This document shows, one piece after another, positions 1 to 64,000 of a stretch of DNA of 64,000 bases. The translations under genes and the position numbers were made by a program. Positions within the stretch are counted from its first letter, which is position 1; the number at the start of each line of letters is the position of its first letter. This DNA is from Anaeromyces robustus (Eukaryota > Neocallimastigomycota > Neocallimastigomycetes > Neocallimastigales > Neocallimastigaceae). The stretch covers positions 18,501-82,500 of the forward strand of contig MCFG01000283.1 of the NCBI GenBank assembly GCA_002104895.1. The letters run 5' to 3'. The notes beneath the pieces are model-generated. The model did no database searches and was not told where the DNA came from. It was given only the letters and a program-made list of their open reading frames with translations.

Positions 1-384
1 ATAAATAAATAATAAATAAATAAATGAATAAATAAATAATAAATAAATAAATATATAAATAAATAATAAATAAATAAATAATAAATAATAAATAATAATA
101 ATTAATAATAATAATAAATAAATATATAAATAAATATATAATAAATAAATAAATATATATAAATAAATAAATGAATAAATAAATAATAAATAAATAAATA
201 TATAAATAAATAATAAATAATAATAATTAATAATAATAATAAATAAACATATAAATAAATATATAATAAATAAATAAATATATATATATAAATAAATGAA
301 TAAATAAATAATAAATAAATAAATAATTAATTAATTAATAAATAATATATAATAAATAAATAAATAATAAATAATAATAGTAAT

Positions 385-436
<52 letters not shown>

Positions 437-438
437 TA

Positions 439-471
<33 letters not shown>

Positions 472-480
472 TAATAATTT
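1..480. repeat. AT-only minisatellite of nested (TAAA)n/(TAA)n
   Basis: The stretch contains almost only A and T. A block carrying the string AAATGAATAAATAAATAATA recurs near 23, 169 and 295, so a higher-order period of roughly 125-150 bp sits on top of the simple TAAA/TAA repeats. The tract ends in (TAA)n at about 380-470. The only open frame across it encodes poly-Ile/Leu and is an artefact. Confidence 0.85.
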
Positions 481-928
481 TGTAGAAATATTTCCATTTA
501 TTGATTCAATTATCACCATTACCCTCTCTCATTCTTAACTTCCGTCTTCTTTTTTATTTTTTCTATATTCCTTTATAATTATAAATGATAATATAAATTC
601 TTACTCTATTTTACTTTTTATTTTACTTTTTACTTTATTTTATTTTGCATTTTGTTATTACAACTTATAAAACATATTTTAAATATTAAATAAAGTCAGA
701 GACTTTTTTTAAGAGTAATTAAAATGTTAAATACTTATTTTTTTTTTCATTAATAGAAAAAAGACAACCATATTTATTATTATTATTATTTATTATTATT
801 ATTAATTATTATTACTATTATTTAATCATTTTTTTTAGTTATTTTTTTCTTTTCTTTTCTTTTTTCTTTAATGAATTATATGTTTAATGTAATTTATATT
901 TATATTTATATTTATATTTATTTTATTT
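481..928. other. AT-rich 3' flank of the first scaffoldin gene
   Basis: This gap lies downstream of the stop codon of the minus-strand gene that ends at 929. It holds T-rich tracts and a short (TTA)n run at about 775-815. No coding segment, RNA gene or recognisable element was seen. Confidence 0.6.
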
Positions 929-3900
929 TTAAGACGCCGTCCATGTCTTTTTACCATTATAAATATAATAGGCTACCTTATTTTCATCATAACTAAGTTC
1001 AAATTCATATAGGGTTTTTCCGTCATTACGAATGGCTTCTTTTTCTTCAGCTGGACTATTCTTTGTATAAATTTTATAGGTTTTATCGGTATAACGATAT
1101 TTTGGTGATATATTACACACAGTTTCTAATTAAAATGAAAAAAAAAGAAAAAGGAAAGAAAAGAAAAAAATGATTAATAATAATAAATAATAATAATAAT
1201 AATAATAAATAATAATAATTATTAATAGTAGTAGTAATAATAATAATATTAAGAAAATAGAAAATTGTAATATATAAATAATTATTATATATAAAAAATT
1301 TATATTTATTTATTTACTTATTTATTTATTTTTATTCTTTACCTTTATTTACTATGGCATTTCCTCCATTAATATTAATGACCATATAAGTTAAGACTTT
1401 ATCAATACCAAAGATATTATTTGTTTTATCAATATTAACCATATAATTTACCGTATTTTCTTGGTTTAATTCAACTCCATTATCAGTATCACTTTCTGCA
1501 CCAATTAAACCTAAACATATTTTTATAGATTCTTTTTGAGTTTTACTATCCGTAATTTTAGCAATATCACCAATATGGGGTGTACCACTTGTACAGTCCG
1601 TTCTTGTAATTTTTTCTGCTTTACATATAACATTATTTTTATCTTTCATACATAATATGTAAGGTACATTTTTACCAGCTTCTTTCGTATTTCCTTCATT
1701 CACAAGATAACCAATAGGAATTGTAGAAGCTTCAGTTAACTTTGTACAATCTGATTCCGTACATTCATAAAGATCACCTTCATTACCATGATCACTTTCC
1801 ACTACTAAGGTTTTTGTACCTTTTTGGGCAAGATAATATCCTGGTCTACACTGAGAATTACTTTCTAATGGACATACTATATGGAAATTCATATTTTTTT
1901 TTATTAGTTTAAAGCATTATAATAAAAATATTTAATTGAAAATAAATTAAAATACAATTATACAATTATAAAACTTTTTATTTTTTTTTAAAAAAAAAAA
2001 AAAAAAACTTACTTTCGACACAAGATTTCGAAGTGATATCATCTATTTTTTTACTTGATATTGTATATCTGTATATATTACCATCTACTTTACATTTATC
2101 GTATTCTTCAGTAGGATCAATAGAACCTTTCTTTGTTTTAAGATTGACATAGGTTGTTGCTTCCTCTAAAACAATAGCATTATTTGATTTTTTAAGTAAA
2201 ATACTATATTTTGTACCACCAATTATAACATCACTTGTATCTAATGTAATTGGGAAATAGGTTACTGAATTAACCGCTTCTATTTTACCTCGTTGTCCAG
2301 CTTCTGCTTTTTTACAAACATAAATACCACCTTGACTATCAGAAACAAGTACACCCACGTCAGCATTCGTTCCATCATCACAATCTGTCACTTTAATACT
2401 TGTACTGGATACCTTCTGACAAACGTCGTTTTTACAAGATATAATTGGTTTTGTAGAAGCATCCTTGGCTCCATTAAGATAATAACCTGTACCAGGTGAT
2501 GTAACGGTTATTATGGCATTATCTCCAGATTTTACTAATACTTTAGTTGAACTATCTGTAAATGGTCCATTAGTAGGATTATTAATCAAATAATATCCTT
2601 CATCACTTAACTTAACATTCTTCGTATCATCAGTACAGAAGGTTGTTCCACCTTTTAATAATTTTCCTTCAACACAACTGGTATTACTTGTATAGTAATC
2701 AGTGGCATCATTATTAACTTCTGTACATGCAACCGTACCAGTACATTTTATTATTCTTTTACTTGAATCCCCATTAATATAAAAGCCAGGAATATTACTA
2801 CCAACCGTACAACCATTACTATTACATTTAATTAAGTTCTCAATTTCTTCATTTGGATTTTCATTTAAATAATATTTAATTTCAGAATTACTAGGGTTAT
2901 TTACTGTTGTACATACAGTAGTGGTACATTTAACCAATTTCATATTACCCTTTTCACGATGATCAAGATAATAACCTTTCGATAATCCTGCTATAGGAAT
3001 GTTAAATGCATAAAATTCTTTTTTCAATAATAATTGAGTTCCTGATGTACCTAAATTACTACTTATTAAAATTAAATGATGGTATTGATCAGCTTCCTCA
3101 CCAAATTGTACTTTTTCATCATCATCATTCACTGGACAATAGTAGAATTTTGTACTTCGATAAATATTACCAATGTAGATATCTTCTTTAATTACACTAC
3201 CAACACCAGCGTCTACACAAGATTCTTTAGCAATAGTTTCTGCTGTACATTGTGTTGCGGTACAACTAATTACACCATCCTTAGTCTCTGCCCCATTAAG
3301 ATAATATCCTGGTTTAATAGCTACTGTTTCACAATTAATTCCTTCTGTAACAGCTGCTGCAGTAATTTCTGCTGTTACACCTTCTTCAGTAGGATTAGTT
3401 ACAGTTACCGTATATTCTCTACCTGAATTTATGTCATCTGTAATTGTAAGAGTATTATCTTTATCATCAACTTTGGTACCACCACTTTCTACTATGGTTA
3501 TCCTACCATCACAATCAAATTTAACCGTAACTGAATGACTATCGACTTGGAAAATAGCACTTCCATCAACTGCTACTTTTGCCTTATCTATCAATACACT
3601 ACTTTTATTGACTTCAGCTTCTTCTTCAATTTCAGGTGCATAAATATCTGCCCTTGCATTATAATCATTAGGATTGGTTATAGTTACTTGGTATTCTCTA
3701 CCAGGGTATGAGTCACCATTAATTGTAAATTTATTTTCTGTACCTTCAACTTTGGCACCTCCAGTTACTTCAATGATACGTCCTTTTGGATCGAATATGA
3801 CAGTTATTATTACATCATTGACATTGAATATTGCATTTCCGGCAGTTGATAAAGACGTCCTGGTTGGATTTGGGTCACTTACACTTACTGCCCCTATAAC

Positions 3901-6900
3901 TGCATTAATTCTTGCTGATGGGTTATCTCCAGTAGGATCGTTTACTGTAAATGTATATACTCTATCAGATATTGTATCACCATCAATTGTAAATGTATTA
4001 TCACCAGTTTGTGTACCTCCAGACACAGAAATGATTATTCCATCAATATCATATTCGACGTCTACGATCTTACCATTGACCGTGAATATCGCAATACCGT
4101 TGGTTGCCGATGCCCCGGTTACAGATGTACTAGTTGTTTGAATTGCCGATGCACCTTCTATTCTACCTGCAGTAATTGTTGCTGTTGGTGTATCTCCAGT
4201 AGGATCGTTTACTTCTACTGTATATACTCTTTTTGATTTGTCACCTGTTAATGTAAGTGTATTTCCTTCACCTTTTGTACCGCCAGTTACTTCAGTGATA
4301 CTTCCTTCGGTATCGAATCTAACATTTACATCATTTGGATTTTTTACTGAGAATACTGCACCTCCTAAAACTGCATTCAATGCCTTGTTTGTAGATGTAC
4401 TGAGTACATTAACTGCAGGTACTATTCCTGTACATTTAATAATTTTGTCATTTCCAGAAATATAATAACCATTATTAATTGTTTCAACTAATTGAGCTTT
4501 CCCATTACCAGATTTAATTAAAGATGTTCCAGTACTTCCAAATGCTGTTTCTTCACCATTGTCAATAACATAATATTTCTCTCCCTCTTCACTAAAATCT
4601 ATTTCACTTGAAGAAGTGTCAGCGGTTGAACAGAAATAATAACCTTTATTATTTTTTTTAGCAAGTACTCCAGCGTTGACTCCTGCTCCACATGGTCCTG
4701 AACCAACTATTTCTGTAAATACTCCGTTTTTATATTCTATGACTGTATTTGTAGCATCTCCTTTATTAGGGTAATAATATCCTGATTCAGGTGTAACTTC
4801 CTCAATACATCCGTTACTGTCACATTTGAAAATAAATTTACTTCCTCCCGTATCTTTATTTAAAAGGTAATATCCTTCGGCCATGACTGCTCCTTCACAA
4901 CTTTGTAGATCTGTTGTACAAGTTATTATTTGATTTAAACCTGAACTTAAAAATCTTTCACCATTAGTTATTGAACCTATATTAAGAACTACACCTTTAC
5001 CTACTTTTACTAAAACTTTTACTGTAGCTGCAATTGGACTACCAGTTATTGGGTTTGTCGTAACACCATTTATAATATAATAAGATTCCACTTCACTACT
5101 CAGTGGAACAGGAACAAATTTATCACTTCCATTTTTTACACAAATACTAATACCACTTTGACTTTTAATCATATCACATGGATTTGAACATGGAGTTAAA
5201 GCTACAGTAGCCTCTTCACATTTATTTATTCCATCACATTTAATATATTTTCCTGGATCGGCTGCATCTACATAAAAAGCAGGTTTATCACTACTATCAA
5301 TACTATTTATCGTACAAACATCACCAACACATGATTTTACCTCAACTAACGTATCTGTCTTTGTTGTTCCTCCAGCATTTAAATAATAACCTTCAGTGGA
5401 AACTAATAATGCTTTTTTTCCTCCTACTTTGGCTAAAATCTCCTTTCCTTCACTAGGAGCTGTTCCAGTTCCTATTAAAGCTGAAGAATGACCATTACTA
5501 ACGGTAACTAAATAATACTTTTCACCTTGACTAATATCATACCATTGGTCATTAGTATCTGTATAACATAACTTAATATCCGATCCAGCTTTTCCAATAT
5601 TACCTCCATATTTAGCAGAACATACTCCAGTCGTTACTACAACTGATTCACATTTAGAACCATCACATCCAATTACTGAATCTGTTGAAGTATCAGTACC
5701 ACCAATATAATATCCTTTTATGGCTTTTAATACACTGCAATTAGAACCACTTTTACAATAAATAACAGTACCTTCTTTACCTCCATTAGCATAATATTCA
5801 TTTGCAGTAGTATCAATAAGTTCAAAATCACTTGCACCATCTTTATCTCTAATCAATTTAGTATTATCAGAAGTCTTATAACAAAAATCAACAGTATTTG
5901 GTGTTGTCTTACTCGATATCATCTTCACTATCGCATTATTACCTGGTTTTACTACAACTTTTTTCGTATTTGAAGCAGCAACACTTTTTGTAAACTTATT
6001 ATTAACAGCTCCAGAAGCAGGAGCAGTTACTGTTAACAAATTAAAGGTTTGACTTCCATCCTCAGTTACTTCTGTACTAATACTAACACTACTATTTGAC
6101 GCATTTATACAAAATTTAGTAATACCGTTACTATCATCATATAAAAGTTTACCAATATCACTAGCAGAAGAACAAGCTGTTACCACATCAACATTTGTAT
6201 CAGCAGTTGCTGTACAACTACCATTTTCATTACAATAAAAAAATGGATGCTCTTTAGCATCTTCACCTGCATTAAGATAATAGCCTAAGGAAGGTGAATT
6301 GACATCTTCACATCCCTTACTATTACATTTAATTAAAGCATTCGCACCAGAAATATAATATCCATTTGCAGGACTTCCCACATAAATAATAGAAGTTTGA
6401 GTTGTTTTCAATAAAATCTTTTTTTCTTCTCCTTCCTTCTCGCACCGGTAATATCAAATGGGAATCCTTCACTATATTTAATCTCTACTACTTTATATTT
6501 GTTAACACCATCTGCAGCAAAAGTTATTTCATCATTTGCTTTTCCTGTACAAATTGTAGTAAATGCACTAGTTTGAAGTTTACCTCCCTCACCACTACTA
6601 CATATTACACCACCAGTCATTTTTTCGCATCCTTTATCATTTTCACATTTATAAGTTTCACCTGATATTTTATAATAACCACTTCCTGGTACAATAGTAT
6701 TACAATTTTCAGTGGTTTCACAATAAATTACGGTACACCCATCGCCTGAGTTAATGTAATAGGTATTATCGGCACCGTTATCTTCTTCACAATCACTTCC
6801 ATTGGTAGTACATTTAATTAATGGCTTAGTTTTTTCCTTTCCATCATTCATATAATATGTTAAAGCAGCAGTAGATTCTGGTCTACATTGACCACCACGA

Positions 6901-8835
6901 CATTTAATTAATTTTGAGGTAGTACCTTCGGTAATAGTAACAGCTTCATCATTTATATAATAACCATCGACATTTTGTAATTCAACGGCATTTTCGCTTA
7001 AGTAAACAAAAATTTTTTTCGTTTCATCTTCTAATACATAAGGACCAGTAAATGCAGTGTATTTATTTTTAGCTATAGTTACATAGTAATTACTTGGCGT
7101 AGTTAATGCAATAAGAGTACCATCTTTACAAAATTCATAGTCTTGATTAGTAGTATGATAAATGATATCACCAGACGCTTCAGCCGTACAAGTTGTACCA
7201 CTAGTAATTTCATTAATTTTATTCGAAGGTATTTTTTCACAATTTCCTTTCCAACATTTAATTACAGGATAAAGATTTTTATCGGAATCACTAGTACTTC
7301 CATTATCCTCAAAATTTAAATAATAACCAGTCGGTTCATTTACTACAGTAATAACACCACCCCTTTCAAATTTTACAAGTAATTTTTGATCTGAAGTAGA
7401 AGCATTTTCCCCCAAGAAATAACTACTTTTATTCTTGGATATATTAAGAAGGAAATATTGAGTTCCGGTTCCAGCAACTACATCTAATTTAGTTTTATTA
7501 TCTAAAGTGGGACAGAAATAGGTGTGTCCACCAAATTGTGCTATATTTCCAATACCAGCTTCACCACATGTTGTTGGTATTTGTAAGGTATCAAGTCCTA
7601 CACAAGTCCTACCATTACAACCAAAATATGGAATACGACTTTTATTCCATCCGGCATTGGGATATAAACCTGGGATTGGATTTTCCGTTTTACAATCCCC
7701 ACTTACACTTTTTATAATAGGATTCGCAGTAGCATCAGGACCAGAATTCAAGAAATAGCCAGTACCTGGATCAGGAACTATAGATACAGCAGCATTACCA
7801 TATTTAAGTAATACAGTTGTTCCTTCCGTTGAATCGTAAGGCAATCCACCTTGAACGTTCAATACCATATATTTTTCCTCCGTTATGTCTTCAAGATCAA
7901 TCGCTGTTCCGGAACTACTTGGACAAAAACTCTTAACGGTATTTCCATTAGCTGTCCTGATAACCCCACCAGATAAAGCTTTTTCACAACTTGATTTAAT
8001 CATTGTATCCACTTTTGCCACCATAACCGTCTTTGCACCTGAATCATGATAATTTTTTATAATAGGGTAAGCCGCTTTATTTATTGAATTATTATTAATA
8101 AAGAAACCATATTGTGCCGTAGGGACTACGGTTACAGATCCTTTACCCATTCTTAATAAAACAGAAGTACTTGCACCGAAAGGAGTAGAGGCTGCACTAC
8201 TTCCTGTTGTTATATAGTAATATCCATATTTATCAACTTTAAAATCACTTTTATACGTACCTGAGCTACCAGTACATATATATTGTGGATTATCTCCAGT
8301 AAGAAGCATACCTTCTTTATTTGTACCACATGCTGTCACGACTTCCGTATCTTCTGTACTACTATTTATAATTGAACAAGTAGAAGAAGCACATCTAATA
8401 ATTTTATTGGTATCATTAGTATCACCATTAATATAATAACCATTAGCAGGAGATGCTATGACTTCACAATATTCTCCTTCACATTTTATTAATTTATTAC
8501 CTTTTGCATTTTTAAAGTAACCATTTGCAGTTTCAACAGTATCACATACAACAGTAGACGATCCGCCATCAGGAGTCACAGTACCACACCTAATAAGTGG
8601 TTCACTACTTCCTGAATTTATATAATAATTTTTATCAGCTACAGTCACTTTACTACAGGTCCCTCCGGTACATTCTAATACACCTCCATTATATAAGACA
8701 AAACCTGTTATAATAGCTCTTGTACATGGTATTACACCATCATTGACTGAATATTTCATAATTATACTATCGCTAGAACATGTAGTATAATCTGTTACAA
8801 AAGTTGAAGTTGATTTTACAAATTATTATTAATTC

Positions 8836-8871
<36 letters not shown>

Positions 8872-9518
8872 TATTATAATTATTTAGTAGTTATTATTAT
8901 TAATATTATTAATTATTATTATTATTATTATTATTATTCAATTATTATTAATTATTATTTATTATTATTATTATTTATTATTATTATTATCTGTTATTTT
9001 ATTCATTATTATTATGTAATATGACTATAATTATGTAATATTTTATATTAAATAAAAACAAATAAAAAAAAAACTATATATATATATTTAGTTATAATTA
9101 CTATTATTATTCATTATTATTATTATTATTGTTCATTATTATTATTTATTATTATTATAATTATTATAATTATTATTATATTATTCATATTTATATTTAT
9201 AATTATTTTTATATTATTATTATTATTATTATTATTCATTATTATTATTTATTATTTATTTTTATTATTATTAATTATTATTAGTATTATCTATTATTTT
9301 ATTCATTATTATTATATAATATGACTATGATTATATAATATTTTACATTAAATAAAAACAAATAAAAAAAAATTATATATATATATATATATTATTATTA
9401 TTATTATTTATTATTATTATTATTAATATTATCATTATTATTATTATTTATTATTATTATTCTTAATATTATTATTATTATTATTATTATAATTACTATT
9501 ATTATTAATTATTTATTA

Positions 9519-9568
<50 letters not shown>

Positions 9569-9842
9569 TTGAAAAAAGCCTTAATATTTACCATTTGGAG
9601 CGGCAATTGATTTAAGTTGATTTCCTACTAGAAATAAGCCTAAAATGCTTTTTTTCAATATAATAATAAAATTAGTGGAATGAATATATGTTTTTTTTTA
9701 ATATTTGTTTTTTCTTTATCATTTTTACTACTCTTATAACTAAATAATACTAATCTAGTCAGCATTGTTACTTTTCATATGAAATAGAATATAAAAAACT
9801 TTTACATTCTATTATTTACCTTAATATTATTCTGGTAAACAT
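929..9842 (-). CDS. Scaffoldin-like secreted repeat protein, about 2,529 residues, five exons, one frameshift
   Basis: Exons read on the minus strand: 9842-9820, 9647-9592, 8791-2013, 1876-1343 and 1125-929. The introns are 172, 800, 136 and 217 bp with GT..AG ends. The first is phase 2, the rest phase 1. The first two exons encode a signal peptide, MFTRIILSILGLFLVGNQLK followed by SIAAPN, with likely cleavage near residue 23-24. The mature protein is a long array of GYYxNG...LIKC....C units, alternating with blocks of an F-P-F segment followed by VLVK/VLLK and then GYYLN. This resembles fungal cellulosome scaffoldins, which collect dockerin-bearing enzymes. Residues about 1485-1845 are a different repeat. 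The spliced length is one base short of a whole number of codons, and a frame break lies at the T7 run 6419-6425 (residue about 816). The frames before and after it both carry the family repeat. The last residues (KKTWTAS) are hydrophilic, so no C-terminal anchor is seen. The family call is firm by motif; the exact 3' end is less sure. Confidence 0.8.
3335..4412 (-). other. Four tandem beta-sandwich-like repeats inside the first scaffoldin
   Basis: Residues about 1485-1845 form four copies of a unit of about 85-95 residues. Each has an AIF(T/Q)V-type strand, a V.F/V.Y strand followed by D.DG or D.KG, an E/S-V-(T/S)-GGTK segment, an N-(T/K)-(L/F)-T-(L/I) strand and a closing REYxVTVTNP or RVYTxxVNDPTG strand. 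The copies lack the GYY and LIKC motifs of the flanking array and have almost no cysteines. The pattern of short beta strands suggests an immunoglobulin- or cadherin-like fold, but no named family could be assigned. Confidence 0.7.
8792..9591 (-). repeat. Intron 2 of the first scaffoldin, swollen by (TTA)n and a segment duplication
   Basis: The 800-bp intron is mostly (TTA)n/(ATT)n. Two copies of a segment of about 95 bp lie near 8990-9085 and 9290-9385. Both contain TATGACTAT and AAATAAAAACAAATAAAAAA, followed by (TA)n. They are about 300 bp apart, as after one tandem duplication. The matching intron in the second scaffoldin gene is only 137 bp. Confidence 0.75.
9592..9842 (-). other. Signal-peptide exons of the first scaffoldin
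   Basis: Exon 1 (9842-9820) is ATG plus seven codons ending TTA AG before a GTAAAT donor. Exon 2 (9647-9592) follows an AAAAAAAG acceptor and ends AAT G before GTAAATATT. Joined, they give a basic N-region (MFTR), a hydrophobic core (IILSILGLFLVG) and an A-A site. Exon lengths of 23 and 56 bp match exactly those of the second scaffoldin at 44976-44779, which supports both gene models. Confidence 0.75.
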
Positions 9843-10345
9843 GAAAAAATTCTTATTATTATTTAAAATTTTGAATAAACCGTTATAAACAAAAAACTTT
9901 CTTTTATTATTTTATTTTATTTTATTTCAATAGTTGACCACACTTTTTATTTTAATGGCAATAAAGAATTAGAGCAAGCTAACAAGCTTTGAAAATAAAA
10001 ATACTCTAACTTAATAATATTTAAAAGAAAAATAAAACACAAAGAAAAAAAAAGAAAAGAAAAGAGAAAAAAAAGAAAAAAAAAGAAAAGAGAAAAAGAA
10101 AAGAGAAAAAAAGCTTAAGACTATTTTACAAATAACTAAACAAAAAAATATTTATTAACTTTAACAACTTTCAAAAAATTACAAATAAAAACTTCCTTTC
10201 TTATTCACGTTATGTAAAAAAAAAAGGCACACTAAAATGAGAAAATCTATAAATATTCTTTGAAAGGAACCCCTCTTTTCTTATTATTTCTTTAAAGCAA
10301 TTCTTGAGATTAGAGTTGGCTTTTTATATATCTTTCAATTTATTA

Positions 10346-10416
<71 letters not shown>

Positions 10417-10419
10417 TAT
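9843..10419. other. Region upstream of the first scaffoldin with purine tract
   Basis: No coding segment was seen. A strongly purine-biased stretch of A and G runs, with units like GAAAAGA, occupies about 10024-10112. (TTA)n and (TTTA)n microsatellites lie at about 10343-10418. Any promoter of the minus-strand scaffoldin should be in this interval, but no individual element can be named with confidence. Confidence 0.5.
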
Positions 10420-10971
10420 TAACAGTTAGCTAATTAGGTTTAATAATTATGTCAATTTTATTAATATATTTAGGATAAAGAGTTAACAAATATCAAAATT
10501 ATATAAATTACATGTTTTTTATAATCATACAATGTGGCTCATACATTAAATTTAATACAATACATTTTAATACATTTTAACACCTAATTTCCCATATTCT
10601 AACACTCCCCCCCTAAACTTCAATGTAGATCAAGATCAATCTTCCATTAAAGTTAACATAATGGCAACTCATCATAATTTAAATTTTACAATAATCACAG
10701 TCCTTAGATCATTTCCATGTTGACATTAAATTCTTTGTCCGGCACGAAATTCTATTTTCAAAGAATCTCTTTTAGAGTCGATGAGACTCATAATCTATTA
10801 ACAGTCACTTAATTGGGTTTAATAATTATGTCAATTTTATTAATATATTTTATAATATAGAGTTACGAATATTTAAATTACATGTTTTTATATTCATACA
10901 ATGTGGCTCATACATGAAATTTAATACAATACATTTTAATACATTTAACACATATTTCCCATATTCTAACA
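10420..10971 (-). mobile_element. Miniature Ty1/copia-type LTR element (TRIM-like or deletion derivative)
   Basis: Two similar direct repeats, 10420-10604 (about 185 bp) and 10799-10971 (about 173 bp), flank only about 194 bp of internal sequence. On the minus strand each repeat starts TGTTAG..ATATGGGAAA. Immediately upstream of the left repeat (the 3' LTR in this orientation) is a polypurine tract, AAGTTTAGGGGGGGAG, as expected for the plus-strand primer of a copia-like element. No gag or pol coding remains, so the element could move only with help from an autonomous relative. AT-rich flanks prevent a confident target-site duplication. Confidence 0.75.
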
Positions 10972-13899
10972 ATTTATTTATTATTTATTTATTTATTTAT
11001 TATATTTATTTATTTATTATTTATTCATTTATTAATTTACTTATTTATTATTTATTATATTTATTTATTTATTAATTAATAGAAGATTTAAAAAATGTTT
11101 TTCTTGTTTTTTCTTTTCTTTGCTTTTTCAATTTATTTAACATTAAAAATAATTAAAATAATTGACTTCTTTGTTTTATTATATACTATTAAAACGATGG
11201 ATGACTATATTATATTATATAAGTTATGTATGAATTACAGTGAATAATATTTGTCTGTTATTATTGTTATTATTACTTTCATTATTATTATTATTATTAT
11301 TTCCATCATTATTATTATTTCTACTATTACTACTATTAAGTAAACAATTTATTATCAGAAGGTATGCATTTAAAATAGGAAAATACTTTTTTTAAAAATG
11401 CTCATTATTTCTAAAAAGTAATATTTTTGTTAAGAAATCCAAATTATACATAAAGGATAAAGATCTAATTAAAAAAGAAATGCAGTGCATAATTATTCGG
11501 AATTGCTATAAAATATTTTTATAGGATACTTTATAATTTATAATTATCCTAAAGATTCAATTAAGAATAAAGCATTGAATGTGAAGAATGAAATAAAATT
11601 AGGTAAAATTCCTTTCGATATATTATTGAGGTGTTTATCCATTAAAATGATATATATATATAAATAAAACATACTATGTATTATTATTTATTACTCACAG
11701 AAATATATATATATATCTTGATTATAAAGTTGAGAAAATGAACTAAATAAATTATAGATACAAATCTATTTTTCATTTAATAAAAAAAATTCGTAATTAT
11801 TAAGTGATAAAATAATGTCCGGGATGTTATGATCTTCTCGGTTGGTAATGAAAATAAAAATGAATATAACGAAGACAAAAATAAAGTATAAAAAGTAATA
11901 TCGTCCATAGAAATTAACAAATTAATATTATTATTGTTATTGCTATTGCTATTGCTATTGCTATTTTATTATTATCTTTTAAAAAATTTATATTGATTAA
12001 TATTGTTATTTATCGACTTAAGAAGTTACAGACCTAATTATACTTAATAATAAACTATTAACTTAGGATCTTTCAACCGATAATAAATATTCCGTCACCT
12101 GAGTCAGAATCTTATTACTATCCTTACTATACCTCGTTTGAGAAGTTAATAAGGCTTGTTTATTACTGAAATATAATTTGTTTAACTTAAGAATGATAAA
12201 AACAAAGAATATTTCGATTATCAATATGAAATTAAATAAAATTTTCAAATAAAAGTGTATATGTATATATAATAATTTTTTTTTAATATTGAATTTAATA
12301 TCTTTAATATATTTATTGATTTAAATAAAATTCTCAAAAAAAATAATAAAAGCCAAGTTATATAGTGTTAAACCATCAAATATATAATCCAGTATAATAA
12401 CTGGTTCCTTTAGCTTCTCACTTAACTTTATGGTAAAGTCAATAGTTAGTATCTATAAAAGATAAAAGGTTATTATAATTAAAAAACGGTGGTAAATTCT
12501 TTTTTTTATGTTTAACTTATTGTTAGCCCTAAAGAACATAACATAATATATTATCTTCCCCAAAATATGGACAATCCCATTGTGTATGAAGTATTATAGT
12601 AAACTGGGTTTAACTCCAGTCTTCCTATGAAGTCTATATATATATTTTTATTTTCTTTTTTTTTAATAAAATAGATCAGAGCGCCTACTGCACAAATATA
12701 ATTATTATTACTGACGCTACTCCTATATTTTCTTAATAAATAAAATAATGCATATTTTTTATTTTTTCTCTTTTTTTTTGTTAATGTAATGCACTTAAAA
12801 TAAATAAACAAAAATATGCATTATTTTTACTTAAATAATAATAAATATTAAATGAAAACTTAATTCACAGAAAAAAATTCGTTTTTTTTTTACTGACTTA
12901 TATCTTTTTAAATATTAAAAAAAAAATTCTTTCAATTTTCATTAGATTTTTATTTTTTTTTAAAATTTTTTTTACATATTATACTCATCTTATATACTTT
13001 TCCCTTTCTTAAAGTCTTAATAAATCCCATAGAAATTATCCAATTTAGGATAAAGAATTGTTTGTCATAAAAGATAGTGCTAGAGAAATGGGTGTCATTC
13101 ATTTGAAGGTACTAGATATCATTTCTTAATTTATACTAATCTTAAAAACTTACCTTGACATTTCCTTAGAAAGTCTGAGATGCTTTTTTCAAAGACAAAA
13201 TAAGAATAGAATGAATTTTCTATCAAGATTCCACTTCCACTTTGTGAACTTATTTATCGTCCTAGAAAGAAAGACAAGCTAATATATTTCTTTCTCTCTC
13301 TTTGTAAATAAATATTCTTGAAAAAATATCATGATTTCATCTCTGCAAGGACTTTTTTTGAAATTTTTTTGTTGACCTAAAAGGTCACAATGATATCAAA
13401 AAAAAATTATTAAATCTTGTTTCATTTATTGTAGGTCAAAAGAAAAAATAATATAAATCATATGTCCTACTTTCTTCTTTTATCTACTAACTTCTTGATA
13501 GAGCTTGAAGGAAAGAAATTTCAAGATATGGATTTTTATTGTGATACTTCCTTTTTTTCTTAAAGCTCATAATTCGTAGATCATCTTATTTTAATATTAA
13601 TATTACATGAATTATAAAAAAAACATATAATAAAAAAAAGATATTAATAAGAAAAACCAGTTTAAACATTATAGATAATAATGAATAGTATTGGAGGGTA
13701 AAAAAAAAGTAGTATAATAATATGTAAAAAAATAATAAATCCATACTATCCCCCTTAATTCTACATATAGAATTAAAAGTAAAAATTGATCTCGTATGTA
13801 TGAATAAACTTCTTCGCCTACTCAATTGGTAAATAGAAAAAAATTGTTAATAGGTATCGAATTTATTTTATTTTATTTTTTTTTTGTAATTGGTGGAAG
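10972..13899. other. AT-rich intergenic region with two doubtful short ORFs
   Basis: Mostly poly-A/T, (TTTA)n and (TA)n, with a (TTGCTA)n-like run near 11940-11965. Two minus-strand ORFs are slightly richer in sequence complexity. The first, 12248-12063 (61 codons), has a hydrophobic N-terminus MKILFNFILIIEIFFVFIIL. The second, 12811-12551 (86 codons), has no recognisable motif. Neither has a homologue I can name, and both may be chance. No RNA gene was seen. Confidence 0.45.
12063..12248 (-). CDS. Small ORF with hydrophobic N-terminus, doubtful
   Basis: A 61-codon ORF starts with a hydrophobic stretch of about 20 residues (MKILFNFILIIEIFFVFIIL) and continues with a mixed polar tail ending SVERS. 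This is the layout of a small secreted or single-pass membrane protein. In such AT-rich DNA, hydrophobic runs of I, F and L arise easily by chance. No family is recognised, and no intron or conserved neighbour supports it. Confidence 0.2.
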   Translation of the reverse strand: MKILFNFILIIEIFFVFIILKLNKLYFSNKQALLTSQTRYSKDSNKILTQVTEYLLSVERS

Positions 13900-16030
13900 A
13901 GAATAGGGTTTTAATGAAAGAAATAATCATTGTCCCTACAAAAAGGAATGGACAATGTTTGTTTTTAAGTATCCGACTGAGTCTAGTACCTATTAAAAAA
14001 TCTCTCTATTCTTGTTGACGATCTACGGCTTTATTGCAATGATTATCCCTGTCTGTTGATCTGTAAAAAAAACAATATATATATTGTTCAATAAATTTCA
14101 AAACCAACTTCCTCCCAGGAACGTCAATACTGATAACACAATAGGACAGCCTAGTAGGGTAAAATGATGATCCTATTCCCTAGTACCCAAGTGGAATAGG
14201 ATAGATCTACCAGGGGGCCACAAAGAAAACAATATCATCTGTTAAAATAGTCCTCCATAACAATATTCAGTATCATTTTTTTTTTTAGAGCATTATTCAA
14301 GTCATCGTTGAAGATATATTGTTGATAAACCAATTAAAAAGTAAATAGGAGATAAGATAAAGGGGAACATCCTTATCGAACTCCTTTTTACGTAAAAACT
14401 AAAATGGGATCAGAAAAAAATTGTCCATTAATTTTTTAACACAAGCTTTGAAAGATAGATAGATATTAGTTCTCCAAAAACTGAAAAAACATTTTCTTTG
14501 TATACCAAGAACGTAAAACTTTCGACAAACTATTATTATATATGAGCATAGAATCATAAGCTTTATTTTTTTAAGACCAAGAAAAGTTAAATATGTATCT
14601 TCCCCCCTTTTGAATTTACTTCTTTGACAAATAGATAGAATCGAAATATTAAAAGACTAATACGTAACTTCCTTATTCTGAAAGTCAAAACTACTCTCTC
14701 TGGTCTTGATGAATCCATGACTTTAATAATAATCCATATTCAGAAATTCTATAGATTCAATAATTTTTCGAAAAGATCTTAATATCATTATTAATAAGTG
14801 AGATAACCACGATAGTTATTACATTTGGAAATATCGATCACTTTTTTTTAGAATAGAAACAATGGATCCCTTATTCCAAAAAAATAATAAGAAATTCACC
14901 ATTCCAAAATACAATTAATTAAAAGAGATAGAAATCAGAACCATATGTTTTATTATTTACTATATACATTTTAAATTATCATCTCTGATAAGATGAAAGG
15001 TATAAAAAATAACTCCTGATTTTATTTTTATTATTTTTTAATATTCTTTTTATTTTACGACCAAGATTTTCTGTTATTATTGTTTTTAAAAGGTAGCCTC
15101 ACACCCTACTTTTACTCCAAAGTAAAAGCGTTTTTTTTTCTCTTTCTTTCTTCTGAATTCATTTTTTATGAATAGTAGTAGATTTGACATAATTTATTCT
15201 CTTAAGAGGTAACAAGGAATAAATAAATTAATTAGATTCATCATCCAAATAGCTTTGTTTTTTTTTTTTTAATTTGGACGATATTTCAAAGCTTTAGATT
15301 CTTTGAAGACAATAAATATTACTGTGACATACGGGGGGAACATTGACTTACTAATATCAGTCGAAGATGTAATTCTAAGATCCGTCTAACATTGAAAAAG
15401 TTAAACTGTATCTATTAATAAACTTTTTTTTTATTAACTAAATCGTCCATAGAAAGGGAAGGGATTTATTAAAAAATCACATTATTTAAAAAATTAGTAA
15501 AAAAACTTGTTTTTATCTCAACAGTATCGTTTTTTTTTCTTCATTTCCTTACCCCGAATTCCATTCCATTGAACAACCTTTTTTTTTATTTGGTGAGTAA
15601 AAGAGAAATCCTAACATCCCTAGTCCTCCTAACAAAATATTGGTAAATTTTTGGAGTAATGACTTTACACTTTACACTTTACACTTTATATGATTTGGTT
15701 ACTATTTGGCGCACCAGAGCCATTATTTGTTTTTCTTGAAAATAACAGAGAAAAAAAAAGAAGTTTCAAAATAAGTTAAGTTAATAAAATATATTCGATA
15801 TTATCTTCATCTTCTCTTTTTCGTGATTTCCATCCAACCATTCATTGGTATTCCAACCGGAAACAAAAAAAAAGTAAACTTTATAATCTTTGATAGAGTT
15901 AGTTAAGAGAATTGAGATTGAAGAAGAGATTAAGAGTGAATATACTAACTAATGAATTAAATGAATTGTGTTGAAGAGAATCTAAAGTATTTAGATGGTA
16001 AAGGGTATTTGTTTGTTGTAAAATTATTTT
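13900..16030 (-). pseudogene. Decayed non-LTR retrotransposon (LINE), copy 2
   Basis: The sequence aligns by eye with the copy at 20796-23411. Shared runs include the segment near 14500-14930 matching 20910-21300, 14950-15420 matching 21640-22030, and 15480-16000 matching 22070-22960. About 300 bp of the reverse-transcriptase N-terminal region is missing at about 14940. Unlike the other copy it extends past the RT palm. Minus-strand reading near 14260-14400 recalls a GCPLSP..LF motif B, and near 14230-14270 an F-x-DD motif C (TDDIV). The copy is riddled with small insertions, mostly lengthened A/T runs, and no frame stays open. It is a dead element. Confidence 0.65.
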
Positions 16031-18360
16031 TTGATTATTAATTTAATAAATTTCATTTTTTTTTAAGTTGGTTGTGGTACTTCCTAAAATCGTGTGTGTG
16101 AATGACAAACATATTAATATGGTTGTTAAGTTGATAGATTAACAAAAAAAAATAATTAATCATTTCATTTCAATCCCGTTAACGATGGTCCTCCCACTGG
16201 CTATAATTATTATTTGATTCCTTTTATTTTACTAATATATATTTTTTCCTTTCGACTTTAATGGTTTTTTTTTCCTGTTTCCATTGTACTTTGAAATGGA
16301 GAGATCCCACTAAATTCATTTCTATGTTTTTTTTTGTTTTTTTTTTTTAGAAATAGAATATGTAAATTACTTGATATTCATGATATTAAAATCTTTTCTT
16401 CCCTCTTTCCACTACATAATCATCATACAGATGAACAGTTAAAACAGAGAGAGTAAAAATAAGAATTTTGGTAAACAATATTTTTTCGGGGGGGTTTTAT
16501 CAATGAAAAGAACAAAATAATTAGGGTATTTGTTTTTTTTTTTATTTTTTTTGCTGTATATTTTTTTTTATAATGACCCTAGACTAGGAACTATCCATCA
16601 ATCCATTAAACGAATCCCTCCTTTTTTTTTTCAAATTACAGATTCCATATCCTCTAAATTTTGTCCCAGAGATTTTCTATTTCTTTGACTTTTTTTCTTT
16701 TATTTTTTTTTAGACTAAAGGAAGCGAATACCTTTCCATGTTCTATTTCTTCGATAAAAAACCTAATAAAGAAGGAAGTTGAACAGAGAGAGAGAGAGAG
16801 AGAGGTTTCTTTCTTTTTTTGAAATTGAAAAAAATAAATATTAAATTCCTTAAAAAAAAAAAGGAAGAATTTAGATTAAATGGATGGGTAAGAAAACAGT
16901 AAAACGTATTCATAAAGGATACTGAATATAACAAAGAAAAAAAAAGAATGATTAATTGATTGATTGAAAAGTTCACTTGTTTTTTGAGATTATTGATCAA
17001 AAAAATAAATAAAAAAAAGTATAGTTATATAGATAAAGAGACTCAATAGGAAAAAAATAGAAAAGAAAGAATAGAAAAAAAAGAAAGAAAGATGGCAGAT
17101 TAAATGATGGGACCTTTTAACTATCACTAAAAAAAAAAAGATAGCTCTCTTGTTTTTTTGAAATTAGATCTTCCTAGAGTAATATTCCTAGTAAATTTTA
17201 ATGTCTTGTTACTCCGGTTTTCTTCCGTTTTTTTTTTTGTTTCTCTTTTTCTAGAATTCTATTATGAAAAAATGAATATTAATTTTTTTTTTAAAAGGTG
17301 TAAGATCTCTTCTGAGACCTAGAAAAGAAAAGAATACATACATTTACGTCCTTAACAACGGTTGAATGTGTATTGAAAGTATTAAAAAAAAAAAGTTCTT
17401 GAAAGAAGAAGAAGAAAAAGAAAAAAAATAGTTGGACATGAAAAGTTTTTTCCTTTTAAGGGTGAAACTTTTTAATTATTATTAGTTTTTTTTGGAAGGG
17501 TAACACGACTCAGCTCAGTAGAACAAACTCGAATCGAAAAAAAGAAAGGATCAAAGTTACGACGAAAAAAAAAAAAAAAAAACTAAAAACTAACTTCAAC
17601 GAATACTCTTTGTTAGATCTATAGAAAAAAAAGGAAAAAGGAAAAAAGGAGAAAAGAGAAAAAACCCCTTTAGTATTGAAAACCGAGGGATTCATTAGGT
17701 AAAAAAATAAATCATGACTTTTTTTTTTTAAAAAAAAAAAATGTTTTAGACAATAAAAAAAAAAAAAGTCATCCAACAACTTTTTCCTTCATTTTTAACC
17801 TAGAATTAAAGAAAATTTCGACAATATCGCAGGCAGGAGCTTTCAATTTTCAACAAAAGAAAGAAAGAGAGAAAGAAAGATGGGTATATTTAATGTAAAA
17901 TAAAATAAGTTAAGATAATGATATTTAATTTAATACCAATAGTGTGTAAATATATAATATCTTTTTCTTTTTCTCTTTTTTTTTAAAGGGTAATTTTAAG
18001 TCCTACTCACTCTTTACCCATAGTAATTAATGAAATGATGACCATCCTCCTAAAATAAAAATAATTCTGTAAAAAAAAAAAAAAAAAAAAAATTAAAATA
18101 TTTTCACCGAAATATCCATGAATAATTATTATTCATTATATTAGTAATACTTCATATGATTTAATAATATATTCACCAAGGTTTATTGTTTTTTGTTTTT
18201 TGTTTTTACCATTAAACATTAAACATTAAGCATTATTTATTATTTATTATTGTAATGAAATAGAACAAAACAAAACAAAAGAAAAGAAAAGAAAAGAAAA
18301 GAAAAAGAAAAAAGAAAAGAAAAAAGAAAAGAAAAAAGAAAAGAAAAGAGAAGAAAAAAC

Positions 18361-18391
<31 letters not shown>

Positions 18392-18930
18392 GAAAAGAAT
18401 AACAGGTTAAAAGAATTTTTATAACAACGGGATTTTTTTTTAGTAATTTTTTTTTGTTTTTTTTTAATTCATTATATTATTTATTTATTTTTACTCATTC
18501 ATTCATTTATATTTATTAGTATAATTTAATTAATTGATTATTTATTTATTTATTTATTCATTGTTATATAAAGAATTTTTTTACGGTTTTTTTAAATTTA
18601 TTTATTTTATTATTATAATTTATTAATATATTTTAATAAATTATTTAAATAATATTTATTTATTCATTAATATAAAATTTATTTAAATATTATTCATTCA
18701 TTTATTTATATACTATTTTTTATTTAAATACTATTCATTCATTCACTTATATACTATTATTTATTTATTTAAATATTATTCATTCATACACTTATATACT
18801 ATTATTTATTTATTATTCAATTATTCATTCATTTATTTAGTTTTTATTTCATAGTAAAAAAAATTAATTTTTTTTTTTTAATTGTTGTTGAAAAGAGTAT
18901 ATTTGTTTTAATTTTTTATTTTTTTATTTT
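16031..18930. other. Homopolymer-rich intergenic region
   Basis: The stretch holds many A or T runs of 7-20 bases separated by ordinary sequence, plus a GAGAGAGAGAGAGAGAG run near 16786-16804. Minus-strand ORFs near 16743-17000 and 17510-17779 are F/S/L-rich translations of these runs and are not called. Nothing recognisable as a gene was seen. Confidence 0.5.
18260..18405 (+). repeat. Polypurine (GAAAA)n tract
   Basis: About 145 bases of A with regularly spaced G (GAAAA and GAAAAAA units) and two interrupting ACAAAA blocks. Such purine mirror tracts can adopt triplex structures and often mutate by slippage. Its role here, if any, is unknown. Confidence 0.8.
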
Positions 18931-20619
18931 TTTATTTTTTTATTTTATGTTTGGAATTTTTTTCCGCAAGAAAAAGAATTCAGAGTAAAAAAAAATTAAT
19001 TAAAAAAATCTTTAATAATAAAAAAAAATTTTTAAATTTTTATTTTTTTGTTTTTTTGTTGCCTGAAACTCCGTTTTACATTTTACATTTTCCACTTTTT
19101 TTTTTTTTTTTTTTTGAAAATTTCAAAATTTCAAAATAAAAAAATTTTTTTACCCTCAAAAAAAGAAAATTTAAAGAAGTTTGAACTGGTATGATCTTGT
19201 TAATAAACAAGGAATTAAAGGTAAAGATTAAAAGCAAAAAAAAAAAAAAAAAAAAAGGAAAAAAAAAAAACAGTACGAGTTCTAGGCAGCTTTTTAGAAT
19301 TGTTTATTTTATTTTATTTTTTTTTTGATCGGTATAAATCAACTCCCTTTATTACCAGGACCGTCGACGTCGAAATCAATAAGACATAATAATAATAATA
19401 ATAATAATTATAATTATCTTGAATTCGTGATAATATATTATTTCAACCACAAGGCCTTCGGAATTCATCTTCTTTCAGTTAGAAATGATGACGATTACCC
19501 AAGAAGGGAGTTTTAGAGGACACACCAACACTATCTCTTTAAATCAGATGTTACTTTTTTTTTGCTTTGTTTTGTTTTATATTAAATATTACCATTTCAT
19601 TTAGAGCGGAGTGAAATCCCGAAGAGTTACCCTACATTGAAATTATAATTATTTTTAAGAAATTAATTATATGTTATATAGTTTTTTAGATAGTTTTTTA
19701 TTTTTTATTTTATTTTATGTATTTTATTAAATGTACTAAATCTAAATATAAAAAATGTATATTAAATAATTATCTATAATAAATAATTAATAAAAAAAAA
19801 CATGGGAAGTGGATTCACTTCCTTTAGTCTAAAAAAAAAAAAAAAAAAAAAAAAAAGAAGTTCAGATTCGATTCAAAAATTGATAATCATTATTAGTGCT
19901 GGGTTTAAAAAAATTAATTGAAATTTTGAAAATAAATCAAAGAGACCTTTTTTATTATTTAAAAGTTTATTGACTTTTTTTATTAAAAAGTGGACTTTTA
20001 ATTTTTATTAATTTTATTTAATTTTTTGCTAAGTTTTTTGCTTATTTTTTTATTTTTTATTTTTTATTTTTTATTTTTTTTTTATTTAAGAATTCAAATT
20101 GATTTAAAAGTTAAATAATTAAAAATAAAAATAAAAAATTAGCAAAAAATTAAATAAAAAAAGAAAAAAAATTTTTTTTAATCACTTTAAATAATTTTAT
20201 TTTAATTTTTATAATTATTTTTTTGTATTTTTTTGTATTTTTTTATTTTTTTTATTTTTTTTTCATTTTTTAATATTTTTTATAGAATTAAAAAAAGAAA
20301 AATTTAAAGTGAAATTTAATTAAACAAAAAATGAAACTTAAAAGAATTTTAAAGTAAATAAAAAAATTTATTTTAGAATTTTTTAGATTTTTATTTTTAT
20401 CCGTTTAGAAGTTAAGTAAAATGGGAAAAGAAAAAAGAAATTCCGCATTTTAGAAATGGAATTTTTTTGTTAAAAAAAAAAAAAAAGCGGAAAAAAAAGA
20501 AAAAAAATTTTAAAATTTTTTAATTGGAAAAAAAGTGGAATTTTTAATATCGTTGACGCAAAAAAAAAAAAAAATTAAATAAGAACTAAAAAAAAAATAT
20601 AATAAAGATTTATTTTTGA
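18931..20619. other. AT-rich intergenic region with a foldback and a less AT-rich island
   Basis: An island at about 19265-19620 has ordinary base composition (for example GACCGTCGACGTCGAAATC near 19362) split by an (AAT)n tract. On the minus strand it can be read as IDFDVDGPGNKG, but no gene could be built. Inverted repeats of 20 bp, TTTATTTAATTTTTTGCTAA at 20013-20032 and its exact complement at 20139-20158, can form a hairpin with a loop of about 106 bases. The rest is poly-A/T. Confidence 0.5.
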
Positions 20620-20730
20620 GAAATAAATAAAATAATAATAATAATAAATAAATAATAATAAATAATAATAATTAATAATAATAATAATAATAATAAGTAA
20701 TAATAATTAAGAATAATAATAAATAATAAA
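20620..20730. repeat. (AAT)n/(AATA)n microsatellite
   Basis: Simple repeats of AAT with AATA interruptions lie directly beyond the 3' end of LINE copy 1. A genuine LINE 3' tail can be such a simple repeat, but on the minus strand this would read (ATT)n, and similar tracts are everywhere in the window. Confidence 0.7.
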
Positions 20731-20795
20731 GAGTCACTTTCAATTATAAAACGTTTGTTTTCTTTCTTTCTTTATTTATTATTCTTTATTTATTA

Positions 20796-23411
20796 TTAGT
20801 TATTACCTAATATTCTTCTTTTTTTATTGTTCTTAAATAAAAAATAATTATTAAAAAAACAATTGTTATTACTATTTCTTTTATAATCAATAATCTTGGA
20901 ATTAAAGCATTTTCCTTGTATACCAAGGGTATAAATTTTCGATAAAATGTTATAGATGGGCACAGAATCGTAAGCTTTTTTAAGATCCAGAAAAGCTAAA
21001 TAAGTATCTTCCCCTTTGAATTTACGTCTTTGACAAATAGAAAGAATAGAGATAAAAAGACTAATACATTCTTCCTTATTCCGAAAGCCAAATTGTTCTG
21101 GTCTAATGAATTCATGACTTATACCATATTCAGAAATTCTAGAAGCAATAATTTTCGAAAGAATCTTAATACCATTATTGATAAGAGAGATACCACGATA
21201 GTTATCACAATTAGAAAGATCGCCTTTTTTTGGGATAGAAACAATGGATGCATTATTCCAAAAAATAGGAAAATCACCATTCCAAATACGATTAATTAAG
21301 AAATGGAAACAACTAAGACCAGCCGGAACATAGGAATCATTATTTACAGAGTCATTCGAAGAGGAATCAGGAATTAAAGCTTTATAAAATTCAATAGGGA
21401 TACCATCGGGACCTGAGGCTTTAAAGTTAGGGATAGAAAGGATGGCCTTTTTGATTTCTTCAATGCTGATATCTTGGTTAATATCCCATACTATGTTATT
21501 TCCACTCTTTATACGATTAATAGCGGGAGAATTCTTCCAGAATTTTTTATTCATGCTATGTCCAGTAGAGTCATAACTAAGTTTCTTATAATAATTGCAC
21601 CAAACATCTAATTGATCTTTAGTACTATACACTAAGTTATCTTGGTGGTCTCTGATAGGATGAGGTATAAATAACTCCTGATTGTTATTTTTAATATTCT
21701 TCTTAATCCATGACCATGATTTTCTGCTGTCATTTTTTAAGGTAGCCTCGCAGCCTACTTTAATCCAAAATAAATAGTTTTGTCTTCTAAATTCATTACA
21801 TTTTTTATGAATAGATTGGCATAATTTATTATAAGAGGCAACAAGGATAATAAATTGATTATGTTCATAATCCAAATGGCTCTTTTTAATTTGTCGATAT
21901 TTCAAGCTTTTGATTCTTTGAAGACAGTAATATATTACGTGACATATGGAACATTGATTTCCTAATTTCAGTAGAAGATGTAATTTCAAGGTCCTCTGCA
22001 ATTGAATTAGAAGTATTAATAAACTTATCAACTAGATCATCAATAGAAAGAGAAGGATTATTAAAAATCTCATTATTTAAAATAGCAAACTTGTTATTGT
22101 CAACAATATCGTTTTTCATTTCCTTACAGCGAATTCTATTCCATTGAACAACCTTTTTTGGGTGAGTAAAGGAGAGATCAACAAAATTTTTCTTACAATA
22201 TACTAACATTGGTTTATGATCAGAGACTGGGTGATAATCAATAAAGGAAGCATAAGATATAAGGTTCAACATTTTATAATTAACCAAAGCATGATCAATA
22301 TCTGAAGATAAATTACCTTGAACCCAAGAGATTCTTGAACTATTGAGAGGTAAAATTATCCAACCATTAATCGGTGATATTTTTTCTTCAAGGTCCACTG
22401 TTTTCATGTTAAAATCCCCAACAAGAATAGAAGCATGATCACGATGAATATTAAGCCAATCAATAACTTCTGCTAAAGCACACTTCACTTGTGTAGAATG
22501 AGAGCTGACAGGGATATATACATTTCCAACAGAGCATTTAGAGTCGTATATATTATAATTAGTTAAGGAAATAATGTAATTAAATGAATTCTCTTCAAGT
22601 ATTGCTTGACAAGATTTATGATAACCTAAAAATAAACCTCTCATGCCTGGAATACTATCAACGGCTCTTCTAACAAAATAACGGTAATTGGGAATAGTGA
22701 CTTTACATGGTTGACTACTATTGGCACCAGAACCGTTCTTTGTTTCTTGAAAACAGAGAAAAAGAGGTTTGAATAATGTGATAAAGTATTCGATACTATC
22801 TTTTTTTCATGGTTCCATCCATTGGTATTCCAACTGAGACAAAAAGTAAATTTATCTTTGATAGAATTAAGAGAGTTGAGATTAGAGTGTATACTAACTA
22901 ATGAGTTGCGTTGAGAAGAATCTGAAGTATTAGATTGTGAGGATGTTATAGTAGAATTACTTTGGTTATTAATTGAATCATTAAAGTTTGTTGTAGAATT
23001 ACTTTGGTTATTGATTGAATCATTAAAGTTTGTTGAAGAAGAAAATAGTTGATTTCTGGTCTGTTGAAGTGATCTTTTACGAATATAATGAGTGCAATTA
23101 CTATACGACAAGCGAGCATTTGAGATATGTGATACAAATTTCTTTTTGAAATCATCAAATTTGAAGTCAGATGATAAAACCTTGATCCTAAAATACCAAC
23201 CTCTAGAACACATAGATCGTTTAACTGAAAGAATGTACTTGTTGAACTCCTTAAATTTCGATTCCAGAAAATCCATCATATATGCATTGGTCCATGAGTG
23301 AAGGCCATTGATGAAGATAATGCTAGTGTTGTTAATATCAATTCCATAACAACGGAAACCACGAACAAACACATTACTATTTTCGTTACTATTATAAAAA
23401 TTCCGTACCAT
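20796..23411 (-). pseudogene. Non-LTR retrotransposon (LINE), copy 1: endonuclease plus truncated reverse transcriptase
   Basis: Three overlapping minus-strand frames make one polyprotein. Frame 1 (23411-22641) has an unassigned N-terminal domain, an Asn/Ser/Gln-rich repeat (two copies of NFNDSINNQSNS), then the start of an endonuclease at LSWNTNGW. Frame 2 (22644-21886) carries the apurinic-endonuclease motifs VGDFNM and SDHKPM. Frame 3 (22031-20796) carries reverse-transcriptase motifs SGPDGIPIEFYK, IPKKGD..NYRGISL and FLDLKKAYDSV (motif A). The sequence diverges after LGIQGKCFNS, before motifs B and C, so the active-site DD pair is missing and the element is dead. Frame 1 leaves the endonuclease frame at a T7 run at 22801-22807. 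A second shift lies near 21905-21935. The encoded activities would nick the target and copy element RNA into DNA. Confidence 0.85.
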
Positions 23412-23473
23412 TGTGATTATATATATTTAATATTGAAAAAAATAAAAAAGAAAAATGAAAGTGCAAAACTAAA

Positions 23474-23520
<47 letters not shown>

Positions 23521-25468
23521 AAAAAGATCGAGTTAAAAAAAATGTAGACTAGTAATAACTGAATGTAAATTTTTCACTGTTGTTTAAATTTTACAATTGT
23601 TTATCTTCTTTACACTATTATAAAAACACTTTTAGAATATTGATAGTTGTTATAAAATCTCTTTTTGCGAATGTAAATATATTTGAAATCTTGTAAATTC
23701 TTAAATTCATGAAAATTAAAAAAAAGTTAAAGGTGAAGAACTCAAAAATAACTATTCTAAACTCTAATAAAGTATAAGCACATGCATTTGAGTGAATCAA
23801 GCTCATACAATAATTAACGCAATTACAATGGATTCATACAGTGATAATATACAGAAATACATGAAAGGTAAATTTAAAAGAAAATACAAATATCTCATTT
23901 CCTGCATATCCAGCTTATATATATTATTAGAAAAAAGAACAATTATTTAGGAGACTTCATAAAATGCCCTTAACGTCGCCATGTATCGACAGGCATTTAC
24001 CCTCTTCTGAGCATTCCAAATGAATGGAAGTACAGGTCCTCAGAAGAGGAGCTATGATGATACAATTTGATAGGAGTACTCCAATCAAATTGTATCATCA
24101 TAGCATATCCAAATTGGCAATAACCCTTAATACCTAGTTCAATGGATAAAACTCCATCCCAAGGTAATAAACTTTTATATATTTTCAACTTAATAATTCC
24201 TTTACCCCTTTTATCGAATTGTAACTTTTCCATAACTAAATTTTTACCAATAATTAATATACATATATTATATTATATTATTTTACTAAATAATAACCAA
24301 TTCAATAAATTTATTTTTACCATTTTATCTTTCTTCTTTTTTTTATCACATCAATAAAATACAAATAAATTTAACACTTTATTTTAGAAAAATAAATAGT
24401 AATAATAAATGTTTTTTTTTTTTTTTTAATTTTTTTTTTATTTATTTTTTTTATTATTTAAAAAATTTGCGTTAACAATAAAGTTTAATTTACAAATTAT
24501 TATTTATTTTTAATTTTTATCAAATAAAATTTTCTTGCTCTTGGTTTTTTTCTTCCTTAATTCATTACTTTTGGTGATTTTAAATTTGTAATTTTGAATT
24601 TTGAAATTTTTTTTTTTTTTAGTTTTATTTTCAATAATTATATTATTAATATTATTACTTTTTTTTAACTACAAATTTAAATTACCTTTTTTTCATGAAT
24701 AAGAAAGTTTTTCTTCTTTATATATATATATATTATTTATATTATTTATATATATGCTTAAATATTTTACACAATTCTTTTTTTTTTTTTTTGTTCTATT
24801 TTTAAATTGTATATATATATATATATCATTATTATTATTATTATTTTTTTATACAATGTTTTTATTTATATATATATATATATTTCACCATTAAAAAATG
24901 TTTCAATACATATATATTTTAAATACTTTGCTTACTACTACTAATTTTTTTATAATAATTAAAGGAATTAATAGAAATAATGTTAAATTTTTTTTTGTTA
25001 ATTATTAATTATTAATATTATTATAAATATTATTAATTTACTAATGAATAAAAATAAATAATTTTTTTCTTCAATATTTTTTTAAATTTTTGAGCATAAA
25101 TTTTCTATATATATATATATATATATTTTAATTAATTATTATTAATTATTTTTAATTTTTTTTTTTGAAATAATTAAAATATTTTTTTGTTTTTTTTTTC
25201 TTGTAATTACTTTTTTACCTTTAAAATAATTAGTATTAATCCTTTAAAATAATTATAGCATTTTATAATATATTTTTAAATTAATATATTGGATTATTAT
25301 TTCATTATTTGTTTGTTTTTTTTTTATTAATGATAAGTATGATTAAACGTATGTTTATTGTAAAATAAATAAAACTATTAATAAATATGTTTAAAAATTA
25401 CTGAATTTTTTTTTTTAAATTTTACTATATAAGATATTTTCTTTTAGATGATAAATATTATTTTATAT
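23412..25468. other. Intergenic region downstream of the large scaffoldin
   Basis: Mostly A/T runs and (TA)n. A less AT-rich island lies at about 23960-24230, with a long palindrome at 24051-24104. A 78-codon minus-strand ORF (24233-23997) reads through this island, and half of its C-terminal part is encoded by the palindrome. It has no recognisable motif. No promoter or RNA gene could be named. Confidence 0.5.
24051..24104. repeat. 54-bp near-perfect palindrome
   Basis: The two arms are GCTATGATGATACAATTTGA and its complement, meeting at GGAGTACTCC, which is itself palindromic. A single pair of positions breaks the symmetry. A second inverted pair, CCTCTTCTGAG at 24001-24011 and CTCAGAAGAGG at 24039-24049, lies just to the left. 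The structure could fold as a hairpin in DNA or RNA, and resembles the core of a foldback (MITE-like) element, but no target-site duplication was identified. Confidence 0.8.
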
Positions 25469-25675
25469 TTAATATTGAATTAAGAAAGCAAAAACAAATA
25501 GTATTATATAGAAAGTAATTGAAGGTATTTTATGAATTAATGAAAGGGCACCACTTGGTGCTTGAGTTGGTGTAGAGGTTGGTTTAGAGGTTTCAGATGA
25601 TTTAGTAGGAGGTGCTGATGTTTCTTGAGCTGTAGTTGGAGTTGGTCTTGGTTGGTAAGAGGTGGTGTGTTCAGT
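25469..25675 (-). other. C-terminal stalk and GPI-like anchor signal of the large scaffoldin
   Basis: A stretch rich in Pro, Thr and Ser (PTPTTAQETSAPPTKSSE and following) leads to SGALS, a short polar spacer, then the hydrophobic IPSITFYIILFVFAFLIQY and the stop. Small residues before a terminal hydrophobic tail fit a GPI-attachment signal. A plain C-terminal transmembrane helix is the alternative. Either places the scaffoldin at the cell surface. Confidence 0.75.
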
Positions 25676-28600
25676 ATTTGGTTCAACCAACATATTTGGA
25701 TCCAATTTACCTTTTTCCTCTTCATCACATTCATAATAATCTTCTCCTTTCTTAATGTATGATCCACTTTCACATATACTACTTTCTGGATCTGGATCAA
25801 TATATCTACTTTCTTCATCTTCACCAGTAGAACATATATATACATCCTTACTTTCACCATCTTCAAGTTTAATGGTAATTGGATCTCCTGGACATTCCAT
25901 TACTCTACATTTAACATTCTTTGGTTCATCATTTTCTGTTTCATTGTCATTAGCATCAGCACTTTCAGTTTCAGCTTCTCCATTAACTTCATTGGCTTGT
26001 ACATTATATTCTTTAAATCTCTTTTGCTTTCTCTTTCTAAGATCTGGATCTTCCAAATCTTTGTCAGGTACATATTCTTCTTCCTCTTCTTCTTCTTCTA
26101 CTTCAACACATTCATATACTAAATCATTTGGTTCAGATATGAAGTAACCTTCCTTGTCAACCTTTTCACATTCTAATTTATCTTGTTCTTCTGTGGCTGT
26201 ACATTCCATTAATTCATCATCGATGTAATAATAGCCTCCTTCTGTAGCTTGTGTACATACAATTTCATCCTTATCATTCTTTACACAAGCAACTACTTCA
26301 CCATCAGTAGTCATCTTACTACCTTCTTTATCAATATTCTTACAGGTTATTTCTTCATTGTTATCTAATTCACATTCTACATAACTTCCATCATCTAACT
26401 TGTAAACACCTGGTTCAGTAATGTTTTCAATTCCACTAGTATTTCCTTCGCTTTCTTCTCCTTCATCTTCTTCTTCTTCGAAACTATCAACATTACCTTC
26501 ATCTTCATTTTCTTCTCCATTAGCTTCATTACCTTCTCCTTCTCCTTCTTCATCACCCTTTTCAGTATTCTCTTCTTTTTCTTCTTCTTCTTCACCACCT
26601 TCTTCTTCTTGACGCTTTCTTAAATCTCTTCTTGATCCATCATACTTTACAACAACGAAATGATTATCGGTCATAGTAGTGTAATCAATGTAATATCTCA
26701 CACCTTCTGGTTCTATTTGATAACAATCTCCCTTCTTACTACATATGTAACCAACAGTACCTTCCTTTTCATAATCCTTTCTTCTAGTAACAGCATGTCC
26801 TTCCTTAGTAATGAAGTAATAACCATCTAATAATTGAACAACGGAATCATCATTCAATCTATATAATTTATTATTAACAATCTTATAGGTATCAACTGTC
26901 TTTTCAGTGGCAACACATTCATTATTATCTTCGCCTACTAAGTACAATACATTAGATGATAAACATACATCACCAGCATTTAATTCACCATCCTCAACTA
27001 CACATCTTTGTCCATTTTCACTAACTTCAACATTACATTCTCTTTCAATAGTAAAGGCCTTATCTTCTTCACCTGTGAATTGAGCAATAGCGTATGGGTC
27101 TGGAGCACGGTTAAGATAACTACCGACTTCAGGTTTAACACTTTCACAACTACCACCATTATCACATTTAATAAGTTTGGTATTAACTAAGTCTTCAGAA
27201 TCTAAAGCTCTTTCCTTTGTGACATCAATAGCGTAGTAACCTTCTTCACTTACTGTATAGATTTCCTTTTCTTTTACCATTATTAATTTTTGTTTACCAT
27301 TATCGTAATAAACTGGGGTTTCATCACTACCTACTTTACATAGTTTAATTTCATTGTTTTCACCACTAAGTCCATTAATTATATAGAATTTACCATCGGA
27401 TATACAATAATCACCAATATTAAATATTACACTTTCATTAGCACAACTTCCTCCATCCTTATTATAAGTACAAGTAACACTCTTAATACTATAAGATTCA
27501 CCATCATATACAACATAAGTATTTTTATTAGCAATATTTATATAAATTCCACTTTCTAACTCAATCTTTTCAATACTTCCATCTTCATTCATTAGAAGAA
27601 TATTATTTTCATCTACACTATTACTTGCTGCTCTACCTTCAGAGTTAAATACATACAAACCAATTTCGGTAACCTTCTTCAACTTCTTGCCGTCTTTATC
27701 ATATTCAAATATCTTACCATCTGAAAGGAATCTTTCACCAGTAGTTAATACAGCAGAATCAACACTACAACTACTTCCATCACAGACGTATATTAAAACA
27801 TTTTCACCACTTTCTTCAACTAATTTATTATTCTGATTAACCATATAATATCCTGGTTTAACCAATGTTACATATTCACCATTAAATTTAACAAGTTTAC
27901 TTACAGCAGTTCCATTTAATTTACCTCCAATTTTATCAGATGTTAAATATAATGGTGATTCAGCAGCAGCACTTAAACAATTTCCTGTTTCAATAGCTGA
28001 AGTTGCAGTTTCCGTAATTAAATACATCTTATTTCCAACTTCTTTACCATCCTTATTATAACAATAATTACCTGCTTCAATAGTTTCTTCTTCGGTAAAT
28101 GTCTTACAGTTACTTGTACCATCCTTATTTTCAGTAACCTTGCATGTTACAATTTCACCGGCATTCCATGAACTACCATCATTGGTTATAACACTCTTAA
28201 CATTTCCTCCCTTATTAACGTATATACCTGGTGAATTACTTTGCGTAATATCATTTTGAATTAATACTCCATTAACATTCAAAACTTCAAAGGCACTTAT
28301 AACAGTATCCTTAGCAACTACTGCCTTTTGCTTATTATTAATGAAGAAGTATCCTTCTTCCATTTCGACTGCCCATTTATCAACATCTACATTCTTAATT
28401 AATGGTAATTTCTCTGCCAACTTATTTACATATCTATTACCAACATCAATTTTGTCACTATTTACTAATTCACATGACTTTCCATTACAACTATATAATT
28501 CTCCTTCAACTTCTTCATTACTTTCTAATGGAATACCTGTTGATTTATCTAATAAAACATATCCATTTACATTTACAACTGATATTTGATCATTTTTAAC

Positions 28601-31600
28601 TCGTAAAAGTTGTTTATCTTTCTCAATATAGGCGTATGCATTTCTTCCAACACTACTTACAGACTTATAACTATATTCACCATCACGTTTAGCTAATTCT
28701 GATTCGCCTTTAATAATTACAATTTGTTTATTATCAATACATATATCACCACTTTCCATTGGTTCACTTGAAGTAACAGTTATTCCATCCTCTTCAACAG
28801 TACAAGTTGGAACTGAAACTGGTTTTTGCCATACTCCTTTCATCTCAACAATAATAGCTTCACTTGGATTACTTTGACTTACATATTTACCATCACTAAC
28901 ATTTTCCATAATGTTTACAATTTCCATTCCTTCCTTTCTTACTTCAAAAGCATAGGCAACTTCCTTTCCTACTGATACAGACTTTCCATTTTCATTAAAG
29001 AAGTAATATCCATCTTTTGAAGTTTTAACCCATGTAGATTTTTCACTATCATAGTATAATATAACAGGAATCTCTTTATTATCATTAGCAAAATTCATAT
29101 AATATTTACTCTTTAAACTCTTAGTAATACCGCATTTTCCTTCTTTGCATGAATAGGCAATAGCTCTATTTTCTTTCTTATTATCATAAATCTTTCCATA
29201 CAAATCTACTACATATATACCTGACTTTTCGATACGGTTATAACTATCCTTACTAAGTGCATATAAACTATCATCTACAAGATAATAATATATTCCATCA
29301 TCGGTACTGAACATACAATTATTATTATCATCAGATTTCTGTGAAATTTCTACCTTTGGAATACAAATACCTCTACTACTTTCATAACAAAATTCTTGTG
29401 GTTCAATCAATTCACGAATTTCGTAGGATTTACATCCTTTTCTTCCTGTTACAACAACATTATCTACTGCTAGTTCAGCATCTTCCCATTTATCATTAGT
29501 ATTTTCAACCATTAATCCTTTAAATACATAAAATCCAGATTTTTTAATTCCTTCTGTAACATCGTTAACATTACCATTTACTATTTGAAGTACTTTATTA
29601 ACTCTATTATCCGCTTTGTTAATACCATATCCATCTTCAAAGAAGAAGTAATAACCATCATCCTTTACTATTTTCCATAATTTAGTTCCTGAATTATATT
29701 CTAATACATTTTCTTTTCCATTAGATTTATTAACCATTACATTTCTCTTCTTAAATTCTTCCAATTTTTGAACATTACATGGTAAACTCTTTCCATCGTA
29801 ATAGCATACTTCATATTGCGCAGTATTTAAATTCTCTTCAACAGTATTTATAAATGGTTCAAATACATTGCCATTCTTTTTCATAGCATATATTCCTTCG
29901 TCAACTTCATCTAACTCTCTTGTTAATTTTTTATATAATTTATTATCAATTATAACAAATACATTTTCTATTTTATTACTATTTTTTATCTTAAGAAATT
30001 TATTTCCACTATCATATTCAATTATACCACTGACTATTTTCTTTAATCCTAGAGTAATTTCACCTTCTTTAGCGAAATTAATATATATATTCTTCATGTT
30101 AATATCATCTTCTGTTAATGTTTTTAATTCACCGTCTTTCGTTAATTCATATAATTTACTGTATCTTTCATCACCATTTACACTACCATCTTCATTAAAT
30201 AAATAATATCCGGGTTGATCAACATTCATGAACTTTTTACTTAATTTATTATATTTCAATAATTGATTATTACCATTTCCAGCTCCATTAATTATAACAT
30301 CTGATTCAACATTTATTATCTCCTTTTCTGCACAATTACCATTTCCACATTCAATTACCTTATATGGAATTTCATATATATCACTACTAAATCCTTCCAT
30401 TTTATCATTTAACACAAATATACCACTTTTCATTCCTTGTACTGAAAGTCCATCCAGTCTATATAAATTAGATCCACTCATGTAATACTTAACAGCATCT
30501 ACTCCACCAGTATGACATAACTTCTTAGTAACTGACTCTTCTCCACTCTCTTGTACACTTACTTCAACAATATACAACTTTTTGGTATTTCCTGATAATG
30601 TGTAGCAAATATCATTATCGGTTAATGTAACTTCTTCACTATCTCCATCACAAGTCTCATCATTATTTACTTTACATTTTTTAATATCAGTATTAATTGT
30701 ATAAGATCCTTCATAGTTATTAACAACAACAATCTCATTATTACTATCTGTTACTGCACTATTTATATATTTACCATTGTTAACAGCATTACCATATCCA
30801 TCAAATACTCCAGTATCTGGTATTTCTTCCTTTATATTTGCTGCAACATTTTTACTGTTAAAGAAGTAATAACCACTACTACTTTCTTTCATCCATTTAT
30901 TTCCTTTACCATAGTATACACCATTACTTCCTATATTATCATTAGCATAATAATAAGCATCTTCTCCTGAATAACTACTACATTCATATATATCAGTTTC
31001 TTTCATCTCATTAGTATCTGGATTCTCCTCCATTCTGTAACCACATAAATATGCTCCTTTGGAATTTCCTTTAAGTTCCGTTTGTACAGTTAAATTAAAT
31101 GGTTTATTCTTTTCTCCAATTATATAATAACCAATATATGGATTATTATCATTACCTCCGTCAGTAAACATTAACATTTCATTCTTTTCAACTCTTACAA
31201 TACTATTATATACATATCCACCTGAAAATTCTACATCATCTAAATTAACGTAACTTGTTCCTTCATCATATTTTACACAATTTTCAGATGAAGCATTTTC
31301 AGAAATTGGACTTATAGCTAAATATAAACCACTGTATTCACCATCACTGACTATACATGGAGAACCTACCGGAATAATTTCTCCTTCTTGTACATTAATA
31401 CATTTATTCTTTTCATTAACTATACATTTATTTAATACACTCTTAATTCTTGAATTTCCTCCTGAACTTCCAGTTGCTCTTTTTCTTCTAGCACTACCTT
31501 CTTCTTCTTGTTCTTCCTTTATTGGAATACTCATTGATTGAATTACCACACCTTCATCATTTATACTTGCTTTATTCCAGTATATACCTATATTACTGAA

Positions 31601-34600
31601 AGTCTTTACCACATCACTTATTACTTTCCAACTATCACCTTTCTGATACACCGTAATTTCAGTTTTCTTATCAAGCGTAACATTTTGAGTATTTCTGTAT
31701 GGAATAAGATTAATTTCTTCTTCACTTTTTTCAAATATATAATAACCTTCATCTTCAACCCAATCTACCGTTTGTTTTCCACTATTCAACATAAGCATTA
31801 CTTTACTCTTAGGGTCAAAGTTAGATTGCAATAAATGATATTTATTATCTGAAATTGAATAATGACTTTTCTTTTCATCATCGTCATTAACTGGATTTCT
31901 AGTTACATAATTACTTACATCATATCTGGATTTATAGAATTTAACCTCATCATCATAAACAACATATATCAATTCACCCTTACTGATACTTTCTGAGAGC
32001 GTACATTGTTTTGTATTATTATTATTTATTACACAACGACGTTTAATAACATCCCATGACTTTTGAGATCCATCATATTTAATTAATTTTTCCGTTGAAG
32101 CTTTATTAATATAGACTTTATTTATTTGAGGTTTTAATATTTCCTCACAATTTTGCTTCTTACATTCATACATTCTAGTCTTTTTCAATTCCACACTTTT
32201 TTCAACACCATTATGAGTTTCAGTATTAAATATATAATACCCTATATTATTTTCAAATATACTTACAATTGAATCTTCACTAAATTTAATTAAATCATCT
32301 CTCTCTTTATGACCAAGGAATTTAGATTTTTTATATTTGTAGAAGTAATCCTTTCCATCATTAGCTATACATTTACCCTTATCTCCTGCTTTTATAAAGT
32401 TCTCTACATATATTAATTTATTTTCATTACTCTTTCCAGAACGGTAACAATAACTGTTTCTTAATAAATTATCTTCTGATTTACATACTCCTTCTTTACT
32501 ATTATATTCACAAGCTACAACGCTTTCCTCTTTACATACAAACTTTTCTGTTCCACGTATACATTTTATAATTAATCCTTCATTACCTCCATCTACATAA
32601 TATCCTTCCATACCATTCTCCTCATCTAATACCTTACAATCACCACTATCATAACACTTTATTAAGTTATTAAATGCAGAATTTAAATAATAACCTTTTC
32701 TTTCTTTTACTATACTTAATTTATTATTCTTAGAATTACATTTATATAACTTATCATAAGTTAATTCATTATTATCATTCTTATAAAACATATATTCATC
32801 CTTTCCATTAACTCCACAACTAGTCTTCAATTTACATTCTTTATTACATACATATAATTTCAAATTCGATTTTCCACTTATATCAATTTCTTTATCATCT
32901 TCTAATTCAACAACTCTATCAGCTTCATTAACAATATAAATACCATCACTATATTTATATATTTCATTACTACTAGTAATTTCATACAATTTTTTATTAG
33001 CAACTTTTATTAAACTATCTCCTTCATCTTTAACATCTTCACCACTATTCATTTTTTTATACAGATATGGTGTACAACTACCTTCACTTGAAGTTGTCAA
33101 ATTTTCCAATGCAAGGTAAATTCTATTTTCTGTTATACATACCTCTCCACTATTTACATTTTCCGTTAATGCTTTACATTTACCACTTTGGAAATCATAG
33201 GTACATGCACTTGCAACTTTTGACACACAATTTCCTTCATTACAACTAATTATATATTCAGAAGCAGTATTATAATCATCTTTCAATATTTTATTTAATT
33301 TTTTATTATTATTTATTACTTCACCATTTAATGAATTAATAACAACACCTTGTCCATTACCACCAATATTCATATATGAATATTTATCAACTGCATATGC
33401 ATTACCATTAACATTATAATAATAAGTGCTTACATCTGCTTCACTTGGCATTTGAACACAATTTTCAACATCAATACCTGTATTTATTTCTTTCAATGCT
33501 AAATATTTATTTGTAGAACTTACACAAATACCACCCGCATCTACTTTAATTTCTTCAAGTTTTGCCTTATATTTCTCATCTTCATAAGATATATAACAAT
33601 TATTTGGTTTATATTCACTTAATTGTCTACAATTCAATAATTCATTATTTACTATACTCCATTTCATTACACCATTTTTATCTTTCTTGTATTGATACAA
33701 CACATTATTTCCATTTTCATCTTGTGCATTTTTATTATAATAATAACCTTCATAATTTACTTCAATACATTTATTATCTTTACATTTGTAAGCTTTTTTT
33801 ACATTAACATTATCTACTGTACTTATTATCTTGTTATTAGTATCTAACAATATAATTCCATCACTTTTATCAACTATCCAATTATCATTACAGGATGATC
33901 CTTCCGTACATGGACTTGTCATCATCACATTACTAACACTGTCAAGTACTGTAATACCTCCACTTGTTTCTTTTTCACATTTTCCTGTACTCTTACAGTT
34001 AAACATTATATCATCAATGTAATAATAGCCTTCTTTATTAACAACACTAATTTCATTTGATGAAATTTCAACTAAATTATATCCTGCCTCAGAAACAGGG
34101 AAATCATCAGTAGTAGATGATATTTTAAGAATTCCATATTTTTTACCACTACTTTTAATGAAATCAACAGCTTCTACTTTATCTGAAGTATGATCAACTT
34201 TTGATAAACAAAATTTATAATTTCCAGTATTATCTACATTAATTTCACCTGGCTTTTCATTACTACATTGACTTACTGTTTCTTTTGTGTAAGACACACA
34301 ATTAGCACTACTTCCTCCTTTACATTTTATTAATTTATATATTGTTTTATTTGTATATTCTTCATTTTTATATATATTATCATTTGCCTCATTATTAACA
34401 TATAAACCATATCTTGGAGAACTTTCTTCATAACATCCAAATTCTTTATTACAATTTATTAATTTTCCATTTCCACTAATATACCATCCTTCTTTATAAT
34501 CTTTTTCAAAACAAACAACTTTCTTTCCAGCTGAATTAGTAAATTTACCTTCTTTCTCTTCTCCGGGTTGAACACATTGAATTAATGGTTTTTCTTTATT

Positions 34601-37600
34601 CCAATTTGCGTAGAATCCTTCCTTAACATTTTTATCTGTCATAGTACATTTCATTTTACTTTCACCAGAATCAGAACTTCCACTTTCTGTTTCACATAAA
34701 ATTAAATTATTCGGCTCACCACTACTAATATCCTTCATAATATACCAATTTTCTTCAGGATTTGTACTAACTTTACATCCACTTTGAGCAGTACATCTAT
34801 ATAAGTTACCTTCTTCAGATTTACCTCCAACATTACTACCAGCTGTTGTTATAACACGTCTACCATATTTTTCATCATTGACAACAACAAATGTATCCAT
34901 ATCAACCCATGTTACTGAATTACTACTAATAGAAGTAATTATTTCAATATTAGTTGTTTTTACTTTAAATCCTGGGAAATCTTTTGTATTAGATACATTC
35001 ATAATCATCGCATACTTTTCAGAAATACCTTTAATACCGACTTGCTTATCGCTTCTTACACATACTTTTAATTCTTCATTATTATATATAAGTATTCCAC
35101 TATTTTGACAAGTCTTACTTTCTACAGCTTCCATCAAATTACATTTATTACTTTCTTTAGTGTTGTCACAGCTTATATACTTATTATTTTCATAATTATC
35201 ACTGAAATACCATCCACTGTTAATATTTTCCATTAATTTACATTGTACAGTTTCAGTAGTACCAATATACTTTTCTTTTTCACATTTGTACATATTTCCA
35301 GAACCATTTACATTTTCAACTATATTATCTCCATTACGTAAAATATATCCTTCTTTTGTATATTGAGTTAAAGTAGTTCCTGTATATTTTACAATAATAT
35401 TAACAACTACTTCGTCATTTGCTTCTTCATCTGGAATTGTAATACCAGCAAATTTATCACCTCTTCCTAAACTTAGCATATAATAATTAACACTTGAAGA
35501 TTCTTTTATTTCAATTGGACTATTAGTTCCCTTAACATTACAGAATTTATATTTACCATCTTTCTTTACTACATTTCCTAGTTTGCTACAGCTATCATCA
35601 ACTATATATGCTATATAACATTTATTTGCTTTACATAATATCATACTTTCATCAACTGCATTAACAAAATATCCATTTGATTTAGTTTCTTGTACAATAC
35701 AATTTCCTTTCAATTCATCACATAAATATAACTTGTCTCCAGCATAATCATTATTCTTTGCTGAACTTCCTTCCAACATTTTGTTATCAGAACCCAATAA
35801 ATAGTAACCTTTTCCTTTAAATATAACATAATAATCTAATCCTGCTTCAACTAAAAATGAACTTTTATTTTCAGATCCAGGGAAAACATTAGATTTATTA
35901 ATGTAGTAGTACAATCTATTACTATCGCCACCACCACTTTTACTTTCATCATATTGCAAATTACCACTACTAATATCACCTATACTTACACTACCTGGTG
36001 TTTCATACTTCTCACAACCATCAGCTCCACACTTAACAATACTATCACCCAATTTTTTATATCCTACACCTACTTTACAACTACCTTTTATACAATAATA
36101 CATTTCAGTACTTGGTCCAACATTATCTACATTTGTTATCAAACTATTTCCATCAATTAATATTACTGAATTTCCTTCAGTAAATGCTTTTTCACTATTT
36201 TCTGCATCTTTTCCTTTATAAATAGTTATATCTTCACCTTGTACTAAAGTACAATAGCTATTTACTGGGAGTACTATATCCTCTTCTCCTACAGTAATTT
36301 TACATTGAACACTACTTCCATTTTTACAATTATTAGTACATACTGAAGATTCAACATTTCCACCTACTCCACCAATATTACCTATACCTATAACAGAATT
36401 ACTCATAACTACAACATAATCCTTGTTATTTGGGAATTTATTATTAGAAGATAGACTTATTTTTTTACCAACATTATTTTTAAGAGAAATAAGTGTTTTA
36501 GAATAGCAAAGAGAATACTCATTACTACTAGTATCATATATTAAATCTCCATCATTATTGTTACCACATGAATTAGATAACTCTTTTACAACAACACAAC
36601 TACCATTACTACATTTTATTCCTTTATATTCAGTATCACCATTAACATACCACCCATCTTTGATATCTTCTTCTTTTATGCATTTTCCATATGATTCATT
36701 ACATTTCAATAATACTTTCATCTCCTTTACTTCATCTTCTTCAGCTAACCTATTTTCATATTCATTCAATAATACATAATTATTTACTTTGAATTGGACA
36801 AAAGAATTTTCATCTCTAATCATTAAATTATTATCTTTATATATAAATTCTCCATTATCAATACTATCAAATTTCTCACTTATATATTCTATCTCAGTTG
36901 CTTCACTAACTTCACCACATGTACCATCTTCACATTTAATAAATTTACCATCATCTTCAGAACTATACCATCCATTATTTTTTTCCAATATCACACAGTT
37001 ACTATCACTACTTGTACATTGATATAATTTATTATCAGCATGACTTGATGACGCAATAGCATTTCCAGTGGCTAATAAAATAAACTTATCCGATACCAAT
37101 TTTGATATAACATATACATTATTTGCTCCAATTTTTTCAATACCCACTAATATTCTATCACCTGTTGATGCCTCAGGGAAATTACCATCAATAAATAATT
37201 CAATAGGATAATATTTATCTTCACTTATATCTACAGCTCCAGAACTAACATCACTTTTACATAATTTAATATTTTTATTAGCATCCAAAATAAGACTACC
37301 TGCACCTTCATTTTCACAACTTGTTCCCTCAATAGATTTCATTTCCTCACATTCTGACTTCATACATTTTGAAAATACCTTTGTTGAAACATTTACAATA
37401 TAACCATTAGTTAAATGCCATTTTCCATTACCTACTTTTGTATAAATTGAACTACCAATACGTTTTTCTTTCATATTTTCTATATTAATCTTTCTATAAG
37501 TTATATCAAACATTTTCACATCAGTACTAGTATCAACAGTATTGACATTATAACACTTCAAATAAGTTTTTGGACTTGTTGGGTTTGAATTATCAGTATA

Positions 37601-40600
37601 TGTATCATATATATATATATCTCCTTTATAAATACAATGTTGACCCTGTAATAAGTATAATGAATTGTCACTTCTAATACAGTTCAACGTAATTGGATTT
37701 ATATATGGATCATTTGTTGATAAACTTGGTTTACATTCTGGAATCATAGCAACTTCACTCTCTGCTTTTGTAACTTCACATTTTTCATTAGTACATTTTA
37801 TTAATGCATCTTCAATACCTGTTCCTGCAGCATTTTCATACATATTTCCTTCTACTGCATCTATAAAAATACAAGAAGTTCCCTGGCTACCCCCTGTTAC
37901 TTTATAACATTTTACTACAGCATTTATTTTTTTACCAGATTGTATTGTGTTCAAATAATATTTATCATCCTCGACAACAATTCTTTTACATTTACCTTCA
38001 ATACATGAATAAGCATTTGAAATTGTACTATCATCTGATGATAATACTACATTATCCCCATCAGTAAATATATTTCTACTATCATTTATTTCTGTCAGAG
38101 ATACATAGTTCAATTCATATATCACTATATCATCACTATCACTTCCTGTAGCACGTCTTCTCTTTCCAGTGTTAATCTTACTAACTACCTTATTATGCGA
38201 TGGATCAGACTTATAAGTTCCATATTTAATGTTAGCTGTACCTGTTTCTCTTTCAATTACACATGAAGTTTTCGGTTCACAACTTCCATCTTTACATTCA
38301 ATACAACCACTTCCTTTTTTTGCATACCAACCATTTTTAATTTCATCTAAAACAATAACTTTACTATCATCGTCACTTCTTTTTACAGATGCCTTAGCTA
38401 CAATCTTAGTTGGTACACCTTCATCTGTAACATCATATCCATATATAAGTTCTTCCGCCAATTCTCTTTCAATACATTGTCCATCTATTTTACATTCATA
38501 TTTAAAATCTTCCTTTGGTATAAATAAAGAAACCAGTTCGGCTTCTCCTGATTTAATATTATATTTGAAATATCCTGCATTTGTTTCAAAATCATATTTA
38601 ATTTTTTCGTCTTTTCCACTTACACTAATTTCTATATCACCAGCTGTAGTTATTGTTGTTGTACCTTTAACTAATGTATATTTATCACTCTGTTGTTTAA
38701 CTGCCGTCACACTTAAACATACTGAACCAGCTTCTGTACTTGTTGTACATTTTGCTAATTCTTCAACTTCTTCTTTGAATAATAATGAATATTTACTTAT
38801 ATTAACCATTACATATCTTCCCTTTACACCTGGGAAATTCTTTGATTTAAGAACGTATACTTTTTCAGACGTTAATTCTTCAAAATTAAATGTAGTACTA
38901 AGATCTCCATTTTGACATAAATAAACACCGTTTTTAAATCCAACATTCTCACTTCCACATTTTGTATCAGTATTAGTAAGAGTGTAATAACTACATTTTT
39001 TATTTTCACATCTTATAATTTTTTCACTATCAATTGGAGGTTTAAAATTGAAATAAAATCCATCTACGATATCATCTTGTGAAATAATAGTACAATATCC
39101 ATTACTATCATTACTACATTTATATAATTTTTCCTTATATCTATCATAATAATAACCATTAGTATTAACTTGAGCTAATGATAAACCATTACCAGATGCT
39201 TTTTTTAATATAACATAAGTATCAGAAGCTACATATCCGTCAGGCAAAACAATATCTTTATCAAAATCAGTTATAGCGGCTACTACATATGTCTGCTGAG
39301 AAGTATCTCTAATTGACACTATTTCTTCACCATTACACCATACAATATCACCATAATATGTTGAAAATTTTCCATTAGCTAAAGAACATTCATCAACTGA
39401 AACGTCAATTAAAGAACAACTACTTTCACTTGTACATTTAATAATCTTTTTTCCTACATCATCATCTTCATGTACATACCATCCCTTCGTACTTACTTTA
39501 CCTTTTTCAAAATTACTATTAGTACTACTAATAACCCGAATTAATGGATATTCATAATTACTATAACTATCTCCATTGATATAATATCCTTTTCCCAATT
39601 GTTCATTCATATACTCTTTACATACTACGTTGTCATTTTCACTATAACATTTAATTAAATTTCCTTCTCCTTCTTTTGATAAATACCATGAATCAACTCC
39701 TGGATCTTTAATTAATATTAATTTACTATTAATATCACTATATATTAATTTACTATTTTCACCATCAACATAATAAGCTTCAACTTCTGGTTCTTCCTCC
39801 GTACAACCACTTAATGTACAAACAATTAACTTTTTACCATCTTCTTTTACTCCAGCATTAATATATGTACCTACTTTTGTAACTTCCTCATTACATTCAA
39901 ATGATTTACTACCATCAATTGTACACTTAATTAAACCTTTTCCACTTTGAACAGCATTTGCATACCATCCTTCTGATGGTTTACTATCTGATTCACATAA
40001 CTTCGTTGTTCCATCACAATATACTAATTTTTTATCTGGTTCTCCACTTAAGTAATATCCGGTTACCATATCAATTTCTTCACAAAGTTTACCGGTACAC
40101 TTTAATAATGCATTTACAACGTTTGTACTTTCAACTACCTTTCTAAGGTATACACCATCATTTATATCTTCAATATCAACAGAAATACACATTACTTTAC
40201 CTAATGATTTTTCACATTTTATTAAAGGTTTTGATCTATCTTGACTTATATAATAACCTTCTTTAACTTCAGTATTTTTTTCACATGACACTGTAGCTCC
40301 ACTACTAGTACATTGAATGATACCTTCATTACTTCCTTTTGGTAAAACATAATATCCTGCAGTTACAATTTGTTGTTTACATACACTTTCAAAACCTTCA
40401 AAAGTACTATCACATTTTGCATCTTCAGCACATGAATATAAATTATTATTGGTTAAACAATTAATTTCAGTATCACGTTCTTTACCTATACAGGTAGGAC
40501 CTTCGCCATCTCTTTTACTAACAGCTTCGTCGTCACATTGAATTATTTGGAAATTGACAACAGTATTTATATCAGCATTATTATATATACCAGCAACATT

Positions 40601-43600
40601 TCCACCTTCACATCCGGCGGTAGAACATTTATATAAATTACCTGCTTTATTTCCTTCAGTTAATAATATTCCATTTTCATCGGTAATGTAATATTCAATA
40701 CTAGTTGGTGTTACTTCAACAATTTTATTACTTTCAACACTAATTAATATATCACCAGAACTACCAGGGAAATAACTAAGATTTTTAATATGTTTACCTG
40801 AAGTATTTAATGTTGCATTTTCATCAAGACATAAAGTCAAATCACCACTACCTTTTTTAATTTTACCTGCACTGCCATCTTCATTACAATCAGCAGCAGA
40901 ATCTTTTTCAGAACATCCAGTACCTTTAGTACATTCTATATATTTATTTTCATCTGAACTTCTATAATAACCACTAGCAACTTTACTTTTAATAATAATA
41001 TTTTTATTACTGTCAATAAGATTACTACCATAACTATCTACATAATAATTTCCTTCTACTACTTCTAATCCTTCACAACTTTTTTGATCTTCATCTTCAC
41101 CTTCTTTTTTTTCTCTGTAAGTACATTTAATTAGACTTCCACTGACTACATTATCTTGTAAAATACGATTATTATTATCAATTAAATATACGTTTGTTCC
41201 ATATTGAGATTGTGTAAACATTTCTAATTTATTACATTTATTTCCACTCACAGTACAATCAATAACTTTTTTACCCAATCCATCTATATATTTGGAAGAA
41301 ACTGCGTCAATTTCTTCACATGAATTTTGTGCTTCACAATAAATAAGTTTTTTATTTCCGTTTTCGTTAACATATAAAGTTTTTACCGATGCAGCATCGG
41401 TAACCCACTTATATACGATTGTTTTTGTGCCTTCTGCACTTGTAATTTCTACACCTTTAACGGTAATTAATGGTTTATCTTCTTTATCACTTCCAGCATT
41501 TAAATAATATTTATTTCCAATATCAGATTGTAAAGGATTATCAGTCGATTCACCAGCGCCACACTGTGAAGCAGTACAAATAATTAAACCTTTATCACTT
41601 CCATAAAGATATACGCCTCTACCAATACCACTTTCCATATTACAACTGACACCACTACAATTAATCAAATCAAATTTATAATTACTACTGGAACCTGAAC
41701 TTACTGGATAATAATTTGCACCTTTTTGAATTTTAAATTTAGCATCAGTACCACCACTACTTTTTGCACTAATGACATAAGTTCTATCACCACCATAAAT
41801 AACATGGAATAATCCATTTTTTCCTACATAATCCGATCTACTTAAATAAGTACATTTTTTACTTCCATCACAATAGATTATATAATCTTCTGAATAATAA
41901 TAATAATCAAATTCATTTGCAGTAACTTTATTACAATTAGAAGTATCAAGTTCCGTAGCATCATCTCTTTTAACACAATTTATTACATCAGAATCATTAC
42001 TAACACTTATATAACCTTTTTTACTTACAGTATTAAATTTTATATATTCATCTGTAACTTTATTAGTATCTTTATCAACAACTTGACCAATTTGAAGTTC
42101 ATAATATCTTTGACCTTCAATAAAACCAATACTTTGATTGTCCAAACCATATAAATATTCATGACTTTCAAATTTAATTCCTTTAGAATTAACACATAAT
42201 CCTACGGATTCTTCTCCATTATCATCACTAATTTTAACTAAATTACCATCAGTACTACATATATCAGTAGTAGGTTCAGCTCTTAAATTACATTTAACTT
42301 TTTTAACTTTAATATTGTTATAAGTTTTTCCTCCTATAGTTATTTCGACATTTTCATTTTGAGTTTCATCAATTTTTATATTTTTTATTTTACAGATAAT
42401 ATATGGGAAATCCGTCGAAGTCAATCCATCATGATTCATATAAATACCAGCAACTTCTGTAACTGTAGTAGAGGATCCAGCACCATCATAATAAACAATA
42501 TAACCATCGGTAGTAGTATCAGTTACAGTCTTACCATCATCATCAATAAAGTAATATCCTTTATCCGTTGCAGCATCTTTATAATTATTTTAAATAAAAA
42601 TTAAAATTAAAATAAAATATTAATACTTAAATATAATTCTTATTTGTTAAATTTTATTTTTATAAATAATTACAAATATAAATATAAATTTTAATTTATT
42701 ACAATTAGTTGCTGAAGGTACAAATTTTTGGGAAGTCGGTGTCTTAGTAGGAGTTTCAACATATGTATAAGTATAAGAAGGATTGAATTTCAAATTGGAT
42801 ACTTTATTAAATAATAAATATATATTAATAAAATAATTAATATTAATAATTTTTTATCCTTTAAAAAAACCTTTATTTTATTTATTCATTATATATTTTT
42901 TGATGATTTTTGATTTAAATAATTTAATTTATATATATTATTTATAATATTATTATTATTATTATTATTTTTGCATACCTGAACAAACACTTGGTGATCC
43001 ATTACAATTTACTCTTCCACCATCCATTAAGATACCAGATTTGTCATAGTCCTTATCATAAATTATATAATTGCTGGTAATATCTACTGGATAGTATTTT
43101 TGAGCTGTCCTACCAAAAATACTACCTTCAACTGCTTTAACAAATTTTTTAACAGGATCACTACCGACAAATCTTTGTGATTCATTTTCATCAAGACATA
43201 ATACAGCATTATAATTTGAATTAATTAATTTACCGGCATTATCACTATCACATTCCATACCTTCAGTAGTTGGTAATTGAATAAGTTGACAACCAACGTC
43301 ATCATTAATATCCTTACATTCAATAACATATTGATAAGAATCTTTGATTTGACCAGAACTAACACTAATTTTACTAAGTGCTAAACGATAGTAACCAACA
43401 GATGGTTCTTCAATAACTTCACAAGTTCTTTTATCACCACTAACATTAAAAAGTGTTAAATATTTGTTACCAGTAGCATCTGTACCTAAATGATAACCGT
43501 TATTGTTGCTATTACATTTTGCTGATGCACTACAAGAAGCATCTACGAAAGTAGTTTTTGCAGTTACAGTTATTTCACAGGGATCAGCACTAATATTAGT

Positions 43601-44976
43601 TTTACTACCGTTTTCTTGAGAAGTTCCAATACAACTACCATTCATACAAGTAATATATTTACCAGAACTATTTTCGGTATCACAAAAGTCCTCAAATCTC
43701 GTAATTAATTTACCATCCTTATTGACACATTGATCCTCTAATTAAAAAAATTTTATATAATAAAATAAATTTAATTAATATATCAATTACAATACAATAA
43801 TTAATTTTAATTTTTTTTTTGAAATAAAAATTACTATTATTAATCATAACAATACTTTATTAATTATTATTAATTAATAATTAATTATTATTTACTATTA
43901 TTAATTATTATTATTATTATTATTATAGAAATATTTTTTAAAAAAAAATACCTCTTCTCGTATAAGTAGGATCGAATGTAATAGAAGCACCATCAGATTT
44001 TACAACGAAATAATCAACAGCGTTATTAAAATTAAAAATGTTACCATTATTCTTAACAAGATAATTTCCTTCAGTAATATCAATATTTAAATATCCAACT
44101 GAACCTGATTTAAAAGCACCTAAACATAATCTATATTCAGGAACAGGATCAGATCTTGATTTGGTACTAGAAGTGTCTAAAAATTTATAAAGACTACCAG
44201 CTTTACTATCATTACAAGTAGATTCTGTTAATTCACCCATAAATTTACATTCACCATTGGCATTACAGGATATAAATTCAACAATATCATTAGTATCGTC
44301 TTTATAAGCGTGTTTATAATAACCTGGTACAGGATTATTAAATAATCTAGAATTACTTGATGTTGTTTTGTCAAAATAATACAATTTTCCTGTTTTTCCT
44401 GTAGCAACAACTGTTGTTAAATCATCACCCAATAAATAAAATCCTGTAACACCTATTATTTTATAAATTTATATTTATATAAAATTTTTTAATAAATATT
44501 GTTGTTAAAAAATTTAATAATTTTAATTATTGAAAAAAAACTTACAATTTGGTTGTGTCACTGGGGGTGTTGCTTTATCATCAGTCACGAGTTTATATTT
44601 TCCATAATCATTACCATCTTTTTCAAAACTACATGTACGAACTATTAAAATTTTAAATTATTTTATTAATTGATATTTAAAAATGAAAAAAAAAAAGTTA
44701 ATAACATAACATATTTTAAAAATAAAGAGAAAATAAAATATATATATTATTAAATTTTAATAATAAATCTGTATTTACCAACTACTTCTGCTCCTCTAAC
44801 GAAATTATTAATAAGACCTACCAGTAAGGGCAGGCTAAATCATTATTATAATAATTTATATATATATAGATTATTAATTAAAAATATTAAATAAGTTATT
44901 GCTTTTACCTTTTTAAAATTAATATATAATCTAATAAACGACTATGAACTTACCTTAAATATTTAAAATTAACCAT
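25469..44976 (-). CDS. scaA: Giant ScaA-type scaffoldin, about 6,213 residues, seven exons, cell-surface anchored
   Basis: Exons on the minus strand: 44976-44954, 44834-44779, 44641-44546, 44452-43952, 43737-42979, 42801-42703 and 42576-25469. The spliced length is 18,642 nt with no frame break. Intron 1 is phase 2; all others are phase 1 and 93-214 bp long. The protein starts MVNFKYLSLPLLVGLINNFV then RGA, with signal cleavage likely after Ala23. Several thousand residues of GYY/GWY..LIKC...C repeats follow, interspersed with FP..VLVK-type blocks. Near the end come an acidic Glu-rich segment (about 5,835-5,895), a Pro/Thr/Ser stalk (about 6,145-6,185) and a hydrophobic tail (SITFYIILFVFAFLIQY) after small residues SGALS, as in GPI-anchored proteins. 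Fungal scaffoldins of this size and layout bind dockerins of plant-cell-wall-degrading enzymes outside the cell. Which repeats bind is not shown by sequence. Exon 7 alone is 17.1 kb without an intron. Confidence 0.88.
26440..26640 (-). other. Acidic Glu/Asp/Gly-rich segment in the large scaffoldin
   Basis: Directly after a dibasic site (DLRKRQ) comes a run of about 55 residues dominated by Glu, with Gly, Asn and Asp. The Cys-containing repeats resume afterwards. Its charge sets it apart from the array. It may act as a disordered spacer or calcium-binding surface; that is inference. Confidence 0.75.
42703..42801 (-). other. 99-bp Pro/Thr-rich cassette exon of the large scaffoldin
   Basis: The 33-codon exon, between AAAG and GTAATA splice sites, encodes a linker-like segment with YVETPTKTPTSQKFVPSATN. 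Both flanking introns are phase 1, so including or skipping it keeps the frame (G joined to AT gives Asp if skipped, T joined to AT gives Tyr if included). Its composition resembles the Pro/Thr stalk at the C-terminus of the same protein and differs from the surrounding repeats. Likely a flexible, O-glycosylated spacer, possibly alternatively spliced. Confidence 0.65.
44779..44976 (-). other. Signal-peptide exons of the large scaffoldin
   Basis: Exon 1 (44976-44954) encodes MVNFKYL and stops at AG before GTAAGT. Exon 2 (44834-44779) follows a GATTTAG acceptor and gives LPLLVGLINNFVRGAEVV, ending GTT G before GTAAAT. The joined segment has a basic N-region, a hydrophobic core and an R-G-A cleavage site. 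Neither exon forms an ORF long enough to be found on its own; they were located through phase agreement and the match to the first scaffoldin gene. Confidence 0.75.
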
Positions 44977-45448
44977 AATTTCCTTTTTGGTATATTACTT
45001 AAAAGGTTTTTAAAGGAAATTTTGTTTAATTTTGTATTTTATTTATGTAAAAGTTTTAATAAATAAATAAATAAACAATCAAAAATAATTTCCACTTGCT
45101 TTTATATTTTATTTACAAAAAAAGAAAAACAAAAGATATTCACAATTAAATTACAAAAAATTATTAATTACTTTTTTTATTTACAAAGTTCTGCTTTCAT
45201 TCACCACAGTAAAATTATTAACATAAAAATTAAAAAAAAAATAATTAATAAAAAAAATTAATAATAATTATTAACAAATAATAATTAAATAATGAGTATA
45301 GCACATTAATATTAATTATAATAATAAATAAATAAGAATTAAAGTAATATTAAGCAGGTTATAGTAATATTTTACTATTAATTACTATAATTATTATCTA
45401 TTATATTATATAATGATAAAAACTCAAACTTATTATTATTTGTACTAC

Positions 45449-45504
<56 letters not shown>

Positions 45505-46575
45505 TAATAATTTATAATTAATTTAATTACCTTTTTTTATATTTAACTTATTTTTTTTTTTTTGAAAAAAATTCTTTTTACAATGATGAAAAGAAGTTTT
45601 TTCTTTTATTTTCTTTTCTCTTTCTTTAATTCCAAAAATAAAAGATTTTTTTCTTTTGTAAATTAAATAAATGTGTTAATTGTTAAAAAAAAAGAAAAAG
45701 AATGAAATGGTAAAAAAAAAAAAAAAAAGAAAAAAAAAGAAACAAAAAAAAAGCCCCTTATTTATTAACTTTTTCCTTATTTTTTTCTTTTTTAAAACTG
45801 TAAAAAAAATGTTGATTGAATAGAAAAGAAAAAAAAAAAGAGAATTATATAAATTTTTTGTATGAAGGAATTTTTTTTATTATTTTTATATTTTTTTTTC
45901 TTTTTTTTACTTTTTTTATTGATTTTTCAAATTTCCCAAATTAATTTTAATTTTAAATTCAGCTTATGCAAAAAAAAAAAATTAAAAAAAAAATTAAAAA
46001 AAAAAATATAATTTTATTATTTAATGAATTAATTTTTTATTTTTAATTTAATTATTAATTAAATTTAATTATTAATTTAATAAATTATTAAAAAAAATTT
46101 TTTTTAATATTTCTTCCATTAATTTGTTATTTCTATGGATTAGAAAAAGAATAAAAAAAAAAAAGAATAAAAAAATTTTTTTTATTATGATGATGATGAT
46201 TATTATTAAAAAATAATTTAAAATAAAAATTATTTATGACGTAATCATTAATCAATGCCAAAATAACAATAATTAATTAATTAATATTTACAATATTTTA
46301 TTATTTGTTATTATAAAGATTAACTTAACTAACCTTATTAATTATATTAATATAATTAATCTGACTTTAAAAAAAATTTTTTTTTTTTTTTTTTTTGAGA
46401 AAATTTTTTTTTAATTATTTTTTATTAGTATTATTATTAATTATCTCTGTTATATGTTTAAATATTTTAAAAAAAAAATAAAAAAAATCTGACTTTGAAT
46501 TTTAATCATTCCGAAAGAAATAACCTAAATCAATAATGCTAAAAAAAAATTTTTTTTTTTTTATGAACAGAAAAA

Positions 46576-46626
<51 letters not shown>

Positions 46627-47440
46627 TTAAAAGAGATAATTAAAGATTCAATGAATAATTCAAAAAAAAAAATTTTTTTAAAAAAAAAAAAAGATTCAAT
46701 GATTGGATTAATAATATAAAAAAAATTGTATACTTTGAAAGATAATAAGGGATTATTTTAAATCTATTAATAAATGTAATGTCGTCATATTTTACTCTCT
46801 ATTTTTTTTCTATTTATAATAATAATTATTAATGATTAAAATAATAAAAGAAAAAACTAGTTAATTAATAAGTATTTTTATTAATGTGTAAATATCATAT
46901 ATTAATCTTGTATTATATATTATAAAACAGTTTTTTAATTTTTTATTTTTTTTTTACTTTATTATATAAAATATTTATGTATAATGACCTATGTATATCA
47001 TTTTTTGATATATAACTGTAATTACAATTCCTAATAAACATATAACTAATGAACACTAATACTATTATGATATTATAATAGTTTTATTAACTATTTACGA
47101 AAAAAAACAAAACATATTTTTTTTCTTTTTTTAATAGTAGAAAGTATATTAATTAATGAAATGAAATAAAAGTAACATAACATTTAATTATTTACTTTCT
47201 ATTTTTTTTTCTATTATTGAAATAATAAATAATTAATTATTAAATAGATCAATTAAAAAACAAATAAATAAATAGGTTATTATTATTATTATATATCTAT
47301 CTTATTATTAGTATAATAAATGTATAATACTGTAATCTATTTAATATTTTTTTAAAATTATTATTATTTTTGTATAGGTTATATATAGTGTTATAGAGTT
47401 ATTATTTAGTATTTAGTGATTATTAAATTATAAGAAATTG
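44977..47440. other. AT-rich region upstream of the large scaffoldin
   Basis: Holds A/T runs, (ATT)n microsatellites at about 45450-45505 and 46575-46627, and A-rich/T-rich tracts. Purine-biased A-with-G runs lie at about 45690-45760. The scaffoldin promoter should be in the first part, but no individual element could be named. No coding segment was seen on either strand. Confidence 0.5.
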
Positions 47441-47900
47441 TTCAACCCTGTAAAAATTATTTTTAACAGATAAAGGAGGGGTCTTGTAACAATCATCAAT
47501 TTCTTCAACCCTGTAAAATTTTTTTTAACAGATAAAGGGGGGTCTTGTAACAATCATCAATTTCTTCAACCCTGTAAAATTTTTTTTAACAGATAAAGGG
47601 GGGTCTTGTAACAATCATCAATTTGTTCAACCCTGTAAAATTTTTTTTAACAGATAAAGGGGGGTCTTGTAACAATTATTTTGTTCAACCCTGTAAATTT
47701 TTTTTAACAGATAAAGGGGTCTTGTAACAATCATCACTTTGTTCAATCCTATAAATTTCTTTTTAACAGATAAAGGGGCCATGTAATAATTTGTTCAACC
47801 CTGTAAATTTTTTTTTTAACAGATAAAGGGGTCTTGTAACAATTACTTTGTTCAATCCTGTAAATTTTTTTTTTAACAGATAAAGGGGTCTTGTAACAAC
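47441..47900 (+). repeat. Minisatellite, eight copies of a 52-63 bp unit
   Basis: Units start at 47441, 47504, 47565, 47626, 47684, 47742, 47794 and 47851. Each contains TTCAACCCTGTAAA, a T run, TTTAACAGATAAAGGGG and TCTTGTAACAA, usually followed by TCATCA. Early copies are nearly identical. Later copies shorten by losing the TCATCAATTTC end and by varying the T run. The G4-6 block stands out in this AT-rich DNA. Confidence 0.92.
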
Positions 47901-47957
47901 TTTTTAACTCTTATTTAATTTCGTATAGATTTTTTTTCTATATATTACTTGTTGCTT

Positions 47958-48111
47958 GAAATTGTTTGAAATAGTTGTAAAAGAAAAAAAAAACATTTTA
48001 TTTGTAATGAAATTGTTTGAAATAGTTGCAAAAGAAAAAAAAAAACATTTTATTTGTAATGAAATTGTTTGAAATAGTTGCAAAAGAAAAAAAAAACATT
48101 TTATTTGTAAT
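47958..48111 (+). repeat. Minisatellite, three copies of a 51-52 bp unit
   Basis: Units start at 47958, 48009 and 48061, each reading GAAATTGTTTGAAATAGTTG then (C/T)AAAAG, an A run, and ACATTTTATTTGTAAT. They differ mainly in the A-run length. The array lies about 60 bp right of the eight-copy array but has an unrelated unit. Confidence 0.9.
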
Positions 48112-48192
48112 TACTTATTACCTTTATTTTTTTTTTCTTTTTTTTAAGTGTTAAAATTGGTGGAATTAATTAATAGATTTAGTGATTGGAAT

Positions 48193-48329
48193 TTACGAGA
48201 AATAGCGTAAAGCGTGGAAAATGCTTTGGACAAGTGTATGTATGTAAAGGTGCAAGAACCATTAATAAAATTATTCAAAAGTATGAATTAAAGGTTCCTG
48301 GTGTCGATGTTATCCTTCATTTATCTTAG
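48193..48329 (+). pseudogene. Unrecognised coding relic
   Basis: Between two stop codons a frame without ATG reads LEFTRNSVKRGKCFGQVYVC, then KGARTINKIIQKYELKVPG and VDVILHLS. Its residue mix (Gly, Val, Arg, Cys in codons with G and C) is unlike random translation of AT-rich DNA, so it is probably the remnant of a real protein. I do not recognise the family. It sits between minisatellites and a retrotransposon relic. Confidence 0.4.
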
Positions 48330-48870
48330 ATATGTTAGTCAAATTTATTTGCTTATGAGCTGAAAACCAGTCTATGTCTAATATTGCGCAATAAAAGGTA
48401 AACCGAATAAGTAGAATTTCACCTTGTAATTGTGATCTTTGTTGGAGACTGAGATTGGAAATATTTCGTCTAGAATGGATTGGTTTTCACCAATTCCTAA
48501 GATATTTGGAAGTTTTGTTTCGGTCGTAAATGTAATGTTATTTTCCTTGGCATAATATTCTTCCATAAGGCTAAGTTGAGAACCGGAATCAAGGAGAATT
48601 TTAGTCTTAATAGAAGTACTTGAGACTAAAAGAGTGATTTCATAAATATATAGCTTTAAATTTAGTTGATTGGATATTCTTGAAATAGAGTTAAGGTTGA
48701 TTTTTCGGTTAGTAATATAAGGAGTACTAGTAGATGTTTTTTCTTGTTTTTAAGTGGACATTTATTCAAAAAATTTTCATAGAACCGCAGTAGGCTTTCT
48801 CCTTTTCTTCATTAGACTGTGATCTGTGAAATTTAAATTTCGAAGTTTTCTTAACAAAGTTTTAAAGAAC
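48330..48870 (-). pseudogene. Ty3/gypsy gag-protease relic
   Basis: The minus strand keeps the retropepsin active site LLDSGSQLSLMEEYY. It continues through an ORF (48566-48378) and, after frame breaks, a DIDWFSAHKQI segment like the end of gypsy proteases. Upstream, a broken zinc knuckle can be read (YCGS...NKCPLKNK), as at the end of Gag. Protease would cut the Gag-Pol polyprotein. Frames are broken at several points, and no RT follows, so this is a fragment. Confidence 0.7.
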
Positions 48871-49240
48871 AGAAGTCCAACAATAATAATTCTTATGAAA
48901 CTTAGAAACATCTCAATATGAAAAGTAAACATGAACTATTAGACACAAACAAACAACAGTTTAGTATCAAATATTTTTATTTATTTTATTATTTTTTTGT
49001 TAATAAAAACTCGAATTTTCAAATGAAAAAATTCTTGAATATTTATAAACACTATTTTAAAATATTTTAATTACATTTTTCATGAGTTATTATATTCTAA
49101 ATCTAATTGGTCTATTAACCTTTTTATAATAAAATAATATTATCATTTAATACACTTCATAATATATTAATATATAATAAAATAATAATAAAAAATAAAA
49201 TAATAAAATAGTAAAAATAAAAATATAAATTTTAGCAAAA

Positions 49241-49312
49241 GGCATTCCTGTGTATTGAACTCAGGAATACTAAGCAGAGTTCTAGTGCTTAACGAGTAAG
49301 ACAACTCTATAA
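49241..49312 (-). tRNA. tRNA-like relic (Gln-like), low confidence
   Basis: On the minus strand, GTCTTACTCGTTAAGCAC resembles a D-arm, ACTAGAACTCTGCTTAGT an anticodon arm with a CTCTG loop like that of tRNA-Gln(CTG), and GAGTTCAATAC a T-loop. The 3' end GAATGCC is followed by TTTT, like a Pol III terminator. The acceptor 5' strand does not pair with the 3' strand, the anticodon loop has eight bases, and the T-stem has a mismatch. It is therefore probably a decayed tRNA or a tRNA-derived element head. Confidence 0.35.
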
Positions 49313-49376
49313 TTTTCATTATTCTTTACAAAAGTTTGATTTTTTTTGTTACCGCTTGTAATGTTTGGGTGAAGTT

Positions 49377-50718
49377 TGTCGCGAATATTAGTGGATTTAA
49401 AATTGAAATTCACTAATAGATCAATTACATTTAAATTTCGTTATTGACTAAATCACTTAAAATTCGATTTTCAATAAAATAAACAAATATTAAAAAGTAT
49501 TTAAATTGATATTGTAAAGGGTTTGGACAAATTAAATAAATATTAATCAACTTAATTTAACCCTTAAGATATTAATAAAAATAATCAAAAGAAAAATAAC
49601 GATAACTCACCAAATATGGAAGATTTCCTCCGCTTCGCTTTGATTTTATGTTCATTGGGAAGCTCTGCTCAAGAGCTACAACATATCTGAATTTCAGCCC
49701 ATTTGGACCACTGGTTGGCGAGATATTGGACTTTAAAGATTTACACAATATAAAAATATAATTAAATATTTACAAGGATCCATAAATAAATAATTATAAA
49801 ATTTTATATAGATAAAATCTTTTTATTTCAATAATTATATTATAATTTATAATAATAATAATCATTCAGATATACAGAAAACGCCTTCAAATAATCTATA
49901 AAATTTTAATTATAATAATAATAATAATTTATATAATATATTATAATAATTGTTAATTATTTTTATAAAAAATTAGAATAGTTGATTATTATATTAATTT
50001 ACAGAAATTCTTAGAATTCCAAAAAAATCTCAAAAAGATTTAAAATTTACTTAAGATCTTAAATAATTAAAAATATCCCATTTTATCTATAATAATTAAT
50101 TATACAGAAAAGATTATAAAAATACAAAGATAAAAATAATTAATATATAGATAAATAATTAAATAGTATACTAAATAATTAAATAATTAAATAGTTAACT
50201 AGTTAGATAATTAGAATAGTTATAAATCTAAATCTTAGATTATAAATTCTTATCATTAAATTTATTAATAGTTTATATAGTTTTATATTAGTTTTATATA
50301 GTTAGATTTTTATCAATATTATTTTATTCATATATTTTATTTAAAATTATACATGTATAAATATATTATCAATAGATTATAATAATTAAATGTATTAATA
50401 ATTATTAGATTTAGAAAAAGTATAAATAAGGATTGAAATTACAATTCCTTTTAATCTTTGTAAGATTATTAAATAACTTAGAATTAATGACTTAATAATC
50501 TAATTATTATTTAAACTTTTCTTAATTAATTATTAATAAAAAATATTATTATAAAACCTAATTATTTTAAAAAGTGTTCTTTTAATTAATTAATTAATTT
50601 ATTGTGGATTAATAAATAAATTTGCCTATTAACTATATATTTGTGTAATTAGTTATTTTGTTATTAATTAAACATCTTGACCTGACCATTATTAAACCAA
50701 AACTACCCACATTTAACA
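49377..50718. mobile_element. Solo LTR A (1,342 bp)
   Basis: Begins TGTCGCGAATATTAGTGG and ends CCCACATTTAACA. It is flanked on both sides by AAGTT (49372-49376 and 50719-50723), a perfect 5-bp target-site duplication. It carries a TATAAATA sequence near 50423 on the plus strand. No internal region is attached, so it is a solo LTR left by recombination. It inserted exactly at the edge of LTR B. Confidence 0.8.
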
Positions 50719-50722
50719 AAGT

Positions 50723-52701
50723 TGTCGCGAATATTAGTGGATTTAAAATTGAAATTCACTAATAGATCAATTACATTTAAATTTCGTTATTGACTAAATC
50801 ACTTAAAATTCGATTTTCAATAAAATAAACAAATATTAAATAGTATTTAAATTGAGATTGTAAAGGGTTTGGACAAATAAAATAAATATTAATCAACTTA
50901 ATTTAACTCTTATGATATTAGTAAAAATAATATGAAGAAAAATAACGATAACTTGGCAAATATTGAAGATTTCCGCATTTCCGCTTGATTTTATGCTCAT
51001 TGGGAAGCTCTGCTCGAGAGCTACAACATATCTGAATTTCAGCCCATTTGGACCACTGGTTGGCGAGATATTGGACTTTAAAGGTTTAAACAATATAAAA
51101 ATATAATTAAATATTTACAAGGATCAATAAATAAATAATTATAAAATTTTATATAGATAAAATCTTTTTATTTCAATAATTATATTATAATTTATAATAA
51201 TAATAATCATTCAGATATACAGAAAACGCCTTCAAATAATTTATAAAATATTAATTAGAATAATAATAATAATTTATTGTAAAGGATTGTTGAAAAATAG
51301 ATTACAACAACAATTTGGAAAACACTAACACAAAAAAATTAAAAATACGTTAATAAAAAATTTGTTTTGTTAAAATATATGTTTTATTAATTTTTTTTAG
51401 AATTAAAAAGATATAAAATAATAACAATTACACCTTTCAAAATTTAAGAAATTTTGAAGTATTTTTATATTTTTCCATAATTATATTTATTATATATTAT
51501 ACTAATTTATTTATATTTAATTCTATTTATTTACGGACTATCTAACTAACTAAACTTTATTATTTAATAAATTTATTTATTATTTCTAAAAATAGAAAAT
51601 TTAAATTAACTATTAAAACTAAGACTAAATAATTTCAATTGAGTTCATTTATTATTTATTTATTATTCTAATATTAATAATATATTTATTATATATTTTA
51701 AATTGAAAAACAATGAAAAATTTTATAAATTAAAAGTGAAAAAATTAATATTTCACAAAATAAATTAATAATTTATTTTGTTTTGAACTTTATTTAATTG
51801 ATTTAAATTATTGTTTCACAATAATTTTACAGAAATATTTTTTGTAATTCAGTTACTTGAAGAGTGGCTGAATTTACAATTAAAGATATTATAATGTGGC
51901 GCATGATATCTTTACATTTATATAATTTATTATGATAATTGTTAATTATTTTTTATAATAATTAGAATAGTTGATTATTATATTAATTTACAGAATTTCT
52001 TAGAATTCTAAAAATCTCAAAAGATTTAAAATTTACTTAAGATCTTAAATAATTAAAATATCCCATTTTATCTATAATAATTAATTATACAGAAAAGATC
52101 ATAAAAATCCAAAGATAAAAATAATTAATATATATATAAATAATTAAATAGTATACTAAATAATTAAATAATTAAATAGTTAACTAGTTAAATAATTAGA
52201 ATAGTTATAAATCTAAATATTAGATTATAATTCCTATCAATAAATTTATTAATATTTTATATAATTTTATATTAGTTTTATATAGTTAGATTTTTATCAA
52301 TATTATTTTATTCATATATTTTATTTAAAATTATACATGTATAAATATATTATCAATAGATTATAATAATTAAATGTATTAATAATTATTAGATTTAGAA
52401 AAAGTATAAATAGGATTGAAATTACAATTCCTTTTAATCTTTGTAAGATTATTAAATAACTTAGAATTAATGACTTAATAATCTAATTATTATTTAAACT
52501 TTTCTTAATTAATTATTAATAAAAAATATTATTATAAAACCTAATTATTTTAAAAAGTGTTCTTTTAATTAATTAATTAATTTATTGTGTATTAATAAAT
52601 AAATTTGCCTATTAACTATATATTTGTGTAATTAGTTATTTTGTTATTAATTAAACATCTTGACCTGACCATTATTAAACCAAAACTACCCAAATTTAAC
52701 A
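50723..52701. mobile_element. LTR B of the same family, interrupted by another LTR
   Basis: Starts TGTCGCGAATATTAGTGG and ends CCAAATTTAACA, highly similar to LTR A throughout by eye. It contains a 639-bp insert at 51278-51916. Without the insert and one copy of its target duplication it is about 1,335 bp. Its right end is fused directly to a truncated integrase at 52702. The 5-bp flanks GAAGT and GACAG do not match, so it may be the surviving LTR of a deleted element. Confidence 0.75.
51278..51916. mobile_element. Solo LTR of a different family nested in LTR B (639 bp)
   Basis: Starts TGTAAAGGATTG and ends ATATCTTTACA, giving a 7-bp inverted terminal pair TGTAAAG/CTTTACA. It is flanked by TTTAT on both sides (51273-51277 and 51917-51921), where LTR A has a single copy at the matching place. 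TG..CA ends plus a 5-bp duplication mark an LTR insertion. A non-autonomous DNA element is less likely because of the TG..CA ends. Confidence 0.75.
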
Positions 52702-55010
52702 GACAGCGAAGCGGAATAAAATGAGCCATTTTCGTTAATCTATCCACTATAACTATAATAGTGGTCATTTCACGTGATTTCGGAAGTTCCACAATAAAAT
52801 CCATTGATATTTTTTTCCATGATCTATCAGGAGTGGATAAAGGAGAAAGTAATCTATATAGTTTATATTTAGAAACCTTAGACTTACAACAAATGAAGCA
52901 AGATTTAATAAACTTTTTAATATCAATGGGCATTTTTGGCAACCAAAAATTTCAAGAAATTAATTCAAATGTTTTTAGAACATCAAAATGTCCTATAGAG
53001 ATTGTATCGTGATGTATTTCAAGGATTTTAGTGCGAAGAGATAAAGGAACATATATTAAATTATTAAATAATAGAAAACCATCATCATCCAATTTTAAAC
53101 AATCCATTCTTTTGAATGGATCAATTTCATTTTTCTCACTTAATAAATAGTCTTTAACATTGTTGTAAAACTCGTCTAACTTCAAATTTTCATGAATAGA
53201 ATTGATAATAGAATTATCCGTGAGGCCACAAACTTTGATGACGCAGCAAGAAGCAATTCTACTAACGTTAAAAAGATGATCACTTCTTGATAAAATGTCT
53301 GGTTTGCCTGACTTCTTTCCAGTGTGGTAGATGAGTTCAAAGTCGAATCTAGATAGAAGTTCGTTCCATCTTATTTGTCTTTGAGAAAGGATCTCAAGCT
53401 TTCTAGGGAATGTCAAATTCTTATGATCGGTGTAAATTAAAAATCGGTGTCTAGCACCTTCTAAATAATGACGCCACTCTTCTAAAGCTGTCTTTATTGC
53501 AAACAATTCTTCGTCATAAATTGGATAATTTCGTTGGGATTTGTTAAGACTTTTAGAAAGGAAAGCTATAGGATGTAATTTCTTGTCAAACTCTTGAGAG
53601 AGAATTGCACCTACAGCAAAATTATTTTCATCAGTTTCTACAATAAATTGGCGATTGTTATTAAGATGTTTTAATATAGGAGCAGAGATAAAAAGGTTCT
53701 TTAAAGTATCGAATGTGTTTTGCTGCTCAACCCCCAATTAAATGGAACATTTTTTCTTGTGAGTTTATGTAATGGATTGGCAATTTTTGCAAAATCTTTA
53801 ATAAAAATACGATAATAATTGCATAATCCAATGAAAGATTGTATCTCTTTAGCATCTTTTAGAATAAGTCAATTTAATACACCTTTAACTTTTTCTTTAT
53901 CCATTTCCAACCCACGTTTAGAAATAACATATCCAATAAAAGTAGTTTCTTCTACATCAAACTCACATTTTTCTAAATTTAAATACAAATTTTTTTCTAA
54001 TAATCTTATTAACACTTTTATCACATGAGCATGATGTTCTTTAATATTTTTTGAATAAATAAATATATCATCTATATAGGAAATTACAAATTCATCAAGA
54101 TAATCACTCAAAACATCGTTGATGAAATGCTGAAATGTAGCTCTAGCGTTTTTTAGCCCAAAAGACATTACTAAGTATTCATGATGACCATAACGAGTGC
54201 GAAATGCAGTTTTAAATTCATCTCCTTCTTTAATTCTTACTAAATTATATGCAGATTTTTAATCTAATTTAGTAAATATTTTGGATCCTTTGACTATATC
54301 TAATAAATCACTAATTAAAGGAAGAAGATAAGAATTCCGTATGGTCATCTCATTAAGTTTTCTTTATCTACACATAAACGTAATGAACCATCCTTTTTTA
54401 CAAAAAGAATAAGTGCTCCAGCAGGAGAAGTAGATTTTCTAATAAAACCTTTTTTTAAATTCTCTTTTAGATACCTTTTTAATTCTTCTCTTTCAACTTC
54501 ATTTAAAGAGTATAATGGTCCATAAAATAAACTACTATTTTCTTTTAATTTTATTTCACAATCGTAATCACGAGTGGATGTAATTTTTTTACAATTTTGT
54601 TCATTAAACACATCAATAAAATTCATATACTGTGGTGGTACGACGACCATATTTTCATCTTTATTTATTAATTTTAATTTTTTAATAACTCTACATGCAT
54701 AAGCGATTTTACTTTCTTTTTTATTACATACTTTTTCATTATAAAAATCATTTTTTCGTTTAGAATTATTATTATCTTTTTCATCTTTAATACTATTGCT
54801 AACATTATCACTAGAACATTTTTCTAAACTATTTTTTCTATTATTATCACTATCACTAAAAGAATTTTCGCTATCCAACATAAAACTATCATTAATATAT
54901 TTGACATCAATGTCGTTAATTGTGTAAACTAATTTTCCCTTAAAGTACTCTTCTTTTTTTTCTTCATCACAACGGAGGTCAGTTAGAAGTCGAAGTAGAA
55001 GGTTCATCAC
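52702..55010 (-). pseudogene. Ty3/gypsy pol relic (RT, RNase H, integrase start)
   Basis: Four minus-strand ORFs follow one another. At 55010-54345 is a polar linker, then the RT N-terminus (SPAGALILFVKKDGSLRLCV). At 54168-53869 is the RT palm with the YIDD active site (ISYIDDIFIYSKN). At 53737-52952 is RNase H (FIVETDENNFAVGAILSQE, YPIYDEELFAI, YTDHKNLTF). At 52942-52702 is the integrase zinc region (CFICC) and start of the core (MDFIVELP, VIVDRLTKMAHFIPL), cut off where LTR B begins. Disabling changes include a TAA at 54261-54259 inside RT motif A (KLD-stop-KSAYN), a frameshift at a G run near 53733-53737, and a TGA between RNase H and integrase. The integrase core is missing beyond its first part. 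Confidence 0.85.
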
Positions 55011-55506
55011 TGGACTTTTCCTTCACCTGGTTTAGAGTTTTGATAGACTGTTTTCTTTTATCTTTTTCTTTGTTAATGGGTTCAATTTCGATAACTTTAT
55101 TTTGAAATTATTTATTATAAATTTCTATATTTTATTCTGTATTTGTTTCTGTATTTCTTTATAGAATTACATGGAATAAAATTAGAAACTTTAAGAAAAT
55201 ATTATATAATATTTCTTTATTTTTCTATGAGATTCATTTTATAACAAAAAAATCTTAGTTCTAGCAATTTTTATTATTTTTCATGAACTTTTATTTTTAA
55301 AACTATTTTTCTGAAAAAAGTATAAATAGGTGTAAAATTTTTAGTTGAAATATTTTTCTTTGTGCTAATATTTATCTTTATATATTAGTATTAATTAATT
55401 AATAAGTAGTTTGAAATAGTACAAAAATTAATTACTATTAATTTTAATAATTAATAAAACTATTTTTTAAAAAAAGAATTTTTAAATAAATAAAATAAAA
55501 TTTAAA

Positions 55507-55662
55507 ACCTAAATATTACTAATATATTTAGGCACTGACCTTCCAGACTAACAAAGGAAAGGTGTTCGAATATTACAAAGTTTTATTTTATTTAATTTTA
55601 TTTTATTTTCGTGTTTACTTCCAGTCCTGGTGTTAATTTGTAATATTGGAACCACCATTCCG
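55507..55662. repeat. Short foldback sequences
   Basis: Two hairpins lie together. CCTAAATAT and ATATTTAGG flank a short spacer at 55507-55531. GTTCGAATATTACAAA, near 55562-55577, is matched with one mismatch by TTTGTAATATTGGAAC, near 55646-55661. The second pair encloses about 70 T-rich bases. They could be ends of a small foldback element or part of an old LTR. Confidence 0.5.
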
Positions 55663-55684
55663 TTACAGCTATTTAATTTTGGCT

Positions 55685-56045
55685 ACCAATAATTTCATAA
55701 ATTTAATTCTTCAGTTCGTTTAATACCTAAATGACCACTTGTTGGACTATTATAAGCTACTGGATATAATTTACCGTTATCCTATTTTTCTGAAAGAATT
55801 GTCCCAATTGCAAAATTACTTGCATCACATTCTATAATAAATTGTTTTTGTGGATCAGTAGAAATTCCTTGACCAGATAGTAAATAACCTAAAAATTCAA
55901 CTTGTGGTATATCAAATTCGCATTTTTCTAATTTTGCGAATAAATTATTTTCTAAAAGTTTTTTTTAAGAACTTGTCTAACATGTTCATGATGTTTATTT
56001 AAATCATCTGAAAATATTAAAATATTATCTAAGTAAATAATAACA
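55685..56045 (-). pseudogene. Collapsed second Ty3/gypsy pol fragment
   Basis: The minus strand reads VIIYLDNILIFSDDLNKHHE (RT motif C with YLDN), then KLEKCEFDIPQVEFLGYLLS (RT thumb). It jumps to RNase H (FIIECDASNFAIGTILSE), and finally to an integrase zinc-region piece (SPTSGHLGIKRTEEL). Pieces normally spread over more than a kilobase are packed into about 350 bp, so internal deletions have joined three domains. A frameshift and an internal TAG are also present. It differs in sequence from the pol at 52702-55010 and is another family. Confidence 0.7.
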
Positions 56046-58440
56046 AAATATAAAAAATAGTATAAAAATTTAAGTTATAAATTATATAAAAATATTTATT
56101 ATTTTGTTATATTGAAAAAAATTCATAAGTACTCAATATTTAAAGTTATTTTAAATTATATATATAATATTTTAAATAATATAATGCTTAATTTTATTGT
56201 TTTTTATAATTAATTATATATTTTTTATTTGAATATTATAAAAAATAAATTATTTTAGGTATATTACTATATAATATTGAAAATTAATGTATTATACATC
56301 TTTGAATTAATATATATAAAAATTTTTTAATATTTTTTTTATTGTTTTATTATTTCATATTTTTATTAATAAATTTTAATATTAATTAATAATAGATTAT
56401 TTTTTATTAAATTTAAAATTTAATAATAAAAAAAATATTATATAATATTAAGATAGTTTTTAATTTAATGCTTTATAAAGATATTTTATTATATTAAATA
56501 AACTTTATATATTATTTTTATTTTTATTTTTATTTTTATTTTTATATATACCAATTATATTTTTTTAAATAATAATTTTTTTAAATTTAATATTTTATAT
56601 CTATTTATTAAATATATAAAAAAAATTTTTGGAAATATTAAAAAATTATTTTAAATAAAATAAATTTACTTTTTTAAATTTGAAAAAAAAATTTAATAAA
56701 TATTTATTTTAATTTTAAATTTTTTTATAATTAATTATTATTTATTTCTGGTACAACTTTTTATTATTTTGTACACTTGAGGCAAAATATAATGAATATA
56801 ATTATTGATAAACTTATATATCCTGATATTAAACAATTATAATATTTCTTTTTTATATTTTATTTATTTAATCTTTATTAATATTTTATTTATTTTGTTA
56901 ATTAATAAATTTACACTTATCTTTCAAATTTCTTTATTTATATTTTATCTATTACTTAGTAATATTAACTATCTATTATTTATTCTTCTAATATATAATT
57001 ATTCTTTAATATAATAAATCTAATTATTATTTTATTAAATAATATTACCTATCAATTATTAATAAACATAATAAAAGATTCTATTATAATTTTATAAAAT
57101 ATATATATATATATTGTTGGGAAATAACAATAAATATTTTTATTAATATTATTTCCAATTAAAATTATATAATATCCATAAATTTTATTCCAAAAAAAGA
57201 GAGAGAAAAAGTCTTTCTTGTTTAATTCTTTATTTTTAATTATTTGTAAATCCGTGAATTAACTTAAAATAAATTAATTTTTAGACTTAATTTTTAGACT
57301 TTAGTTCATTTCAACTTTTTTTTTATTATTTACGTACTAAAACCTCCCTGATGAATATTTACTTCGTCTCTTGAAGTTTAAAGAAAATCAATTAAAATAA
57401 AAAAATCATATATATATATATATATATTTTTACATATTATTATGTAAAAAATTATATATTTGTTTAATAATACAATAATTTAATAAACAAATATATATTG
57501 ATTAAAGAAGAAAATAATAATATATATAATCAACTATTGTTAGAAAAAGTGCAAAAAAATTATTAATTATTATTAAATATTAATATATCAGAAAATATAT
57601 ATATATAATAATAGATATTTTATAATTAAATATTTTAAAGAAAAAAAAAAAGATAAATTGATATAAAAAATATAAAATATATTAATGATTAGAAAAATAA
57701 AAGAACATTTTTATCATATAATGTAATTTTTCAATAATAATATATTATGAAATCAATATTTTTGTATTTTTTTATAATATATTTTACTTGCCAACTATAT
57801 ATATCATAATTATTAAAAGGATATTATCAAATATAATATAAAAAAATTGAAATAAAAATTATTTGATCCTATAAATAATAATATATTTTTAATAACTATT
57901 TAAAATTATATTTTAATAACAATTATAATAATAATTAACTAGAAAATTCATAATCATCCACATTTTTTAATTAATTTATTTATGAAAATTTTATTTTCTT
58001 TTATAAAGTAATAATATATATTTATATGCAATATTTTATCACACAATGATACAATGTAATTAAACTATCTATTATAGTCAATTATCTACAAAATGTTATT
58101 TAAATTACACTTAATATAATTGTTAATATAATTCTTTTTTTTCATATTTTTATTAAAGGAATAGTACATGTTAAAAAAAAGTTTTTAATTTTAATAAATT
58201 ATAAATAATATTATATATTTTTAAAAAAAAAAATAAAACAGGTGTGCAAATGACAATGACTTCACTATTTCAAATTTATATATGTAATAAAATAATAAAA
58301 ATTGTTATTATTTAAATGAAATAAAAAAATATGAAAATTTATAATTTTATATATTAATATTTATATATAAAAAAAATTTTTTTTTAATAAATTTATTAAT
58401 ATATAAAATTACTCATAGTTTATAAAGTATTTTATATGTA
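56046..58440. other. Extremely AT-rich gap
   Basis: Almost pure A/T with (TA)n runs. The hydrophobic plus-strand ORF near 56805-57014 is a translation of this sequence and is not called. No gene, RNA or element was recognised. Confidence 0.55.
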
Positions 58441-58700
58441 GTACAAAGAAATATATAAAGAATATGTGGCTTGTCCATATCATGTTAAAAATACAATATA
58501 AATATTGAAAAATCTTCCATAGTGTCGATTTTTCAAAGAATATATCTTTGTTGAGCCTTCAGATAAACGCTATTCCAGCGTTAAAAGAAAAGGCTGATTA
58601 TTTTACTACTGATATGGACAAAGATGGTATTTATAGTGCTTGTGAAAAGTTCAATCTTTTTGAACCTGTAACAGAAAATTACACAATATTTAAAAAAAAA
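58441..58700 (+). pseudogene. Unrecognised coding relic
   Basis: Two overlapping frames look protein-coding. One reads EYVACPYHVKNTI then, after stops, FKEYIFVEPSDKRYSSVKRK. The other reads EKADYFTTDMDKDGIYSACE then KFNLFEPVTENYTIFKKK. Together they suggest one former reading frame broken by a small indel near 58590, or an exon of a decayed gene. I do not recognise the family. The sequence turns into poly-A/T after 58700. Confidence 0.35.
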
Positions 58701-58814
58701 TGTTATTTAAAGATATATAATATAATTATATATATGTATTTTTATTTAAATGTAATAAAAAAACATTTATTAAAATTAAATAAACATGCAAATAATATAA
58801 ATAAATGTAAATAA

Positions 58815-59194
58815 ATAATAATAATAATAATAATACCAAAAATAAATAAATTGTAACATTTTATTTATTTTATTTATTTATATATTTATTTAATATAGAG
58901 ATTTATTTTTATATATATTTATACATTCATATATTAATTTTACATTTATTTTATTAAATTTATTTACTAATAATTTTTTTATTTATTTATTAATTTCTTT
59001 CTTTCGATTTAAAAAAAATATTATTATATATCTATTAATATATAATATTTTATTTATATATTTATTATTTATACATTTATTTAATAAAATGTTAATTTCA
59101 AAATTTCAAAATATAAATAATTAAAAACATTGAAATTAAAATTATAATTAAAATTTAAAAATTTTTTATTTCAATTTAAACTATTAGCTAATAG
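58815..59194. other. AT-rich gap
   Basis: (TAA)n near 58815-58835 and TTTA/TA-rich sequence. No feature seen. Confidence 0.5.
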
Positions 59195-59497
59195 TTACAT
59201 AACTATTTTAAAATAAATTAAATATAAATAACAGTAAAAATAATAATAATTAATAATAAATATTGAAAGTGTACATATTGCCAAATATAATAGATTTCCA
59301 ATAGCACTTCGATATTTTGTTTCATTAAATTTTATTTCTCTTAATTCTTTGTTTTCAACTGGCTTTAAATTTCTTGTTTGTCTATAATTGTCAATATTAA
59401 ATTTATTTAAAATATCGTTAATATATCTTTTTTGATGTAATATATACCCACCTTTACATTTTTCAAATTTGATTCCAATTACGAAATCCACATCCCA
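59195..59497 (-). pseudogene. Ty1/copia pol fragment (end of reverse transcriptase)
   Basis: The minus strand reads VDFVIGIKFEKCKGGYILHQ, KRYINDILNKFNI, then KPVENKELREIKFNETKYRS and AIGNLLYLAICT. This is the region after the RT active site of copia elements, normally just before RNase H. The fragment is about 90 residues long and ends in poly-A/T. On the right it stops where an unrelated plus-strand reading frame begins (59498), so an insertion or deletion joined the two. Confidence 0.7.
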
Positions 59498-61023
59498 ATG
59501 TCTATTAAGAATTTCATAAACATACTATCTGAAAATAAAGATAAAATATCTAAAGAAAATATGCATTATATGATGACTATATTAAGTGAAGTATTAATTA
59601 AATTCGATAAAGATATATGATTAAATAATGTTATCAAAAAAGATTCAAATATTATGTCATCTGATAAATTATCAACATTAATTTCAAATTTAAATACACT
59701 ATATGACGGCTATGTTGAAGAATATCCATATGAAAATGATGATGATGATTTAGAAGAAAGCAATAATTATGTTAATAAATCTCCAGAAGTATTATTAAAT
59801 TTAGTTGATACAAATGCTAATAGTATATCTAATGAAGAAAAGTTATTATCATCATTAGATAATTTAGAACACATTACTAAAAAATCATCTGATAATATTA
59901 GTGATAATAATTCTAAAAGTTCTTATATTGGTTTGGCAATTAGAAGTGACTTAAAAATTAATTGTGATGTAAATGATTTAGCTAAGCGTATTGAAAGTTT
60001 TGATGTTAATGATACAGAAGGACTTAAAACATTATTAAATGAATATCAAAAATTAAATAATATTGATAATAATAATTATAATGATGAAATAAAGGTTAAA
60101 AAAACATATCATAGAAAAATTATTCATAAATTAAAATTATTATTAGTGAGAAAATTACAAGAAGCTATTAATAAAGGTAAATTAGAAGATTTTAATTCTA
60201 ATGATAAATCTATTTCTAAAGTAGATACTACTAATAAATTAGGTGAAATAAATCAAAGTGATAATGATAATTTTAAAGTTATTAGTAGATCTGCTATCTA
60301 TGACGATAATCAAGTAAAATTTATTGGTGAAATTAATCATTCTACTAATTTTATTAAATATTTCGCTAATGATATGAAAAGAGAAATTGCTAATTTACCT
60401 AATAATAATTTATCTAAAGCTGTTTATAATAAACTTACAGCATTTTATAAATTATTAGAATCACAAGCTTCAAAAATTATGTCTTATGAAACTCCTGATG
60501 GTAAAGATTCAGAATTATTACATTTCTCTGAAGCATTACATAATTATGATGATGTTCAAGCTTTTGCTATTGCTTCTAATAAATATTATTTTCAGGTAAC
60601 TCTAATGTTATCGTTAAAACTTTTATTATGTCCGATGAATTAAATAATGGATTAGAATTTCATAGTTACGCTTTAATTCAAGGTAATATTAATGATATTA
60701 TTACAAATCATAATAAAAAAGATTCAAATAATAAATTATTTAATGGTAAACTTATTGATAATAGTTCTGTTATTAGTGAAAGACAAAAACGTAAATGGGG
60801 TTTTAAATCAACTATTGTTATTGATTCAAAAGTTCTTAACTCAGTTATGCTAACCCCTGGTGATTCTATTCCTGATACTTTTGGTAAAATAATGTCTCAA
60901 GGTATTTCTAAAGAATCATTTACAGATGTTAAAATAGGTTATGTTATTAAAAATAATTTACATAAATATGAATATCCTATTAGTATAAGATTAAAGTTTA
61001 AATTTTTAAAAATATATATTTAA
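59498..61023 (+). pseudogene. Unrecognised Asn/Asp/Lys-rich gene, broken by a stop and a frameshift
   Basis: A plus-strand frame starts MSIKNFINILSENKDK at 59498 and meets a TGA at 59618-59620. It then continues in the same frame from 59654 (MSSDKLSTLISNL) for more than 300 codons. At the T4 run 60589-60592 the coding sense moves to another frame, and the text GNSNVIVKTFIMSDELNNG leads into the segment 60628-61023, which ends KFKFLKIYI. One extra T would keep one frame. The protein has an acidic, Asn-rich N-terminal third and a helical, Lys/Leu-rich centre. The C-terminal part has mixed strands (GFKSTIVIDSKVLNSVMLTP). No transmembrane segment or known motif was seen. Base composition is far less extreme than the surroundings, so it was a real gene. 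The start abuts a copia fragment, so the true N-terminus may be lost. Confidence 0.6.
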
Positions 61024-61102
61024 ATAAAATAAAATTATATTACATAAATATTATTTATTAATATTATATATTAATAAAAATTATATTGCATATTTTTTTT
61101 TA

Positions 61103-61317
61103 TTAATTATTGTTAATATATATTTTTTGTATAATCATTTTGTTACCAGTTTTAGAAAATTTATTATTCAATAATTTTAATACGTAATTAGATGAATCAA
61201 TGCTTTCTTGCTCTTCAGGTTTAATAGATATTTTAAAAGTATTAAGTAAATCTAAAGTATTTTTATATTCTTTAATATTTTTATTTAACATTTTAATACT
61301 TGTAACGGTATCAACAT
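61103..61317 (-). CDS. Possible C-terminal exon of an unrecognised gene
   Basis: The minus-strand frame reads HVDTVTSIKMLNKNIKEYKN, then TLDLLNTFKISIKPEEQESI and DSSNYVLKLLNNKFSKTGNK, ending at a stop at 61103. An ATTAG acceptor lies just upstream near 61330, and the frame is open from there, so it may be a last exon whose first exons were not found. The mix of E, Q, D, S and T favours real coding sequence. No family is recognised. If real, it converges with the broken gene ending at 61023. Confidence 0.35.
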
Positions 61318-61790
61318 GTAAGAAATACTAATTATTTGTTAATAATTATATTTCTTAATCTTTATAATTATTCTTAATAATTATAAATATATTTAAATAT
61401 TAATCAATACATTTAATTAATATATAAAATTATTTAATTTATATTTATATGTTTATTTATTTTATAATAGAAATTTATTTAATTAATTATTATTTATACA
61501 TTTAGTTTATTTATTATTTATCTAATTATAAAGCATACTTTTCACACTACCCACTTTTACCAATATAACTAATTGACTATAGTTTCTTAACATACTAGAA
61601 ACTAAGTTACTTACGCCAACCACTCTGTATATGAGCTCTAAACGCTCCTAGTATATTTTTTAAAATTACCTTAAAAATTTGGTTTTAGTTACACAAAAGA
61701 AAAACTTTTAAAATTATTTTGCCCTTTTTAATAATTCTTTCTATTTCACACTGTTCTTTCAGTTTAGCAACTTACTCGAGCTGAATTTAG
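61318..61790. other. Gap upstream of the LRR gene
   Basis: AT-rich to about 61520, then an island of ordinary composition (about 61530-61790). The island has no convincing open frame. The start codon and signal peptide of the LRR gene may lie here in a short first exon, but no ATG exon could be fixed. Confidence 0.4.

Positions 61791-64000
<2,210 letters not shown>

Follow-up and report, generated by a model that had tools for sequence, protein, structure and literature searches.

The stretch of DNA analysed here, in the following referred to as the window, comprises 64,000 nucleotides and carries on its minus strand, from position 44976 down to 25469, the gene of a very large protein that we call the giant, together with a second gene of scaffoldin type (Table 1). 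Its seven exons join to 18,642 nt with a single frame and one terminal stop, encoding 6,213 residues with a computed mass of 691.5 kDa and a pI of 4.74. All six introns are bounded by GT and AG, with lengths of 93-214 nt and a G+C content of 5-13%. The frame in exon 7 encompasses 5,702 codons including the stop, compared to a maximum of 124 codons in 200 mononucleotide shuffles of the same exon.

Table 1. Features of the giant gene and its neighbour in the window, with positions counted from the first letter of the window.
Feature	Position	Strand	Remarks
Exon 1	44954..44976	-	23 nt; ATG and start of the predicted signal peptide (MVNFKYL); sister exon 23 nt (MINFKHI)
Exon 2	44779..44834	-	56 nt; remainder of the predicted signal peptide, LLFLVGLL against LPLLVGLI in the sister (50 nt)
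Exon 3	44546..44641	-	96 nt; phase 1-1
Exon 4	43952..44452	-	501 nt; phase 1-1; N-terminal domain
Exon 5	42979..43737	-	759 nt; phase 1-1
Exon 6	42703..42801	-	99 nt; phase 1-1; Thr/Pro-rich linker, poorly conserved
Exon 7	25469..42576	-	17,108 nt, stop codon included
Canonical-repeat stretch	37778..41509	-	residues 868-2111; 10 of the 13 detectable repeats; family consensus GYYINSGNDDNTKKLIKCDNNNSC
Cys-containing beta units of ~210 residues	26606..30679	-	residues 4478-5835; seven strong copies, five long and two shorter
Hydrophobic C-terminal tail	25472..25546	-	residues 6189-6213, behind a Ser/Thr/Pro-rich stretch; putative membrane or GPI-type anchor signal; same in the sister
Second scaffoldin-type gene	1978..8759	-	two adjacent frames of 783 and 1,477 aa (open frames of 804 and 1,491 aa in the repeat search)

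The gene model is, as far as it can be judged from sequence, correct and it is now backed by a second gene. In searches of the giant's own genome, covering 70.2 Mb in 769 contigs, pieces of 800 and 600 aa each identified one relative besides the window itself (at cut-offs of E<=1e-5 and 1e-4, respectively), located in both cases in a 5,611-aa frame of contig C228 with identities of 38% and 43%. The sister gene modelled at this locus has exons of 23, 50, 90, 489, 744, 81 and 16,835 nt, which add up to 18,312 nt and encode 6,103 residues. Along their full length, both proteins align with 45% identity across 5,801 aligned residues, and 217 of 224 cysteines and 22 of 27 tryptophans of the giant are paired with the same residue. 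Intron phase is identical at all six introns, with exons 3 to 6 showing phase 1-1 throughout in either gene, and four of the six introns occupy the same column of the protein alignment, whereas introns 2 and 5 are offset by 3 and 5 columns, with both shifts residing in poorly conserved stretches. Both genes have intron 3 within a Cys codon, and the two cysteines are paired in the alignment. The exon boundaries of the sister were set by eye with the model of the window in mind and are thus not the result of a blind prediction; we find them convincing because intron phase, a similar signal peptide, cysteines, flanking residues and frame all agree. By these measures, the gene structure of the giant and its sister is conserved from end to end. 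It thus appears highly improbable that the first exons were mis-assigned and that a non-secreted protein begins within exon 7. Such a reading could point to the difficulty of proving exons of 23-99 nt without transcripts, to the low conservation of exon 6 and to the modest N-terminal hydrophobic core, but a 45%-identical sister contains seven exons of equal phases, its N-terminal core is similar and more hydrophobic, and the split Cys codon is aligned. The seven-exon reconstruction of 18,642 nt and 6,213 residues that was proposed in an initial sequence-only reading is thereby borne out, as are its small upstream exons (23, 56, 96 and 99 nt), which recur in the sister in equal order and with equal phases.

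To assign a signal peptide and an anchor, we relied on hydropathy and on conservation in the sister, an approach that covers GPI and transmembrane forms alike. The C-terminal tail is by a wide margin the most hydrophobic stretch of the giant, and the N-terminal core comes second upon averaging over 8 or 10 residues. With 12 or 17 residues, an internal segment at residue 2566 equals or surpasses this core, so that the initial description of a 'textbook' signal peptide was worded slightly too strongly for a core of modest hydropathy, which is nevertheless present and conserved in the sister, where it surpasses every internal segment at all four averaging lengths. Similarly, in the proposed GPI-like tail, the hydrophobic C-terminus with nothing following it has stood up to analysis, but the term GPI has no other basis. 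Passages of a review (PMC6690862) describe the published scaffoldin anchor as a membrane-spanning helix, and no paper joining Neocallimastigomycetes, GPI and scaffoldin was found among those under an open licence. As a separate feature of the sequence, the dipeptide RR is found 8 times in the giant at an expected number of 1.9. Processing by kexin was considered but is mentioned as a side remark only, since no more than two of 22 [KR]R sites are kept in the sister.

No Pfam family was found for exons 4 and 5, and none scored above its cut-off in four pieces of exon 7. At E<=1, the only counterpart of exon 4 in the own genome is exon 4 of the sister, with a further row at E=0.69 within exon 7 of the sister left uncounted. 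Other parts of the protein are shared more widely. A search of the own genome with a 210-aa piece containing six repeats (residues 1249-1458) yielded 92 matches up to E=10, of which the 26 rows at E<=1e-3 are distributed over 23 distinct open frames, counted by hand, which span 450 to 5,706 aa and include the giant and its sister. The giant therefore belongs to a large in-genome family, which looks like published fungal scaffoldins. The gene neighbouring the giant in the window is related to the same piece, with the shorter of its frames matching at 3e-5, and thus being among the 23, and the longer at 0.005. The similarity is pronounced in residues 1201-1400, which match a family frame of 4,027 aa at 7e-32. 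When the protein was divided into 30 segments of 200 residues, 14 of them surpassed the best shuffled control (E 0.003) in their match to another family frame and 16 did not, based on the best three rows per segment.

For the quantification of canonical repeats, we used a profile trained on 101 seeds from other loci (L016-L043) with both giants excluded, and the counts leave aside an earlier profile that was trained on both. At a threshold of at least 5 bits, 13 repeats are detected in the giant and 13 in its sister, compared to one in 50 shuffles of the giant protein. The repeats initially noted are thus present and shared with the family, although the detectable canonical ones number only 13, with 10 of them confined to a single stretch. 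Both giants show a density of 2.1 per 1,000 residues, the lowest among the 12 frames compared, against 3.9-23.3 in the ten others, several of which are favoured by the training. Counts are biased upwards for C229, C286, C611 and the neighbouring gene in the window (L027), because parts of them are included in the training loci. The C518 frame, which is outside the training, contains 11.1 repeats per 1,000 residues. The comparison covers frames that reach 800 aa and contain five or more regex motifs, and it omits the C51 frame and the 968-aa frame of C611 (1 motif).

Much of the C-terminal third of the giant is instead composed of beta units of ~210 residues. With a profile derived from these very units, the seven strong copies reach 113-202 bits, and weaker matches of 11-37 bits are located at residues 3867, 3636, 4228, 468, 2727 and 3415, compared to a maximum of 4.1 bits in shuffled proteins. 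Strong matches to this profile, for whose training the giants were used, are limited to the giants themselves, and the next best family frame, on C518, reaches 27.3 bits, so that the unit is related to the rest of the family yet atypical of it. The history of the array emerges from a comparison of segments of 150 residues from residue 600 onwards: in 37 of 37 cases, the best match is the collinear segment of the sister (17.6-197 bits), with internal matches not exceeding 22.5 bits. A recent tandem expansion of the repeats is thereby ruled out, and the array is thus older than the split between giant and sister and has hardly been rearranged since.

We have modelled a segment from either part of the protein with AlphaFold2. 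The model of residues 1249-1457 (26 rows) shows a nearly complete beta-structure with a mean pLDDT of 73.3, with block means of 82-94 for the first 110 residues and values below 50 for residues 127-163. The model of the C-terminal unit at residues 5322-5545 (14 rows) is also nearly all beta, with a mean pLDDT of 86.4 and a pTM of 0.77. Neither of the two gave a clear match in the PDB. In a Foldseek search of the PDB with the C-terminal unit, the first 14 rows are all repeat-bearing choline-, glucan- or glycan-binding proteins or clostridial repeat-domain proteins, among them CbpJ, LytB, CbpF, dextransucrase and alternansucrase, at E-values of 1.5e-3 to 1.3e-2 and with low TM-scores. Choline- and glucan-binding repeat proteins form beta-hairpin solenoids from repeats of ~20 residues, and we presume a likeness between their GYYxxN-type repeats and those of the giant. 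Predicted beta-strand repeats would be a further point in common, and these proteins occupy the top, yet weak, rows of the search. We treat the likeness of the modelled unit to choline- and glucan-binding proteins as a lead only, and that the ~210-residue units would form a carbohydrate-binding beta-hairpin solenoid, holding plant or fungal wall polysaccharide in the way bacterial choline- and glucan-binding repeats do, is in our view quite unlikely, even if the kind of proteins in these 14 rows speaks for it.

The genomic context is compatible with a cellulosome. The fungal dockerin profile PF02013 has at least 150 matches above its cut-off in the own genome (150 of 150 scored, of 683 candidates) and the GH48 profile has eight, with neither of them found in any of 14 control genomes. 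C24 and C579 each contain a GH48 match with a dockerin match behind it, the latter in a frame of equal length. Judged by this content, the host is an anaerobic gut fungus. Conversely, the cohesin profile PF00963 has no match in the own genome, with one of the 14 control genomes being positive, and it was equally absent from the pieces of exon 7 and from exons 4 and 5. An 800-aa piece found no match in plasmids searched in protein mode, and when the last 1,201 residues of the giant were used in one scan of prokaryote genomes, none of the 580 pattern hits was confirmed as a relative.

With a probability of roughly 0.7, we thus interpret the giant as a secreted, surface-anchored scaffold protein of ~690 kDa, belonging to the fungal scaffoldin family of an anaerobic gut fungus. 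Several features that characterize fungal scaffoldins are found at this locus and in its genome: a repeat-rich protein exceeding 500 kDa, an anaerobic fungus with dockerin-bearing enzymes, the absence of bacterial cellulosome homology in Pfam, PF00963, plasmid and prokaryote genome searches, and many family members of mixed size, as represented by the 23 open frames. The initial proposal of a fungal cellulosome scaffoldin is hence favoured by size, family, dockerins, frames combining GH48 and dockerin and the absence of PF00963, and it is weakened by the sparsity of canonical repeats, by the 16 of 30 segments whose match to other family frames stays within the shuffled control and by the modest N-terminal hydrophobic core; because none of the other ten among the 12 frames is as poor in repeats as the giants, the reading is likely, though short of proof. 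In such a scaffold, the predicted signal peptide would export the protein and the C-terminal tail would retain it at the membrane or wall. The GYY...LIKC...C repeats in the N-terminal third would serve as putative docking sites for dockerin-bearing enzymes such as GH48, and the long array of beta units towards the C-terminus, held by disulfides, may form a rigid stalk and keep these sites at a distance from the cell.

The same sparsity of repeats bears on a different reading, in which the giant would be a surface protein derived from a scaffoldin that has lost enzyme docking or never had it, and that functions as structural coat or adhesin. We consider such a role unlikely, and its placement on the surface of rhizoid or zoospore, with mostly non-canonical units, equally so. 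It would account for canonical repeats that are few and mainly located within residues 868-2111, for a unit profile that is strong in the giants it was trained on and in no other family frame (C518 being next), and for an exon 4 domain found in two giants only, but each giant has kept 13 recognizable canonical repeats, and a cellulosome fits both the organism and the sequence family. Within the preferred reading of a fungal scaffoldin, we tentatively entertain the idea, to which we assign low odds, that the giants form a separate class of anchoring scaffoldins, in which a short docking segment at the N-terminus sits on a very long beta stalk braced by disulfides and the C-terminus is fixed to the surface. 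It is similarly doubtful whether this stalk would include the ~210-residue units, for which there is no clear solved relative. If so, a layout that has stayed fixed from a time preceding the separation of the two genes would imply that every position serves a specific function and that the repeats are not interchangeable.

Gut-fungal scaffoldins in the size class of the giant are already in print, as evident from passages of PMC8262932, where dockerin binding with a KD of 994 nM is described for large (>500 kDa) repeat-rich fungal scaffoldins lacking bacterial homology. The same passages refer to a conserved fungal cohesin domain as still elusive and to an attachment mode that could not be shown, and pose as open questions the retention of fungal cellulosomes on the cell and the identity of the fungal cohesin. 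For single gut-fungal genomes, other sources tabulate between 23 and 101 scaffoldins along with 234 to 632 dockerin proteins (PMC12341934, which also names a cohesin3.hmm) and 14 to 93 scaffoldins (PMC8665504), with 319 scaffoldin proteins from UniProt used in a further study (PMC10978972). What a specialist may find new is the frozen layout of two genes and the C-terminal unit array. The giant has the largest frame of scaffold type in this analysis and is informative by virtue of its size, age and layout. The gene model, the sister and the bounded segments modelled by AlphaFold2 make the questions of cellulosome anchoring and of the cohesin testable with small recombinant pieces.

In comparison to known systems, the giant resembles the bacterial scaffoldins defined by PF00963 in its putative part as a surface-held non-catalytic protein with many docking modules, whereas these bear cohesins and the giant contains no detectable one. 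A closer parallel is offered by the ScaA-type fungal scaffoldins of Neocallimastigomycota, on which Haitjema et al. are said to have reported in 2017 and for which a 2020 work by Gilmore is reportedly another source. Likened by description, the giants differ from them in their scarcity of repeats, a private exon 4 domain and a C-terminal unit array that is strong in them only, but they are alike in size, in the possession of repeats and of a putative hydrophobic C-terminal anchor, in the kind of organism, in that no bacterial cohesin relatives were found and in belonging to a large family of mixed size.

The window contains a second scaffoldin-type gene, which is distributed over two adjoining frames, of which the shorter (783 residues) shares 78% identity with residues 29-808 of a 4,054-residue frame on contig C286 of the same genome, and the longer (1,477 residues) shares 67% identity with residues 811-1855. 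The later portion of the longer frame is also similar to the C-terminal end of the C286 protein (57%). Since the frame is broken in the window whereas its C286 relative is single and uninterrupted, the sequences lead us to regard the former as either a pseudogene or an assembly error.

The dipeptide RR occurs in the 6,213-residue giant protein at four times its expected frequency. Two kexin-like dibasic sites are conserved in its sister, a 6,103-residue protein encoded on contig C228, and the protein may be proteolytically processed near the C-terminus. Intron 4 of the sister gene exceeds the 214 nt of its counterpart in the window gene because of a long TATAAA-type hexanucleotide array.

Features in the window and on other contigs of the same genome
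Feature	Location	Strand	Details
Scaffoldin-type gene no. 2	window 1978-8759	-	two adjoining frames, 783 + 1,477 aa
LINE-type retrotransposon remnant	window 20796-23411	-	endonuclease and reverse transcriptase domains
Kexin-like dibasic site DLRKR	window 26615-26617		residue 5832; conserved in sister
Kexin-like dibasic site AKRD	window 28688-28690		residue 5141; conserved in sister
Minisatellite array 1	window 47438-47899		61 bp x 7.9
Minisatellite array 2	window 47957-48111		51 bp x 3.0
Ty3-type element fragment	window 52952-53737	-	reverse-transcriptase RNase H domain
BspA-type leucine-rich-repeat frame	window 63549-63998	+	start only; continues beyond window
Sister gene intron 4	C228:27598-28059 (L009)		462 nt
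4,027-aa family frame	C229:12267-24347 (L047, L048)	-

The domains of the LINE-type remnant reside in distinct overlapping frames, and the match of the Ty3-type fragment to an integrase zinc-binding domain is weak and below the cut-off. Both minisatellites are distinguished from the surrounding simple AT repeats by their G+C-containing units.

Among the 12 long family frames compared, the density of canonical Cys-bearing repeats is highest in the C229 frame, with 94 copies or 23 per 1,000 residues, as counted with a profile whose training included parts of that frame. The C229 frame is perhaps the better source of a putative cohesin repeat for structural work.
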